Below are positions 1 through 57,319 of a stretch of DNA of 57,319 bases, in pieces. A program made the translations under genes and the position numbers. Where the stretch lies: assembly GCF_000455245.1 (NCBI RefSeq), contig NZ_HG005170.1:1-57319 (forward strand). The letters are read 5' to 3'. The stretch comes from Nesterenkonia massiliensis (lineage in GTDB: Bacteria; Actinomycetota; Actinomycetes; Actinomycetales; Micrococcaceae). The notes under the pieces are model-generated. The model had not been told where the DNA came from. It did no database searches and saw only the letters and a program-made list of their open reading frames with translations. Positions within the stretch are counted from its first letter, which is position 1. Every line of letters begins with the position of its first letter.

Positions 1-375
1 ACTAAAATCGTTGACAATATCCCAGATGCCACGGAGGTAGTCAGACTCGGCCGACCCGGCGTACCAACCCAATCCGAGGTCCCCTCGCAGATGGAGTGCT
101 GGGTCTGAAAAGTAAATACAGCTGGCAGGGAATTTTCGTGCCCAGCTCCACCTTTGGAAGACGGGCGGATCGAACAAGGTTCGGCGGGCATCACCGGAGA
201 AAAAGACGATCAAGCGCTTGGATTGTGGTTTTGGCGCAAAAATGAACTCGTACAGGCTGTCCTCAGCGACGTGACTATAGATAGCGTGCTGAGCGAGGTC
301 TATAGAGAACCGCCCTTCCCACCGCAACTTGGGTATGTGTGCGAGCTTAGATATCGACGTCTTCTTTGCTTTCAC
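1..375 (-). CDS. Partial polysaccharide-locus protein of unknown function (runs off left edge)
   Basis: The minus strand is open from a GTG at 375 to the edge of the window, giving the first 125 residues of a protein whose 3' end is missing. The start was chosen because GAGG lies 5 nt upstream; a GTG two codons earlier is also possible. The product is not recognised with certainty. It has a hydrophobic strand followed by a small-residue turn (LIVFFSGDARR, about residues 55-65), then FQRWSW and CIYFSDPAL, then LGWYAG near residue 102. This layout recalls alpha/beta-hydrolase-like proteins found beside glycosyltransferases in bacterial capsule loci. That link is from memory of similar sequences and is an inference. 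It is divergent from the glycosyltransferase at 726, so the glycopolymer locus probably continues to the left of the window. Confidence 0.75.
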   Translation of the reverse strand, partial: MKAKKTSISKLAHIPKLRWEGRFSIDLAQHAIYSHVAEDSLYEFIFAPKPQSKRLIVFFSGDARRTLFDPPVFQRWSWARKFPASCIYFSDPALHLRGDLGLGWYAGSAESDYLRGIWDIVNDFS

Positions 376-725
376 TGCCACCTCAATGAGTCCGGAATAA
401 CCCCACCCCACCTTGGGAATGAGACAAACTGAGCTTACCTGGTCCAGACAAAGTGGACACAACCATGCTTTACTGCGGTGGGCACCGTCGCTGCATAAAT
501 CGAGCTGGCTACGTCCTTGAACGATTTAGGAGCTTCTCCGTTTCTTTGATTCCCGTCCGTGCTCTCGCAGCATAACGCGATCCCGCCGACGAGTTGGGTG
601 CTGCCAGGATCCTTGCATGATCGGGCAGTAGCAGGGATTACCTGAGCAAGGCGAGCTATACAGTTTCATATGGCGTGCCATAGTATGACGCGTCGTGAGG
701 AACAGCTAGTAGGAGAGCAGTAGTA
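376..725. other. Divergent intergenic region
   Basis: This 350-base stretch separates the left-edge gene from the glycosyltransferase at 726. No convincing gene was found in it on either strand. It looks richer in A and T than most of the window, as expected for promoters firing both ways. A TAGTAT hexamer near 682 could be a -10 element for the rightward gene, but no good -35 element is visible. Confidence 0.5.
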
Positions 726-3212
726 ATGAATGAAGTACAGACGCTGCTGAAACCTCGGCTGCTTCAGCAGTATTTGGACAACGCGGGATCATTCGGTGTC
801 GGCCTTGAGCGCACGGCGCTTCGCAGCGAATCTCTGCAGATGCGCGAATTGTTAGCGTTTGCATCAACACATGGCACGCTCACGTGGGAGCGACTCAAAG
901 TCCAGGTCCTCCAGCGCGCGGTTTCAGCACATTCCCTAGACCTGCAATGGCTAGGCCGCCTCGCCCATACGGTAGCGCTGCAGAATGTCCGGGCGAGCGA
1001 CACCGACTTCGCCATCGAAGCATTTACCTTGCTCAACTCCGTAGCAGAGCAGGGAGACAAACCTCGGCGCTTCAACAAACTGTTGGCCGAGCTGCTCTTC
1101 GAAGAAGGGCGCCTCGAAGAGCTGGACGCGCTGATTCTGCAGTACCCGGACATCAAGTCCCATTACTTCAGCTACATCGCAGTGGATTCACGGAGCCCTT
1201 TCATCAGAGGTGACGGGACGGCTCGGGAGTATGATCGATGGCTCGAAGGGTTTAACCGTCAGTTCATTCGCAACGGGTTGACTCCAGTGTTCTTAAACTC
1301 AAGTGAGGGCACCCCGTTCAACCGTCTCGACAGTCTTCCTGAACACGGACCTCAGCTTCCTGGACCGCTGGTCACCGTCATCATGACCAGCTTCAAGCCT
1401 GTGCGTGAGGACATTCTCCTCTCGGCGCGCTCGATACTGAAGCAGACTTGGAAGAACATTGAGCTGCTTATCGTGGATGACGCATCGCCAGCGGACTCGG
1501 CGCCGGTGCTAGACGAGCTTGAAGCACTGGATGACCGGGTGCGGGTAATTCGGTTGGAAGTCAACGGTGGAACCTACGCCGCTCGCAATGTGGGCATCTC
1601 CCAAGCGCGCGGTGAATTCATCACGGGACAGGACGCCGATGACTGGTCACACCCCCAGAGAATCGAAACCCAGGTCAACCACCTGCTACGTAACCCACAG
1701 AGACCCGGCAACCAGGTCTATACAGTCAACATGACGGAAGACTTGGTGCGTATCCGGCGCGGATACTTCCCCTTCATACCGAGCGCGCCGACGCTGATGG
1801 TCAGGACACCCATCATGCGCGAGCTCGGCGGTTACCTCCCCGCGCGAAAAGCCGCCGACAATGAGATGCGAGATCGTATCTCGGCTCTAGCCGGCACGGA
1901 TGTCTATCAAATCTCAGATCCACTGATCTTCATGCGCATCCTCCCGGATTCCCTCTCGCGATCTGACTTCCGGGCGGGCTGGCAGCACCCAGCCCGCAGG
2001 GCGTTCTGGAGCAGCTACAAGACTTGGCACGCACGCGCGAAGCCGGCTGAACTTCGTCGCGCCGCAGGTCAGGCGAGTCCTATCTACATTCCGCCTAGAT
2101 TCACATCGCCTCCAGATAGCCCGCAGACTCTCGATGCGGTATTCGTAGCTGACTGGTGCGAGCTAGGAGAAACCCAAGAGCTCGCCCTGGAAGAAATCCG
2201 GCGTCTGCTCAAGGATGGTCGCCGAGTGGGGGTCATGCACATGGAGAACGCCCTTCACCTTTCGGAATACTCGCGTACTTTCATAGCCCCGGTGCAAGAA
2301 CTCATCTCGCAGGGGAAAGTCGCGTCCGTTCTCGCCGATGAGGACTTCTACAGGGTTCACCTTGTGTTGGTAAGGAACCCACAGCTTCTAGAGTTCGTGC
2401 CGGACGGAAGCGTCGCTTTTGACGTAGGGACTGTGGCAGTCATCGCGGGGAAGAAACCCTGGGACTCAGCGGACTTCCAGGTGCACTATGTACCTAAGGA
2501 CTGCGCCACCAACGCCCAGGTCTTCTTCGGAGTACGTCCCACATGGATCGCTCAGTCATCTGACGTGCTCTCGGAGCTCAAAGGCTTTGTAGAGCCGGAC
2601 GAGTTACTGGAGCAGCTCCACGTCACCAGGGTTAACGCAGCTCAGTGGAAGGTCCGCAGAACTCGTCACCGTAATACCCGCCCCGTCATCGGACGCTGGG
2701 CGGGAGATCGCGAAGTCCTGTGGCCGGACTCGCCTGAAACCATTGAGCAGATCTATCCCACCGACGGCTCTGCAGATGTTCGCCTCTACGGTGACCCGTC
2801 CTCGGCTCTTCGTGCTTTAGGTTCCGCGCGTCTGCCAGCGTCCTGGCTGAGCTTCAGGCAGCACGAAATCAGTAGGCGCACTTACTACCGGTCGGTGGAC
2901 TTCTTCGTGCACTTTGACCGGGGTTCGGAGGCGCCGGACGTCAGTCTCGCGGTCCTCGAAGCCTTGGCTTCCGGATGCATCGTCGTCCTTCCTCCGGCGT
3001 ACCTCCCCATCTACGGGGATGCCGCCGTGTACGCCGACGCTCACGACGTAAGAAGCACCGTGAATTTCTATATGGAACGGCCGTCAGAATACCTCCGTCA
3101 ATCGCAGCAAGGTATAGAGTTTGCGAGCACTTACGGGGCCCATGTTTCGGATGACCCCGTCCAGCAACTGCTACGCCACGCTGACCACGCCTCGGAGGTA
3201 TTATCCCGGTGA
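726..3212 (+). CDS. Family 2 glycosyltransferase with GT-B-like C-terminus
   Basis: An 828-residue protein. A GT2 (GT-A fold) domain spans about residues 212-400. It opens with VTVIMTSFKP, carries the nucleotide-binding VDDAS motif, and has DADDW near residue 303 as the metal-binding DxD-type site. The first 200 residues are helical-looking and unrecognised. Near residue 738 the C-terminus has SLAVLEALASGCIVVLP, which resembles the donor-binding end of GT4 (GT-B) enzymes, so two glycosyltransferase types may be joined. No signal peptide or membrane segment is seen, so it should act in the cytoplasm on a nascent surface glycan. The start ATG follows GGAG. The stop overlaps the next start by 4 bp, which indicates co-translation. 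Donor and acceptor sugars cannot be told from sequence. Confidence 0.85.
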   Translation: MNEVQTLLKPRLLQQYLDNAGSFGVGLERTALRSESLQMRELLAFASTHGTLTWERLKVQVLQRAVSAHSLDLQWLGRLAHTVALQNVRASDTDFAIEAFTLLNSVAEQGDKPRRFNKLLAELLFEEGRLEELDALILQYPDIKSHYFSYIAVDSRSPFIRGDGTAREYDRWLEGFNRQFIRNGLTPVFLNSSEGTPFNRLDSLPEHGPQLPGPLVTVIMTSFKPVREDILLSARSILKQTWKNIELLIVDDASPADSAPVLDELEALDDRVRVIRLEVNGGTYAARNVGISQARGEFITGQDADDWSHPQRIETQVNHLLRNPQRPGNQVYTVNMTEDLVRIRRGYFPFIPSAPTLMVRTPIMRELGGYLPARKAADNEMRDRISALAGTDVYQISDPLIFMRILPDSLSRSDFRAGWQHPARRAFWSSYKTWHARAKPAELRRAAGQASPIYIPPRFTSPPDSPQTLDAVFVADWCELGETQELALEEIRRLLKDGRRVGVMHMENALHLSEYSRTFIAPVQELISQGKVASVLADEDFYRVHLVLVRNPQLLEFVPDGSVAFDVGTVAVIAGKKPWDSADFQVHYVPKDCATNAQVFFGVRPTWIAQSSDVLSELKGFVEPDELLEQLHVTRVNAAQWKVRRTRHRNTRPVIGRWAGDREVLWPDSPETIEQIYPTDGSADVRLYGDPSSALRALGSARLPASWLSFRQHEISRRTYYRSVDFFVHFDRGSEAPDVSLAVLEALASGCIVVLPPAYLPIYGDAAVYADAHDVRSTVNFYMERPSEYLRQSQQGIEFASTYGAHVSDDPVQQLLRHADHASEVLSR

Positions 3213-3625
3213 AACTTCTGCCCATTGCTCAGATCATTTTTTTCACTATCAGCGCTCTGGCACTCTTGGGGGTTGCGCTTGCTGTGTTCGCGGAACACTG
3301 GCGATTCGCTGCCGGCGCCGCGACCGTCAGCGCAGTGTTTTTCATGGGCCTTGTTGCGCTGACACTAGCTTTCCTGCAGCGGCAACTACGGATAATCCGG
3401 GCGCGGGTACGTACCATCGATCAAGAACTGATGCAGAACCGTCACATTGCAGCTGGAGTCCGGCGCATTGACGACAGAACTGCTGATCGTTTCAAGATGA
3501 TGGAGGCAACAGAAGCGCGGCTTGAAGCTGCTGAGCGTCGCCTCCTTGCCACCTTCGAAGCGCACCGCTTTCAGCTGGAAGACGAGCTCGCAGAGCTGAA
3601 AGAAGCTCGCAGTCCCCAACAGTAA
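3209..3625 (+). CDS. Small membrane protein with two TM helices and a coiled coil
   Basis: A 138-residue protein starting at a GTG that overlaps the preceding glycosyltransferase stop (GTGA). Two hydrophobic helices lie at about residues 4-24 and 32-54. The rest, about 58-135, is rich in Glu, Arg, Ala and Leu with heptad-like spacing and should form a cytoplasmic coiled coil. No catalytic motif is visible. Its translational coupling to the glycosyltransferase suggests a membrane anchor or scaffold for a polysaccharide assembly complex, but that is inference from position. It belongs to no family I can name. Confidence 0.75.
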   Translation: MKLLPIAQIIFFTISALALLGVALAVFAEHWRFAAGAATVSAVFFMGLVALTLAFLQRQLRIIRARVRTIDQELMQNRHIAAGVRRIDDRTADRFKMMEATEARLEAAERRLLATFEAHRFQLEDELAELKEARSPQQ

Positions 3626-3709
3626 AGCCAGACCTACTTAACTGTGCCCTTTGGGCGTTTAGCTCGTTCAATACCCTGCCGTTTCGATTTGTCAGAAGTG
3701 GGAGAACCC

Positions 3710-4984
3710 ATGCAGTTCATCGGACATACACGCTTCAGCGTGTACTCCTATCAGTCGGATAAGTTTGCCGCCACCCGCGGCAAGTCAGATGAAAAGAGCT
3801 ACCGGAACTGGTTGTACGCTCCTGAGCGGATGGCCCCCCGGACTGAGATCTTCATCAACGAGTCACTTCCGCAGATCCAGCGCGCCATGGGTGAGACCCA
3901 CCAAGTCGCCCATGTGGTCTGCTACTCCCCTTCACTGCCCGACGAGTACCTCAGCGCTCTCCAGAATGCAGAGCACAAATACGAGTTCTTGCATCTGTAT
4001 GAGGTCAACTCAGCCGTCAGCGGCACCGCTCCGCCAGTCGAAGCGATTCGTGCGGTTGCGGGGTGGACTGATGGCCAGACTCAGCGTTTGGGGATCTACC
4101 GTTTGGATGACGATGACCTGATCGCTGAGGACTATTTCGACCGGATGGCTCGCTACGGTGCCGCGGCCGAACCCGGCTGGCGCGTATCCCTGGGATATGG
4201 GTTCTCTGCCATACGGTCCAAGGGAGAGTACTACTTTGCTCGGCGCGACTATCACCCCATGGCCAGCGTGGGCATGATGTCTGTTGCTCAGCTCAACCCC
4301 GAAGGAGAGCTGGAAGGCCTTCACGACACCGCACACCAGTACAGCGATACCGGCGGCCCCGTCATCGTCGATTCCGAGCATCCCGGATTCTTCCGCACAC
4401 GGCACTCAGGCCAGGACAACATTCTGGCCAAGTACAAAGGCCAAGATTTCCTCTCCGCTGCCGTAGCAGAAATGCGCCGCTGGCAGCCACAGGACGTCAA
4501 AGACGTCGTCGCCAAATTCCCCATACTGCAGGGCAGAGTGCACAAAGCCCTCACGCCAGTGGATTCGGCGGTCAACCTGGTTGACTCACCCATTGAACTA
4601 AGCGCGGAGCCCACGCGCTTCAACGCACCATTCCAGGACGGGTGCGTCCTGGTCATGGAACTCGAAGGACGATTCGAGAAGGGACAGGTCAAAGTCCGCT
4701 ACTCCGTGAGCGCCGATGAGGGACAGGACGTGGCTGATAAAGCCACCCGCGAGTACTTCTCGGCGCAGCTGGTGGACTACGACCAGGAGTCCGGGTACTT
4801 CGAACCTGTTGCCACCAACGAACGAGGCCCGAAACGGCACCTGGTCATCAGATGCCCAGAGGGACTCCGGTTGGAAGAAGTCGCGGTGATATCGAAGCGG
4901 AAGAAAAATCCCGTGATCCTCAAAGAACTCAGCGTCCGCCCGCTTCTGGACACTGACGCCTCCGCTGAGACGGCTGTCAGCTAG
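3710..4984 (+). CDS. Putative rhamnosyltransferase-like glycosyltransferase (PF11316 type)
   Basis: A 424-residue protein. The ATG at 3710 is preferred over an in-frame GTG at 3644 because GGGAG lies just upstream and the typical N-terminus FIGHTRFSVYSY begins directly after it. An acidic cluster in RLDDDDLI (about residues 133-136) followed by a Phe-rich segment fits the metal and nucleotide site of GT-A enzymes and matches the pattern of the putative rhamnosyltransferase family PF11316. The C-terminal 100 residues look beta-rich and unassigned. It lies in the glycopolymer locus downstream of the GT2 and membrane protein. Its stop codon overlaps that of the minus-strand GT2 that converges on it. 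The transferred sugar is not determinable here. Confidence 0.75.
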   Translation: MQFIGHTRFSVYSYQSDKFAATRGKSDEKSYRNWLYAPERMAPRTEIFINESLPQIQRAMGETHQVAHVVCYSPSLPDEYLSALQNAEHKYEFLHLYEVNSAVSGTAPPVEAIRAVAGWTDGQTQRLGIYRLDDDDLIAEDYFDRMARYGAAAEPGWRVSLGYGFSAIRSKGEYYFARRDYHPMASVGMMSVAQLNPEGELEGLHDTAHQYSDTGGPVIVDSEHPGFFRTRHSGQDNILAKYKGQDFLSAAVAEMRRWQPQDVKDVVAKFPILQGRVHKALTPVDSAVNLVDSPIELSAEPTRFNAPFQDGCVLVMELEGRFEKGQVKVRYSVSADEGQDVADKATREYFSAQLVDYDQESGYFEPVATNERGPKRHLVIRCPEGLRLEEVAVISKRKKNPVILKELSVRPLLDTDASAETAVS

Positions 4985-6126
4985 CTGGTCAGCGAGTCGC
5001 CACCGCCGCGCGCGGCAGACGCCGCCTGGCGCACAGTATCCTCCTCAGCAGAGTCCAGGGCGGCCAAGAACTGCTGCGCCTCAGGAACTAGGCGGGTTCG
5101 GGAGGTCTGGGCACCATAGAGCTCAGACAGCGCTTTGGCCTGGCTCGCTAGGTCCAGAATGGCGCGGTCTTGGGATTCTCTCTTGCGCAGCACCAGTACT
5201 GGGATGTGCAGCTTCAGCAGTCGGTTCCAATAGTCCGCCCGCATCCGCCCAGCCCGCTGCGCGAGCTCTCCACCTTGGCCACGCGCCAGAGCCATCAGTC
5301 CAAAACAGTCATGAATGAACTGCAGCTGCTGGTGCGCCGGAACCTCAGCCCGAGACACATGCACTCGGTGCTGCGAGTCCGGTTCTTCCAGGGTGATGAA
5401 GTAGCAGTCCACGTCCTCTACCAGGGCGACCTTGTCCGCGTAGAGAAACGCGGCCACCATGAACGGGTGGTCACTGGCGTAGATCAGCGACTCATTGAAG
5501 CGGTAGGGCAGCCTGCGCGCGAAATCTGTCCGGAAGAGCTTCTGCACGTGCAGGCTGTTCAGCCAGCCGGCGTGGTAGCCCTTCACTTTAGGGTCCTTAG
5601 GGGGCAAGACGTTCGGCGCTGAACGGTTCACGCCCACGTACCGGCCCACCACCAGATCGGCAGATGTCTCACGGGCCTGCGCCACCATGCTGTTCAGCGC
5701 CTGGTCGCCGAGGTAATCATCGGCGTCAAGGAAGAAGACAAACTCGCCCCGGGCGGCGTCGAGGATAGTGTTCCTGCCCTTCGACGGGCTACCCGTTCCG
5801 CGGTGGCGGGCCACGGTGAACCCGGCCCAGTCTGCGCTGTCCTTATAGGCGCTGGCGGTCTTCACCGTGGCATCAGTGGATCCGTCATCCACCACCAGCA
5901 CTTCAATATAGGAAGTCCCCAGGCTCTGGGCGGCGACGCTCTCTAGGCAGCGGCCTACTCGCTGCGCATCCTGGTGCGTGGTGATCCCTACGGTGACGAT
6001 GGGGACGGCGGTGCCACTGGCTGGATTGGGCGAGGGGATGCGAGGGTTTGCCTGGGGTTGCCGCTTTCGCGGCGTACCTGTGCGCAGGATCCGCCTAGTG
6101 GCTTTCTGCAGGAAGCTGCGCGGCAT
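4981..6126 (-). CDS. Family 2 glycosyltransferase
   Basis: A 381-residue cytoplasmic enzyme. A basic, proline-rich N-terminus (about 40 residues) precedes a classic GT2 domain: VPIVTVGITTHQD from residue 41, VVDDGSTDAT near 79, and DADDY at 134-138 as the DxD site after GRNTILDAARGEF. The rest is the usual helical acceptor region. The ATG is preceded by AGGAGAGG at a good distance. The gene runs opposite to its neighbours: it converges with the PF11316-like gene, sharing stop-codon bases, and diverges from the TupA-like genes. It most likely adds one residue of the surface polymer, with unknown specificity. Confidence 0.88.
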   Translation of the reverse strand: MPRSFLQKATRRILRTGTPRKRQPQANPRIPSPNPASGTAVPIVTVGITTHQDAQRVGRCLESVAAQSLGTSYIEVLVVDDGSTDATVKTASAYKDSADWAGFTVARHRGTGSPSKGRNTILDAARGEFVFFLDADDYLGDQALNSMVAQARETSADLVVGRYVGVNRSAPNVLPPKDPKVKGYHAGWLNSLHVQKLFRTDFARRLPYRFNESLIYASDHPFMVAAFLYADKVALVEDVDCYFITLEEPDSQHRVHVSRAEVPAHQQLQFIHDCFGLMALARGQGGELAQRAGRMRADYWNRLLKLHIPVLVLRKRESQDRAILDLASQAKALSELYGAQTSRTRLVPEAQQFLAALDSAEEDTVRQAASAARGGGDSLTS

Positions 6127-6364
6127 CCGATCCTCTCCTCATACTGTGATGTGCTCAGATCTCAGCACATGCTCAATCGCCTCTGCTCTCGGGCGGAACC
6201 TCTGTGTCTGGGACTTGTCACAACTTACTAGAACTTTTCTCCTCTGCATCCGGCACCACTGTGGCCCCTGCTTCTCACAAGGGTGTTCTGCGCGATGCGT
6301 CAAGGTGACCACGGTACGCTCGGGGACAATGTGCTGACCGCCGCGTTCCCGCCGGCCTTACAGA

Positions 6365-7537
6365 ATGGATCCCGCAGTGGCTAGACCTCAACGTAGACGT
6401 GACTCGCCTTTTATGAAGTTCACCACTGCGGAGTACTACAACCGTGGCACCAAGCTGCGACGGGACCTCACGAATAAGACTTTCGTGCACCAGCTGCTGC
6501 GGGACAAGACCCTGGGTGGCCAGCACATAGGTCTCCCTACTCAGCACGCCATCCTCACCTCGCCGGAACAGATCACTGATGAAGTTCTCGGCGAGCGAGT
6601 TGCTCTGAAATTCGCCCATGGCTGGTCCGCAAAGGGTGTGATGCTCTTAGAGCGCATCGGCGAGCACCAGTACTTCGACCACATGAGCTTGCGTGAGCGC
6701 AGCTTGGACAATATTCGCCGCTCACAGCAGGCGATTCTGGCGAAGTTCCCCAAGAAGAAGGCAGCTTGGATTGTGGAGGACTTCCTGCAGGGAGCCCAGC
6801 CCGGCGGGGTGCCCTACGACTACAAGTTCTATATGTTCCAAGATCAGATAGGCGTGGTGGCCCAGATTGACCGTAATTCATCCCCGCTGCGAGCAGTGAT
6901 GCTCGATGGAAACCTCAAGCCCCTCACGCTGGGGCGGGATTACTGGACAGGACGCAATGACACCCAGCTGACGGTCCCGCTGGTACCGCGTTCGGCTGTC
7001 ATGCTCTCCCGCTGGGCCATCGAGCTGGCAAAGATGACCGACGCGCCTTTCTCCCGCATAGACCTCTACGACACTGTGGACGGCCCATACTTCGGCGAGT
7101 TCACCTTCTCCACCGGCGCGGAGATCAAAGGACGCGTCACCTACAGTCGAGCTATCGATGACCATCTCGACGAGCTCTTCAATGAGGCCCAACGGGAACT
7201 CAACGGGGAGACCGTGACCCCGCGGGATACCTTCAGCACAGCTCTCCAGACTCTTGAGCCTGAGGTCATCGCGGCCCAACCGGTGATGGACCTCCAGCAG
7301 TACCAGCGCTACGCCTATTACCTGCACAATCAGGGTAGCCTGGGTGGCTACCGCCTGGCTCAAGCCCAACAGGCACTGGTGGAACATGGCGCGGAGGAGA
7401 CCATCAACCGTTACGTGGTGGATGCCCACCATGCCGCCCGACGCAGCGCCCGCAGACTGGGCGCGCCTCCCAGCAACCGCGTGACCCAGCAGGCCAAGCG
7501 GGTCTACCGCAAAGTCTCCAAGCTGTTGCCCGTCTAA
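6365..7537 (+). CDS. TupA-like ATP-grasp protein, copy 1
   Basis: A 390-residue protein of the TupA-like ATP-grasp family (PF14305), named after a teichuronic acid locus gene and common in surface polysaccharide clusters. Visible family features are the LRDKTLGG segment near residue 44, ALKFAHGWSAKG as an ATP-grasp lysine and loop region, WIVEDFL, DYKFYMF, and the late acidic metal site RIDLYDT followed by FGEFTF. Members are thought to form amide or ester-type links using ATP, but the substrate is unknown. The start at 6365 lacks a clear ribosome binding site; it is kept because its first 20 residues align with those of the next gene. It is followed after 17 nt by a close paralogue, so the pair arose by tandem duplication. 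Confidence 0.82.
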   Translation: MDPAVARPQRRRDSPFMKFTTAEYYNRGTKLRRDLTNKTFVHQLLRDKTLGGQHIGLPTQHAILTSPEQITDEVLGERVALKFAHGWSAKGVMLLERIGEHQYFDHMSLRERSLDNIRRSQQAILAKFPKKKAAWIVEDFLQGAQPGGVPYDYKFYMFQDQIGVVAQIDRNSSPLRAVMLDGNLKPLTLGRDYWTGRNDTQLTVPLVPRSAVMLSRWAIELAKMTDAPFSRIDLYDTVDGPYFGEFTFSTGAEIKGRVTYSRAIDDHLDELFNEAQRELNGETVTPRDTFSTALQTLEPEVIAAQPVMDLQQYQRYAYYLHNQGSLGGYRLAQAQQALVEHGAEETINRYVVDAHHAARRSARRLGAPPSNRVTQQAKRVYRKVSKLLPV

Positions 7538-7554
7538 AGGAGAAGCACACCTAT

Positions 7555-8760
7555 ATGCCACCAGCGACGCGCCCGCGTGCCAAAAAGTCACCCTTCCTAC
7601 AGTTCACCGCTGCGGAATTCCGCCAACGCGGCACCAGGTTGCGTCAGCAGCTCTCGGATAAGACCTATGTCCAAGAGCTACTCAGAGACAAGACCCTGGG
7701 CGGGACCACCATCGGTCTGCCCAAGCAGTACGCCAAGCTGACCTCACCGGAGCAGATCACCCCAGAGATCCTGGGGGAGCGGACCGCGCTGAAATTCGCA
7801 CACGGTTGGTCCGCCAAGGGGGTCATGCTGCTGGAGAAACTCGGCGAGAACCGGTACTTCGACCATATGGCCATGCGGGAATGCACCCTGGAGCGCATCC
7901 GGGAGAAGCAGCAGGCTGTGGCAGCGGCGTTCGGAAGGAAGAACCCGGTCTGGATTGTGGAAGAGTTCCTCCGCGGAGCTCAGCCAGGGGAGGTGCCCTT
8001 TGACTACAAGTTCTATATGTTCCAGGGGCAGATTGCCATGGTCGCCCAGATTGACCGCAACTCTTCTCCGCCGAAGATGATCAAGCTCAAAGGCAATCTC
8101 ACACCCTTTACGCCGGGAAAGGACTATTGGGCTAAGCCTAAGGACCTTCAGCCCGCGGTGCCGGTGGTGCCCCGTTCAGCTGTGATGCTCTCGCGCTGGG
8201 CGATCGAACTGTCCACCATGACAGATGCCCCCTTTGTGCGGGTAGACCTTTATGACACGGTGGATGGCCCCTACTTCGGGGAATTCACCTTCTCCTCCGG
8301 CGCGGAGTTCAAAGGCACCGTCACCTACAGCCCAAAGATGCTTAACCGGTTCGACCAGCTCTTCGGTGACGCCCAGCGCCGCCTCGACGGTGAGGAGACG
8401 GACCTGCCGGCAGGTTGGAGCACCCTGCTGCAGTCCCTTGACCCGCAGGTTCTCGCTGAGCACCCGCAGATTCCGCTGCCGGAATATGAACGCTTCAGCT
8501 ACCTGCTGCACAATCACGGAAGCGTGGGTGCGCGACGCCTGGCAGAAGCCCAGAAGGACCTGCTTCACGGTGCCGAGGACGACGCCACCGCGCGCCGCAT
8601 CAACCGGTACCTCACGCAGGCGCATAAAGCCGCCGGGCTACGCGCAGTAGAGCAGCAGAAGAAGCTCGGGTCCACAGACTCGCAAGCGCTGAAGATGGGC
8701 CGAAAAGTGTACAAGAAGGCAGCATCGCGCATTGGAGCCCCAAGAGGACCCAAGTCCTAG
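7555..8760 (+). CDS. TupA-like ATP-grasp protein, copy 2
   Basis: A 401-residue paralogue of the preceding gene, near-identical over its motifs: LRDKTLGG, ALKFAHGWSAKG, WIVEEFL, DYKFYMF, RVDLYDT and FGEFTF. All the residues expected to bind ATP and metal are kept in both copies, so neither looks like a decaying duplicate. Differences concentrate in the C-terminal third, which may set acceptor choice. AGGAGAAG lies about 9 nt before the ATG. Two working copies next to each other suggest two similar ligation steps in one glycopolymer, which is an inference. Confidence 0.82.
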   Translation: MPPATRPRAKKSPFLQFTAAEFRQRGTRLRQQLSDKTYVQELLRDKTLGGTTIGLPKQYAKLTSPEQITPEILGERTALKFAHGWSAKGVMLLEKLGENRYFDHMAMRECTLERIREKQQAVAAAFGRKNPVWIVEEFLRGAQPGEVPFDYKFYMFQGQIAMVAQIDRNSSPPKMIKLKGNLTPFTPGKDYWAKPKDLQPAVPVVPRSAVMLSRWAIELSTMTDAPFVRVDLYDTVDGPYFGEFTFSSGAEFKGTVTYSPKMLNRFDQLFGDAQRRLDGEETDLPAGWSTLLQSLDPQVLAEHPQIPLPEYERFSYLLHNHGSVGARRLAEAQKDLLHGAEDDATARRINRYLTQAHKAAGLRAVEQQKKLGSTDSQALKMGRKVYKKAASRIGAPRGPKS

Positions 8761-8798
8761 GAACGCGAGGGCAGCGCTCTCTGTCAGCTAGGGGTGAG

Positions 8799-8804
8799 TA
8801 GACT
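8799..8804 (+). promoter_or_regulatory. -10-like hexamer of a near-leaderless start
   Basis: TAGACT lies 9 nt before the ATG at 8814, and no ribosome binding site is visible. A transcript starting 6-7 nt after the hexamer would have almost no leader. No clear -35 element is seen. Confidence 0.4.
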
Positions 8805-8813
8805 TCCGTCTCG

Positions 8814-10814
8814 ATGCTTAAGTCACTCGCCCTAGGCGCCGAAGCCGCCCGCCGGGCCGTTCACACCCTGGCCAAAGTCCCCGGAGCGGACACCGCCCTG
8901 GCGCGTGCCATCGTCTTTACCGGTCGCGCGGTGCCCTCCGCCGCCGAAGCTGACTTCACCGGGGAGGACCGGCCGCTACGGCGGCTGCACTCCCAAGCAG
9001 CCAGCCTGGTCTTCGAAGCCAACGGCAGCGGCGCCCAGCGACTGCTGCAGCGCCTGGATATCTCCACCATCAAGGACGCGGACTACCTTGAGCGCCTAGC
9101 CGCCCGCTACCACCGGATCCACCGCTACGACGCCGCCCTGGCCATGCGCCAGCGCGCCGCCCAGCTGGACTCAGAGAACCCAGTGCGGCATCTGGCCCTG
9201 GGCAGGGCCCTGCAGCGGGCCAGCAGCTCCGGACTCATGCGTGATCCCATCGCCGGGCTGACCACAGGCCCCCAGCCGCGCACCGAGGAAGCCCGCCAGG
9301 CCCTGCACCGGGCAGCCGAACTAGCACCGGAGAACCCCGCCATCCTGCACGAACTGGGACGGCTGGAGTTCGACCACGGCGACCTCGATCGCGGACTGGA
9401 ACTGCTTGAGCAAGCGGTCTCCCAACGGCCCAACGCAGTGTGGCACGTCGATGCGGCCAAACGCTTCCGCAAACCCCACGTGCTGCAGCTTGAGAAGGCC
9501 CTTGAGCACTACGAAAAAGCTCTGGCCCTGGACCCAGGTCAGGACCAAACCTTCCGGCATGTGATCACCATCGGCTGCCGCGCCGTCAGCGACTGGCCCA
9601 GGCTCTGGCGCAGCGCAGAGCTCTACGAAGGCCACCGCAGCCGACGCGCCAAGGCGCACATCAAGAGCCAGCGCCGTGCGGCGATGGACCAACTGGCGCC
9701 CCTGTTCACAACGGAACTCGCGGCCGGTGGAGCCATCAGCGCGGCTGAAGCCCGTTCCGCAGTCCAGACCCTGCAGCAGGCCGAGGCCGCCGGCCACCGG
9801 CTCTCTTGGCCCACCACGCTGCTCATCAGCTACCGGCTGCAGTTCGCCGGGCACCTAGGCCTGGGCTTCGAAATCCGCCAGCGGCTGGCCGAACGCAGCC
9901 TCGCGTGGCTGGGCACCACCTCCGGCGGTCACATTGGGCACCGGCAGAAACTTCTGGCGGCCCTGGTGTACCTGGACCGGCTAGAGGAGGCGCAGCGGCT
10001 CATCGACCCCGCCCCTTGGCCGCCGCAGACTGATCTGGCCGCCCAACAGCTGCAGAAGCTCGCCGCCGATGTGCAGCTCACCCGTGGCAACCACCGGCCC
10101 TATCTTGAGTACTCCGCGCAGCAGCGTGCCCGTATCCCACTGCCGGTGGATGACACCATGGAATCCCTGGTCCGAGGCAAACGAGTGGCGATCGTGGGAC
10201 CAGTGGACACCGGAGACCAACTGGGAGAGCTGATCGATGGCCACGACGTCGTCGTGCGTCCCCGCTTTGCCCTGGACTTCGTGGCCCAGCACACGAAGTC
10301 CCAGGGCAGCCGCACGGACATCGTCTACATCAACGGACAAGACATCGACCCACTGTTGCCGCAGCTGGACGCCGCGGTGGAGAGCGGCAATCTCCAGCTC
10401 GCCGTGGCACGGCCGATCAGCCTGCAGCAGCACCTGGACCGGCAGCTGCCCTGGCTGCGGTTCTACCGGCAGGACTACGCGCTGAACTTCCACGGCGCGC
10501 CCTTGGGTGTGCAGCGGTTTATCTACGACATCCTGCAGTTCGAACCAGCGGAGATCGCCGTGTTCAACAGCGATATGTACACCGGACTGGATCCCTTCGC
10601 CGCGGGCTATCGTGAGGCCAAGGACACCTCCTACGGGCCGGGCTCCATCATGAACGACCTGATCGTCCTCCATGACCTGCTCTTCGACTTCAAGTACCTG
10701 CAGGGCCTGCAGGCCACCGGCATCATCACCCTGCACGGGCGCAGTGCCGAGGTGGGCGCGCTGACCCCGGAGGAGTACGTCCACGCCATCGAAACCGGCG
10801 GTGCGCTCAGATGA
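8814..10814 (+). CDS. TPR-like protein with GT29 sialyltransferase-like C-terminal domain, copy 1
   Basis: A 666-residue protein. Residues 60-300 contain helical repeats of TPR type, for example AALAMRQRAAQLDSENP, RAAELAPENP and YEKALALDPGQ. From about residue 454 a second domain begins with RVAIVGPVDTGDQLGELID then HDVVVRPRF. This resembles the sialyl-L motif of GT29 sialyltransferases (VVGN, then ID-HD-V-R-N), which binds the CMP-sugar donor. It continues with SRTDIVYIN and ends with a segment containing MNDL and HD, roughly where GT29 enzymes have their S and VS motifs. I infer a CMP-sugar-dependent transferase. Support comes from the CMP-sugar synthetase gene two genes downstream. No signal or membrane segment is seen. 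The alternative is an unrelated Rossmann-like domain. Confidence 0.65.
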   Translation: MLKSLALGAEAARRAVHTLAKVPGADTALARAIVFTGRAVPSAAEADFTGEDRPLRRLHSQAASLVFEANGSGAQRLLQRLDISTIKDADYLERLAARYHRIHRYDAALAMRQRAAQLDSENPVRHLALGRALQRASSSGLMRDPIAGLTTGPQPRTEEARQALHRAAELAPENPAILHELGRLEFDHGDLDRGLELLEQAVSQRPNAVWHVDAAKRFRKPHVLQLEKALEHYEKALALDPGQDQTFRHVITIGCRAVSDWPRLWRSAELYEGHRSRRAKAHIKSQRRAAMDQLAPLFTTELAAGGAISAAEARSAVQTLQQAEAAGHRLSWPTTLLISYRLQFAGHLGLGFEIRQRLAERSLAWLGTTSGGHIGHRQKLLAALVYLDRLEEAQRLIDPAPWPPQTDLAAQQLQKLAADVQLTRGNHRPYLEYSAQQRARIPLPVDDTMESLVRGKRVAIVGPVDTGDQLGELIDGHDVVVRPRFALDFVAQHTKSQGSRTDIVYINGQDIDPLLPQLDAAVESGNLQLAVARPISLQQHLDRQLPWLRFYRQDYALNFHGAPLGVQRFIYDILQFEPAEIAVFNSDMYTGLDPFAAGYREAKDTSYGPGSIMNDLIVLHDLLFDFKYLQGLQATGIITLHGRSAEVGALTPEEYVHAIETGGALR

Positions 10815-10815
10815 T

Positions 10816-10875
10816 GGGCACTGCGGTCATGAGCACTGTGGTGACGAACGCTCCGGTGACGGGAGCTGAACGCTG
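10816..10875. repeat. Degenerate 15-bp tandem repeat, about 4 units
   Basis: Units start at 10816, 10831, 10846 and 10861, with shared GCACTG and GGTGAC blocks. The array fills the whole gap between the stop codon of copy 1 and the start of copy 2 of the TPR/GT29-like pair. Confidence 0.55.
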
Positions 10876-12609
10876 ATGGCGGTGAACCTGCATCATCTGC
10901 GGCTGAAGATCGCCGCGGCTGCCATGGTCAAAGGGATTGCCTGGCGGGCCACTCGGCTGCCCGGACCGGCAGGCACCGCTGCTGCACACGCGCTGACCCG
11001 AGCCTCCACCCGGCTGACCCCTGAGGGCGAGGCCACCGGCTCCTACCGAGGACTGCTGGCGGGACTGCTGCAGGACGCGCTGCGCGACCACCACACCGAC
11101 GACGACGCCGCAGCGGTCAGCTACGACCCCGTGGCGGGATTGGTGCCTGCGGCTGGCGCCGAGCCAGTCCCGGACCTGCCGCTGCTGCGCCAGCGAGCAG
11201 AGCAGGACCCCAGGGCCGGAAACCTGCTGGCACTGGCCGCGGCCCACCGGAAGTCCTATATCGCTGAGTTCGAGGCATCCGCGGAGTTCTATGAGCGGGC
11301 CTTCGCCGCCAACCCGAAGGACCTGCGCGCCATCGAGGGGATCTTAAGCTCCGGGGCCCGTTCGCACTTCGACTTCGCGCGCATCTGGACGTACGTACAC
11401 ACCCTGAGGCCCACGAAAGGCACGCTCAGCGGTGCCGACTTCTGGGACCCGGTGGAACAGCTTTTCGCAGCCGACCCCAGTACAACCGACTCCAGTACAG
11501 CCCAACCCACTGCCGCGCAGATTGAGGCGGCAGAAGCGGTCCTCGCCGCGCATGAGCAGGACCTGCCGGATCTGCACCAGCTGCTGCTGGAGGCCCTGGC
11601 GGTGCGTCTGCAGTTCTTAGGCGCATTCCTCACCGGCACGATGATCCGCCGAGCCATGGCGCAGAACCGGGTCAACGAACTGCGCGGCATCCCGCTGGAA
11701 TCAGCGCTGTGGGTCAAGCACCTGATGGGCGCCTACGCCTACCTCGAGCAGGACCAGCGGCTGGAGAGGATTGCGGCAAAACCCCCAGTGGACCGCCCGC
11801 ACAAGCTTGCTCACCAGCAGGTGGACAAGCTGCGGGCAGATGCCGCGCTCTGGACCGGTGATGCTGCCCCGCTGCAGGAACTGAGCCTTCAACGCGCGGC
11901 TGAGCTTGAGCTGCCGGGGGAGCAGCGGATGCGCCAGCTGGTGCTGGGCCGCCGGGTCGCCGTGGTCGGTCCCGCCGCCACCGCCGAAGAGGTAGGGGAA
12001 CTCATCGACGCCCACGACGTCGTCGTCCGTCCCCGTTTCACCCCGGAGTACGTCCAGACAGAGCGGGTGCGGATCGGTTCCCGCACGGATATCGCTTACT
12101 ACTCAGGACTGGATCTCACGCGCGGTTGGGAGCAGATCGAACGCTCCGCGCTCAACGGGGACTTTCAGCTCGCGGTCACCCGTCCGCTCTACTGGCCGGT
12201 GCTGGCACAGCAGCAGCTCCCCCCGCAGTGGCTTCGCGCCGCGAGGTTCGAATTCGGCCTCTACTTTCGCGGTGCCCCGCTGGGGCTGCAGAGGATCCTC
12301 TACGACCTGTTGCAGTTTGCTCCGGCCGAGCTCTCACTGTTCCACGCTGACTTCTACGCCAGCCCCCACGTACTGCGCCCCGGCTACCGTGCTGCCGACT
12401 CCAGCGTGTTCGGTCCGCACTCACCCATGAATGACCCTGTGGTGATGCATGACCTCAGCTTCGAGTTCCGCTTCACCCAGCGGCTGGTGCGCAGCGGACT
12501 GGTCACCGCCCACGGCACTGCCGGTGAGGTGCTGACGCTCAGCGAAGCGCAGTATCTGGAGCGTCTGGAGCAGCTGAGCCCGCTGGGGCGGCGCGTTGGA
12601 CGCTCCTGA
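10876..12609 (+). CDS. TPR-like protein with GT29 sialyltransferase-like C-terminal domain, copy 2
   Basis: A 577-residue paralogue of the preceding gene. The N-terminal helical region is shorter and more diverged. The C-terminal domain starts near residue 356 with RVAVVGPAATAEEVGELID and HDVVVRPRF, then GSRTDIAYYSG, FRGAPLGLQRILYDLLQF and a late MNDPVVMHDLSFEF. The conserved blocks are the same ones kept in copy 1, so they probably form the active site. The fit to GT29 sialyltransferases is by motif layout only. Both copies sit just upstream of a NeuA-like CMP-sugar synthetase. Together they may transfer two nonulosonate residues or act on two acceptors. GGGAG precedes the ATG at a long spacing. 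Confidence 0.65.
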   Translation: MAVNLHHLRLKIAAAAMVKGIAWRATRLPGPAGTAAAHALTRASTRLTPEGEATGSYRGLLAGLLQDALRDHHTDDDAAAVSYDPVAGLVPAAGAEPVPDLPLLRQRAEQDPRAGNLLALAAAHRKSYIAEFEASAEFYERAFAANPKDLRAIEGILSSGARSHFDFARIWTYVHTLRPTKGTLSGADFWDPVEQLFAADPSTTDSSTAQPTAAQIEAAEAVLAAHEQDLPDLHQLLLEALAVRLQFLGAFLTGTMIRRAMAQNRVNELRGIPLESALWVKHLMGAYAYLEQDQRLERIAAKPPVDRPHKLAHQQVDKLRADAALWTGDAAPLQELSLQRAAELELPGEQRMRQLVLGRRVAVVGPAATAEEVGELIDAHDVVVRPRFTPEYVQTERVRIGSRTDIAYYSGLDLTRGWEQIERSALNGDFQLAVTRPLYWPVLAQQQLPPQWLRAARFEFGLYFRGAPLGLQRILYDLLQFAPAELSLFHADFYASPHVLRPGYRAADSSVFGPHSPMNDPVVMHDLSFEFRFTQRLVRSGLVTAHGTAGEVLTLSEAQYLERLEQLSPLGRRVGRS

Positions 12610-12691
12610 AACCCGTCCCTGGAGCCCCTCTGCGAGCCCTCTCCGCGGGCACCTCCGTGAACCCCCTCACTCACCCCTAGCACCGGCTAGG

Positions 12692-12697
12692 TAGACT
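12692..12697 (+). promoter_or_regulatory. -10-like hexamer of a near-leaderless start
   Basis: TAGACT lies 8 nt before the GTG at 12706, with no ribosome binding site between them. It is the same hexamer and almost the same distance as at 8799-8804, so the two genes may share promoter type. Confidence 0.4.
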
Positions 12698-12705
12698 CAG
12701 CTGCT

Positions 12706-13449
12706 GTGAGCAGCTCAATCCTGAAACCCGTAGATACCGATCAGATCACCGTCGTCGTGCCGGCGCGGGCCGGCAGTGAGCGGGTGAAGAATAAGAACAC
12801 TCGCCGTTTCGCCTCCTATGAGGGCGGCCTGCTGGAGCTGAAGCTCAAACAGCTGACCCGGACTGAAGAGGTTGATCGGATCATCGTCTCCTCCAATGAC
12901 CCGGTGGTGCTGGACTACACCGCACGCTTTGCCGAAGATCAGGGCGATGAGCGGATCCAAGCGCTTCCGCGCCCCGACGAGCTGGGCCGGTCCTCCACCC
13001 CCATGAGTGTGTTCATCGATTACGTGGCGCAGCTCCAGGAGACCGGCACCATGATGATGACCCACGTGACCCACCCCTTCATCGGGTCCCAGTACTTCTC
13101 CGAACTGGTCAGTGCATGGCGCGAAGCCGCCGACGCCGGCCACGACAGTCTGCTCTCCGTCACCAAGCTACAGACTTTCCTCTGGGATGAGAACGGCCCG
13201 GTCAACTATGACCCGACCGACGAGAAATGGCCACGCAGCCAGGACATCAAGCCGCTGTTCGAGATCAACCACGGCGCTTACCTGATTCCCTTCCGCGTGA
13301 TGCGCGAAGTGGGTGACCGGGTAGGTGAACACCCGAAGATGTACGAGCTGCCCGAGAACGTCGTGCTAGACATCGACTGGGAAGACCAGTTCACGCTGCT
13401 CCAAGACATCGCCGAGGCCAAAGAGTTCCGCGGCATCAGCATTCTCTAG
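12706..13449 (+). CDS. Acylneuraminate (nonulosonate) cytidylyltransferase-like CMP-sugar synthetase
   Basis: A 247-residue cytoplasmic enzyme of the NeuA/KdsB-like cytidylyltransferase family, expected to make CMP-sugar from CTP and a sialic-acid-like sugar. The N-terminal CTP-binding signature VVPARAGSERVKNKN starts at about residue 17. Further family blocks are VSSNDP, a THPF segment in place of the common TSPL, WPRSQDIKPLFEINHGAY near residue 180, and a terminal DIDWEDQF that supplies the second acidic metal ligand. The length is normal for the family. The start is a GTG with no ribosome binding site. No nonulosonate synthase (NeuB) is present in the window, so the exact sugar (Neu5Ac, Kdn, legionaminate or other) is unknown. 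The next gene follows after 13 nt. Confidence 0.82.
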   Translation: MSSSILKPVDTDQITVVVPARAGSERVKNKNTRRFASYEGGLLELKLKQLTRTEEVDRIIVSSNDPVVLDYTARFAEDQGDERIQALPRPDELGRSSTPMSVFIDYVAQLQETGTMMMTHVTHPFIGSQYFSELVSAWREAADAGHDSLLSVTKLQTFLWDENGPVNYDPTDEKWPRSQDIKPLFEINHGAYLIPFRVMREVGDRVGEHPKMYELPENVVLDIDWEDQFTLLQDIAEAKEFRGISIL

Positions 13450-13462
13450 GGGGAGCAGCACC

Positions 13463-14215
13463 ATGATTCGAGTCATCTGCGTCCGCCACGGCGAGACCGA
13501 ATGGAATAAGACCCACCGCCTACAGGGGCAGTCCGAGGTGGCGCTGGCTGAATCCGGTCTTGCCCAAGCTCGAGCCGCCGGGCTCTACGTACGCGGTCAG
13601 CATCCCAGCGCGGGTTACGTCTCACCGCTGAAGCGCACCCATGCCACGTTCGATCAGTTCGGGCTCGGGTTCGCGCCGGTGGAGCTACCTGGGCTTATTG
13701 AGCAGAATCTCGGCGACTGGGAGGGCATGAAGACCGCCGCAGCCAAGACCGAGTACGCCGAGCTGTACAAGTCGTGGAAGAAGGGCGAAGGGACCCCACC
13801 CTCAGGGGAGGAGCCCAGCGCCGTCGTCGAACGCATGGTGAAAGCATTCTGCGGTATCATCCGCGGCGCGGCCGACCTGGAGCCCACACCCTGCGTGGAC
13901 ACTGACTATGACCTGCGCACGGTGGTGGTGGTCTCCCACGGGACCTCCACCAAGGCCCTGCTGGAGGGGCTGGGACTCATCGACCGGTCTCACGTGATCT
14001 CTTTGACGGCTGCTGCCATCTCGGTCATCGACGTTCCTCTGCATGGGGGCCCGCTCTCCAGCTCACTGCCCAAAGGTGGAGTGGAGATCGACGGCGGGGC
14101 GGCTGCGGAGGCTGAAGTGATTCGCGGACTCAGCGACGAACAGATTCGCGCCTACGCAAAACTGCGGATGTACAACCTCTCCCCAGAGGTGCTGGCTGCC
14201 GTACTGTCTGCATAG
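13463..14215 (+). CDS. Histidine phosphatase family protein
   Basis: A 250-residue member of the phosphoglycerate-mutase-like histidine phosphatases. The catalytic RHGETEW is at about residues 8-14, an RTHATF block supplies the second arginine, and VVSHGT near residue 156 supplies the second histidine. GGGGAG precedes the ATG. It lies 13 nt after the CMP-sugar synthetase gene, so it is probably co-transcribed. One attractive role is removal of phosphate from a nonulosonate 9-phosphate before CMP activation; this is inference from position only. The family is promiscuous, so alpha-ribazole or sugar phosphatase activity is equally possible. Confidence 0.85.
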   Translation: MIRVICVRHGETEWNKTHRLQGQSEVALAESGLAQARAAGLYVRGQHPSAGYVSPLKRTHATFDQFGLGFAPVELPGLIEQNLGDWEGMKTAAAKTEYAELYKSWKKGEGTPPSGEEPSAVVERMVKAFCGIIRGAADLEPTPCVDTDYDLRTVVVVSHGTSTKALLEGLGLIDRSHVISLTAAAISVIDVPLHGGPLSSSLPKGGVEIDGGAAAEAEVIRGLSDEQIRAYAKLRMYNLSPEVLAAVLSA

Positions 14216-14286
14216 CCTGAGTCCTGCATAGCCTGAGTTCTGCACAGTGTGGGTCGGGCATAGTCTGAATCGGGCCTGCTGTGATG
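14207..14286. repeat. Degenerate 16-bp tandem repeat, 5 units
   Basis: Units start at 14207, 14223, 14239, 14255 and 14271. The first two differ at one base (TCTGCATAGCCTGAGT and CCTGCATAGCCTGAGT) and later units diverge. The first unit contains the stop codon of the phosphatase gene. Confidence 0.7.
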
Positions 14287-14409
14287 TGCCTCATGGGTGC
14301 AGTTGAGTCGGGCTTCTAGACTGAAGCACAGCAGTCCACCAGTTCACAGCACCTACACTCACTCCGTACCCACACTCACCCAGTACTCATACAAACCCGG
14401 GGGGCAGAT

Positions 14410-16227
14410 GTGCGTAAGCCGCGGCGCCGGCCTGTGTTGCTGGGCGCCCTCGGCGTCGTCGGTTCAGCTGCGCTGCTGCTGAGTGGCCTCAGCCCGGCTG
14501 CTGCCTACTCCGGCCCCGCTGAGGTGCCGAATCCGTTTCAGGACTACTCTGCGCAGGACTACGCCGATGCGCTGTGGAACCTAGAAACCTCAGTTGGCGT
14601 ACGCGCCCTCGAGCGCGAGAGCCACAGCCAGTGCGACACCCAGACCTACACGGTGAGCCACCCTCTGGATCAGGAGCCGGTGCGCACCTATGCCCATGTG
14701 CTCAGCCCTGATGGCACGTGGTGCGCCGGTGAGGAGGGGGATGAGCTCCGTGCGGAGTTGGACGCCAAGGACGAAGACAGCGAAGAGTTCTTCCACGGCC
14801 GGCCCTATGAGAACACCGCCCAGCGGGTGCCTTACTACGGCAGCTGGGCAGATGTGAACGGCAATGGCGTCACCTCCCGCACGGAAATCCACGCTCGGGA
14901 CTTGGGCAACACCAGCTTCGCGGTGACCGGCACCTACTGGGACCACTACACAGGCCAGCGAGTCAACATCGGCCGCACCGAAACCCACGGCGAACACATG
15001 ATCCCCGTAGGGCACACTTGGCCGGAGATGCAGCACCGCAGCCGAGAGGCCAGGGTCGCCTATTACAACGACCCCATGAACCTCACCAGCACCATCGGCT
15101 CCATCAACCGCGAAAAAGCTGGACACACCCCCACCGAGTGGATGCCCAGCAACGAAGACGCCTGGTGCAGCTATGTGATGACCTGGACCCACATCGCCCA
15201 CAAACACCAGATCTCACTTTTCGGTTCAGACATCGACTATCTGCGGGAACTGCTCTGGGGCTGCATGGAAGATGAGCTGGGCGATCAGGACGGCGAGGGC
15301 GGTCAGGGACATTCTTGGGGGGAGCCCAGTCCTGATCTGGACTGGCGGAGCAGCTCGCCTGTGCCTCATGCCCCTGCGCCTAAGGAGGCTGAAGAGGCTG
15401 AGGGCCCGGGTCCCACGGCAGCTTTTTCGACTCGGGATTACGCTGACGCGCTGTGGAATATGGAGCATCAGCTGCGGATCCGCAGCGTCGAGCAAGAGAA
15501 CTTTGAAGACTGCGCGGTCCAAACGCTCAGCGTCCGGCAACCCGACAGCCCGCATGTGTTGCGCTATAAACGAGTCATCAGTGCTGAGGACACCTCCTGT
15601 CCCGAGGACGAGCGCGATGAGCTGCGCGCGGAACTCGATGAGGAAGATGAGGTCAATCCCGGGGTCTTCCATATCGAGTCCACGGCCGGCAAGCGCCGCC
15701 AGTACTTCGGCTACTGGGGTGTGAATGAGGACGGGCTGACCACACAGCAGGAGGTCCTGGCCCGCGATATTGCGGAGCCCCAGTGGAATTCCTCGCGCAC
15801 AGGGGTGCGGGCGGGGGAGTTCACTGACCCCTACACCGGTGAACAGCAGCAGTACTCACCGGCTGAGACTGTAGTGGACCATGTGCTGCCTCCGGCTCAC
15901 GCTGGTCTGGAGATGCAGCGCAGAGATGCTGCTGCGCGCAAGGCGTACTACAACGACCCCCGAAACTTGCTGTTGACCACCCGCGACGCCCAGTCCCAGA
16001 AGCGTGGTGATGCGCCACGGAATTGGATGCCTGCGGATGAGTCATTCCACTGTGCCTACGCTGTGACCTGGGTGCATACCGCAGTGGCACATCAGATCTC
16101 ACTGTTCAATACCGACGTCCGCCAGCTGCGGCAGAGCCTCTACACCTGCCTAGAAGATGCCGAGGATCAGCAGCTCAGCGACCAACGTCGGGCCGACCTG
16201 GAGTGGGCAAGCCTGCCTCCCTACTGA
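14410..16227 (+). CDS. Secreted protein with two tandem DUF1524-type HNH nuclease domains
   Basis: A 605-residue protein with an N-terminal signal peptide: basic RKPRRR, a hydrophobic core, and probable cleavage after AAA near residue 32. The mature part is an internal duplication of about 300 residues. Each half opens with DYADALWN and a conserved Cys pair, and ends with a DUF1524/HNH-like nuclease module. Copy 1 (about 194-250) has EHMIPVGH, YYNDPMNL and INREKAGHTPTEW. Copy 2 (about 489-545) has DHVLPPAH, YYNDPRNL and AQSQKRGDAPRNW, where Gln replaces the usual Asn. A role in extracellular DNA breakdown is expected from single-domain relatives in actinobacteria. The GTG start follows a run of G. 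Acidic linkers surround the domains. Confidence 0.82.
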   Translation: MRKPRRRPVLLGALGVVGSAALLLSGLSPAAAYSGPAEVPNPFQDYSAQDYADALWNLETSVGVRALERESHSQCDTQTYTVSHPLDQEPVRTYAHVLSPDGTWCAGEEGDELRAELDAKDEDSEEFFHGRPYENTAQRVPYYGSWADVNGNGVTSRTEIHARDLGNTSFAVTGTYWDHYTGQRVNIGRTETHGEHMIPVGHTWPEMQHRSREARVAYYNDPMNLTSTIGSINREKAGHTPTEWMPSNEDAWCSYVMTWTHIAHKHQISLFGSDIDYLRELLWGCMEDELGDQDGEGGQGHSWGEPSPDLDWRSSSPVPHAPAPKEAEEAEGPGPTAAFSTRDYADALWNMEHQLRIRSVEQENFEDCAVQTLSVRQPDSPHVLRYKRVISAEDTSCPEDERDELRAELDEEDEVNPGVFHIESTAGKRRQYFGYWGVNEDGLTTQQEVLARDIAEPQWNSSRTGVRAGEFTDPYTGEQQQYSPAETVVDHVLPPAHAGLEMQRRDAAARKAYYNDPRNLLLTTRDAQSQKRGDAPRNWMPADESFHCAYAVTWVHTAVAHQISLFNTDVRQLRQSLYTCLEDAEDQQLSDQRRADLEWASLPPY

Positions 16228-16232
16228 ACCAC

Positions 16233-16262
16233 TTCCGCAAGGGACTTTTCCGCAAGGGACTT
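16233..16262. repeat. Exact 15-bp direct repeat, 2 units
   Basis: The 15-mer TTCCGCAAGGGACTT occurs at 16233-16247 and again at 16248-16262, five bases after the stop codon of the secreted nuclease gene. Confidence 0.75.
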
Positions 16263-16287
16263 CGCCGTAGCCTTCCACGCCTGTTTG

Positions 16288-16338
16288 CATACCCCTGGGG
16301 GTATGTGACACGCTATCGCTTATACCCCCCCTGCGTAT
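16288..16338. promoter_or_regulatory. Candidate CsoR/CstR-type operator pair
   Basis: A palindrome with 8-bp perfect arms, CATACCCC-TG-GGGGTATG, lies at 16288-16305. A second, weaker site at 16322-16338 keeps outer ATAC and GTAT around a C-rich core. G/C tracts flanked by ATAC/GTAT are the known operator style of CsoR-family repressors. The sites lie 30-80 nt upstream of the first gene of the sulfide operon, whose last gene encodes a CsoR-family protein. Confidence 0.75.
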
Positions 16339-16366
16339 CCAGACGGTATGTCAGAAAGGGACTGTC

Positions 16367-17770
16367 ATGCTCTTAGAGCGGATCTACGACGAAGATCTAG
16401 CCCAGGCTAGTTACTTCGTCGGCTGCCAGGCCACCGGTGAGGCGATCGTGATCGACGCCCGCCGCGACCTCGACGACTACTTCGCCATCGCCGCCCGGCA
16501 CGGGATGACCATCTCTGCAGTGGTCGAGACGCACATCCACGCCGATTACCTCTCCGGGACCCGAGAACTCGCCGCCGCGGCCAGGGCCACCGCCTATGTC
16601 TCCGGCGAAGGAGGGCGGGACTGGCAATACGGCTTCGATGCCCACCGGCTCCATCACGGCGACACCATCACCCTGGGCAACATCACTATCGAGGCCCGGC
16701 ACACACCGGGGCACACTCCAGAACACCTGGTCTTCCTGGTCACCGATGGGGCCTTCAGTGATGCCCCTGGTTACATGGTCTCCGGAGACTTCGTCTTTGC
16801 CGGAGACCTAGGACGCCCGGACTTACTGGGCGAAGCCGCCGGCGGCGTCGACACCCGCTACGAAGGGGCCAAGCAGCTCTACCGCAGCCTCAATCAAGAG
16901 TTCCTCACCCTCCCCGAGCACGTCCTGGTCTACCCCGGCCATGGCTCTGGCAGCGCCTGCGGCAAAGCCCTGGGCGCGCTGCCTGCCACCACAGTGGGCT
17001 ATGAACGCGCCAACGCGTGGTGGGCCAAGCACCTGGAGAACGACGACGAAGCCGGTTTCATCGCTGAACTGCTCGAGGGCCAGCCCGACGCCCACGCCTA
17101 CTTCGGACGGATGAAGCGCCAGAACAAAGAAGGTCCCGCCGTCCTCGGTCCGCTTACTGCCCTCCCCGAAGTCAGCCCCGAACAACTGCGGCAGCCCCTG
17201 GAGCAGAACCAGGCCATCCTGGTGGACACCCGCCCGCATACCGCGGTGCACCAGGGCACCGTCCCCGGTGCGCTGAACATCCCTGCCGGGGCCAAGACCG
17301 CCAGCTTCGCGGCCTGGGCCTATGACCCGGAGCATGAGACCGCGCCCCTGGTGCTGCTGGCAGAAAATCAGGAGCACGCCGAGCAGCTGCGCCGTCGGCT
17401 CATGCGGGTGGGCATTGACGAAGTCACCGCATACACCACGACTCTCACTGGCCTGCCGCAGCACCGCCCGGCCACCGTCACCCCCGCCGAGCTGGAGAAC
17501 TTCACCCCGGCCCAGCTCTTGGACGTGCGCAATAAGACCGAGCACGCCCAAGGACACATTCCCGGGTCGGTCCAGCTCAGCGCGGGCCGGGTACTTTGGC
17601 ACCAAGACCAGCTGCCGGCTGCGGGGCCGATTGTCACCTACTGCCAGTCGGGAGTGCGCAACTCTGTGGCTGCCAACGCCCTGCGCCGACAAGGACACGA
17701 CGTTCGCGAACTGGTAGGAAGCTATGCCGGGTGGGCAGACTGGGCACAGCAGAACTCCCGCATCAGCTGA
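16367..17770 (+). CDS. Persulfide dioxygenase-like MBL-fold protein with two rhodanese domains (CstB/ETHE1-like)
   Basis: A 467-residue cytoplasmic protein. The metallo-beta-lactamase domain (about 1-240) carries THIHADY at residues 55-61, HTPGHTPEH near 115, GDLGRPD near 147 and a PGHGSGSACG loop, matching the iron-dependent persulfide dioxygenases. The first rhodanese domain (about 270-370) has VLLAENQEH where the active-site loop should be, so it lacks the catalytic Cys. The second (about 375-467) keeps it in YCQSGVRN near residue 426. This MBL-rhodanese layout is that of S. aureus CstB, which oxidises persulfides to thiosulfate or sulfite. The gene heads an operon with rhodanese, exporter and repressor genes, behind a CsoR-type operator. 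AAAGGG precedes the ATG. Confidence 0.85.
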   Translation: MLLERIYDEDLAQASYFVGCQATGEAIVIDARRDLDDYFAIAARHGMTISAVVETHIHADYLSGTRELAAAARATAYVSGEGGRDWQYGFDAHRLHHGDTITLGNITIEARHTPGHTPEHLVFLVTDGAFSDAPGYMVSGDFVFAGDLGRPDLLGEAAGGVDTRYEGAKQLYRSLNQEFLTLPEHVLVYPGHGSGSACGKALGALPATTVGYERANAWWAKHLENDDEAGFIAELLEGQPDAHAYFGRMKRQNKEGPAVLGPLTALPEVSPEQLRQPLEQNQAILVDTRPHTAVHQGTVPGALNIPAGAKTASFAAWAYDPEHETAPLVLLAENQEHAEQLRRRLMRVGIDEVTAYTTTLTGLPQHRPATVTPAELENFTPAQLLDVRNKTEHAQGHIPGSVQLSAGRVLWHQDQLPAAGPIVTYCQSGVRNSVAANALRRQGHDVRELVGSYAGWADWAQQNSRIS

Positions 17771-17867
17771 ACCTGCACTGTGCCGGCCGCGGCTGAGCCC
17801 CACGGCTGAGAGCTCAGGCCCGCGACCCCACACCTGAGACCGCTCATACATTCAACGAAGGAGACAG

Positions 17868-18518
17868 ATGACGACGACCCCTGCCGCCCAGGCAGCACCC
17901 ATGGCCCCAGCAGAGCTTGCGGAGAAGATTGCCGCAGCAGCTACCGGCTCATCTGAGCAGGCACCGTTGATGGTGGATGTCCGCACCCCCGGTGAATACG
18001 AGACGCTGCACATTCCCGGCTCGCTGAACATCCCGCTGGACCTGCTGCAGAACCATCAGACCCAGCTGGGCGAGCAGCTCCAAGGCGAGGTGGTGCTGAT
18101 CTGCCAGACCGGGAACCGCGCCCAACAGGCCCTGCAGCTGCTGCGCTCAGCAGGGGTCAACGGTGCTCGGGTGCTGGAGGGCGGCGTCGTCGCCTTCGAA
18201 GCGTCACAGCACAAGCACACCGCTCGGGGCACCCAGCGCTGGGCCATGGACCGCCAAGTGCGTATGGTGGCAGGTTCGCTGGTGCTCACAGGTTTCCTTG
18301 GCAGCAAACTGATCTCGCCGAAACTCGGCTACCTCGCCGGAGCCATCGGAGCAGGGCTGACCTTCTCCGCACTGAGCAACACGTGTGCCATGGCCTCGGC
18401 CCTATCAAAGATGCCCTGGAACAGGACAGCAGCTCACCCCACCCTGGAGAAGCTGTTGACGGAGATTCCGCGCGCCAACGCGGTGCAGGTCCCCGGCACA
18501 GCAGGTCAGCGCGGGTGA
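17868..18518 (+). CDS. Rhodanese with C-terminal DUF2892-type membrane segment
   Basis: A 216-residue protein. The rhodanese domain (about 10-115) has VDVRTPGEYE, HIPGSLNIPLD and an active-site loop LICQTGNR with the catalytic Cys near residue 79. The C-terminal part (about 125-185) contains two hydrophobic helices, RMVAGSLVLTGFLG and YLAGAIGAGLTFSAL, typical of the DUF2892 unit often fused to rhodaneses. It should place sulfur transfer at the inner face of the membrane. AAGGAG precedes the ATG. Its stop overlaps the start of the exporter gene by 4 bp, so sulfane sulfur handling and export are probably made together. Confidence 0.87.
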   Translation: MTTTPAAQAAPMAPAELAEKIAAAATGSSEQAPLMVDVRTPGEYETLHIPGSLNIPLDLLQNHQTQLGEQLQGEVVLICQTGNRAQQALQLLRSAGVNGARVLEGGVVAFEASQHKHTARGTQRWAMDRQVRMVAGSLVLTGFLGSKLISPKLGYLAGAIGAGLTFSALSNTCAMASALSKMPWNRTAAHPTLEKLLTEIPRANAVQVPGTAGQRG

Positions 18519-19369
18519 CCGGCCCCACCCTGGTCCTAGTCCTGGTGCTCGCCGTCGGGATTGGGATCACACTAGGTCTCCTCGGTGGCGGCGGCACTAT
18601 TCTGGCGGTACCACTGCTGACCTATGTGGCCGGCATGCCCGCCAAAGAGGCCATCGCGTCCTCCATGTTCATCATCGGAGTGACATCGGCCATCAGCGTG
18701 CTGAGTCATGCGCGCCGGGGCAACGTTCAATGGCGCACCGGACTTCTCTTCGGTGCTGCTGCCATGACAGGTGCCTTCGGCGGAGGTCTACTGGGCAGCC
18801 AGCTGCCTGACCTTGTGCTGCTGGTGGCCTTCGCCGTGATGATGATCGCTACCGCCCTGGCGATGATTGCGGGACGGCGGCCTCATGGCCCCGCTGCGCC
18901 TCGTCCCCAGCTGCCGCTGCTGAAGATCCTGCTCGAAGGACTGGTAGTGGGCGTGGTCACCGGCATGGTGGGCGCCGGTGGAGGCTTCCTGGTAATGCCC
19001 GCTCTGGTGCTGCTGGGAGGGCTCTCCATGCCTGCCGCGGTAGGCACATCTCTGTTGATCATCGCGCTGAAATCTTTCACCGGACTCGGCGGCTACCTGA
19101 CCACGGTGAGCATCGACTGGGTGCCGGTACTACTGATCACCGCTGTCACCATCATCGGTGCGCTCATCGGCTCAGCGGTGGCGAAGTTCGTGCCTGAGGG
19201 CGCGCTGAAGAGCGTCTTCGGATACTTTGTTCTGACCATGGGGTTGGTGATCTTCGGGCAGGAGCTCCCCGCCCCTTATGTGGCCGCACTCGCGGTCGTG
19301 GTCCTGATTGTGCTGACTGCCGTTCTGCTCAGACGACGCAGGAGCGCACAAGCGCTACGCATTCAATAA
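18515..19369 (+). CDS. TauE/SafE family sulfite or organosulfur exporter
   Basis: A 284-residue integral membrane protein with about eight hydrophobic helices. The N-terminal [15 protein letters not shown] and mid-protein [15 protein letters not shown] repeats are the glycine-rich paired motifs of the TauE/SafE family. The GTG at 18515 is chosen over in-frame codons further upstream because the first transmembrane helix begins directly after it and it gives a 4-bp GTGA overlap with the rhodanese gene. In sulfide-detoxification operons such carriers are thought to expel sulfite or related anions formed by the persulfide dioxygenase. Confidence 0.85.
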
Positions 19370-19379
19370 GGAGGAAAGC

Positions 19380-19658
19380 ATGAGGGAAGCAGATCCTGAA
19401 GCTCAACGGAAGATCCTGAACCGGCTGAAGCGGGCTCGGGGTCAGCTTGACGCGGTGATCAACGCCGTGGAGTCCGGACAGAGCTGCCGCAGTGTGGTCA
19501 CCCAGCTCGCTGCAGTCTCCACAGCGTTGGACCGTGCCGGATTCAGCGTGGTCTCCTCCGCCATGCAGTTCTGCGTGAACGATCCCGAGCGTGCCGCCGA
19601 GTTGGAAGACGGGCTGACTGTGGAGGAGCTGGAGAAGCTGTTTCTTTCACTGTCCTAA
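19380..19658 (+). CDS. CsoR-family repressor, CstR-like persulfide sensor
   Basis: A 92-residue all-helical repressor. It has two conserved cysteines, C36 in GQSCRSV and C65 in AMQFC, at the classical CsoR positions. The histidine that would complete the copper site (residue 61 in this numbering) is alanine. Two Cys without the His is the hallmark of CstR, which forms a di- or polysulfide link when exposed to persulfides and then leaves its operator. This fits the sulfide operon it closes and the palindromes at 16288-16338. AAGGAGG precedes the ATG. The regulator being last in its operon would give negative autoregulation. Confidence 0.87.
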   Translation: MREADPEAQRKILNRLKRARGQLDAVINAVESGQSCRSVVTQLAAVSTALDRAGFSVVSSAMQFCVNDPERAAELEDGLTVEELEKLFLSLS

Positions 19659-19707
19659 TTGGACTGTCTTAGTTCAGATGTCCCAGCCGAGGTCTCCAAC
19701 AGAAGGA

Positions 19708-20232
19708 TCAGCTGCGCGGAGGAGGGGGGAGCTTCGGCCTGCGCGCCGGTGTGGGCAGCACCGGAAGCCGTGCAGTGCCGGGGGCCGCGTCGGGATTGAC
19801 GCTGCGCTCGGCTTCCTTCTTGTACTCGATCGCTTCAAACAGCAGATCGCGGCGGATCTGGGAGGTCGAGGTGCCCTCGGTACGGGGGAGGTAGACGACG
19901 TCGCAGTAGTCCCGCAGGTACTCAAACCGCGGCGAGCCCTCCCAATCCGAGCCCATGACCACCAGATCGATCTCATGCCTGCGGATGTCATCGATCTTCT
20001 GATCCCAGGTGCTCTCCGGAACCACCAGATCCACGTAGCGGATGGACTCCAGCATCAGCTGGCGCACCTCGAAGGGATGGTAACTGGGTTGCTTGCCCGG
20101 CTTAGCCTCGTTGAACGCATCGGTGCTCAGCCCCACCACAAGATAGTTGCCCATGGCCTTGGCGCGGCGCAGCAGTCGGATATGCCCCCAGTGGAGCAGA
20201 TCAAAGGTGCCGTAGGTCAGGACCCGTTTCAT
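19708..20232 (-). CDS. tagD: Glycerol-3-phosphate cytidylyltransferase-like protein (TagD type), longer copy
   Basis: A 174-residue cytidylyltransferase expected to make CDP-glycerol from CTP and glycerol 3-phosphate. It has the nucleotidyltransferase signature TYGTFDLLHWGH with H14 and H17, a VVMGSDW block, and the C-terminal STSQIRRDLL loop that contacts CTP. Compared with its tandem paralogue it has a tail of about 35 extra residues rich in Pro and Arg. It is the second gene of the pair; its ATG overlaps the upstream gene's stop by 4 bp. CDP-glycerol would feed the CDP-glycerol transferase at 24227-25429 for teichoic-acid-like chains. Related enzymes can use other polyol phosphates, so the exact substrate is not certain. 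Confidence 0.85.
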   Translation of the reverse strand: MKRVLTYGTFDLLHWGHIRLLRRAKAMGNYLVVGLSTDAFNEAKPGKQPSYHPFEVRQLMLESIRYVDLVVPESTWDQKIDDIRRHEIDLVVMGSDWEGSPRFEYLRDYCDVVYLPRTEGTSTSQIRRDLLFEAIEYKKEAERSVNPDAAPGTARLPVLPTPARRPKLPPPPRS

Positions 20233-20648
20233 GCCGCCCTGAACGTCACGGCTTCAGTCAGCAGATCCTTACGAATCTGCGAGGTGGAGACGCCCTCAGT
20301 GCGCGGCAGATACTCCACATCACAAACACTGCGCAGGCTCTCAAACCGCGGGGAGCCCTCCCAGTCCGAGCCCATGACCACGACGTCGGCACGGTAGCGC
20401 CGCACGTCCTCGGCCTTCTGCTCCCAGGAGGCTTCAGGGATCACCAGATCCACGTAGCGCACTGCCTCGAGCATGGCTTTGCGCACCTGAAAGGAGTGGT
20501 AGCTGGCGCGGGCGCCCTTTTCCTGCACGAACTCGTCGGTGCTGGCGGCCACAATCAGGTAGTCGCCCATCGCTTTGGCGCGCTTGAGGAGCCGAATATG
20601 CCCCCAGTGGAGCAGATCGAACGTGCCGTAGGTGAGAATCCTCTTCAT
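20229..20648 (-). CDS. tagD: Glycerol-3-phosphate cytidylyltransferase-like protein (TagD type), short copy
   Basis: A 139-residue protein, the normal TagD length. It shares TYGTFDLLHWGH, VVMGSDWEGSPRFE, YLPRTEG and STSQIRKDLL with the next gene. Both keep the catalytic histidines and the C-terminal serine/threonine loop, so both should be active. It is transcribed first in the minus-strand pair and overlaps the second copy by 4 bp. The main differences are in the middle (residues 33-50), near where the sugar phosphate binds, which would allow different polyol phosphates. A long intergenic region upstream (20649-20897) also serves the divergent LCP gene. Confidence 0.87.
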   Translation of the reverse strand: MKRILTYGTFDLLHWGHIRLLKRAKAMGDYLIVAASTDEFVQEKGARASYHSFQVRKAMLEAVRYVDLVIPEASWEQKAEDVRRYRADVVVMGSDWEGSPRFESLRSVCDVEYLPRTEGVSTSQIRKDLLTEAVTFRAA

Positions 20649-20799
20649 CGTGCGTGCCCTCAGCCAATGCCTTACGTTAACGAGTTGCGGGGCAGGCGTC
20701 GTCGTACCGGGTGTACTGTCTGCCCCAGGGTCAGGTGCGAAATTTATTTCAGTGCAAGTCTGCGCATAATAACAACTTCCTGAAAACAGCGGGTTTCAA

Positions 20800-20817
20800 G
20801 AAACTCTTGAGAGTTTC
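20800..20817. promoter_or_regulatory. Inverted repeat in the tagD-LCP divergent region
   Basis: GAAACTC-TTGA-GAGTTTC, with perfect 7-bp arms, lies in an A/T-rich stretch between the divergent TagD pair and the LCP gene. It could be an operator for wall-polymer genes on both sides. No regulator is linked to it by sequence. Confidence 0.4.
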
Positions 20818-20897
20818 CGTCAGCGCCCTCGTAGAGCGTATTGCGCGCCAGGAGCCGTCCAGGGAGCTTTTCAGGGGCCGCGTGTACTCTGACCCTG

Positions 20898-21956
20898 ATG
20901 TCTGAAGAGCTCCTCACCGAAGAAGCCCCTCCTAAATCCAGCCGACGCCGGCGCATCACGCTGATCGTGCTCAGTTCAGCCCTGGTGCTCCTGATCGCTG
21001 GTGTCACCGCTGCTGCCCTCTATCTGAACTCTTTGCGCGGCGCCTACGAGACCTCCGTCAATGTGCTCCCGGAAGAAGAGACCTTCCCCGAGGAGAGCGA
21101 ACGTCCTGAGCGTCCTGCCCGGGTGGAGGACGACGGCAAGCTGGTCGATGATGAACAGGTCAACATCCTGCTGTTGGGCTCTGATGCTGGCGGCGGCTCC
21201 GGGGAGACCGAGAACGTTCCCTGGCTGCCCAATGCCGGACGCGCCGACACCATCATGTGGGTCCACATCCCGCACGAGCGTGACTCCATCCAGGTTATGT
21301 CCATCATGCGTGATACCTGGGTGCCGATCCCGGGCCACGGTGAGGCCAAGATCAACTCATCCTTCTCCTTTGGCGGTCCTGGCACCGCAGTGGCCGCCGT
21401 GGAGAACCTCTTCGATGTCCGAATCGACCACGTGGCCGCGGTGGACATGCAGGGCTTCCAGGGGCTGGTCAGTGCCATGGGAGGAGTCACCGTGGACTCT
21501 CCGGTGGCCTTCACCTCCCGGGACGGCTACCAGTTCAACCAGGGTCCGCAATCGATGGACTCCACTGCGGCGATGAGCTTTGTGCGCGAGCGCCGTGCCT
21601 TCGACGGCGGGGACTACCAGCGTGTAGCCAATCAGCAGGCCTTTGTGCGCGGAGTCCTCAACGAGGTGCTCACCCCCTCCACCCTGACCAATCCAGTGAC
21701 CCTGCACAATATGGTCTCCAACTTCGCGCCCTATATGACAGTAGATGCGGGGCTGCAGGACGCTGATCTCATCGCTGATCTGGGATGGTCGCTGCGGAAC
21801 GTGCGTGGCGGCGATATCCAGATGTTCACCCTGCCCAACCACGGCGTAGGTCAGGCCGGCAGCGAATCCATCATTGTTCCTGACTATGACGCCATGGCCG
21901 CTGCTGGACAGGCCATGCGCGAGGGCAGTTTCAGCGAGTACGCCACCAGTCACTGA
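20898..21956 (+). CDS. LytR-CpsA-Psr (LCP) family glycopolymer ligase
   Basis: A 352-residue membrane-anchored protein. A basic RRRR precedes one transmembrane helix at about residues 22-44; the rest is outside. The LCP domain starts with QVNILLLGSDAGGG and contains RADTIMWVHIP, SIMRDTWVPIP, KINSSFSFGG and MGGVTVDSPV, which carry the Asp and Arg residues that bind the pyrophosphate of the lipid-linked donor and Mg2+. These enzymes transfer wall teichoic acids or other glycopolymers from lipid carriers to peptidoglycan. The ATG at 20898 was chosen because a membrane anchor follows normally and a TACTCT hexamer lies 7 nt upstream. It is divergent from the TagD pair and probably attaches the polymer made here. 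Confidence 0.9.
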   Translation: MSEELLTEEAPPKSSRRRRITLIVLSSALVLLIAGVTAAALYLNSLRGAYETSVNVLPEEETFPEESERPERPARVEDDGKLVDDEQVNILLLGSDAGGGSGETENVPWLPNAGRADTIMWVHIPHERDSIQVMSIMRDTWVPIPGHGEAKINSSFSFGGPGTAVAAVENLFDVRIDHVAAVDMQGFQGLVSAMGGVTVDSPVAFTSRDGYQFNQGPQSMDSTAAMSFVRERRAFDGGDYQRVANQQAFVRGVLNEVLTPSTLTNPVTLHNMVSNFAPYMTVDAGLQDADLIADLGWSLRNVRGGDIQMFTLPNHGVGQAGSESIIVPDYDAMAAAGQAMREGSFSEYATSH

Positions 21957-22138
21957 GTCGGCGCACGCGCAGGTGCCCTGCCGCGGGCCAGGCGCAGGGA
22001 CAGTGAGGCGCTCAAACGGCAGCGGCGGAGCACCGCTGGCCTTGGCGTTGACCCGGGGCTCAGTAGGTATCCGGGGGTTGTCAGGGAGACTGGTGTATTT
22101 TGTGCGCCCTCTTAACCCTGCACGTATGCTGGACAATC

Positions 22139-23908
22139 ATGAGTGACGATCTGGACGTAGCCGAACTGGAGGCCCTGGCCTCAGACCCGCACACCGACTG
22201 GGACGTTCTCCACTGGATTGCGGAGAACTATCCCCAGCTGCGTCCCGCCGTCGCCGCCAACCCCGGTACCTACCAGGAACTCGTGGACGCCCTGGCTGCC
22301 CTCGGTGATCCTGATATTGACGCTGCCATTGCCCTGCGTCCCTTCGGCAAGGAAGTCTCTTCCGCCCAGGCTGCCACCAACCCGATGGCCGGTATGTGGG
22401 ACACCATGACCCACCATACTCCTGCCTACCGTGAGCATGAGGATGCTGCGGCGGCGTCCTACACCGATCCTTACGCGGCTCGCACCTACGAGGCTGAGGA
22501 TGTTCAGCCGCAGGAACAACAGGCACACGAACCCCATGCTGACGAACCCCATGCTGAGGAACCGTGGGCGCAGGCACCCGTTGACCAGGACGCTGCCGCC
22601 CACCCGCTGGGCGCTGATGACCATGGCCAGCAGCACGACGACGCTCACTTGATTCCCGCTGCGGATGTCGCCTCTGATGACTTCACCACAGAAGAGCCTG
22701 CAGCCGAGCCCCACGCCTACGAGCATCTGCATGCAGCGGACGAGATTCCCGATTCGGCGTTAGCTCAGGATGAGGCAGAGTCTGAACCAGAAGCGCTTGA
22801 GTCAGCAGGGCCTGTGTCAGCAGAGCCTGAATCAGCAGGGCCTGAATCAGCAGAATCTGAGCCAGGTGAGCGAGATGCTGGTGAGTCTGATGAGGACGGC
22901 ACCTACCCTGAGGGCCGGGAGGCGCTCTCATACCTGCCCGCTGCGCAGGAGACTGCGGCAGTGGTTCCTCCGCCGGCGGCTCTGTCCACCGCATACCGTG
23001 AGCCCGGTGCTGCCGAGGAGCAGCCGCGCCGTCGTTCTCCCCTTGTGCTGATCGCCGCAGCTGTTGTGGGCGTGGTGGCCATAGGCGCGATCATCGCTCT
23101 GGTGGCCAACCTGCTCGGCGGCTCCGACGAGGCCCCTGTGGCTGAATCCACCCCCACCCCCACGCAGCAGCAGACTGAGTCGCCCGGGGGCGAAGAAACA
23201 GAGGGCGAAGAGACTGAGGCCCCCGAAGAGGAAGAAAGCCCGGGCGCCGATGAGGAGGCCCTCGTCCAAGCGCGTGCTGCGGTGGCATCACTTCCTGACG
23301 AGACCAGCTGCCAGAGTGGTGATGATGCAGGCGTGGTCACCGCATTTCTCACTGCCGCCGGTACCCAGGACGCGGCGGCTGCGGACGATGCTGATGCTTT
23401 GGAGCAGGCTTTCACCGGACTGCAAAGCGCATGCTCCTCCACCCATGCTGCCGGAGTCTTCGAAGCTGCCCGCAGCGGCTCCGAAGCCCCGGAGAACGGC
23501 GGCTCAGAGAACGGCGCTGCAGAGCTGCTCACCGAGGTGGGCACCGACTGGGTCAACCGAAGCATCGGTCTGGGCGGCGCTCAGGAGATGGACGGCTTCG
23601 TCACTCCCAACGGCAATATCCAGTGCGAATTCAACGACGGCGTACGCTGCACCGCCTACCAGCACAGCTACGCGGCCCCTGCAGGATGCAGCGGCGGCAC
23701 CACCTACCGGATGCAGGTGGACGGCGGCACCGCTGGGCCGCACTGTGAAGATCCCGTGGAGCGCACCGACCGGCAGACGCTCTCCGTCAACAGCTCCGCC
23801 ACTGATGGTTTCCTGGTCTGCATCTCAATGAGCGACCGGGTCTCCTGCTACAACTCAGTCACCGGCGGCGGCTTCGAGATCTCCGAGCGCGGCCACTACC
23901 CCTACTGA
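22139..23908 (+). CDS. LRV-like N-terminus, single TM helix and secreted domain protein
   Basis: A 589-residue protein. The first 65 residues (LEALASDPHTDWDVLHWIAENYPQ and following) fit the variant leucine-rich repeat domain seen in many actinobacterial membrane proteins. A long low-complexity acidic region follows, with two 15-bp-based repeats: HADEP/HAEEP near residue 140 and SAGP/SAEP near 222-240. One transmembrane helix lies at about 300-322. Outside are another acidic Thr/Glu/Pro stretch and a C-terminal domain (about 480-589) with NGNIQCEF, paired cysteines and GGGFEISERGHYPY, a pattern common in secreted actinobacterial proteins. The function is unknown. The start is ATG with TATGCT 8 nt upstream and no ribosome binding site. 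Confidence 0.8.
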   Translation: MSDDLDVAELEALASDPHTDWDVLHWIAENYPQLRPAVAANPGTYQELVDALAALGDPDIDAAIALRPFGKEVSSAQAATNPMAGMWDTMTHHTPAYREHEDAAAASYTDPYAARTYEAEDVQPQEQQAHEPHADEPHAEEPWAQAPVDQDAAAHPLGADDHGQQHDDAHLIPAADVASDDFTTEEPAAEPHAYEHLHAADEIPDSALAQDEAESEPEALESAGPVSAEPESAGPESAESEPGERDAGESDEDGTYPEGREALSYLPAAQETAAVVPPPAALSTAYREPGAAEEQPRRRSPLVLIAAAVVGVVAIGAIIALVANLLGGSDEAPVAESTPTPTQQQTESPGGEETEGEETEAPEEEESPGADEEALVQARAAVASLPDETSCQSGDDAGVVTAFLTAAGTQDAAAADDADALEQAFTGLQSACSSTHAAGVFEAARSGSEAPENGGSENGAAELLTEVGTDWVNRSIGLGGAQEMDGFVTPNGNIQCEFNDGVRCTAYQHSYAAPAGCSGGTTYRMQVDGGTAGPHCEDPVERTDRQTLSVNSSATDGFLVCISMSDRVSCYNSVTGGGFEISERGHYPY

Positions 23909-24226
23909 TCTCCAGATTGGGCGATCACCGTGTCGGCTGATCCCCAGGTCAGGCCCTGGGTCCCCAGATCAGAATTCCGCCTAGGTTTATGAAATCTGCC
24001 TAAGGCTATAAGCGTCTGCGGGGTTCACAAGCTTATGCCGGATCAGGGGTACGCGGAATGACAGTGGCCCCCGGTGCCGAGGATTCCCCACGCTGGGTCC
24101 GCTGCGGGACACCGCGGAGCCCTTCACACACAGAGTTTGTTTGTTTCACCGAGGCTGCGGATCGGCTTCGATATGACACAAAGCGCGGGTCCGGCGTGCG
24201 GGGAGGCCGACGACGGCGCGGAGGCG
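23909..24226. other. Convergent intergenic region
   Basis: This 318-base stretch lies between the LRV-like gene and the CDP-glycerol transferase gene, whose stops face each other. The only structure found is a short GC hairpin (CCCAGG-TCAGGC-CCTGGG, 23946-23963) that might act as a weak terminator. No coding frame in it looks real. Confidence 0.45.
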
Positions 24227-25429
24227 TCAGCTCTGCAGCTGCAGGGCGTCCACAATCTGATCCGCACACCGCGGCGGAGTTACCGGCAGGGCGCCGTCGT
24301 CGTCGGTGACGAAGTCCAGGTGACGGGAACGGAAGCGCAAGATATTGGCCTCCATCTCCTCACGGGCGGCAGAACTCAGCTCCTCAGCGTTGAGACCACC
24401 CAGGCGCAGCGCCTGTTCCACTGCCTCGGTGGCTGAGCTGACAATCGGTCCGGGCACTTCGGCCTGGTAGTCCACGGCCAGCCCGCGGGCATCCTGGTAA
24501 TCCTCCATGTCATAGGGCCAGAAGACCATGGGGATGTTGCGCAGGCTGGCCTCGTAGGTCACCGCTGAATAGTCGGTGATGACCACGTCTGCCACCGCCA
24601 GCCAGTCCAGCACGCCCACACCGGTTCCGGTGCCGATGAGCGTATTGCCGGCCTCGGGCAGGGGGGACTTGTCCTGCGGGTGCGGCAGCAGCACCAGGGT
24701 GCCGGGCTCATCGGCGAAGGCCGCGGCCAGCTGGGTATAGGGAATCTGTTTACCGCGCCGGAAGGTGGGCACGTAGAGGATGATCTGGCCGCCGTCCTCC
24801 TGAGCCTTCTGAAACTGAGGGAAGCGGTGGAGGATCTTCTTTCGGCGGTCCTGCTGGCCGGCGTCATCGAGCAGATAGTCGATCCGCGGCATGCCATAGG
24901 GCTTGATGCGCTCGGCCGGGATGCCGAAGGCTGCGGTGTAGATACTGGCCGGCACTGAGCCGGAGGCGCACACGAAGGTGTAGTTCTGGTGCATCCGCAT
25001 GGCCTCAGCCACCCGCGGATGAGGCCCCTCACGGGTGCCGGAAGCCAGATGGCCGAACTTCTTAATGGCGCCCAGGGCATGCCAGATCTGGCCGATTCGC
25101 AGCTCTTCGCGGTGGTTGAGGATGCTGACCGGGATGATGTAGCCATCCACCAGGCAGCCAGCACAGGTGGCCAGGTGATACATCTCCCGGAAGGCCTTGC
25201 CCAAGTAGGAGACCGAAAGCTTCTTATGCTTGATCACCACAATCCGGTGATCAGGGTGCTTTCGGCGGATCGCTTCCTGAAGGAGAGAGAAATCCACGGA
25301 GATCTGCCGCGGCTCCCGGGTGATCAGTACAACTTTGCGCTGAACCGGCAGCAGCTTGAACACGGCATAGATGACACGTGCCCCGGCGGTCAGAAATCCC
25401 AGAGCGTGCGGGAGGATGCGTCGCTTCAG
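24227..25429 (-). CDS. CDP-glycerol glycerophosphotransferase family protein, probable CTG start
   Basis: A teichoic-acid-type transferase of the TagB/TagF family, expected to add glycerol phosphate from CDP-glycerol to a lipid-linked chain at the inner membrane face. Family blocks are KVVLITREP, IWHALGAIKKFG with a catalytic His, YVPTFRRG, VVITDYSAVTYEA and VFWPYDMEDY. An in-frame GTG at 25363 gives 378 residues but has no ribosome binding site and cuts off the amphipathic N-terminus typical of the family. Reading upstream in frame, residues such as RRILPHALGFLTAGARVIYA continue to a CTG at 25429 that has AAGGA 7 nt before it, giving 400 residues. I favour that start. The TagD pair would supply its substrate. 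Confidence 0.82.
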   Translation of the reverse strand: MKRRILPHALGFLTAGARVIYAVFKLLPVQRKVVLITREPRQISVDFSLLQEAIRRKHPDHRIVVIKHKKLSVSYLGKAFREMYHLATCAGCLVDGYIIPVSILNHREELRIGQIWHALGAIKKFGHLASGTREGPHPRVAEAMRMHQNYTFVCASGSVPASIYTAAFGIPAERIKPYGMPRIDYLLDDAGQQDRRKKILHRFPQFQKAQEDGGQIILYVPTFRRGKQIPYTQLAAAFADEPGTLVLLPHPQDKSPLPEAGNTLIGTGTGVGVLDWLAVADVVITDYSAVTYEASLRNIPMVFWPYDMEDYQDARGLAVDYQAEVPGPIVSSATEAVEQALRLGGLNAEELSSAAREEMEANILRFRSRHLDFVTDDDGALPVTPPRCADQIVDALQLQS

Positions 25430-25552
25430 GTCCGTATCCTTCCGCTTCTCGAAAGCGCCGGAGCAGGAGCTGATCGAGTCCGGGCGCGGGTGTGCAGTAC
25501 CACAGACACCCTAACGCACTCTTAGGGCTCCGCCCCGGCGCGGCACAGAGAT

Positions 25553-25627
25553 CCCATGGTGTGGCGGTTCATGCTCTGGTGGTTCATGGTGTGCCAGTTC
25601 ATGGTGTGCCGGTTTCTGGAGTGGCGA
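25553..25627. repeat. Degenerate 15-bp tandem repeat, 5 units
   Basis: Units start at 25553, 25568, 25583, 25598 and 25613. The third and fourth differ at one base (TTCATGGTGTGCCAG and TTCATGGTGTGCCGG). The array sits between the TetR gene's stop and the CDP-glycerol transferase start, on the promoter side of the latter. Confidence 0.75.
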
Positions 25628-25663
25628 TCTCTGCCCGAACATTGCGATACCCGGCAGCCGTGG

Positions 25664-26263
25664 TCACACCATGCCCATAAGGACCCGGGCGCATTCGGCC
25701 GTGGTCCATTCGGGGTGGGCGGTGTGCCGCTCAATGCTCACTGTCACTGCTGCTGCCAGCAGCGCAGTGGCAGTGATCTCAGCGTTGTCACCGTGGCCAA
25801 GGCGCTGCAGTCCACGGGCAACGAGTGCGACGATCGACTGTTTCTCCACGCGCAGCTGACCGGACTCATCGGCTCCGCGGCGGGCCAGCGCGTAGGCCAC
25901 CAGGCCGGTGAATGATGAATACTCATCCAGGAACTCCAGTGCCTTGCTCAGCTGGGCAGCGAATGCGGCCCTGGCCGATGAGACCGACGTCCCAGCATCT
26001 GCCGCGCCGTCCTCCATGATCTCTTGCAACCGTTCGGCACCGTAGACCAGCATCTCCCGCACCAGTTCCTCTTTGGACCCGAACTGGTAGTACACCGAGC
26101 CCTTGGCCACTCCTGCCACCGCAGCCAGCTCCTCCACCGTGTACTCCTGGATGCTGCGGTGTTCATCCAGAGACATCATGGCCTCAAGCAGGCGAATACG
26201 TGCGGGACGTCGTCTGCCAGTGGCAGAGTCAGAATCGGATACGGGTGCGGTAACGGGGGTCAT
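25664..26263 (-). CDS. TetR family transcriptional regulator
   Basis: A 199-residue repressor. The helix-turn-helix lies at about residues 35-65: YTVEELAAVAGVAKGSVYYQFGSKEELV. The C-terminal ligand-binding part is helical and variable. The ATG at 26263 is preferred to one at 26305 because AGGAGG sits 5 nt upstream and the start then overlaps the YhgE/Pip gene's stop by 4 bp (ATGA). It is the last gene of a three-gene minus-strand operon and probably binds the palindrome at 29264-29277 in front of that operon, repressing it until an unknown ligand binds. Confidence 0.9.
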   Translation of the reverse strand: MTPVTAPVSDSDSATGRRRPARIRLLEAMMSLDEHRSIQEYTVEELAAVAGVAKGSVYYQFGSKEELVREMLVYGAERLQEIMEDGAADAGTSVSSARAAFAAQLSKALEFLDEYSSFTGLVAYALARRGADESGQLRVEKQSIVALVARGLQRLGHGDNAEITATALLAAAVTVSIERHTAHPEWTTAECARVLMGMV

Positions 26264-28479
26264 GCTGCCTCCTGAATGGGCGGTTGGAGCCTCCGCAGAC
26301 TCCACATTTTCTTCTTATGCACCGCCAGGACCTGAACGGAGAGTCCAATAATGGCGGTGACCAGCAGTGCGAGCAAAGCCGTCTGCAGTGCATCGAGCCG
26401 GCCGCCGTAGATGACATGCCGTAATCCGTCCACCACATAGCTCATCGGCAGCAGCGGATGCAGCGCCTGCAGCACCGGCGGCAGCGCCTGATAGGGGAAC
26501 GTGCCTCCGGAGGCCACTAGCTGCAGTACCAGCAGCACCAGCATCAGCATCTTTCCGGGATTGCCCAACAGCGCCACCGCCCCTTGGATGAGCGCCGTGA
26601 ACGCCACCGAGGAAGCAATCAGCAGTGCTAAGGCCAACCATGGATGCGCCGGAGTGAGTCCCAGGCCCAGAACGACGGCGGCGTACAGCAGCAATGCCTG
26701 GACCAGGGCAAGCCCGGCGAATGACAACCAGGAGCCTGCCGCGATGGACACAGAGGGCGCATTCGACGCTAGTGCTCGCGCAGAGAACGGGCGCAGGACC
26801 TGAAGCAGCACCAATGCGCCAATCCACAGCGACAGGGCGAGGAAGAAGGGCGCCATGCCAGCACCGTAGCTACCAGCTTCGGTCTGCGCGCTCTGGTGCA
26901 CGGCCACTGGATTCCCCATCACCCGCGCGATCTGCTCCTTAGCTTTGCCATCAGGGTTTGGGACCTCCTCAGCACCGGCGCCCAGGCCCTCAGCCAACTC
27001 CCGGGCACCGTCCTTCAGCTCCCCAGTGCCGGACCGGGCTTCACCGAGTCCATCCCGCAAGGTAGCCGCGCCGCTGGACAGCTCAGCACTGCCCGCGGTG
27101 AGCTCCTCGGCACCTGAGGCCAGTGTCCCAGTGCCGGTATGCAGTTGGTCCGCGCCGTCCTTGAGCTGATCGGCGCCGTCGTTGAGCTGGGCCGCTGCGG
27201 ACTCAGCATCCTGAAGCCCCTGCACCAGATCCGGTGCTGAGGCGACCAGCCGAGCAGTGCCATCGGCCAGAGTGCTGCTGCCCGCGGAGAGTTCAGCGGC
27301 GCCGTCGGCCACCTGCTGTGCACCGGAGGTCAGCTCGTTGATGGACTCTTGCGCTGTCGCCAGTTCCTGGCGAGCCGCGGCAGCACGCTGAAGATCCGTT
27401 GAGTCATCTGCGATAGCCCCCAGTGCCGCTTCCGCATCCTGAACCTGGGACTGGTCGATGAGACCGGCATCGATCAGCGCCTCAACTGCTGTGGGAACCC
27501 GGTCCGCAGCGTTGCTTTCGAAGCGAGAAATCACCTCAGCGGCTTCATCGGTGGCCGCTGCTAACTGGTGACTGCCCTCTGCTACCGCGTCAGCTCCCGC
27601 AGAGAGGGATTCCATGCCGGTGCTCAGTTCCTGGGCGCCACTGTTCAGGGCTTCAGCGGCCCCTTCAACGGACTCACCACCCTGGACCAGCTCGCCAAGC
27701 CCCGAATGCAGTGCACCGGTACCGTCGCTGAGCTCTGCTGCACCTGCCGCGAGATCACCGGAACCTGCATTGAGCTCCGCAATGCCTGAGCGCAGCTGGT
27801 GTGTGCCCTCATCAAGTGCGACGGCGCCGTCGGTGAGCTCAGTGGAGCCCTGGTGCAGTTCAGTCATGCCGTCCTGCAGGGCAACAGCGCCATCGCGCAG
27901 CTGCCCTGCGCCGTCGGCCGCCTCGGTCAGCTGCTGATGGATCTGCCCATAGCCGGTGAGCATGGCATCAGCGGTTTCCTTCCCCACCTGGGCTGCGACG
28001 GTGTCATGGACGCGTGTGGTCAGCGAGTTCACGATGTTGGTGAGCAGGTAGTTATTGGCCTCGTTCACCGTGACCTCGAGGATGGCCTGCTCAGCGAAGG
28101 AGAACGAGCTGGGGGAGGCCAGCGCCGCGGAGAAATCAGTTGGGATGATCAGCGCGAACTGGTATTCCCCGGATTCCACGCCCGCTTCCGCTTCGGTCCT
28201 GCTGGAGACCGAATGCCAGCCGAAGGTGCCGTCCTCCAGCAGCTCCTCGGTGACATCCTCGCCGATGGTGCGCTGGACGCCGTCGAAATCCGCGCCCTCA
28301 TCCAGGTTCACCAGGGCAGCGTCGACGGAGTCGAGATTGTCATAGGGGTCCCAGTTGGCGTAGAGGTACACCCCGGCGTAGAGCAAAGGAATCAGGGACA
28401 GCCCGATGATAGTGATCAACGGCGTCAGGCTGGAGGTCAGGCGGGTGAACTCAGCGCGGAGAAGTCGGATAAACGTCAC
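26260..28479 (-). CDS. YhgE/Pip family membrane protein
   Basis: A 739-residue protein of the YhgE/Pip family, related to ABC-2 type permeases and to ESX/type VII-linked and phage-infection proteins. One transmembrane helix lies near residues 18-38. A long extracellular region then has many heptad-like repeats of the form L-x-x-G-x-x-E/Q-L (for example DGAVALQDG, SGIAELNAG, LSDGTGALHSG) from about 190 to 530. Five or six more transmembrane helices fill the C-terminus from about 550. It is joined by a 4-bp overlap to a degenerate ABC ATPase gene upstream and to the TetR gene downstream. Transport of a lipid, peptide or drug is possible; the substrate is unknown. Confidence 0.87.
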   Translation of the reverse strand: MTFIRLLRAEFTRLTSSLTPLITIIGLSLIPLLYAGVYLYANWDPYDNLDSVDAALVNLDEGADFDGVQRTIGEDVTEELLEDGTFGWHSVSSRTEAEAGVESGEYQFALIIPTDFSAALASPSSFSFAEQAILEVTVNEANNYLLTNIVNSLTTRVHDTVAAQVGKETADAMLTGYGQIHQQLTEAADGAGQLRDGAVALQDGMTELHQGSTELTDGAVALDEGTHQLRSGIAELNAGSGDLAAGAAELSDGTGALHSGLGELVQGGESVEGAAEALNSGAQELSTGMESLSAGADAVAEGSHQLAAATDEAAEVISRFESNAADRVPTAVEALIDAGLIDQSQVQDAEAALGAIADDSTDLQRAAAARQELATAQESINELTSGAQQVADGAAELSAGSSTLADGTARLVASAPDLVQGLQDAESAAAQLNDGADQLKDGADQLHTGTGTLASGAEELTAGSAELSSGAATLRDGLGEARSGTGELKDGARELAEGLGAGAEEVPNPDGKAKEQIARVMGNPVAVHQSAQTEAGSYGAGMAPFFLALSLWIGALVLLQVLRPFSARALASNAPSVSIAAGSWLSFAGLALVQALLLYAAVVLGLGLTPAHPWLALALLIASSVAFTALIQGAVALLGNPGKMLMLVLLVLQLVASGGTFPYQALPPVLQALHPLLPMSYVVDGLRHVIYGGRLDALQTALLALLVTAIIGLSVQVLAVHKKKMWSLRRLQPPIQEAA

Positions 28480-29246
28480 TGCTGCACCTGCTGCTCTCCG
28501 GGGGGTACGCCGGTTTCTGCCTCGGTGGTGGTTCTCGGCGACGCTCCGGCCCAGCCGGTGTGCAGACCCCCGGTACTAATGTCGCCCGTATGCATGTGGG
28601 CAGGAAGATCCTCAGCAGCCGGCAACTGCGCCACCACCGCCAGTACGCTGCGGCTTCGGCGTCGGCTCTGGTTGCTAGTTTTCCTTCCGGCACTGGTGTG
28701 GCGGGTGAGTACTCGCAGCATGTCCTGGTAGCTGATGTCATGGCGATCGGGGGAGTCCACTACCGCCACGCGCACCTGCGGATCCGCGAAGGCAAGGCTC
28801 AGCAGTAGATGTAGGCGCAATGCCGGATCCAGGGCTGCGACATGCTCCTCGACGATGTCAGTAAAGCCGTTGTCACGAATCCAGGTTGCTGGACTGACGG
28901 TGCGCGTCATGTGGCGAATGAACGAGGTGCCCGGCGGGCGGCTGTGCAGGGCCAGCGCCTCTGCAACCACATGCTTGACCTTCATATGGTGCTCAGGCTC
29001 AGTGATGGTGGGGGAATCCACCGGAGCCGCGGCGCAGCGGAGCCGTTTCAGGTTGGCTTCACCGTCAAGGAGAACCTCGCCGGTGTGTGGCTCTAAGCGG
29101 CCGGAGGCGATGAGTGTGCAGGCGGTACGTCCCATGCGGGTGGGCACCTGCAGAAGTGATAGATGACCTTCTGGTACGGCGAAGGTGGTGGCTGGGATGA
29201 GCTGGTGATGGTGCTCATCGAAGCCCACGGAGTGAAGTTCCAGCAT
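28476..29246 (-). CDS. Degenerate ABC-type ATPase domain protein, partner of YhgE/Pip
   Basis: A 256-residue protein whose layout follows an ABC ATPase but with broken key motifs. The Walker A position (about residues 34-42) reads VPTRMGRTA, with Arg for the essential Lys and Val for the first Gly. The following GEVLLDG matches the usual GxVxLDG. The signature LSGGQ is missing before LLLSLAFADP, and the Walker B region is AVVDSPDR (161-168), with Ser for the catalytic Glu. The last 60 residues are disordered-looking and rich in Thr, Gly and Gln. It is the first gene of the operon and overlaps the YhgE/Pip gene by 4 bp, so it probably docks on that permease as a pseudo-ATPase. Nucleotide hydrolysis looks unlikely. 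Confidence 0.7.
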   Translation of the reverse strand: MLELHSVGFDEHHHQLIPATTFAVPEGHLSLLQVPTRMGRTACTLIASGRLEPHTGEVLLDGEANLKRLRCAAAPVDSPTITEPEHHMKVKHVVAEALALHSRPPGTSFIRHMTRTVSPATWIRDNGFTDIVEEHVAALDPALRLHLLLSLAFADPQVRVAVVDSPDRHDISYQDMLRVLTRHTSAGRKTSNQSRRRSRSVLAVVAQLPAAEDLPAHMHTGDISTGGLHTGWAGASPRTTTEAETGVPPGEQQVQQ

Positions 29247-29263
29247 GCCTTCCAGTCTATTGC

Positions 29264-29277
29264 ACTGACTGGTCAGT
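29264..29277. promoter_or_regulatory. Candidate TetR operator
   Basis: ACTGAC-TG-GTCAGT, with perfect 6-bp arms, lies 18 nt upstream of the first gene of the operon that ends with a TetR regulator. It is in a 105-bp region shared with the divergent gene at 29352. The size and symmetry suit a TetR-type autoregulatory site. Confidence 0.7.
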
Positions 29278-29351
29278 TCAAAAAAGTGAGAAGTGGTACC
29301 TTTTCTGATACGTCACTTCGGTGATCCCACTGTTGAGAGGTAGCTGTCTTC

Positions 29352-30131
29352 ATGAGCATCGACACCGCTGTACTGAGCGCCAAGGCCAAGACGCTGCTGG
29401 AACTGCACCACAGTCACACACCGGTCGTGCTGCCCACCGCCTGGGATGCATGGTCTGCCAAGTTGATCGAATCCGCCGGGTACTCTGCCCTGACCGTGGG
29501 CAGCCACCCCCTCGCCGATTCTCTGGGGGCCGCCGACGGCGAGGTCATGACACTGAGTCAGGCGCTGAAGACCATTGCCCGGATCACCGCCGCGGTGGAT
29601 ATCCCGGTGAGCGCGGACCTGGAATCCGGATATGACACCGAGGCCGCCGAACTGGTGGAACGCACCCTGGAAGCCGGGGTGGTCGGCATCAACATCGAGG
29701 ACACCGTGCATTCCCGCGGCAGCATGCGCAGCCCGCAGGAGCATGCCGACTACATCGCCGCCATCCGTGCCGCAGCAGAGGATGCCGGGGTCCACCTGGT
29801 CATCAATGCGCGCACCGATGTGTATAAGCACGCCGAGGATTTTGCGGACCCGCTGGCCGAAACCATCCACCGTCTCAATCTCCTAGAGGCAGCCGGTGCC
29901 GACTCGCTCTACCCGGTGGGACTGCCCAGCACCGGGGTGCTCACCAGCATCCTGGAGGCGGTCTCCACACCGGTGAACGTCACCGCCCATCCGCAGCACG
30001 GGGCCATCCCGGATCAGCTGTCCCTAGAGGAGCTCACCGGGCTCGGGGTCTCACGGGTCAGCTTCGGGCCGCTGCTGCAGGCCGCCCTGAGCGAGGAAGC
30101 CAACACTCTGCTCAACGCCTGGAAACGCTGA
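29352..30131 (+). CDS. Isocitrate lyase/phosphoenolpyruvate mutase family protein
   Basis: A 259-residue single-domain TIM-barrel enzyme. Family blocks are VVLPTAWDAWSAKLIESAG near residue 25, DLESGYD near 90 with the metal-binding acid residues, GINIEDTVHS near 118 and VINARTDVY near 152. The KKCGH-type active-site loop of true isocitrate lyase is absent, which points to the broader PEP mutase-like group (carboxyvinyl-carboxyphosphonate phosphorylmutase-like or oxaloacetate-decarboxylase-like). The reaction is not fixed by sequence. GAGAGG lies about 10 nt before the ATG. It is divergent from the YhgE operon and shares its operator region, so the TetR protein might also affect it. Confidence 0.82.
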   Translation: MSIDTAVLSAKAKTLLELHHSHTPVVLPTAWDAWSAKLIESAGYSALTVGSHPLADSLGAADGEVMTLSQALKTIARITAAVDIPVSADLESGYDTEAAELVERTLEAGVVGINIEDTVHSRGSMRSPQEHADYIAAIRAAAEDAGVHLVINARTDVYKHAEDFADPLAETIHRLNLLEAAGADSLYPVGLPSTGVLTSILEAVSTPVNVTAHPQHGAIPDQLSLEELTGLGVSRVSFGPLLQAALSEEANTLLNAWKR

Positions 30132-30192
30132 GGTCCAGCCGGCGTCCCCCACTGCGCCGGTGGCGCTGCAGGCCTGGTAGTTTTAGGGTTCT

Positions 30193-31491
30193 ATGCGCGT
30201 CACAATTGCTCCTGAAACTGAAGGTGTCCTCAACGCCGACGCCGGCTCTACCGTCCGCCGAACTGTGCTGCCCTGCGGGGTGCGGGTGCTGACTGAACAG
30301 ATGCCGGGGATCCGCTCAGTGAGCATCGGCTTCTGGATTGCCGTGGGTTCCCGGGACGAGGCTGACCATCAGTACGGCTCTACCCACTTCCTCGAGCATC
30401 TGCTGTTCAAGGGCACGGCCAAGCGCTCGGCCCTGGACATCGCCGCAGCCTTTGACGCCGTAGGTGGCGAGTCCAATGCGATGACCGGCAAAGAGTCCAC
30501 CTGCTACTACGCCCGGGTACTGGATACCGATCTGCCCATAGCGGTGGAGGTCCTCACCGATATGGTGACCTCCGCAGTGATCGATCCGGCAGAGATGGAG
30601 ACCGAGCGCGGGGTGATCCTGGAAGAGCTGGCCATGGCCGAGGATGACCCGGGCGACGTCGTCCACGAACGTTTTACCGAACAGGTGCTCGACGGGCACC
30701 CGCTGGGCCGGCCCATCGGCGGCACCCCGGAGGCCATCGAACAAGCCAGCCGCGACGATGTCGGGGACCATTTCGCCCGCTGGTACCGCCCGGAGGAACT
30801 GGTCATCACCGCTGCCGGCGGGCTGGACCATGAGCAGCTGTGCCAGTTGGTCACCGCAGCGCTGGAAGGATCCCGCTGGGACATCAGCCAGAACTGCCAA
30901 CCGGCACCGCGCCGGGTAGGAGCAGAGATCCACATCCCGGTCCGAACCGGCACCGAACATCACCGCAAACCGGTGGAGCAGACCCAGGTGATCCTGGGTG
31001 GCCGCGGAATGGCTGCCCACGATGAAGACCGCTTCGCGCTGTCCCTGATGCACGCCGTCCTCGGCGGAGGGATGTCCTCCCGACTCTTTCAGGAGATTCG
31101 CGAACGCAGAGGGCTGGCCTACAGCACCTATTCCTTCTCCGCCGCATTCACCGATGCAGGCCTCTACGGTCTCTACGCTGGCTGCCTGCCGGAGAAGGTG
31201 GATGCAGTCATCGATGTCATGAGCAACGAACTGGAGCGCATCGCCACCGAAGAAGTCACCGCCGAGGAGCTGGAGCGGGCCAAGGGCCAGCTGCGTGGCT
31301 CCACCGTGCTTGGCATGGAAGAGACCAGCTCACGGATGTCCCGGCTGGGCAAAGCCGAGCTGGTCCGCGGTGAGTTCGTGGACATCTCCGACACACTGGC
31401 TCAGGTTGAAGCGGTCACCAGCGCCGATATCCGGCGAGTAGCGGCGCGGCTGGCCGACTCTCCGCGGGCTACCACCATCGTCGGCCCTTAG
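30193..31491 (+). CDS. M16 family zinc metallopeptidase (processing-peptidase type)
   Basis: A 432-residue peptidase with the inverted zinc motif HFLEH at residues 65-69 and the downstream glutamate in the ERGVILEE block near 140. The C-terminal half has LGGGMSSRLFQEIRERRGLAYS, the substrate-binding signature of mitochondrial-processing-peptidase-like enzymes. Homologues (PepR-type) are widespread in actinobacteria, often near pnp. That partner gene is not seen here. There is no signal peptide, so it is cytoplasmic or loosely associated. The ATG has TAGTTT 9 nt upstream and no ribosome binding site, suggesting a leaderless transcript. Confidence 0.92.
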   Translation: MRVTIAPETEGVLNADAGSTVRRTVLPCGVRVLTEQMPGIRSVSIGFWIAVGSRDEADHQYGSTHFLEHLLFKGTAKRSALDIAAAFDAVGGESNAMTGKESTCYYARVLDTDLPIAVEVLTDMVTSAVIDPAEMETERGVILEELAMAEDDPGDVVHERFTEQVLDGHPLGRPIGGTPEAIEQASRDDVGDHFARWYRPEELVITAAGGLDHEQLCQLVTAALEGSRWDISQNCQPAPRRVGAEIHIPVRTGTEHHRKPVEQTQVILGGRGMAAHDEDRFALSLMHAVLGGGMSSRLFQEIRERRGLAYSTYSFSAAFTDAGLYGLYAGCLPEKVDAVIDVMSNELERIATEEVTAEELERAKGQLRGSTVLGMEETSSRMSRLGKAELVRGEFVDISDTLAQVEAVTSADIRRVAARLADSPRATTIVGP

Positions 31492-31528
31492 CGGACTGGC
31501 CCTAGCGGACTGGACCCTAGAGCGCCGG
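31485..31528. repeat. 15-bp tandem repeat across a stop codon, about 3 units
   Basis: Units begin at 31485 (CCCTTAGCGGACTGG), 31500 (CCCTAGCGGACTGGA) and 31515 (partial). The first unit contains the TAG stop of the M16 peptidase gene. The rest of the 31492-31755 gap shows no gene. Confidence 0.65.
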
Positions 31529-31755
31529 CTGGTAGGGGCTAGGCAGGTAGGCCTGCGCCAGTGCGGCCGCGCTGGCCCGGCCATCTGACCCGGTGCGCTC
31601 ACCCGGTACGGCCGCGCGTGGTTCATGGCCTGCGCCCCTTAGCCCTTTTGGCCGCATCCAGGGGGTATTCAGCTGGCACACACTGCGCGCACGGCGAGCT
31701 CTCATAAAGTCGCTCCCTAACGAACACATGGCCGCCAACGTTGGGTGAGTAGAAC

Positions 31756-32724
31756 ATGACGACCATCGGATTCCACGCCTCCCAGGAGCAGATCTCCCCT
31801 TCCCAACTGCTGCGCGATGTGCAGCGCGCCGAGGAAGCCGGATTTGATGCCGCAATGAGCTCGGATCATTTCTTTCCCTGGTCAGAGCGGCAAGGCCACT
31901 CCGGCTTCACCTTCTCCTGGCTCGGGGCGGCCCTGGCCACCACCTCCTTCCCGATCGGCTCGGTGTGCGCCCCCGGCCAGCGTTACCACCCCGCCGTCGT
32001 CGCTCAGGCCACCGCCACTCTGGGGGAGATGTTCCCCGGTCGCTACTGGGTGGCGCTAGGGGCCGGACAAGCGATGAACGAACACATCACCGGTGAGAAG
32101 TGGCTCGGCCAGGACGACCGGCGACGGCGCCTGGAAGAGTCCGCCAAGATCATCAGCCAGCTTCATGCAGGGCAGTGGATCTCCGGGCATAAGGGCCTCG
32201 TCGAGGTCGACGACGCCTACCTCTATGACCGGCCGGAGAATCCCATTCCGCTCTACGCCGCCTGTGTCACCGAAGAATCGGCTCGGCGTGCAGCTCGATG
32301 GGCCGGGGGGCTGATCACCCTAAACCAGGCCGGTGACGTGCAGAACGACGTACTCAGCGCCTATCGGGACGCCGGCGGAGAAGGGCCGGCCATGCTGCAG
32401 ATCCACCTCAGCTGGGCGCCCACGCAGGCCGAAGCCGAGGAGATCGCCTACGGCCAGTGGCGCAGTAACGTCTTTGGCCCCCCGCTCGATCAGGACCTGC
32501 CCACACCGGCACACTTCGATGCCGCCGCTGATACTGTGCCCCGCGAAAACGTCCTGGAAGCGGTCTGGACCTCACATTCCACCGCGCAGCACACGGAGTG
32601 GATTCAGCACGCTGTTCAGAGCGGTTTCGACGCCGTCTATCTGCACCATGTGGGCCAACACCAGCAGCCTTTCATCGACACCTTCGGTGAGCATGTGCTG
32701 CCGCAACTTCGTCAAAGCAGCTGA
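31756..32724 (+). CDS. LLM-class flavin-dependent oxidoreductase
   Basis: A 322-residue TIM-barrel enzyme of the bacterial luciferase-like superfamily. It has IGFHASQEQISPSQLLRDVQ at the start, GFDAAMSSDHFFPW near residue 29, a GSVCAPGQRYHPAVVAQATAT block and VALGAGQAMNEHITG, close to the non-F420 flavinoid oxidoreductase subgroup I remember as TIGR03885. It probably binds FMN. It precedes the GH13 gene by 113 nt on the same strand, and the two may be one transcript. The substrate is unknown. Its stop codon opens a 17-bp tandem repeat. Confidence 0.85.
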   Translation: MTTIGFHASQEQISPSQLLRDVQRAEEAGFDAAMSSDHFFPWSERQGHSGFTFSWLGAALATTSFPIGSVCAPGQRYHPAVVAQATATLGEMFPGRYWVALGAGQAMNEHITGEKWLGQDDRRRRLEESAKIISQLHAGQWISGHKGLVEVDDAYLYDRPENPIPLYAACVTEESARRAARWAGGLITLNQAGDVQNDVLSAYRDAGGEGPAMLQIHLSWAPTQAEAEEIAYGQWRSNVFGPPLDQDLPTPAHFDAAADTVPRENVLEAVWTSHSTAQHTEWIQHAVQSGFDAVYLHHVGQHQQPFIDTFGEHVLPQLRQSS

Positions 32725-32784
32725 ACCGCCCGAGTAACTGAACCGCACAGGCAGCTGAACCGCCGCAGCAGCTGAACTACACCG
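32721..32784. repeat. 17-bp tandem repeat across a stop codon, about 4 units
   Basis: CTGAACCGC or a one- to two-base variant recurs at 32721, 32738, 32755 and 32772, exactly 17 bp apart. The first unit contains the TGA stop of the LLM oxidoreductase gene. The units between the cores are degenerate. Confidence 0.7.
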
Positions 32785-32837
32785 CCGCGCAGCATCACGA
32801 GGAAGACCAGGACAGCCGAAGGAAGGCCGAAGACCCC

Positions 32838-34529
32838 ATGCGTATCACTGAGACCGCAGACCTCTGGTACAAGAACGCGATTGTCTACTGCATCGACCCG
32901 GAGACTTTCCTGGACTCCGACGGCGATGGCATCGGCGATCTCAACGGCCTGGCCCAACGGGTGGACTACCTGGCAGAAATCGGGGTGACCTGCCTGTGGC
33001 TGATGCCCTTCTATCCATCGCCGCGGCGAGACAACGGATATGACATCGCCGACATGTACGGAGTGGACCCGCGATACGGCAACCACGGCGACTTCGTTGA
33101 ACTGGTGCGCATTGCCCACGATCGTGGTCTGCGCGTGATCATCGACCTGGTCATCAACCACACCTCTGACCAGCACCCGTGGTTCCGCAAAGCCCGGGCG
33201 TCCAAGGACAACCCCTACCGGGACTTCTACGTCTGGCGCTCCGACACCCCGCCGGATACCTCCGAGGAGAGCATGTTCCCCGACTCGGAGAACGGTATCT
33301 GGACCCATGATGAGAAAACTGGGGAGTGGTACCTGCACCACTTCCTGCACACCCAGCCGGACCTGAACACCGCCAATCCGCAGGTCCGTGACGCGATCGC
33401 CAAAACCATGGGCTTCTGGCTGCAGCTGGGCGTGGACGGCTTCCGCGTGGACGCGGTGCCTTTCGCCATCAACCAGACCACCTTCGAAGGTCATGACAAG
33501 AACGAACTCGAAGAGCCCCACGACTATCTGCGCAGCCTGCGCGCCTTCCTCGCCCGCCGCTCCTCCGGAAACGGAGCTGCGATCATGCTGGGAGAGGTCA
33601 ACCTGCCACATGAGGAACAGCTGACATTCTTCGGCGGATCCGATGGCGATCAGCTGACCATGCAGTTCGACTTCTACACCAACCAGAAAACCTTCCTGGC
33701 GCTGGCACGCCAAGACGCTGCCCCGCTGATCGAGGCGCTGAACTCCCGTCCCAAGGACATCGGTGTGGAGCCGCAGTATGCGAACTTCCTGCGCAACCAT
33801 GACGAGCTGACCCTTGACCTGCTGCCTGAAGATGAGCAGAACGAGGTGCTGGATACCTTCGGACCAGAAGAGGAACACCGGTTCGCCGGACGCGGGCTGC
33901 GGCGTCGTCTTCCTCCCATGTTCGACGGCGACCCGCGCCGACTGAAGATGGCCTACTCGCTGCTCTTCGCCCTACCCGGCACCCCGGTGCTCTTCTACGG
34001 TGAAGAGATCGGCATGGGCGAGAACCTGGAGGTTGATGGGCGCGAAGCCGTGCGCACCCCGATGCAGTGGACCGATGAGAAGAACGGTGGATTCTCCAGC
34101 GCTGCCCCCTCCAAGCTGGCCCGCCAAGTCACCGAGGGTCCCTACGGCCCGGCGCACGTCAACGCGGCGGACTGCAGGCGCAATAAGGACTCGCTGCTGC
34201 ATCACATCACCCGGTTGGCGAAGCGATACCGTGAATCCCCGGAACTGGGCTGGGGTGACTACGCCGTGCTGGATCAGCCGAATCCCTCGGTGCTGGCACA
34301 CCATGTCACCTGGAAGGACCGTTCTATGGTGCTGCTGCATAATCTGGGAGCGGAGCCCGTCGTCGTCCCGCTTACCCTCGAAGAGGAAGAGCCCGGCACG
34401 CAGCTGCTGGACCTGATGTCCGAGGAGTCCTGCGAGCTGGATCAGGACAGCTCCACAGAATCTCAGCTGGATGGTTACGGCTACCGCTGGTTGCGGATCA
34501 AGCGCGCGGATGACCCGCGTCTGGTCTGA
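32838..34529 (+). CDS. GH13 family alpha-glucosidase/trehalose synthase-like enzyme
   Basis: A 563-residue (beta/alpha)8 enzyme. It opens with WYKNAIVYCIDPETFLDSDG and GIGDLNGL as in trehalose synthases and related GH13 enzymes. Conserved region I is DLVINHTS; the nucleophile is Asp in DGFRVDAVP (about 199-207); the acid/base is Glu in GEVN (about 252); the third carboxylate is Asp in RNHDELT (about 320). There is no signal peptide, so it acts inside the cell on maltose, trehalose or similar alpha-glucans. It resembles TreS more than amylases, but the unusual CIDPETF in place of the usual EVxxRSF makes exact activity unsure. GGAAGG lies about 13 nt before the ATG. Confidence 0.85.
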   Translation: MRITETADLWYKNAIVYCIDPETFLDSDGDGIGDLNGLAQRVDYLAEIGVTCLWLMPFYPSPRRDNGYDIADMYGVDPRYGNHGDFVELVRIAHDRGLRVIIDLVINHTSDQHPWFRKARASKDNPYRDFYVWRSDTPPDTSEESMFPDSENGIWTHDEKTGEWYLHHFLHTQPDLNTANPQVRDAIAKTMGFWLQLGVDGFRVDAVPFAINQTTFEGHDKNELEEPHDYLRSLRAFLARRSSGNGAAIMLGEVNLPHEEQLTFFGGSDGDQLTMQFDFYTNQKTFLALARQDAAPLIEALNSRPKDIGVEPQYANFLRNHDELTLDLLPEDEQNEVLDTFGPEEEHRFAGRGLRRRLPPMFDGDPRRLKMAYSLLFALPGTPVLFYGEEIGMGENLEVDGREAVRTPMQWTDEKNGGFSSAAPSKLARQVTEGPYGPAHVNAADCRRNKDSLLHHITRLAKRYRESPELGWGDYAVLDQPNPSVLAHHVTWKDRSMVLLHNLGAEPVVVPLTLEEEEPGTQLLDLMSEESCELDQDSSTESQLDGYGYRWLRIKRADDPRLV

Positions 34530-34646
34530 GTTGGCGCTATCCTGAAGGGTCATACTCATTACCGACCGTCCGGCTGCTTCTAAGGCGCCATTCAGTCTCC
34601 GTGACTAGCATCACGGGGATCCACTGATTCAGGAGGCATCACTTCA

Positions 34647-35543
34647 GTGACCACACGCCCATCCCGAACCTCCGCCGCACACCGCGCCCCGTTGGCAGGT
34701 GTGGCCCTGGTGGCCGTCACCGCGCTCAGTGCCTGCGGAAACCCCTTCGACGCCTCCGAGCTGGACGGGGCATCACCGGCGGGAACACCGCAGTTCGGGG
34801 AGATTCGCGAAGAGGTCTTCTCAGCAATGCTGGCCGCTGACTCGGTGACCATCAGCGGCGAAGTCCAGGCAGGCGACGCTGATCTGGATGCGCTCTTCGA
34901 GGGGGTGGACGACGACGCCGTAGGCGACCTGCAGATCACCGGCGCCGTTGATGGCACCAACTCGGAGATGAGCTTCACCGCAGGCGGCAATAGCTTCACC
35001 CAGCGCGCCGTCGAAGGCGAGGAGTACTTCCGCGGGGAAGACTTCGCAGCCCTGCTGATCAGTGAACTCGATGAAGACATCGCTGAAGCAGTGGATGAGT
35101 CCTTCATCGAAGAAACTGTGGCCGATGCCTGGGTGCAGTTCACCGACGGCGGGGATGGCAGCGTGTTCTCCGCCGCGGACGTCATCACCACCTGGCAGCA
35201 GGAACTCGACGGCGAGGAACTGGGTTCTATGAGCGCTGTCACCGAGGACCGCGAAGGCAGCCCAGTCTGGGTCTACCGCGCCGATGAGGGCGATACCGAA
35301 TTCGTGGTGGCTGCCGAGGGCGAGCCGTATCTGCTGGAAGTTCGCGAAGGGGAGTCCTTCTACCAGTTCAGTGACTGGAACGAATCACCCACCCCGGAGG
35401 CGCCGGAGAGCATCATCACCCTGGATGAGATCTTTGCGGCCATCGCCGAAGACCAGGGCTGGCCCACCGAGGAGATCACCGAGAATAACGATGACTCCGA
35501 GGACGGCGAATCCGCCGGGGACGACTCGACCACCACTACCTAA
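34647..35543 (+). CDS. Acidic lipoprotein, LppX/LprG-like family, member 1
   Basis: A 298-residue lipoprotein. The signal peptide ends in the lipobox LSAC with the modified cysteine at residue 30. The mature part is rich in Asp and Glu and ends in an acidic, Ser/Thr-rich tail. Blocks shared with three other proteins in the window are SVTISGEV (about 68), a predicted beta-rich core, VWVYRADEG, FVVAAEGEPYLLEV and FSDWNES. This pattern recalls LppX/LprG-type lipoproteins, which carry lipids in a hydrophobic cavity outside the membrane. That assignment is by pattern only. AGGAGG precedes the GTG start at long spacing. It begins a tandem array of three. Confidence 0.8.
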   Translation: MTTRPSRTSAAHRAPLAGVALVAVTALSACGNPFDASELDGASPAGTPQFGEIREEVFSAMLAADSVTISGEVQAGDADLDALFEGVDDDAVGDLQITGAVDGTNSEMSFTAGGNSFTQRAVEGEEYFRGEDFAALLISELDEDIAEAVDESFIEETVADAWVQFTDGGDGSVFSAADVITTWQQELDGEELGSMSAVTEDREGSPVWVYRADEGDTEFVVAAEGEPYLLEVREGESFYQFSDWNESPTPEAPESIITLDEIFAAIAEDQGWPTEEITENNDDSEDGESAGDDSTTTT

Positions 35544-35576
35544 TCAGAGCAGACCCCCTACGTGAGGAGCATCGTA

Positions 35577-36551
35577 ATGGACAGGTTCTACAGAGCCACA
35601 GGCGTCTTCGGCGTCGCGCTTCTCGCCCTGACAGCCTGCGGTGATTCAGGCGAGGGCGGAGATGACTACCCCGAGGACAACGCACAGGAAGGCGTAGACC
35701 CCTCGGGTGCGGAGCAGCAGGGCAACTACTCCGATGAGATTGCCGGGGAAGAGGGCGACAACGTTGCCAGCCCGGTGCCCGATGACGAGACCATGGACCC
35801 CCCTGCGCTGAATGAGATCATCGACCAGATCTGGGAGACCAGCGCGGAGCAGGACTCGGTGACCATCAACGTGGCCGTGACTGCCGAAGCTCTGGAACAG
35901 GCCCAGGAGAACCTCGGCGGCACCCAGGAGGAGGGCGATCTGCCCCACGTTGAGGACACCGAAGACGAAGGCGAGGACGTGCAGATGACCATCGCCGGGG
36001 ACCTCAACGGCGGTGGTTCCACCTACACCCAGGAAGGCGGCGGCGAGTACCTGGTCTTCGACGAGGGAGAGCAGTACCTGCAGACCGTGGACACATTCGT
36101 GAGTGACTACCAGGCCGGTGCTGAGGCCCAGGGCGTCACGGCTGAGATTGCCCCGGAGGACTTACGCGACGCGCTCACCGCTGAGGGCGACTGGATCGAG
36201 GTGACGCCTACCCACGCCGAGCGTGTGGAGACCCCGGCACAGTTCCTGGAGAACTTCCGCAATGGATACGGCCTTACCGCCGGCGGCACCGAACTTGGTG
36301 ACCTCAGCGCGGAGGGCGAGGTGGAGACCCGCGACGGCGAGAACGTGTGGGTCTACGCCGAGGGCGGCTATGAGCTGGTGGTGCTTGCCGATGAGAGCGA
36401 GCCGTTGCTGATGGCCATCGCAGTGGAGGACGGCGGGGTCCAGGTGGACTTCTCCGACTGGAACGAAACCGATGCGCCCGAACGCCCCGAGGATGACGCC
36501 ATCATCTTTGCCGATGAGCTGGAGGCCATCATCCAGCCGCTGGTGCAGTAA
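35577..36551 (+). CDS. Acidic lipoprotein, LppX/LprG-like family, member 2
   Basis: A 324-residue lipoprotein. The ATG at 35577 is preferred over a GTG at 35562 because GAGGAG sits 7 nt before it. The lipobox LTAC gives Cys21. It has an acidic low-complexity linker (about 22-75), then the family core: WETSAEQDSVTINV, a beta-rich middle, VWVYAEGGYELVVLADES and FSDWNETDAPERP. The 33-nt gap to member 1 and the strong terminator after it make the two a likely operon. Presumed site is the outer face of the membrane. Function is inferred only from family resemblance. Confidence 0.8.
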   Translation: MDRFYRATGVFGVALLALTACGDSGEGGDDYPEDNAQEGVDPSGAEQQGNYSDEIAGEEGDNVASPVPDDETMDPPALNEIIDQIWETSAEQDSVTINVAVTAEALEQAQENLGGTQEEGDLPHVEDTEDEGEDVQMTIAGDLNGGGSTYTQEGGGEYLVFDEGEQYLQTVDTFVSDYQAGAEAQGVTAEIAPEDLRDALTAEGDWIEVTPTHAERVETPAQFLENFRNGYGLTAGGTELGDLSAEGEVETRDGENVWVYAEGGYELVVLADESEPLLMAIAVEDGGVQVDFSDWNETDAPERPEDDAIIFADELEAIIQPLVQ

Positions 36552-36580
36552 CCGGTCACAGCTCCATATCAGTTGACCCC

Positions 36581-36615
36581 AGAGCCGCTCCCGCAGCCGC
36601 GGGGGCGGCTCTTTT
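36581..36615 (+). terminator. Rho-independent terminator
   Basis: AGAGCCGC and GCGGCTCT arms enclose further G/C pairing and are followed by TTT. It lies 30 nt after lipoprotein member 2. Confidence 0.85.
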
Positions 36616-36727
36616 GGCATAGCCTGCACCCTTTGCAGAGAACACTGGACTCTTGCCCTGACCTACCCCGCTAGCTGATCCTGGCAAGAACTACGGAGCG
36701 ACACTACGGAACGGACTGTGACCACTG

Positions 36728-37726
36728 ATGATCCCCAGCCCTTCAGCTTCCAGACCTCTAGCCCCCAGAACCCCAGCACCCAGACCGTCCGCGTCCAGGC
36801 GCTTTGCTCTCGCCGGCATGATGAGTACTGCTGTGCTGGTCTTGACTTCCTGCGGCGGCGACCTCGCCGGTGATGCGGATCAGGCCGCCGGGTCTGCCCC
36901 GTCGTCGGCGCCTGCCTCCAGCAGTGCCTCGGAAGAACTCGCTGCCGAAGAAACAGCGGAGCCAACAGGGCAGTCAACGGAGAGTGCCGCCGAGCCCAGC
37001 GGTGAACTGCAGGCTGAGGGCGACCTCGCCGATGTCCCCGAGCTCGCCGAACTGGAAGAAGCGATCTGGGAGACCGCGGCGGCGCAGCAGAGCGTGACAG
37101 TCACCATGGAAATGCCCGCCGGAGCCGCCGGGCTTACCCCGCTGCATCGTGACCTAGAGGATGACTCCACGGTGGAGATCCTGGTCAGCGGAGAGCTCGA
37201 CGGGGCGGATATGCGGTACAGCACCTTCGGCTATGAGGTGCTGATCTACGGGGATCTTGTGTACCAGAGCGTCGATGACGTGGTGGACAGTACCTTCGTG
37301 ACCGGACCCAATGCTGAGGACTTCGACGTGGACGCAGAGGAGGTCCGGCGTGCCCTGTCGGATCAGGGCAGCTGGATCAGTCTTCCAGCAGCACAATATG
37401 CCGACGCGGTAGAGACCCCGGAAACGGTGATTGACCGGCTTGGCCAGGAATACGAATCGCGAGGTGGGGCCGCGGACTTCGATGCCGGACAGGCCCAGAC
37501 CCGTGATGACGTGGACGTATGGGTCTACACCTCAGAGCAGAGCGAGATAGTGATCACTGCCGATCATGACGAACCGCTGCTGCGCGAGGTCAACACGGTC
37601 GAGGACGACCATGAAATTCACGGAACCTTCACCGAGTGGAATAGCGTGGAGTTGCCCGCGGAGCCCGAAGACGACCAGATCATCAGCATAGACCAGCTGC
37701 AGTCCATCGTCGCTGAATTCCTCTAG
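36728..37726 (+). CDS. Acidic lipoprotein, LppX/LprG-like family, member 3
   Basis: A 332-residue lipoprotein with an unusually long, Ser/Pro/Arg-rich leader of about 25 residues before the hydrophobic signal core and the lipobox LTSC (Cys42). The start could be an internal ATG nearer the core, but neither site has a clear ribosome binding site. After an acidic Ala/Ser/Glu linker comes the family core: WETAAAQQSVTVTME, VWVYTSEQSEIVITADHDEPLL and FTEWNSVELP. It sits behind the terminator of members 1 and 2, so it is probably transcribed on its own. Confidence 0.77.
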   Translation: MIPSPSASRPLAPRTPAPRPSASRRFALAGMMSTAVLVLTSCGGDLAGDADQAAGSAPSSAPASSSASEELAAEETAEPTGQSTESAAEPSGELQAEGDLADVPELAELEEAIWETAAAQQSVTVTMEMPAGAAGLTPLHRDLEDDSTVEILVSGELDGADMRYSTFGYEVLIYGDLVYQSVDDVVDSTFVTGPNAEDFDVDAEEVRRALSDQGSWISLPAAQYADAVETPETVIDRLGQEYESRGGAADFDAGQAQTRDDVDVWVYTSEQSEIVITADHDEPLLREVNTVEDDHEIHGTFTEWNSVELPAEPEDDQIISIDQLQSIVAEFL

Positions 37727-37992
37727 GCGCAGCCGCTGAAACCGGGGAGTACCCCCGGCGTCAGCTGGTCCCGGGCTGAATGAATCACCCATGACAGCCT
37801 TGGTGGCTGAACAGCGGCTCATAGTCCTCTCAGAGTTGCCGCAGAATGCCCATTCTGGCTTTCCTCACCCCCATCCGGTTGTCCATGATGGATGCAGAAC
37901 GCCTCGTTCGCGTGATGCGCGTCACTGAGGTGGAGGCGGAAAGGCCGCCCGGCATCAGACCCTGGTGCAGTCAAACGGAGGTAAGAATCTTC

Positions 37993-38304
37993 ATGGCTAT
38001 TACCGAAGACAACAAGCTTCGCTCCCTCGCAGGTATCGTCGGCATCGGCTCGCTGGCCCTTCTGGGTGTGACCGCATGCGATAACGACGGCGGTGGCACT
38101 GAAGACACTGGCACTGAAGACACCGGCACAGTCGACGACGGCGGTGAGGGCACCGTGGATGACGGCATCGTTGATGATGGCACCACCGACGACGGAAGCG
38201 TTGACGACGGCGGCATGGAGGATCCGGCAGATCCGGGCACCACTGAGGACACTGCCGATCCTGCCCAGCCCGGAGTCGGCGAGGATGAAGACGACGATCT
38301 GTAA
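37993..38304 (+). CDS. Small acidic lipoprotein
   Basis: A 103-residue protein. A short N-terminus and hydrophobic core end in the lipobox GVTAC (Cys29). All 74 mature residues are low-complexity, with repeated DTG, DDG and EDT units and almost no basic or aromatic residue, so no folded domain is expected. The ATG at 37993 was chosen because it directly precedes the signal peptide and follows GGAGG at a long spacing. It may be a charged surface tether or cation-binding coat; this is inference. A bidirectional terminator follows. Confidence 0.75.
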   Translation: MAITEDNKLRSLAGIVGIGSLALLGVTACDNDGGGTEDTGTEDTGTVDDGGEGTVDDGIVDDGTTDDGSVDDGGMEDPADPGTTEDTADPAQPGVGEDEDDDL

Positions 38305-38338
38305 CACCTAGCGTCCGCCGTCGAGCGGATGAGTACTG

Positions 38339-38378
38339 AAGAACCCCCTGAGCGGCCAGAGCCATTCAGGGGGTTCTT
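38339..38378. terminator. Bidirectional terminator-type hairpin
   Basis: Perfect 13-bp arms, AAGAACCCCCTGA and TCAGGGGGTTCTT, enclose a 14-nt loop. The hairpin sits between the small lipoprotein gene and the convergent Fur-family gene. Confidence 0.85.
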
Positions 38379-38472
38379 CGTGTCAGTAGTCATTCCTTCA
38401 GGTCAGTGGACAACCCGGGTGCTCGCGTGGATCCACAAAGTTCCACGTGTCTGTGCTAGCAGGGGAGAGGTC

Positions 38473-38961
38473 CTAGGCGGCGTTGCGAGCGGCTTCGCAG
38501 TCCTTGCAGACGCCGCGGAACACCACATCGGCTACTTCCACCGTCATCCCCAGCGAGGGCGGAGCCTCCAGGCAGGGAGCCTCACCGTGGACGCAGTCGA
38601 CATCCTCGATGCGTCCGCACACCGTGCAGATGGCGTGATGGTGGTTGTCATGGGTGCGAGTCTCATAGCAGGCCGCCGAACCCGGAGGATCGAAGCGGCG
38701 CAGCAGGTCATGAGCGGTGAGATCATGCAGCACGGTGTAGACCGACTGCACGGTGATCTCCTGCAGCTTCTGAGCCACCGCCGCATGGACTGCTTCTGCA
38801 GGCTGGTGCGGATTCTCGGCGACGGCGTCCAGTACGGCCAGGCGCTGCTTGGTCACGCGTAACCCTCGTTCGCGCAGCAGCGCAGGCCAGCGCTCAAAAT
38901 CACCGGAGCCTTCATAAGTTGCCTCCGGATCCCCTGGGACGCTGTGAATCGCGGTTGTCAT
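38473..38961 (-). CDS. Fur family transcriptional regulator
   Basis: A 162-residue metal-dependent repressor. The winged helix region has LRVTKQRLAVLDAVAE and ITVQSVYTVLHDLTAHDLL. The dimerisation domain carries HDNHHHAICTVCG, with the metal-binding histidines and first CxxC, and a second CKDC near the C-terminus, so a structural zinc site is complete. Whether it senses iron, peroxide, zinc or another signal cannot be read directly. The ATG at 38961 is chosen although the frame stays open far upstream into glyA, because the family N-terminus starts here and a TAAGAT hexamer lies 7 nt before it. It is divergent from glyA. Confidence 0.9.
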   Translation of the reverse strand: MTTAIHSVPGDPEATYEGSGDFERWPALLRERGLRVTKQRLAVLDAVAENPHQPAEAVHAAVAQKLQEITVQSVYTVLHDLTAHDLLRRFDPPGSAACYETRTHDNHHHAICTVCGRIEDVDCVHGEAPCLEAPPSLGMTVEVADVVFRGVCKDCEAARNAA

Positions 38962-38985
38962 AACAGATATCTTAGCGAGCAAATA

Positions 38986-38996
38986 TGAGTAACTCA
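38986..38996. promoter_or_regulatory. Candidate operator palindrome upstream of the Fur-family gene
   Basis: TGAGT-A-ACTCA is a perfect 11-bp palindrome in an A/T-rich stretch between the Fur-family gene and glyA, near where the -35 region of the regulator's promoter would be. It could be an autoregulatory site; the match to known Fur boxes is weak. Confidence 0.35.
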
Positions 38997-39072
38997 CAAT
39001 AACTCGTCGGCGCGGTGAGCCGGATAGACTGGCGACGGCTTCCGACCCGTCCTCCTGAGGAGAACTCATCAC

Positions 39073-40368
39073 ATGAGCACACCGGCGAATATCAACAGCG
39101 CGCACCTGAACAACGCCCCCCTGGCCGACGTCGACCCGGAGATCGCCCAGGCGATTGCCGATGAACTGGGCCGCCAGCGCGGCACCCTGGAGATGATCGC
39201 CTCCGAGAACTTCGTGCCCCGGGCAGTGCTGGAAGCACAGGGTTCGGTGCTGACCAATAAGTACGCCGAAGGCTACCCGGGCCGGCGCTACTACGGCGGT
39301 TGCGAGTTCGTCGACGTGGCGGAGAACCTCGCCATCGAACGCGCCAAGAAGCTCTTCGGCGCAGACCACGCCAATGTGCAGCCCCACGCCGGTGCGCAGG
39401 CCAACGTTGCGGTGATGACCGCGTTCCTGAAGCCCGGCGATAAGCTCATGGGCCTCTCGCTGGCCCACGGTGGGCACCTGACCCACGGCATGAAGCTCAA
39501 TCACTCCGGCAAGTTCTATGAGGTCGCCGCCTATGAGGTGGACCCCGAGACCGGTGTGATCGATATGGAGAAGGTCCGCGAGCAGGCGCTTGCAGAGAAA
39601 CCAGACATGATCGTGGCCGGCTGGTCCGCCTACCCGCGCCAGCTGGACTTCGCTGCGTTCCGGGAGATCGCAGATGAAGTCGGCGCGATTCTGTGGGTGG
39701 ATATGGCGCATTTTGCCGGGCTGGTGGCTGCTGGCCTTCACCCGAACCCGGTGCCCTTTGCAGACGTGGTGACCACCACCGTGCACAAGACCCTGGCGGG
39801 ACCGCGCTCGGGCATGATCCTCACCAAGGAGGAGCATGCCAAGAAGATCAACTCCGCCGTGTTCCCCGGGCAGCAGGGTGGTCCGCTGATGCACGCCATC
39901 GCCGCGAAGGCTGTGGCGTTCAAGATCGCCGGCACCGAGGAGTTCGCCGAGCGTCAGCGCCGCACCGTGCAGGGTGCCCAGCTTCTGGCCGAGCGGCTGG
40001 TCGCTGCGGATGTCGCAGAAGCTGGAGTGTCTGTGCTCACCGGTGGCACCGATGTGCACCTGGTGCTGGTGGACCTGCGCAATTCGGAGCTGGATGGCAA
40101 GCAGGCCGAGGACCTGCTCCACGAGATCGGCATCACCGTCAACCGCAACGCGGTACCCAATGACCCCCGCCCGCCGATGACCACCTCAGGTCTGCGCATC
40201 GGCACCCCAGCGCTGGCTTCGCGTGGATTCGGCGACACCGAGTTCCGCGAGGTCGCAGAGATCATTGCCGAGGCGCTGAAGGGTGGCGCAGATCTTGAGG
40301 CGCTGAAGGCGCGCGTGGCCAAGCTGGCCGGCGACTTCCCGCTCTACGAGGGCCTCGAGGAGTGGTGA
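39073..40368 (+). CDS. glyA: Serine hydroxymethyltransferase
   Basis: A 431-residue PLP enzyme that interconverts serine and glycine with tetrahydrofolate. Signature blocks are [66 protein letters not shown] and [16 protein letters not shown], where the Lys binds PLP. The length is normal. GAGGAGA precedes the ATG. A TAGACT hexamer at 39025-39030 could be its -10 element. folD follows after 7 nt, so the pair forms a one-carbon operon. Confidence 0.97.
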
Positions 40369-40375
40369 TCAACTG

Positions 40376-41263
40376 ATGACTGCACAGATTCTTGACGGCC
40401 GTGCCACTGCGAAGGCGATCAAAGCAGACCTCGCCCAGCGGGTGGCCGCACTGAAAGAGCAGGGCGTGGTGCCCGGGCTCGGGACCGTTCTGGTCGGGTC
40501 GGATCCGGCCAGCCAGTCCTATGTGGGCGGTAAGCACCGTGACTGCACTGAAGTGGGCATCAACTCCATCCAGGTGGAGCTGCCCGAGGATATCTCCGAA
40601 GCGGACCTGCTCACTGAGCTGGAGAAACTCAACAACGACGACGCCTGCACCGGCTACATCGTGCAGCTGCCGCTGCCGAAGCACCTGGACACCAATAAGA
40701 TCCTCGAGGCCATCGCTCCGGAGAAGGACGCCGACGGGCTGCACCCGATGAACCTCGGCCGACTGGTGGCCAATGTCAACGACGAGATCACCTCTCCGCT
40801 GCCATGCACCCCCAAGGGCTGCGTGGACTTACTGGAGCACTACGGCATCGATCTGAACGGCAAGCATGTGGTGGTTCTCGGCCGTGGCGTGACCATCGGG
40901 CGTCCCATCGGACTGCTGCTGACCCGGCGTGCCGTCAACGCCACCGTGACGCTGTGCCACACCGGCACGAAGGACACCGCTGAGCACCTCAAGCGCGCCG
41001 ATGTGGTGGTCGCTGCTGCAGGTGTGAAGCACGTGATCGACCCTGCGGATCTCAAGCCCGGCGTCGTCGTCCTGGATGTGGGTGTGACCCGAGAGGTCAA
41101 CCCCGAGACGGGCAAGGCGAAGATTTACGGCGACGTCGCCCCCGGTATTGAAGACGTTGCCTCCTGGTATTCACCGAATCCCGGCGGTGTGGGGCCCATG
41201 ACTCGGGTGGAGCTGCTGCAGAACGTGGTGCTTTCGGCTGAGCAGGCCCTCGCCGCGCGCTGA
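40376..41263 (+). CDS. folD: Bifunctional methylenetetrahydrofolate dehydrogenase/cyclohydrolase
   Basis: A 295-residue cytoplasmic enzyme that turns 5,10-methylene-THF into 10-formyl-THF in two steps. It has [12 protein letters not shown] with the catalytic Lys, [23 protein letters not shown] and [11 protein letters not shown]. The usual nucleotide-binding GRSxxVGxP block appears as GRGVTIGRP, a mild variant. It directly follows glyA, whose product supplies methylene-THF. Confidence 0.96.
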
Positions 41264-41278
41264 GCGTGAGGGCTCCGT

Positions 41279-41614
41279 ATGACCGGTGATCAGCAGATCA
41301 TTTCGGTGACCCCGCTGAACCGGAAGTTCACCGTGCTGCTGGTGGTGGTAGCGGTGCTGGCGCTGGTCCCCAGCGTGGTGTTGCTGGTGATCGATTTCGA
41401 GCCGACCATGCTGATCACCATTGCGGTGGTAGCGCTGGTAATGCTGTGGGTCCTGACTCTGAAGACTGAGCTGAGTGTGTCTGAGCGCGGCATCCGGGGT
41501 CGGGCTCTGCTGGCGATGACCGGCGAGGTCCCTTGGTCGGAGGTCGTCGACGTCGTCGTCGGTGAGGAGACGGGCCTGCTGAGCGGTGCTCTGGCTGAGG
41601 AGCGATCCGGCTGA
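41279..41614 (+). CDS. Small membrane protein, PH-like
   Basis: A 111-residue protein with two hydrophobic helices (about 17-38 and 43-60) followed by a short strand-rich part containing LSVSERGIRGR and VPWSEVVDVVV. This is the layout of small actinobacterial bacterial-PH (DUF3093/PF10756-like) membrane proteins, though the end looks short for them. It starts 15 nt after folD and may share its transcript. The function is unknown. Confidence 0.6.
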   Translation: MTGDQQIISVTPLNRKFTVLLVVVAVLALVPSVVLLVIDFEPTMLITIAVVALVMLWVLTLKTELSVSERGIRGRALLAMTGEVPWSEVVDVVVGEETGLLSGALAEERSG

Positions 41615-41662
41615 GAGTTGTCCGGTAGACGGTGAGCTGCCGGGAATGTCTGGCAGGCGAGC

Positions 41663-42700
41663 ATGGTTCTTTCAAATATGAAAAACATCGGGTTCCTTTC
41701 CTTCGGGCACTGGACGCCGTCGCCGCATTCGAAGACTCAGACGGCGTCGGACACGCTCCTGCAGTCCATTGACCTCGCAGTCGCTGCCGAGGAAGTAGGG
41801 GTCGACGGAGCCTACTTCCGGGTGCACCACTTCGCCCGCCAACTGGCCAGCCCCTTCCCGTTGCTGGCAGCAGTGGGCGCACGCACCTCACGCATTGAGA
41901 TCGGCACCGGTGTCATCGACATGCGGTACGAGAACCCGATGTACTTCGCCGAGGACGCTGGGGCCGCTGACCTGATCTCCGGTGGGCGACTGCAGCTGGG
42001 CATCTCTCGCGGTTCACCAGAACAGGTCATCGAGGGCTGGCGGTACTTCGGCTACTCACCTGCTGAGGGTGAGACGGACGCGGATATGGCGCGCCGGCAC
42101 ACCGAAGTGATGCTTCAGGTGCTTCAGGGCCAGGGCTTCGCTGAGCCGAACCCGCGGCCGATGTTCCCCAACCCGCCGGGCCTGCTGCGCCTGGAACCGC
42201 ACTCTGAGGGTCTGCGCCAGCGGATCTGGTGGGGTGCAGGGTCTAATGCCACCGCTGAGTGGGCTGCCCAACGGGGCATGAATCTGATGAGCTCCACGCT
42301 GAAGGACGATGAGACCGGCGAGGCCTTCCATATTCAGCAGGCTAAGCAGATCCGCGCCTTCCGCGAGGAGTGGGCCCGCCATGACCACGGCTTCGAGCCC
42401 CGGGTTTCGGTCTCCCGGTCCATCATCCCGATCGTCACTGATGAGGACCGCGCCTACTTCTTGGGTCAGCGGGATGCGCAGGATCAGATCGGCATGATCG
42501 ATGAGAAGACGCGGGCGATCTTCGGGCGCAGCTACACCGCTGAGCCTGATGCGCTGGTGGAGGAGCTGGCCAAGGATGAAGCCATTGCCGAAGCCGACAC
42601 CCTGCTGATCACGGTGCCGAATCAACTGGGTGTGGACTACAACGCGCAGCTGATGAGCAACTTCGTGGAACATGTGGCCAAGCCACTGGGCTGGAAGTAA
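41663..42700 (+). CDS. LLM-class flavin-dependent oxidoreductase
   Basis: A 345-residue luciferase-like monooxygenase family enzyme. The start is at 41663 or at the ATG five codons later (41678), where the barrel's first strand KNIGFLSFGHW begins. Family blocks are GVDGAYFRVHHFA near residue 50, IEIGTGVIDMRYENP near 90, and SGGRLQLGISRGSPEQVIEGW near 115. It probably binds FMN. It is sequence-distant from the LLM protein at 31756. A long perfect hairpin follows and separates it from the convergent ABC permease gene. The substrate is unknown. Confidence 0.85.
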   Translation: MVLSNMKNIGFLSFGHWTPSPHSKTQTASDTLLQSIDLAVAAEEVGVDGAYFRVHHFARQLASPFPLLAAVGARTSRIEIGTGVIDMRYENPMYFAEDAGAADLISGGRLQLGISRGSPEQVIEGWRYFGYSPAEGETDADMARRHTEVMLQVLQGQGFAEPNPRPMFPNPPGLLRLEPHSEGLRQRIWWGAGSNATAEWAAQRGMNLMSSTLKDDETGEAFHIQQAKQIRAFREEWARHDHGFEPRVSVSRSIIPIVTDEDRAYFLGQRDAQDQIGMIDEKTRAIFGRSYTAEPDALVEELAKDEAIAEADTLLITVPNQLGVDYNAQLMSNFVEHVAKPLGWK

Positions 42701-42740
42701 GCTCCCGCGCCATCGGTGAAGCTACCTCCGGCTCAAATAC

Positions 42741-42799
42741 GGTAAAGAAACTGCCGGAACTCACCCCATTAGGGGAGGAGTTCCGGCAGTTTCTTTACC
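42741..42799. terminator. Bidirectional terminator with 22-bp perfect arms
   Basis: The left arm (42741-42762) and right arm (42778-42799) are exact reverse complements over 22 bases, beginning GGTAAAGAAACTGCC. The loop itself contains CCCC and GGGG that can pair. It lies between two convergent genes. Confidence 0.9.
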
Positions 42800-42811
42800 T
42801 AAGTTCGGGGC

Positions 42812-44575
42812 TCAGCGCAGGAACAGTTTCTTCATCCGGTAAGCCGCCACTGTCATGCCCACCGCCACCATCACCAGGTAGTAGCTGATGTGCACCAGCG
42901 TCATGGTGCCGAAGTCCCAGAAGGCGATGTCGCGCATCAGCTCCACGCCGTGCCACAGTGGGAACGCCTGGATGATCCACTGAACGCCCTGCGGGTACAC
43001 CTCAATGGGAAACAGCGTGGCCGAGAACAGGAACATCGGCATCAGGATCATCATCATCCAGTCCATCTGCTGGAACCGTTTCATGAACGATGTGACAGCC
43101 ATACCCACCGACGCGAATCCCAGGGCGATGAACAGCGCGGTGAACCACATCAGCAGCGCTGAGAGCGGGTCAACCAGCCCGGTGGCCAGCAGCACACCCA
43201 GGAAGCCCAACCCATAGATTCCACCGCGGAACAGCGCCAAGAAGATCTCGCCCACGGCAACGTCCAAGGGGCCCAGTGAGGTGGACATCATGGTCTGGTA
43301 GAGCTTGGTGATCTTCAGCTTGAAGAACACATTCCAGGTGGAGTCAAAGATCGCACCGTTCATGGCGGAGACCGCCAACAGCGCGGGTGCAATGAACGCG
43401 GCATAGCTGACGGTGCCGCCGTCGGCAGCCTCGACCCCCGAGATCATCGGGGAGATGCCCAGCCCGAAGCTGGTGAGGAACAGCACTGGCTCCAAGAAGC
43501 CGGAGATGAAAATGACGCCGCGGTTATTGCGGATAGCCGATAGGCCACGTTGGAAGACTGCGCGGATATTGCCCGAGTACATGCTGGCCAGCAGGCCACT
43601 GCGCACCCGCACCGGGGGCACTCCTTCAGCGCGGCGATACGCACCGGCGGCAGTCTCCTTGGCGTCCACGCGGGCTTGCCGTTTGGCGTCCGCTTTGGCA
43701 CCGGGAGTACGCCCGCGCCACTCCTCGTATCCGAGCCGGCGGATGAAGATCCGCTGGACCAGACGCCAGGAGATCACGACGACGGCGAGCAGGTATCCGG
43801 CATGCAGGGCTGTCAGCCACAGCGGCGTTGGCTGTCCGAAGGCCAACACCCGGCCCAGCTCATTGGCATGCCAGATGGGGGAGATCCAGCCGATCACTTG
43901 CAGCGCAGCAGGCAGGTTGGTCAGCGGGTAGAAGGTGCCGGAGAACAGGAACAGCGGCATCATGATGAAGCGCTGGATGATGGCGGCATGTCCCTTCTCC
44001 TCCCGCAGCGTGGAGATATAGGCCATGATCGGAAGTCCCATGGCCAGACCACCTAAGGTGGCGGAGAAGATCTGCAGCACTGCCAGCGGCGAGGTGATCG
44101 CCCCGAAGGCATACAGCACAGCGATGAACACCACTGAATGCACCAGGAACCGGACGCAGACTGCCAGGATGTGCCCGGAGGCGATCTGCGCCGGAGTCAG
44201 CGCGGTCGCCTGGGCGCCGTAGTACTTGCGCCGCCACTTGAAGCCCTCCATCACCGGGAAGGTGAATTCAATGCCGGCGGACATCGCCACAGTAGAGGCC
44301 AGCACGGCCGGGGCGATATACATCAGGTAGCTCTGTGCACCATAGGCAGAGAAGTCTGCGCCATCGCCGATGAGCACGCCGAGGCCCAGCCCCATGGCCA
44401 GGATGTACATGATCGGCTGGAAGATGGAGCTGGCAAGGACCACGCCACCGTAGGCGCGCATGGACCGCAGCGTGGCCTCAGCCTGATACAGCGCCCCGCG
44501 CAGGCCGGTGCGGGCAGCCAGCGCGTCCTTCTGCTGGGCAGGGGAAGTAGTAAGGGACGCTTGGGTCGAGGTCAT
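42812..44575 (-). CDS. ABC-2 type permease with two fused permease domains
   Basis: A 587-residue protein holding two ABC-2 permease units in one chain, each of about six transmembrane helices. Unit 1 is about residues 20-285 and unit 2 about 330-587. Each unit carries a similar late block: FLFSGTFYPL with ISPIWHANELGR in the first, FLFSATLFPI with FPLWHGVELMRD in the second. Between them is a charged linker (AKADAKRQARVDAKETAAG). Such a protein can form a full transporter core with one ATPase type without dimerising. The ATG at 44575 is chosen over 44641 because GGAG lies about 10 nt upstream. The ATPase gene is 114 nt upstream. NodJ- or drug-exporter-like function is possible. Confidence 0.87.
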   Translation of the reverse strand: MTSTQASLTTSPAQQKDALAARTGLRGALYQAEATLRSMRAYGGVVLASSIFQPIMYILAMGLGLGVLIGDGADFSAYGAQSYLMYIAPAVLASTVAMSAGIEFTFPVMEGFKWRRKYYGAQATALTPAQIASGHILAVCVRFLVHSVVFIAVLYAFGAITSPLAVLQIFSATLGGLAMGLPIMAYISTLREEKGHAAIIQRFIMMPLFLFSGTFYPLTNLPAALQVIGWISPIWHANELGRVLAFGQPTPLWLTALHAGYLLAVVVISWRLVQRIFIRRLGYEEWRGRTPGAKADAKRQARVDAKETAAGAYRRAEGVPPVRVRSGLLASMYSGNIRAVFQRGLSAIRNNRGVIFISGFLEPVLFLTSFGLGISPMISGVEAADGGTVSYAAFIAPALLAVSAMNGAIFDSTWNVFFKLKITKLYQTMMSTSLGPLDVAVGEIFLALFRGGIYGLGFLGVLLATGLVDPLSALLMWFTALFIALGFASVGMAVTSFMKRFQQMDWMMMILMPMFLFSATLFPIEVYPQGVQWIIQAFPLWHGVELMRDIAFWDFGTMTLVHISYYLVMVAVGMTVAAYRMKKLFLR

Positions 44576-44689
44576 GAGGTGAAACTCCGCTTCAGGCCGT
44601 GGCCACAACCGGGGGTCTTTAGGTGTGAAGGCCCGCGCCACTGCAGCGGGCCGAGAGCGTGGCGGGGTTCCCCCGCCCGCGGGACTAAC

Positions 44690-45685
44690 TCAGTCAATGA
44701 GGGACCGTCCCGTCAGGCGCAGGAAGACATCTTCCAAAGAGGAACGGCGGACCAACGAGGTCATGGGCTTCAGTCCAGCCGCGTGGATTCTCTCCAACGC
44801 AGTCTCAGCCTGGCCCGCGTAGACCAGCAGGCGGTCCGGCAGCACCTCGATATGGCTGAAGCCCGCGGCGTCGTCGTCGCCCAGGATCTTTTCCAGGTGC
44901 TCAGCCAGTTCGGCATTGCGGTCCATGCCGAAGCGCAGTTCCAGCACCTCGCGGGTGGAATGCTCGCGGATCAGCCCGGCCGGTGAACCCTCGGCCATGA
45001 TGGTGCCGTGGTCCACCACCACCAGGCGGTCGCACAGCTGCTCGGCCTCATCCATATGATGGGTGGTCAGCACCAGCGTGGTGCCGGATTCTTTGAGCCG
45101 GAACAGCCGGTCCCACAGCACATGGCGGGCCTGCGGGTCCAGTCCGGTGGTGGGTTCATCCAGCAGCAGGATCTCAGGTTCATTGACCAGGGCCCGGGCA
45201 ATGGTCAGCCGGCGCTTCATGCCGCCTGAGAGGTCCTCCACCCGAGCTGAGGCCTTGTGGCTGAGCTGAGCGAAGTCCAGCAGCTCATCGGCCTTGGCCA
45301 GCAGGTATCGGCGCGGCAGCCCGAAGTACCGGCCGTACATGATGATGTTCTCCCGGACCGTGAGCTCTTCATCCAGGTTGTCCTGCTGCGGGATCACGCC
45401 CAGCCGAGCCCGCACCCGCGGGCCCTCCACCTCAGGATCGAGGCCAGCGACGTTCATCTGCCCAGAGGTGCGGGCGGCCACAGCGGCGATCATGCGCATA
45501 GTGGTGGACTTCCCGGCGCCGTTGGGGCCGAGCAAGCCGAAGGCCTCGCCGCGAGTGACGCTGAAGGTGATGCCGTCAACGGCGGTGAAATCGCCGTAGC
45601 GCTTGGTCAGGTCCACGGCTTCAATGGCGGGTGAAAGCGATGAGTCAGCGGACGCACGTGTGGCGGGGGCAGCAGCGGTGGGCAT
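44690..45685 (-). CDS. ABC transporter ATP-binding protein (NodI/DrrA type)
   Basis: A 331-residue ATPase. Walker A is GPNGAGKST, the signature is LSGGMKRRL, Walker B is LLLDEPTTGLDP and the switch is THHMDEAEQ, all intact. A C-terminal domain of about 90 residues follows, as in drug- or lipooligosaccharide-exporter ATPases, ending with SLVRRSSLEDVFLRLTGRSL. The ATG at 45685 is preferred over one at 45727 because TAAGCT lies 7 nt before it, although no ribosome binding site is visible. It drives the fused permease encoded downstream. The substrate is unknown. Confidence 0.9.
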   Translation of the reverse strand: MPTAAAPATRASADSSLSPAIEAVDLTKRYGDFTAVDGITFSVTRGEAFGLLGPNGAGKSTTMRMIAAVAARTSGQMNVAGLDPEVEGPRVRARLGVIPQQDNLDEELTVRENIIMYGRYFGLPRRYLLAKADELLDFAQLSHKASARVEDLSGGMKRRLTIARALVNEPEILLLDEPTTGLDPQARHVLWDRLFRLKESGTTLVLTTHHMDEAEQLCDRLVVVDHGTIMAEGSPAGLIREHSTREVLELRFGMDRNAELAEHLEKILGDDDAAGFSHIEVLPDRLLVYAGQAETALERIHAAGLKPMTSLVRRSSLEDVFLRLTGRSLID

Positions 45686-45719
45686 GAGACTTAGCTTACA
45701 CATGGCCATGGACACGTCA

Positions 45720-45740
45720 TCGGTCATTTTCTCTGACCGA
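45720..45740. promoter_or_regulatory. Inverted repeat between divergent ABC operons
   Basis: TCGGTCA and TGACCGA arms (7 bp, perfect) enclose 7 nt. The site lies 35 nt upstream of the minus-strand ATPase gene and about 85 nt upstream of the plus-strand ABC operon, so a regulator here could govern both. Confidence 0.5.
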
Positions 45741-45824
45741 ATTCACCCCTAAGGAGGACGACGGCGAGGGAGTAGTCCTGAAGAATGACTTCAGTACACA
45801 CTCCCACCTTTCAGAGAGGGAAAC

Positions 45825-46556
45825 ATGTCTGCACCTGTTCTCGAAACAGAGAACCTGGTCAAGGTCTATGGGCGGGGCGAATCACGCTTCGACGCCCTCA
45901 AAGGCCTGACCTTTGAGATCCACCAGGGCGAATCAGTGGCGATCGTGGGCAAGTCCGGCTCGGGCAAGTCCACGTTGATGCACCTGCTTGCCCTGCTTGA
46001 TGCACCTACCGCGGGCGTCGTCGCCCTTGAGGGCCAGCCGGTGAACAAGCTGAAGCCCAAGCAGGTCTCCAAGCTGCGCAACGAGATCTTCGGCTTTGTC
46101 TTCCAGCAGTTCTTCCTCAACCCAAACCAGACGGTGCTGGAGAATGTGACCCTCCCGCTGAAGATTGCTGGTGTGGGCACTGCTGAGCGCAACCGCCGCG
46201 GTATGGCTGCCCTGGAGCAGCTGGAGATGGCGGATAAGGCCAAGAACAAGGCCACTAATCTCTCCGGCGGCCAGAAGCAGCGCGTGTGCATCGCCCGGGC
46301 CCTGATCAACAACCCCTCGGTGCTGTTTGCCGATGAGCCCACCGGCAACCTGGACACCAATACCGGTGAGATCGTGGAGGATATTCTCTTCGGGCTGCAT
46401 CGTGACCACGGCATCACCCTGGTAGTAGTGACCCATGACGAAGACCTGGCCGCTAAGTGCCAGCGACGCCTGATCATGCAGGACGGCCTGATCGTGCGCG
46501 AAGAGACCGGCTCGAGCCTGCCCGCTGAGGCTAGCCACCAGGAGGACGCCCAGTGA
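45825..46556 (+). CDS. ABC transporter ATP-binding protein (MacB/LolD type)
   Basis: A 243-residue ATPase with intact Walker A (GKSGSGKST), signature LSGGQKQRV, Walker B VLFADEPTGNLD and H-loop VVVTHDED. The TGNLD ending and short length are typical of MacB/LolD/FtsE-like ATPases that work with FtsX-fold permeases and couple to extracytoplasmic events rather than classic transport. AGAGAGGG precedes the ATG. It overlaps the permease gene by 4 bp (GTGA). Confidence 0.94.
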   Translation: MSAPVLETENLVKVYGRGESRFDALKGLTFEIHQGESVAIVGKSGSGKSTLMHLLALLDAPTAGVVALEGQPVNKLKPKQVSKLRNEIFGFVFQQFFLNPNQTVLENVTLPLKIAGVGTAERNRRGMAALEQLEMADKAKNKATNLSGGQKQRVCIARALINNPSVLFADEPTGNLDTNTGEIVEDILFGLHRDHGITLVVVTHDEDLAAKCQRRLIMQDGLIVREETGSSLPAEASHQEDAQ

Positions 46557-47860
46557 AGTCATTTGATGTAGCACGCACAGCATTCGGCAACACCATGCGC
46601 TCGAAGATGCGCACGACGCTTACGGTGATCGCGATTGTCATCGGTGCCTTCACCCTCACGGTGACCTCCGGTCTGGCAGCCGGTGTGAACCAGACCATTG
46701 ATGACATGGTGGCCGGCTATGGCGAAGAAGATGAGTTGTTCATCATGCCCGCCGCCGCGATGGGCATGGGTGAGAACACCGGCCCAGGACCACAAGAGTA
46801 CGACCCTGAGGAAGCTCACCAGGAGTCCGAATTCGGCCAGGCGATGCTCTCCGATGAAGACATTGAGACCATCGAAGGCATTGAAGGAGTCACCAACGTT
46901 GACCCCATCTTCTTTGTGAGTGCAGATTATCTGGAGGCTCAGGGAAATCAGTACAAACTCAACAATCTTGACTTCCCTGCCAATGGTCCAGCAATGGAGC
47001 TTGTAGCTGGTGAACTCCCGTCCCGGGAGAACATGGAAATCACGATTCCGGACACCTGGCTGACGATCTTCGATGAGGACGCCGACGACTACGAGGAGAT
47101 CGACCCGGAGATCGCCCTGGGCGAGACCGTGGAGATCGGCATTTCCAATATGGTCCTAGAGCAGGACACCTTTGATGCTGAGATCGTAGGTGTATCGACC
47201 CAGAACCTTGCTGGCATCGGTGGAGCTCCACTGCCCTCTAATGCTCTCAACGATGCACTGTACGAATTCCAGAACTCGGGCCTGGACGTTGAGCGTCCCG
47301 ATGCCTTCGTGCAGGCTGTGGCCAGCGTGGAGAATCTCGAATCCAATGAGCAGCGCGTCAAGGACGCTCTGATGGATGAAGGAATGGTCGGCATGACCCT
47401 GGAGGACATGCTGGGCATTATCCAAAGCGTCATCGACGCCATCGCCTGGGTGCTCTACGGCTTCGCACTGATCGCGCTGCTGGCAGCCAGCTTCGGCATT
47501 GTCAATACCCTGCTGATGAGCGTGCAGGAACGCACCCGAGAGATCGGCCTGATGAAGGCCCTGGGTATGTCGTCTGGAAAGGTCTTCGGACTCTTCTCGA
47601 TGGAAGCAGTGGTGATCGGCATCCTCGGCTCGGTCATCGGTGTGGCATTGGGGCTCGGCGGAGGATTCCTGGCCAATGGATGGCTCACTGGATCAGGCGG
47701 ACCGTTGAGCACCGTTGGCGGGTTGACCCTCTTCGCGTTGAACGTCCCTGCACTGCTGGCCATCCTCGGCGTCATTATCGTCATCGCCTTCTTGGCGGGA
47801 ACCCTTCCAGCAGCCCGCGCTGCAAAGAAGGACCCGATCGAGGCCCTGCGGTACGAGTAG
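46553..47860 (+). CDS. FtsX/MacB-like ABC permease
   Basis: A 435-residue permease with the MacB layout: a transmembrane helix near residues 20-40, a large extracellular domain (about 45-290), and three helices at about 300-430. Between helices lies QERTREIGLMKALGM, the conserved coupling helix that contacts the ATPase. The C-terminus ends with AARAAKKDPIEALRYE as in MacB proteins. The GTG start overlaps the ATPase gene. The extracellular part (about 46,880-47,350) looks richer in A/T-ending codons than the flanking helices, which may mean a mosaic gene. Probable role: export of a peptide or drug, or envelope stress response. Confidence 0.9.
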   Translation: MKSFDVARTAFGNTMRSKMRTTLTVIAIVIGAFTLTVTSGLAAGVNQTIDDMVAGYGEEDELFIMPAAAMGMGENTGPGPQEYDPEEAHQESEFGQAMLSDEDIETIEGIEGVTNVDPIFFVSADYLEAQGNQYKLNNLDFPANGPAMELVAGELPSRENMEITIPDTWLTIFDEDADDYEEIDPEIALGETVEIGISNMVLEQDTFDAEIVGVSTQNLAGIGGAPLPSNALNDALYEFQNSGLDVERPDAFVQAVASVENLESNEQRVKDALMDEGMVGMTLEDMLGIIQSVIDAIAWVLYGFALIALLAASFGIVNTLLMSVQERTREIGLMKALGMSSGKVFGLFSMEAVVIGILGSVIGVALGLGGGFLANGWLTGSGGPLSTVGGLTLFALNVPALLAILGVIIVIAFLAGTLPAARAAKKDPIEALRYE

Positions 47861-47963
47861 CCAAGCGATATCAGTGACTATTCAGGATGCGTCCAGCTTC
47901 GGTTGGAAGCGTTGAGCTGAAGGTCAGAAACACACCGGATCACAAGCAAGCTAAGGAGTAGCG

Positions 47964-48623
47964 ATGAGCACCCCTCCCAATGACAATTCGCCCCAGTGGG
48001 GCAATCCTGGTAATCCCGGATACCCAGCTGGACCGCAGACCCCAGGCAACCCCTATTCGGGTCAGCCTGCTGGTCAGCCCGGGGGACAGCCGAGCAAATT
48101 CGGCACCGAGGCCTACAACCCCGGTGCCGGCTACGGGGCTCCGATGGAGGAACCGAATAAGTTCCGCACCCTGAAGACCCTGACTCTGGCGTCGCTGGGC
48201 GTCTACGTGCTGTCCCAGATCTTCGGTCTGATGAGCATCTTCACCCCAGAGAGCGAGCAGGTCATCCGCGACCAGTTCGCAGCGATGAACATGCCGGTGA
48301 CCGACGACGACATCAACGCCGCGATGGCATTCAGCGTCGGCCTGGCTGTGGTGTTGACGGTCATTGCCGTGGGCCTCTACCTGCTGGTCTACTTCGGCCT
48401 GCGTGCTAAGAAGAACTGGGCCCGCATCACCGGCGTAGTCTTGGCCATCCTGGGCACCGTGTTCACCGTGGGCGGGCTGCTGATGGACTCCGGCGCCATG
48501 ACCAGCGGGATGGGCCTGGTCAGCCTGGCGCTGACCGTCGCCTGGGTCGCCCTGAACATCTACTGGCTGGTCCTGGCATTCAACGGCCAGGTCAAGGCCT
48601 ACTTGGAGCAGTTCAACCGCTGA
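47964..48623 (+). CDS. Membrane protein with Gly/Pro-rich N-terminus
   Basis: A 219-residue protein. The first 65 residues are a disordered Gly/Pro/Asn/Gln-rich stretch (GNPGYPAGPQTPGNPYSG). Four hydrophobic helices follow at about 75-92, 118-142, 149-172 and 178-205, with a short extracytoplasmic acidic loop after the first. Similar small membrane proteins are common in actinobacteria and have no known function. AAGGAG lies a few nt before the ATG. A terminator follows. Confidence 0.8.
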   Translation: MSTPPNDNSPQWGNPGNPGYPAGPQTPGNPYSGQPAGQPGGQPSKFGTEAYNPGAGYGAPMEEPNKFRTLKTLTLASLGVYVLSQIFGLMSIFTPESEQVIRDQFAAMNMPVTDDDINAAMAFSVGLAVVLTVIAVGLYLLVYFGLRAKKNWARITGVVLAILGTVFTVGGLLMDSGAMTSGMGLVSLALTVAWVALNIYWLVLAFNGQVKAYLEQFNR

Positions 48624-48637
48624 TCCTCACCGTTGAG

Positions 48638-48681
48638 AGAGCCCCGGTCCTCTTCGCCATGCGCGGAGGGCTCGGGGCTCT
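48638..48681 (+). terminator. Rho-independent terminator-type hairpin
   Basis: AGAGCCCCG and CGGGGCTCT arms (9 bp, perfect) enclose a loop with further pairing and lead into TTCTCG. It begins 15 nt after the membrane protein gene. Confidence 0.75.
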
Positions 48682-48736
48682 TCTCGTCGTCATCCGTTAT
48701 AACGCCCGCCCATAACCACCGGCCGCAGCCGGTGCC

Positions 48737-48801
48737 GAGTGGTCAGTTTGTCCGCTAAGAACCGGTCCGGAAGCCCATCGTCACGGACAAAGTGACCACT
48801 C
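48737..48801. repeat. Long inverted repeat, 18-bp arms with one mismatch
   Basis: The arms at 48737-48754 and 48784-48801 pair over 17 of 18 positions (GAGTGGTCAGTTTGTCCG and its partner). They enclose 29 nt containing ACCGGT. The element lies in the gap before the MFS gene. Confidence 0.7.
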
Positions 48802-48819
48802 AACGCGCACGGAGACCGC

Positions 48820-48860
48820 AACGAAGTACGACGCCGACTGCGCCGCCGTCGTACTTCGTT
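48820..48860. repeat. Inverted repeat, 14-bp perfect arms, abutting a promoter
   Basis: AACGAAGTACGACG (48820-48833) and CGTCGTACTTCGTT (48847-48860) are exact reverse complements around a 13-nt loop. The right arm ends just as the presumed -35 element of the MFS gene begins. Confidence 0.75.
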
Positions 48861-48886
48861 GTTGCCTGCAACTAGAGGGATAGAGT
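48859..48886 (+). promoter_or_regulatory. Candidate promoter with internal operator for the MFS gene
   Basis: TTGTTG (48859-48864) and TAGAGT (48881-48886) are 16 nt apart and can serve as -35 and -10. A small palindrome GTTGC-CT-GCAAC (48861-48872) lies over the -35 and spacer. TAGAGT ends only 6 nt before the GTG start, so the transcript would be leaderless. Confidence 0.5.
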
Positions 48887-48892
48887 GAAGCA

Positions 48893-50341
48893 GTGAGTCC
48901 CAACCCGCAGACAGGCCCGGCACCCTCGCAGCGGCGAGTCATGACGGCGCTGCTGCTGCCGCTCTTTGCCTCCCTGATGAGCATCTCCTCGGTGATGGTG
49001 GCCCTCCCTGCTATTGAGGAGGGTCTCAGCGCAACCTCTTCAGACCTGCAATGGGTGCTCTCCGGATATGCGCTGGCTTTCGGAATCGGTCTGGTGCCAG
49101 CCGGCCGAGCGGGAGATCTCTGGGGCAGGCGCCGAATGTTCTTAGCGGGCGTTGCAGTGTTCGGGCTGACCTCGTTGATCGCTGCATTCTCAATCAACCC
49201 GCAGATGCTCAATGTGATGCGCATCCTCATGGGCCTGGGCTCATCCATGCTGGTGCCACAGATCATCGGCATGATTCAGCGGCTCTTCACCGGTAGCGCC
49301 CGAGGCCGAGCATACGGTCTGATGAGCACGGTGATCGGGCTGGCCGTGGCGCTGGGGCCGCTGATCGCGGGGGTCCTCATCGACTTCGCGCCGGCGGATT
49401 TCGGCTGGCGGATAGTGTTCCTGGTGAATGTGCCGGTGGTGGGGATCGGGCTGCTGGCGGCCTTCCTCTGGCTGCCTGCCCCGCACGACGACGATGCGCC
49501 GGCAGCACTGCCACCGGGTTCACCGCGCGGATTGCGCCGGCTGGACCCGATCGGGGTGGTACTTCTGGCAGCCGCGATCGTGATGGTGATGCTGCCCTTC
49601 ATTCAGTTCCAGAACCTGCTGGGTCTGGTGCTCGGACTGGCCGGCGTCGGGCTGTTGATGCTGTGGCTGGTCTGGGAGAAACGCCTGGGGGAGCGGGACG
49701 AGGAAGCCCCTGTGGTGAACCTGCGGCTCTTCGCACTGCCCAGCTACACCTGGAATTCTGCAGTGCTGATCCTCTACTTCGCCGGAATGCCGGCGATCTG
49801 GGCAATCGTGGCCATCTACGTCCAGCAGGGACTGGGCGAGGGGGCCTTCATTGCAGGTCTGGTCACGTTGCCCAGTGCTGTGATGGTCACGCTTCTAGCC
49901 TCGCAGGTGGGTAAGCGCGTGGAACGCAGCGGCCCTGCGATGCTGGTGGTAGGAACCGCCGCGGCGGTGGCTTCCATGCTGGCGCTGGCTGCTGCGACAG
50001 CACTGATGGGCACCGATTACGGGTCGCTATGGTGGATTGCCCTGGCGCTTGGTCTCAACGGGTTCTCACAGGCCCTGATCATTCCCAGCGCGCAGACCCT
50101 GTCCATGCAGGATGTACCGGAAAATATGGCCGGGGCTGCTGGCGGTGTCGCCCAGACCGCCCAGCGTGTGGTGACGGCCATCGGCATCGCGGCGGTCACT
50201 GCCATCTACTTCCTGGTGGCGGGAGACGGCGGGCATCAAGCCGGTATGCAGATCAGCTCACTGGTGCTGGCTGGGATTATGGTCTTCTCGGTGCTGGCCG
50301 CCATCGGCGCAGCCCGTGGAGCGAAGTCTGCGAGACGATAA
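48893..50341 (+). CDS. MFS transporter, DHA2-like drug exporter
   Basis: A 482-residue membrane protein with about 14 hydrophobic helices, the number typical of the DHA2 (EmrB/QacA-type) group. Visible motifs are DLQWVLSGYALAFG near residue 44, GRAGDLWGRRRMFLAG as motif A between helices 2 and 3, and GSARGRAYGLMSTVIGLAVALGPLIAGVL as motif C. It probably expels organic cations or drugs by proton exchange. The GTG start has no ribosome binding site but has a -10-like hexamer close by. Two inverted repeats upstream suggest tight control, though no regulator gene is adjacent. Confidence 0.9.
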   Translation: MSPNPQTGPAPSQRRVMTALLLPLFASLMSISSVMVALPAIEEGLSATSSDLQWVLSGYALAFGIGLVPAGRAGDLWGRRRMFLAGVAVFGLTSLIAAFSINPQMLNVMRILMGLGSSMLVPQIIGMIQRLFTGSARGRAYGLMSTVIGLAVALGPLIAGVLIDFAPADFGWRIVFLVNVPVVGIGLLAAFLWLPAPHDDDAPAALPPGSPRGLRRLDPIGVVLLAAAIVMVMLPFIQFQNLLGLVLGLAGVGLLMLWLVWEKRLGERDEEAPVVNLRLFALPSYTWNSAVLILYFAGMPAIWAIVAIYVQQGLGEGAFIAGLVTLPSAVMVTLLASQVGKRVERSGPAMLVVGTAAAVASMLALAAATALMGTDYGSLWWIALALGLNGFSQALIIPSAQTLSMQDVPENMAGAAGGVAQTAQRVVTAIGIAAVTAIYFLVAGDGGHQAGMQISSLVLAGIMVFSVLAAIGAARGAKSARR

Positions 50342-50370
50342 TGTGCAGACCGCCAACGTTTAGCGGAACA

Positions 50371-50470
50371 GGGCACCGGTCAGCCCAGACGGGCACCGCG
50401 CAGCACAGGCGGGTGCTGCTCAGCACTGGAGGGCACCACTCAGCGCAGGCGGGTGACCTCGCGCAGATCC
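50371..50470. repeat. Degenerate 20-bp tandem repeat, 5 units
   Basis: Units start at 50371, 50391, 50411, 50431 and 50451, each opening with GGGCACC or GGGTG and holding a central CAGC. The array begins 30 nt after the MFS stop codon and runs over the 3' end of the convergent small gene (50440). Confidence 0.6.
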
Positions 50471-50778
50471 TTGGCGGTCACGTACTTCGGACGGCCTGCG
50501 AAGATGCCAGCGCGAAGCTCTGATTCCTCCCACTCCTTCTCCGCTGCGGCGAACTCTTCGGAGCCACCTGTGCGGGACACGAACCAGGTCAACTGGGACT
50601 TGTCTGCATCCAGCCACATTGACTCGATGGTGAAACCCAGGGATTCTCGGGCGGGAAACACCTCGGTTGTGAGGAATTCGATGAACTCATCAGCCAGTGC
50701 TGGATCCAGCGTGTAGCGGCGCATCCAGGTGGTGCGTTCGGCGCCGTCGGCGGTGGGAGTTTCGGGAAGCACGGTCAT
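50440..50778 (-). CDS. Small NIPSNAP/ABM-like protein
   Basis: A 112-residue soluble protein. The ATG at 50778 is chosen because AAGGAG lies 6 nt before it; an upstream in-frame start at 50862 has none. The sequence alternates short strands and helices (MRRYTLDPALADEFIEFL, then IESMWLDADKSQLTWFVS), which resembles a single ferredoxin-like alpha/beta unit such as NIPSNAP or antibiotic-biosynthesis-monooxygenase domains. No catalytic residue can be named. It converges on the MFS gene, and its 3' end lies in the 20-bp tandem repeat. Confidence 0.7.
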   Translation of the reverse strand: MTVLPETPTADGAERTTWMRRYTLDPALADEFIEFLTTEVFPARESLGFTIESMWLDADKSQLTWFVSRTGGSEEFAAAEKEWEESELRAGIFAGRPKYVTAKDLREVTRLR

Positions 50779-51051
50779 AGTCCGCTCCTTGGGATGCCTA
50801 GCTGGATGGTCCGAGTTCATCCTATGCTCTGCTCGCGTGGACAATGTGCTGCTCTGCCCCACGTTTTAGCTCAGCGAATCGTCCACACCCGGGGGCACCT
50901 CCGCACCGGTTCCTTTCGCCCTTGGCAAACGCAGATCAGCAGTCAACCACTCAGGCTTCGGGCTGACTGCCCTACGGAACTACTCGTGCCGCCCGAGAGG
51001 TCCCAATAGCGGGATTCGCATCGATCGCGCCAACACGCGATAATTGCGCCC

Positions 51052-51606
51052 ATGAGTTCTGCCCCCTCCCTGCCCTCCGGAGCTGCTGCTCTGCGCAACG
51101 CCGGCCGCCGCGGCACCGGCATCGTCTTCGCCGTGATGATCACCGTGCTGCTGGTCGCGCTGGTCTTCGCCGCCAACCAGAACGAGATCATCGGCTGGAT
51201 CCTGGTGGTCATCGCCGGTGGTTGGCTGCTGCTGGCCACCATCATGGTGATCGCCTTTCAGCGCGGTGCTCGCAAGTTCGGCGACGCCGTTGACTCAGCT
51301 CGTGCAGACGCAGCTGCCCGTCGTACCGGAGGCGACCCGGGCGCCGTCGTCGTTGATGAGGACACCCACGCCCGCAACCTGAAGCTGGACCACTCCTTCA
51401 AGATCGTCCAGGTCCAGGCCCGGGTGATCAAGCAGGAGCTCGCCAAGGATGAGCACGCGGATAGGGAAATGGTGGACCGCGCCCTGGAGACCATGGAGAT
51501 CACCTCCCACAACGGCCGGGACATGCTCGCTGATCTGGTGGGCCGGCGGAAGAAGAACCGTGACGACGACGCCGGGGGCACCGTCTCTGGCGAAATCGTC
51601 GACTGA
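51052..51606 (+). CDS. Membrane protein of unknown function
   Basis: A 184-residue protein with two hydrophobic helices at about residues 24-42 and 47-70. A charged cytoplasmic part follows: Ala/Arg-rich, then HARNLKLDHSFKIVQVQARVIKQEL and a further helix to about 165, and a basic/acidic tail. No known domain is recognised. The ATG lacks a ribosome binding site but has GATAAT 7 nt upstream (51039-51044), with TTCGCA at a possible -35 position. It precedes the exonuclease gene in the same direction. Confidence 0.75.
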   Translation: MSSAPSLPSGAAALRNAGRRGTGIVFAVMITVLLVALVFAANQNEIIGWILVVIAGGWLLLATIMVIAFQRGARKFGDAVDSARADAAARRTGGDPGAVVVDEDTHARNLKLDHSFKIVQVQARVIKQELAKDEHADREMVDRALETMEITSHNGRDMLADLVGRRKKNRDDDAGGTVSGEIVD

Positions 51607-51664
51607 GCGCCACCTCTGGCACACCACCTGCGGCACCACATCCGATCGCACGCCGCACACACAC

Positions 51665-51703
51665 CCTGCTGACAAGCCCTGCTGACACACGCTGCTGACC
51701 TTT
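51665..51703. repeat. 13-bp tandem repeat, 3 units
   Basis: CTGCTGAC recurs at 51666, 51679 and 51692, exactly 13 bp apart. The array lies between the membrane protein gene and the exonuclease gene, directly before the latter's ribosome binding site. Confidence 0.65.
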
Positions 51704-51713
51704 TGAGGACATG

Positions 51714-52592
51714 ATGACTGAGACCCCCGCAGAGACCAGCCCGCACATCATCCGTGATCCCAAGGGTGAGGACTTAAGCCGGATCGCAAGCGTGAACGTC
51801 AACGGCATCCGTGCGGCCCATCGCAAGGGCATGGGCGAGTGGCTGGCCGAACGCGACATCGACATCCTGGCCCTCCAGGAGGTCCGCGCCGACGGCTCCA
51901 CTCTCACCAAGCTGGTCCAGCAGATGACCGAATCCACCGGGGAGACCTGGCACATCCACGAGCACGAGGCTTCGCAGAAGGGGCGTGCCGGGGTGGCTAT
52001 CGTCTCCAAGCAGGCGCCGCTGGCTACCCGTACCGGTATAGGCGAAGGCCACCCGGAGGATGATGGCCGCTGGATTGAGGCCGACTATCAGCTTGGCGAC
52101 GGCACCATGCTGACTGTAGTCAGCGTCTATGTGCACTCCGGGGAGGTGGGGACCGAGCGGCAGGAACACAAGATGCGGTTCCTGCAGTACATGCTGGAGT
52201 ACCTCCCGCAGCTCGCTGAGCGCACCGACCACGTCCTGGTCATGGGTGACCTCAACGTGGGTCACCGGGAGTTCGACATTAAGAACTGGAAGGGCAATGT
52301 GAAGAACTCCGGCTTCCTGCCCGAGGAGCGTGCCTTTTTCGATCAGTACTTCGGCGAAGCAGGGTACGTGGACGTGGCCCGCACGCTGGCCGGGGAAGTG
52401 GACGGCCCCTACACCTGGTGGTCCTACCGTGGGAAGGCCTTCGACAACGACACCGGCTGGCGCATCGACTACCACATGGCCACCCCGGCTCTCGCGGAAC
52501 TGGCCACCAACCCCAAAGTGGACCGCGCCGCAGACTATTCGCTGCGCTGGTCCGACCACGCGCCCCTGGTCATCGACTACCGTCTTCCTTAA
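51714..52592 (+). CDS. xth: Exodeoxyribonuclease III family (AP endonuclease)
   Basis: A 292-residue DNA repair nuclease of the ExoIII/xth family, cutting at abasic sites and from 3' ends. Catalytic blocks are SVNVNGIRAA, LQEVRADG with the metal-binding Glu, VMGDLNVGHREFDIKNW, FDNDTGWRIDYH and SDHAPLVIDY with the Asp-His pair. The second ATG of ATGATG (51714) is chosen because GAGG is then 5 nt upstream instead of 2. It lies in an xth-menC-trpS-yihY order that I remember as common in Micrococcaceae in similar form. Confidence 0.95.
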   Translation: MTETPAETSPHIIRDPKGEDLSRIASVNVNGIRAAHRKGMGEWLAERDIDILALQEVRADGSTLTKLVQQMTESTGETWHIHEHEASQKGRAGVAIVSKQAPLATRTGIGEGHPEDDGRWIEADYQLGDGTMLTVVSVYVHSGEVGTERQEHKMRFLQYMLEYLPQLAERTDHVLVMGDLNVGHREFDIKNWKGNVKNSGFLPEERAFFDQYFGEAGYVDVARTLAGEVDGPYTWWSYRGKAFDNDTGWRIDYHMATPALAELATNPKVDRAADYSLRWSDHAPLVIDYRLP

Positions 52593-52661
52593 GGGAGGTC
52601 GCCCGGCGTCGTCGTGCGGTCTCTGACAGATGAGAGATCGCACCAGAAGAGACGAGGCCCT

Positions 52662-53771
52662 ATGCAGCTGGAATCCGTGACAGTCCGGCGAATGACTCTG
52701 CCGATGCTCACGCCTTTCACCACGAGCTTCGGCACTCAGACCCACCGGGACCTGCTCATTGTGGAGGCCCACAGCGGCGGAGTCACCGGTTACGGGGAAT
52801 GCGTGGCGCTCGCGGAGCCGCTGTACTCCGAGGAGACCACCAGCACCTGCGCCCTGGTCATCCAGGACTACATCCTGCCGCGACTCCAGGGGCTGGAGAT
52901 CAGCCACCCGCGGGAGGTATCCGCAGCGCTGAGCCCGCTCAAACGCAACAATATGGCCAAAGCCGCCGTGGAGGGCGCGATCTGGGAGCTCTGGGCCAAG
53001 CGTGAGAATCAGTCCTTGGCACAGAGCTTCGGTGGCACCAAAGACGCGGTGGAGGTGGGCTTGAGCATTGGTATCAAACCCACTGATGCTGACCTGATCG
53101 ACACTGTCGGTGCAGCAGTGGATGCCGGGTATAAGCGGATTAAGATCAAAATCGCCCCCGGCCGTGATCTGCAGATGATGCGCGCAGTCCGCGCCGAGTT
53201 CCCCGATGCGGTGCTCATGGCCGATGCCAACTCCGCCTACACCATGGCGGACCTGGAGTTGTTCCAGGCTCTGGACGAGCTGGACTTGCTGATGGTGGAA
53301 CAGCCTCTGGCTCATGATGACATCGTCGACCACCGCCACCTGCAGGCCGCCATCCGCACCCCGGTCTGCCTGGATGAGTCCATTCACAGCGCCGAGGATG
53401 CCAGGCAAGCGATCGAGCTCGGCTCCTGCCGGATCATCAATATCAAGATCGGCAGGGTCGGAGGCATCGCCGAGTCGCTGAAGATTGAACAGCTGTGCCG
53501 TCAGCACGGTATCGATGTCTGGTGCGGCGGCATGCTGGAGACCGGCATCGGTCGAGCCCACAATGTGGCCATCGCGTCGCTGGAGGGCTTCACACTGCCC
53601 GGTGATACTGCGCCGTCTGCCCGCTACTGGGCAGAGGACATCATCGAGCCCGAAGTCACCATGGACGACGGCGTGGTGGCGGTTCCTACGGCACCGGGAC
53701 TGGGTTTTTCGGTCAAGCAGCAGCTTCTTGAAGACCTCACTGTCTCCTCCTTCAGCACCGACTGGCGCTAG
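52662..53771 (+). CDS. menC: o-Succinylbenzoate synthase
   Basis: A 369-residue enolase-superfamily enzyme of menaquinone biosynthesis (MenC class 2, related to N-acylamino acid racemase). The barrel has KIKIAPG with the first catalytic Lys, ADANSAY and VEQPL with metal-binding acids, CLDES, NIKIGRVGG with the second catalytic Lys, and CGGMLETGIGRAHN. The ATG at 52662 is preferred over an upstream in-frame start at 52614 because GAGG sits 6 nt before it and the protein start then matches the family. No other men gene is in the window. Relatives may instead racemise N-acylamino acids. Confidence 0.92.
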   Translation: MQLESVTVRRMTLPMLTPFTTSFGTQTHRDLLIVEAHSGGVTGYGECVALAEPLYSEETTSTCALVIQDYILPRLQGLEISHPREVSAALSPLKRNNMAKAAVEGAIWELWAKRENQSLAQSFGGTKDAVEVGLSIGIKPTDADLIDTVGAAVDAGYKRIKIKIAPGRDLQMMRAVRAEFPDAVLMADANSAYTMADLELFQALDELDLLMVEQPLAHDDIVDHRHLQAAIRTPVCLDESIHSAEDARQAIELGSCRIINIKIGRVGGIAESLKIEQLCRQHGIDVWCGGMLETGIGRAHNVAIASLEGFTLPGDTAPSARYWAEDIIEPEVTMDDGVVAVPTAPGLGFSVKQQLLEDLTVSSFSTDWR

Positions 53772-53812
53772 GGGCAGAGACTCATCATTCCCCAGCGAAT
53801 TGCCGCTGCCTT

Positions 53813-53858
53813 TAGACTGGCTGTGCGCCCGCTCGATCCATGCGATCCGGGCGCACAG
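53813..53858 (+). promoter_or_regulatory. Candidate trpS promoter element and leader hairpin
   Basis: TAGACT at 53813-53818 can serve as a -10 element. It is followed at once by perfect 11-bp inverted arms, CTGTGCGCCCG (53821-53831) and CGGGCGCACAG (53848-53858), with a 16-nt loop. The hairpin would form at the very 5' end of the trpS mRNA. No T-run follows, so it is not a simple terminator. Confidence 0.5.
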
Positions 53859-53897
53859 ATCTGTCGTGGACGTACCAATTGACTAGTGAGGACCATC

Positions 53898-54905
53898 GTG
53901 ACGCAGCGCATACTCTCCGGAATGCAGCCCTCTGCTGATTCCCTTCACCTGGGGAACTACCTCGGTGCGCTGGTCAACTGGGTGCGCATGCAGGAGGAGT
54001 ACGACGCCTTCTTCTTCATCCCCGATATGCACGCGATCACCGTGCCCCAGCCCCCGCAGGAGCTTCGCGATCGAGTCCGGCGCACCGCCGCGCAGTACAT
54101 TGCCGGCGGCATCGACCCCGAGCGCTCCACGCTCTTCGTGCAGTCCCATGTGCCTGAGCACGCTCAGCTGGGCTGGGTCATGACCTGCCTGACCGGCATG
54201 GGCGAAGCCGGGCGAATGACCCAGTTCAAGGACAAATCGGCTAAGCAGGGCGTTGACTCTGCCGGCGTCGGACTCTTCACCTATCCCATGCTCCAGGCTG
54301 CGGATATTCTGCTGTACCAGCCGCACGGGGTGCCGGTGGGGGAAGATCAGAAGCAGCACGTGGAGCTCACCCGTAACTTGGCTCAGCGCTTCAACCACCG
54401 CTACGGCGAGACCTTCCGGGTGCCTGAGCCGGTGATTCCGGAAGCCGGCGCCCGCATCTATGATCTGCAGAATCCCACCGCCAAGATGTCCAAATCCGCC
54501 GAGTCGCCCAACGGGCTGCTGAACCTGCTGGACACCGATAAGCAGATAGCTAAGAAGCTGAAGTCAGCAGTCACCGACGACGGCGCCGAGATCCGCTTTG
54601 ACCGTGAGTCCAAGCCCGGCATCTCCAACCTCTTGACGATCTACTCCACCCTCACCGGCAAAGCGATCGAGGACATCGTTGCTGAGTATGAAGGCAAAAT
54701 GTACGGTCACCTGAAGGTGGACCTCGCAGATATCGCGGTGGCCCAGCTGGGGCCCATCCGGGACCGTGCGCTCCAGCTGCTGGATGATCCCGCTGAGCTT
54801 GACGCGCTGCTGGCCAAAGGGGCGGCCAAGGCACGCGCCGTCGCTGCTGAAACTCTGGCCACCGCCTATGAGAGGATCGGCTTCCTGCCGGCCTCCGCCG
54901 CCTAG
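53898..54905 (+). CDS. trpS: Tryptophanyl-tRNA synthetase
   Basis: A 335-residue class I synthetase that charges tRNA-Trp. It has [20 protein letters not shown] with the HIGH-type motif in [45 protein letters not shown] and the KMSKS loop. The GTG at 53898 is chosen because GAGGA lies 6 nt upstream; a GTG four codons earlier has no ribosome binding site. The length is normal. A yihY-like gene begins 4 nt after its stop, so the two are co-transcribed. Confidence 0.97.
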
Positions 54906-54909
54906 CACT

Positions 54910-56022
54910 ATGGTCTACCCCTCCCGACTGCGACCGCGTGCTGCGGGAGGCCGTGCAGGAAATCAGCAGCGGAACACCGGCGGCATTTTGGACAGTGCCC
55001 GTGCTCGGATAGCCCGGCACGCTGAAAACCGCGAGGTCAGCGCGAAGATTAACCCGTTGGATGTGGAACGACTCAAGCAGGAGGAACTCCAAGCCCGGAT
55101 GGCCTATGGCCGGGCGCGCCGGGAAGGTAAGGGCGGATTCGGTCTGGTCTTGCCGGCCCTGGGCTGGGGTCTCGCTCGGGCCAATCGCACCCGTGTGCTG
55201 CGCGCGGTCAATCTCTTCTTCTTCCACTACGGCACAGTAATGGCCGCCGGCGCAGCGTACATGATGTTCTTTTCCGTCGCTGCGATGCTCTTTGCGGGGT
55301 TCGCCATTGCAGGACTGGTCATCGGCGGCAACCAGGAGTACCAAGAGCTGATCGTCCGTGCGGTCAACACCGCCATCCCGGGAATCATCGGCGAAGACGG
55401 ACTGGCCACCCCTAAACAGCTCTTTCAGACCCGGGGTCTGAATCTTGCCCTGCTGGTCTCGCTGGTCGTGGCAGTAGTGACCTCGCTGAGCTGGGTGCAT
55501 GGACTGCGCTCGGGGATGCGCAGCATCTGGGAGCGCCCGCTGATGGCGGAGAATGTGCTGGTGGTCAAAGCCCGGGATCTGGGCATCATGCTGGTGCTGG
55601 TGATCATCGTGCTGAGCACTGCGGTCATCGGAGTTCTCACCACACTTTTCATCGAAGAGATTCTGCATCTGCTGGGCTGGGAACTTGATGGCGTAGCCTC
55701 GCGGCTGACCAGGGTCGCTTCGCTGGTGATCGCCTTCGGGCTGGATATGTTCATGGCGGTGGTCCTGATGCGCGGTGCCTCTCGGCTGAGTATCCCGGTG
55801 AGCGCCCTCTGGCAGTCGGCGCTGATTGCCGGTATTGGGGCGTCGTTGCTACGGTTGGGCTCAACTCAGCTGCTGCAGAACTATGCCGATGCCCCTCTGC
55901 TGGCAGGTTTTGCGACCGTACTGGGACTCTTCTTCTACTTCTACCTCTTCAGCCTGGTCTACCTGGTGGCCTCCGCCTGGGGTGCGATTGCCGCCGCTGA
56001 TCACAGCGCCAAGGTGGGATGA
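54910..56022 (+). CDS. YihY/BrkB family membrane protein
   Basis: A 370-residue membrane protein with about six hydrophobic helices from residue 95 on, including TVMAAGAAYMMFFSVAAMLFAGF and LVIAFGLDMFMAVVLMRGASRLSIPVSALWQSALIAGIGASLLR. These match the YihY/virulence factor BrkB family, once called ribonuclease BN. About 80 charged residues precede the helices. The ATG at 54910 is four bases after trpS; the overlap in reading frame with trpS further upstream is ignored. The role is not well defined; transport or lipid-related functions have been proposed. Confidence 0.88.
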   Translation: MVYPSRLRPRAAGGRAGNQQRNTGGILDSARARIARHAENREVSAKINPLDVERLKQEELQARMAYGRARREGKGGFGLVLPALGWGLARANRTRVLRAVNLFFFHYGTVMAAGAAYMMFFSVAAMLFAGFAIAGLVIGGNQEYQELIVRAVNTAIPGIIGEDGLATPKQLFQTRGLNLALLVSLVVAVVTSLSWVHGLRSGMRSIWERPLMAENVLVVKARDLGIMLVLVIIVLSTAVIGVLTTLFIEEILHLLGWELDGVASRLTRVASLVIAFGLDMFMAVVLMRGASRLSIPVSALWQSALIAGIGASLLRLGSTQLLQNYADAPLLAGFATVLGLFFYFYLFSLVYLVASAWGAIAAADHSAKVG

Positions 56023-56295
56023 ACCGCTGGATCGACCACGTGTCCGGCACTGCCGCGGGAAACTAGCTAAATAAAGCGGAAAAATATCCTGGCAAATCTC
56101 TGGAATGTACTTTCTCGATCCCGGCCGGGCGAATTCTTGTGCATAGGCTGGCATATAGACCACGCCTTCCAGCCAGGCGCCGGCACTTAAGGACAGCATC
56201 GCCGAATTTGAACTCCAGACGGTCATGTTCGAGCAGCTGAACTTCTACAACCACACAGATCGCCATCGCTCATCGATGGAGAAGAGGAGACCGCA
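56023..56295. other. Intergenic region before lipoprotein gene
   Basis: No gene was seen. The stretch near 56,065-56,115 is rich in A/T and may hold a promoter for the lipoprotein at 56296. A perfect palindrome CCCGGCCGGG is at 56120-56129. Confidence 0.45.
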
Positions 56296-57264
56296 GTGAG
56301 CAGCATCAGCAGAAACGGACTGATCAATTCGGACAACGTGAGACTGGCGCTTGGTCTGGGACTGGTCGGGGCACTGGCCCTGACTGCCTGCGGCGGGGAC
56401 GACACCCAGGGAACCGAAGAGCCCGGCGAGGTTCAGGGAGAGACCGGTGAGGCCGCTGATCCGGGGACCCAGGGCACAAGTGAGGAAACCCAGGAGTCTG
56501 TCTCCCCGGAAGCTCCCTTGCTGTCTGAGATCCAGGATCAGGTGACCCAGACACTGCATGAGGCAGAATCGGTGACTATCACTGCCAGTGGCAGCGTTCC
56601 TGGTCTCGCATATGAGGGCTCCGATAGCGACACTGAGGATCCTGACCTGGAGGAAGCCGAGGATGCCGAGGACCTCGATGACGAGGCGGAGGAACAGCTG
56701 GAGAACGCCGAGGACCTGCAGATGGTCTATCGCGGCGCGGGAGACGGATCATTGGCCATGGCTGAGGTGTCTGCCGAGGGCGTGCAGATGTCGGTGATGA
56801 CCGTGGACAACGCGGCCTACTTCTCCGGAGACTCGCTGTTGAGCATCTTCGAATCGCAGTTACCGCAGGATCAGCTTGAGCAGTTCGACCTCGAGGCGCT
56901 GCGCGAGGATCTTGACGGGCGCTGGATCGATACCGGTCAGGAGGATGACCTGGGAAGTCTGGCTGATGTCCTGGATGAGATCGATGAGGATGAGTGGACG
57001 GATGAATTCTCAGAGGAAGGCACCGTCGAAGAGCGAGATGGTCAGACCGTATGGGTCTACAGCGGAGATGACAGCTCTGAGCTGGTGATCGTGGCTGATG
57101 AGGAGAGCCCGTACCTGCATTCCATGACACAGGGCACTGACGGCGATGACCTCAGCATCATCTTCAGCGACTGGGACAGCACCGAGCTTCCTGAGGAGCC
57201 CGCTGAGGAAGACATCATCAGCGAAGAAGAGTTCCAGCAGCTGATGATGCAGCGCCTGCAGTAG
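56296..57264 (+). CDS. Acidic lipoprotein, LppX/LprG-like family, member 4
   Basis: A 322-residue lipoprotein. The signal peptide ends in lipobox LTAC with Cys32. After a Gly/Glu/Thr-rich acidic linker comes the family core: HEAESVTITASGSV near residue 90, an acidic loop, VWVYSGDDSSELVIVADEESPYL and FSDWDSTELPEEP. It is related to the three tandem lipoproteins at 34647-37726 but lies about 19 kb away. GAGGAG precedes the GTG start. A terminator follows. Lipid binding at the membrane surface is an inference from family resemblance. Confidence 0.8.
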   Translation: MSSISRNGLINSDNVRLALGLGLVGALALTACGGDDTQGTEEPGEVQGETGEAADPGTQGTSEETQESVSPEAPLLSEIQDQVTQTLHEAESVTITASGSVPGLAYEGSDSDTEDPDLEEAEDAEDLDDEAEEQLENAEDLQMVYRGAGDGSLAMAEVSAEGVQMSVMTVDNAAYFSGDSLLSIFESQLPQDQLEQFDLEALREDLDGRWIDTGQEDDLGSLADVLDEIDEDEWTDEFSEEGTVEERDGQTVWVYSGDDSSELVIVADEESPYLHSMTQGTDGDDLSIIFSDWDSTELPEEPAEEDIISEEEFQQLMMQRLQ

Positions 57265-57284
57265 ACAGCGGCACCGCATAGTGA

Positions 57285-57312
57285 TGGCCCCGGTCCAAAC
57301 GGAGCGGGGCCA
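57285..57312 (+). terminator. Terminator-type hairpin at window end
   Basis: TGGCCCCG and CGGGGCCA arms (8 bp, perfect) enclose 12 nt, 20 nt after the last lipoprotein gene. The downstream side is cut by the window end, so a T-run cannot be judged. Confidence 0.65.
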
Positions 57313-57319
57313 GTCACTA

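Follow-up and report, generated by a model that had tools for sequence, protein, structure and literature searches.

Closest described systems

Maf/DUF115 proteins form one class of bacterial nonulosonate transferase. Sialyltransferases of the GT29 family were described, in the first-pass annotation of the locus presented here, as mainly known from animals. The family is not confined to them: Petit et al. (2018, PMC5811610) reported bacterial members from Proteobacteria. In the excerpts of that paper on which we draw, these enzymes come from alpha-, gamma- and epsilon-Proteobacteria and one archaeon, and have neither a transmembrane domain nor conserved cysteines; the strings "actinobacter" and "gram-positive" have 0 occurrences in its main text. 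Another related system is Caulobacter FlmG. Excerpts of its description (PMC7591256) report a TPR-type N-terminal domain followed by a C-terminal nonulosonate transferase domain resembling the GT-B superfamily, and a dependence on NeuB and on a cytidylyltransferase-like gene. Furthermore, the teichulosonic acids of Streptomyces (Kdn and galactose) are actinobacterial wall polymers with a nonulosonate; the portions of the sources used here do not name their transferase genes (PMC7831098, PMC11481543). Among the matches listed in open-access full texts, we saw no enzyme activity reported for any member of the family described below, nothing on the wall chemistry of Nesterenkonia as regards ulosonates and, on the topics of GT29 in bacteria or actinobacteria, nonulosonates in Nesterenkonia and genes for teichulosonic acids, no paper on this system.

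The window, i.e. the whole stretch of DNA analysed, corresponds to bases 1-57319 of a Nesterenkonia massiliensis contig of 132868 bases and encodes two tandem proteins, P0001 and P0002. They resemble CAZy GT29/PF00777 (ST8SiaIII, ST3Gal1, ST6Gal1, ST6GalNAc2) by their predicted fold, an L-type motif, a conserved His in VS-like order and a link to CMP-ulosonate genes. However, they lie below the Pfam cut-off, their S motif appears degenerate, no HYY motif III was seen, and they are joined to a TPR or other N-terminal part in a Gram-positive host. By eye, no cysteine was noticed in the P0001 domain, nor any transmembrane anchor, which brings them close to the bacterial, GT29-related proteins of Petit et al. 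Like FlmG, P0001 combines a TPR-type N-terminal domain, not detected in P0002, with a putative C-terminal transferase domain; that of P0001 is predicted to adopt a sialyltransferase (GT29/GT42) fold, whereas that of FlmG resembles GT-B. The GT42 enzyme CstII, a CMP-sialic-acid transferase, has a related fold (TM ~0.5), but its best E-value was poorer than that of GT29 and sequence-profile searches did not match it. We regard the pair as a Gram-positive, TPR-fused variant of the bacterial GT29 reported from Proteobacteria.

Organization of the locus

The four ORFs proposed at 8814-14215 are all present, all on the + strand, and Pfam bears out the NeuA-like CMP-sugar synthetase and the histidine phosphatase adjoining the pair (Table 1). 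The window starts at base 1 of the contig, so an assembly break truncates it on the upstream side.

Table 1. Features of the pair and of its neighbourhood in the window
Feature	Coordinates	Strand	Evidence
P0001 (copy 1, GTA), 666 aa: N-terminal TPR-repeat region and C-terminal GT29-like domain (~residues 432-666)	8814..10814	+	ORF, Pfam TPR, model pLDDT 89.9, Foldseek to GT29
GT29-like domain of P0001: L-type motif from residue 456 (KRVAIVGP) to GSRTDIVY at 498; S-type region from residue 562; putative catalytic VS-type His620	10107..10811	+	Alignments, conservation, profile searches
P0002 (copy 2, GTB), 577 aa: N-terminal part without Pfam hit and C-terminal GT29-like domain	10876..12609	+	ORF, Pfam, alignment
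GT29-like domain of P0002: L-type motif from residue 359, GSRTDIAY at 401, putative catalytic His525	11881..12570	+	Alignments, conservation
P0003, 247 aa, NeuA/PseF-type CMP-ulosonate cytidylyltransferase (CTP_transf_3)	12706..13449	+	PF02348 2.4e-7, PseF 1.3e-11 under cut-off, PpNeuA 6e-8
P0004, 250 aa, histidine phosphatase (branch 1)	13463..14215	+	PF00300 1.5e-38
TupA-like ATP-grasp protein (context; link to pair inferred)	6365..7537	+	PF14305 9.7e-12
TupA-like ATP-grasp protein, second copy (context)	7555..8760	+	PF14305 9.2e-12; near pair in several relatives too
GT2 glycosyltransferase (context)	4981..6126	-	PF00535 1e-25; near pair in several relatives too
Rhamno_transf family protein (context)	3644..4984	+	PF11316 5.3e-14
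GT2-domain protein, weak GT1-like C-terminal matches (context)	726..3212	+	PF00535 4.6e-25, PF13524 0.0033
LytR-CpsA-Psr protein, candidate wall-glycopolymer ligase (context)	20841..21956	+	PF03816 2.4e-40

Sequence and predicted fold of the GT29-like domains

Sequence profiles and, for copy 1, the predicted fold place both C-terminal domains in a genuine but remote branch of the GT29/GT42 sialyltransferase superfamily. The two domains are 44% identical in alignment. Two of the blocks first read in them, ELID and HDVVVRPRF, occur in both copies together with GSRTDI; the third, VVGP, is AIVGP in copy 1. Likewise, the description as TPR-GT29 fusions holds for copy 1, but no Pfam family matches the N-terminal part of copy 2 at E 1. 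The sole non-TPR Pfam match of P0001 and P0002 is Glyco_transf_29 (E 0.26 and 0.21). Since P0001 (11.1 bits), P0002 (11.4) and the isolated copy-1 domain (13.1; E 0.062) miss the gathering cut-off of PF00777 (23 bits), the window proteins are named "GT29-like". Within the family, Glyco_transf_29 reaches a best E of 8.1e-4, and 7 of 28 members give a match at E 1. Some relatives pass the PF00777 cut-off (viral-contig L097, 32.0 bits; L101, 27.6; L103, 23.6; L108, 36.1), as does the actinobacterial relative L191 (44.5 bits); the one from genome G256 has no Pfam match at E 0.01.

A profile of 37 relatives matched GT29 structures in the PDB at 2.9e-8 to 1.9e-3, the next best match being at 0.66. 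All distinct PDB sequences found under E 0.01 were GT29, whether phage rows were kept in the profile (8/8) or removed (7/7). A genus-only profile (A1) ranked the ABC transporter DppD (0.018) above ST6Gal1 (0.029) and is ambiguous by itself; the ranking is resolved because the wider profile puts GT29 on top. Alignments from sequence searches are essentially limited to the L-motif region, and phmmer of P0001 alone against the PDB gave matches in the TPR region only, bar one stray. Chance motif resemblance is rejected on the basis of the Pfam and 37-relative profile matches to GT29. In a tree of 36 rows, the 6 copy-2 rows cluster together (99/97).

Structure prediction of the copy-1 domain, which the first-pass annotation had proposed as a check, gave an AlphaFold2 model (pLDDT 89.9, pTM 0.90) with a sialyltransferase fold, not one outside the GT29/GT-A-variant fold; by this model, the P0001 domain is predicted to have a GT29 fold. 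The 42 best Foldseek matches of the model in the PDB are all sialyltransferases. Ranks 1-25 are GT29, led by human ST8SiaIII (2.3e-7), and GT42 CstII first appears at rank 26 (2.7e-4), so that GT42 is not the best structural match. TM-scores are ~0.5, GT29 being no better than CstII, ST3Gal1 (2.0e-4) is on par with CstII, and an archaeal HPPK is found at 1.1e-2.

The sialyl-L layout reported at first pass is also recovered by the profile search, which aligns it to ST3Gal1, ST6Gal1 and ST8Sia3, and residues V30, G40, I43, D44, D47, G67 and D71 of this motif are invariant (37/37 rows). The S-motif region, not aligned by the sequence search, has a G-containing block ahead of a conserved helix in the genus alignment; judged against its usual form, sialylmotif S appears only partly kept. 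For sialylmotif III (HYY-type), no such triad was seen by eye before H620 in the alignments. A VS-type His occurs in the right order in 36 of the 37 rows, H620 of P0001 and H525 of P0002 being the putative catalytic residues; the consulted part of PMC10225777 gives the His of sialylmotif VS a catalytic role in GT29.

Co-occurrence with ulosonate genes

The window contains no NeuB, as had been noted, and a PF03102 search of the genome found a single one, on contig 2. An inositol-phosphatase-like ORF overlaps neuB, and an N-terminal GKGPS domain is fused to NeuB. The AlphaFold2 model of this domain reached pLDDT 49.2 (5 sequences) and its profile had no PDB match at E 10; our impression from its sequence is that it may be GT42/DUF115-like.

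GT29-like genes were found in 20 of 30 Nesterenkonia genomes and, by the same search, in 0 of 117 genomes of other genera. Within the genus, NeuB is present in 19/20 pair-positive and 0/10 pair-negative genomes (Fisher p 3.7e-7, relatedness among genomes ignored); G029 has the pair, and NeuB was not found in it. From our reading of the PF02348 matches other than those of GlmU-like pattern, a CMP-ulosonate synthetase follows the same distribution (20/20 vs 0/10). In four genomes (G001, G002, G019 and G026), the NeuB fusion, a GT29-like gene and a synthetase lie side by side. Since NeuB is common in the phylum (221/396 in our sample, with many weak partial matches), its bare presence says little; the argument rests on proximity and on co-occurrence within the genus.

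P0003 is a PF02348 cytidylyltransferase above cut-off (31.2 vs 22.6 bits). It matches the NCBIfam PseF equivalog (44.6 bits, 1.3e-11, under the cut-off of 205.7) far better than the KdsB-type model (0.0056), and among solved structures it matches PpNeuA (6e-8). By these matches, P0003 belongs to the same group as PseF and is not a certified PseF; the case of a Kdo-only enzyme unlinked to the pair, envisaged at first pass as an objection, did not occur. P0003 has a match in 17 of the 30 genus genomes, all pair-positive, and a copy of P0004 at least 65% identical is found in the same 17. A second copy, 43-53% identical, is listed elsewhere in most genus genomes; by sequence, P0004 is a locus-linked paralogue of a gene common to most of the genus. 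The tracking of P0003 by the close copy (17/17) argues against a mere housekeeping neighbour. Three pair-positive genomes (G004, G013 and G016) lack both P0003 and the close P0004 copy and, by reading of the rows, encode a KdsB-like synthetase instead of P0003.

Outside the genus, both Demequina loci carry IMPase-like, NeuB fusion, KdsB-like and GT29-like genes in that order. In Pseudomonas cuatrocienegasensis (L088), the homologue lies two genes after pseI in a pseudaminate gene block (PseB, PseC, PseF, PseG and PseI over their cut-offs) flanked by flagellar genes, which points to transfer of a CMP-activated nonulosonate. NeuB was found in 9 of 10 further genomes carrying the domain, 3.4 kb and 5 kb from the domain gene in G256 and G454; in Methylobrevis (L089), the domain is present and NeuB was not found.

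Proposed function and alternatives

The pair is likely to be CMP-3-deoxy-ulosonate transferases, most likely of a nonulosonate, e.g. Kdn. The basis in hand is the predicted fold class, motif conservation, and co-occurrence and linkage with NeuB and CMP-ulosonate synthetases. The initial reading as a nonulosonate-transfer module with GT29-like domains is thus supported by the fold and by NeuB tracking; we infer "nonulosonate", and the sugar may be an octulosonate. In the proposed route, the pair would probably be cytoplasmic. An unusual synthase of NeuB type, whose gene lies elsewhere in the genome, would condense a sugar (phosphate) with PEP, and the phosphate would be removed by the inositol-phosphatase-like enzyme encoded next to it, or by P0004. 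P0003 would then make the CMP-sugar, which the GT29-like domain of P0001 or P0002 would use to transfer the sugar by inversion, the VS-type His (H620/H525) acting as putative base and the N-terminal part selecting the acceptor. This acceptor could be a glycopolymer of the wall whose assembly would fall to the GT2, TupA-like and LCP genes nearby, a guess to which we give a little better than an even chance, or a protein, at slightly under even.

Protein-directed O-glycosylation, in which a surface protein is bound by the N-terminal part and receives the ulosonate from the GT29-like domain, much as Caulobacter flagellin receives pseudaminate from FlmG, is plausible, though we hold it with less than even confidence. 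FlmG is a precedent for TPR-guided nonulosonate transfer to protein in the excerpts cited above (PMC7591256), P0001 and L084 have TPR matches, and the Pseudomonas homologue belongs to a Pse block inside a flagellar cluster. However, P0002, L085, L086 and L089 have no TPR match and L088 a weak one (0.07), no acceptor protein was identified near the pair, and the neighbours in the window resemble polymer assembly.

It is rather unlikely that "nonulosonate" is wrong and that the donor is CMP-Kdo or another octulosonate. The KdsB-like synthetases of Demequina and of the three Nesterenkonia genomes would fit such a donor, as would the proposal, in excerpts of PMC5811610, that plant GT29-like proteins are Kdo/Kdh transferases; we keep Kdo as a rival for these KdsB-like genes. 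But P0003 itself is PseF/NeuA-like, the linked synthase is NeuB, and KdsA (TIGR01362) was not found in any of the 10 genomes searched, own genome included, with a control showing that the search can find KdsA, which argues against a Kdo-only locus.

We regard a non-ulosonate role as improbable, whether the domain were a GT42/DUF115 (MptE/Maf-like) relative or shared the fold without being a transferase. Against the CstII matches with equal TM-scores, the HPPK match and MptE-like phage proteins matching at 2e-3 stand a best GT29 E-value three orders better than the best GT42 one, sequence profiles that reach only GT29 under E 0.01, and the genomic link to NeuB and synthetases. A wall-locus pair beside an unlinked synthetase by chance would fit the window alone, without NeuB, and the three genomes lacking P0003 and the close P0004 copy, but is very improbable given their KdsB-like genes, the distribution of NeuB, and the gene order in Demequina and Pseudomonas.

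Implications

If the pair does transfer an ulosonate, the range of GT29-type sialyltransferases would come to include Gram-positive bacteria, with a new architecture. The finding provides a clear gene context for GT29-type enzymes, including a Pseudomonas flagellar locus that makes function directly testable. More tentatively, bacterial nonulosonate transferases may comprise, besides Maf/DUF115 and FlmG (GT-B), a third class made of GT29-like domains with TPR or other acceptor-binding N-terminal parts. Its members would modify proteins directly, namely flagellin in Pseudomonas and, in the Gram-positive Nesterenkonia and Demequina, proteins at the surface or bound to the wall. This would be bacterial protein sialylation by cousins of animal sialyltransferases. 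The finding also bears on the origin of eukaryotic sialyltransferases, which the excerpts from Petit et al. trace to Proteobacteria (PMC5811610). Members of Nesterenkonia inhabit saline soils, salt lakes and other habitats, according to the part of PMC8875376 consulted. Our analysis predicts an undescribed ulosonate-bearing surface in this genus; the Nesterenkonia bacterium analysed here probably decorates its surface with a sialic-acid-like sugar through a little-described branch of the enzyme family.

Tandem proteins with a GT29-like domain

Contig 6 of the N. massiliensis genome (2.67 Mb) is 132868 bases long, and the window covers its bases 1-57319. The four ORFs proposed by the first-pass annotation are present in the window sequence. 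P0001, the first copy of the tandem pair, combines TPR repeats (Pfam) with a C-terminal domain that aligns with that of the second copy, P0002, at 44% identity. The N-terminal part of P0002 gave no match in a Pfam scan. Pfam, family models and structure-sequence matches place P0003 among the CTP_transf_3 enzymes, in the NeuA/PseF group; P0004 is a histidine phosphatase (Pfam). GT2, Rhamno_transf and TupA-like ATP-grasp genes surround this four-gene set and an LCP gene lies further down (Pfam). The window also encodes a GmrSD_C protein made of two similar halves, with a start that resembles a signal peptide by eye; its homologues adjoin GT29-like genes in many compared loci. This protein is a possible candidate for a secreted partner or acceptor.

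Locations of the features discussed (G, genome, G000 being that of N. massiliensis; C, contig; L, locus)
Feature	Location	Strand	Remark
P0001	window 8814-10814	+	
P0002	window 10876-12609	+	
P0003	window 12706-13449	+	
P0004	window 13463-14215	+	
GmrSD_C protein	window 14410-16227		Pfam domain
NeuB match	G000:C2:501558-502304		
NeuB fusion ORF	G000:C2:500766-502337 (L003 709-2280)		start inferred
N. pannonica pair	G016:C1:955862-958191 (L083)		
Double synthetase of G019	L046:12091-13731		
Second NeuB and PseF-type genes, Demequina oxidasica	L068:14535-16635	opposite	
Two-domain protein of G454	L191:7035-9488		

The first-pass assignment of the C-terminal domains to GT29 holds for the predicted fold of the P0001 domain and for the L motif. 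Glyco_transf_29 (PF00777) is the sole non-TPR Pfam match of P0001 (E 0.26) and P0002 (E 0.21) and falls below the cut-off. Sialylmotif III has the form HYY; none was seen in the domain alignments, and motif S is kept in part only. For these reasons, we name the domain GT29-like and do not file it in PF00777. At E 1, seven of 28 genus members match Glyco_transf_29 (best 8.1e-4). A genome-contig search with the domain gave 29 loci from Nesterenkonia (one titled Garicola), Demequina, Proteobacteria, and a delta-proteobacterial and a poribacterial MAG, and its profile found 78 loci (L091-L168) in viral metagenome contigs. Of ten distant relatives scanned, each matches PF00777 with an E-value of at most 0.072, and the four among them from viral contigs exceed the Pfam GT29 cut-off. 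Against PDB sequences, a 37-sequence profile retrieved ST3Gal1 (2.9e-8), ST6Gal1 (9.6e-8), ST8Sia3 (8.6e-6) and ST6GalNAc2 (1.9e-3), the next match being at 0.66. After removal of eight viral rows, the 29-sequence profile still had GT29 enzymes as its best seven distinct chains (2.2e-5 to 1.2e-3; next 0.04). The genus-only profile, which placed DppD (0.018) ahead of ST6Gal1 (0.029), is not decisive. These profile-to-GT29 alignments span the L-motif region only. A His in VS-like order occurs in 36 of the 37 rows (H620 in P0001, H525 in P0002).

Structure prediction, which the first-pass annotation had proposed as a check, places the P0001 domain in the sialyltransferase fold with GT29 first. 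The AlphaFold2 model built from the 37-row alignment (pLDDT 89.9, pTM 0.90) retrieved GT29 structures from the PDB at Foldseek ranks 1-25 and CstII (GT42) from rank 26. Ranks 1-42 are sialyltransferase structures only, including 9c08 from Pasteurella multocida (family not stated in the match), and rank 43 is a dehydrogenase. TM-scores are about 0.5 to GT29 and to CstII alike. Among viral models, the top match is a mimivirid GT29 protein (5.6e-7).

Co-occurrence and linkage with NeuB

Among 147 genomes searched, the P0001 domain was found in 20 of the 30 from the genus and in none of the 117 others. All 20 carry two copies, with match starts within about 3 kb. N. alba DSM 19423 is an example of a pair-positive strain. 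In N. pannonica, whose genome is listed as 62% complete, both copies are in frameshifted pieces, reflecting either decay or sequencing error. A neuB gene, absent from the window, was located on contig 2 by family-profile search: the genome has one match, above the cut-off, 13 kb from a contig end whose ORF reads as a transposase. An inositol-monophosphatase-like gene overlaps the NeuB ORF. NeuB carries a fused N-terminal domain of about 240 aa (GKGPSAD...VIGINDAERI) that has no Pfam or PDB match and whose AlphaFold model is too poor for a fold class. Within the phylum sample, this domain occurs in one of 396 genomes (that of N. massiliensis); the loci that were read from Nesterenkonia and Demequina have it too. 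NeuB is present in 19 of the 20 pair-positive genus genomes (exception G029) and in none of the ten pair-negative ones (Fisher p 3.7e-7, kinship ignored). In relatives with long contigs, the match starts of this NeuB and of a further GT29-like copy are 2.1 kb (G001, G026) or 3.7 kb (G002, G019) apart; those of NeuB and the pair proper are 20 kb (G013) or 22 kb (G022) apart. Here the distance to the pair would be about 24 kb if contig 2 joins contig 6 directly, as we infer.

P0003 has a match in 17 of the 30 genus genomes, all pair-positive (best matches 59-82% identical, own copy apart). The three other pair-positive genomes (G004, G013, G016) each have instead a cytidylyltransferase (PF02348) gene that we read as probably KdsB-like because it resembles the Demequina genes. 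In G001, G002, G019 and G026, two PF02348 matches share one open frame of 520-557 aa, the second being P0003-like. Two CMP-sugar synthetases, KdsB-like (by reading) and NeuA-like, thus appear in one protein in these four genomes; the protein itself was read for G019. PF02348 had no match in pair-negative G003, G020, G021 and G025. The other pair-negative genomes have one match of GlmU pattern, partial and in a long frame; GlmU was confirmed by reading in the N. massiliensis genome only and is therefore a pattern reading elsewhere. Some P0004 match exists in every genus genome, but the genomes with a copy of 65% identity or more are the 17 that have P0003.

Relatives outside the genus

In the phylum sample, the domain occurs in three of 396 genomes, including that of N. 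massiliensis, and NeuB matches, many weak and partial, in 221. Since NeuB matches are so common, proximity rather than presence counts. NeuB and the GT29-like gene are 3.4 kb apart in G256 and 5 kb apart in G454. G454, a genome of the same order as Nesterenkonia, encodes a protein of 817 aa in which a GT29 domain (44.5 bits, above the Pfam cut-off) is joined to a GT1-type domain. The G256 protein has no Pfam match at 0.01, and an Epimerase_2 gene lies near its gene. NeuB was found in nine of ten domain-carrying genomes outside the genus, the exception being Methylobrevis albus, and in locus L085 the GT29-like gene has two genes of NeuB type and two of PseF type no more than 7 kb away.

The two Demequina loci share one gene order on one strand: first an IMPase-like gene, then the NeuB fusion, a KdsB-like synthetase and finally a GT29-like protein whose N-terminal part is long. 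Between NeuB and the synthetase, L068 carries an extra gene; L071 has a second KdsB-like gene. The opposite strand of L068 also encodes another NeuB, apart from the fusion, and a PseF-type synthetase joined to a KdsC/Kdn-9-phosphatase-like domain, which we read as a putative second ulosonate route adjoining the first.

In Pseudomonas cuatrocienegasensis, locus L088 (L087 is a near-copy) reads pseB, unknown, pseC, pseF, pseG, neuD-like, ORF, fabH-like, pseI, short ORF and GT29-like. PseB, PseC, PseF, PseG and PseI exceed their cut-offs, and PseH was not identified in the block. One flank encodes FlgK and a Flagellin_N protein taken as FlgL; the other encodes a flagellin named FliC from sequence, then FliD and FliS. 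The GT29-like gene of this species (L088, L192, L193) is therefore a candidate for a flagellin Pse transferase of non-FlmG type.

Putative function and evolution

The proposed route would start with a NeuB-type condensation with PEP, followed by dephosphorylation, CMP activation by P0003 and inverting transfer by the GT29-like domain, the N-terminal part picking the acceptor. A wall polymer is slightly favoured as acceptor because of the neighbouring genes. A protein comes close behind, given the flagellar locus of the Pseudomonas gene and the precedent of FlmG, the TPR-type transferase of Caulobacter, in passages of PMC7591256. As donor, a nonulosonate is favoured by the linked NeuB and by the lack of a KdsA match in all ten genomes searched (eight Nesterenkonia, two Demequina); an octulosonate, which the KdsB-like synthetase variants would suit, is less likely.

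In a tree of 36 domains, the six copy-2 rows cluster together (99/97) and are separate from copy 1, a pattern that fits an old duplication in the genus; deeper order is unsafe because of long branches and midpoint rooting. Bacterial GT29 proteins were described by Petit et al. in 2018 (PMC5811610) from alpha-, gamma- and epsilon-Proteobacteria and one archaeon, and the authors trace the eukaryotic sialyltransferases to Proteobacteria. Passages of a 2023 review (PMC10225777) state again the proteobacterial origin of the eukaryotic enzymes, and parts of PMC7831098 and PMC11481543 describe Kdn-bearing teichulosonic acids in Streptomyces. Among the matches listed from open-access full texts, nothing was found on a Gram-positive or TPR-fused GT29. 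Hence, from sequences and models, the locus can be viewed as a coherent ulosonate-transfer module, of putative activity, with a new form of a known transferase type.
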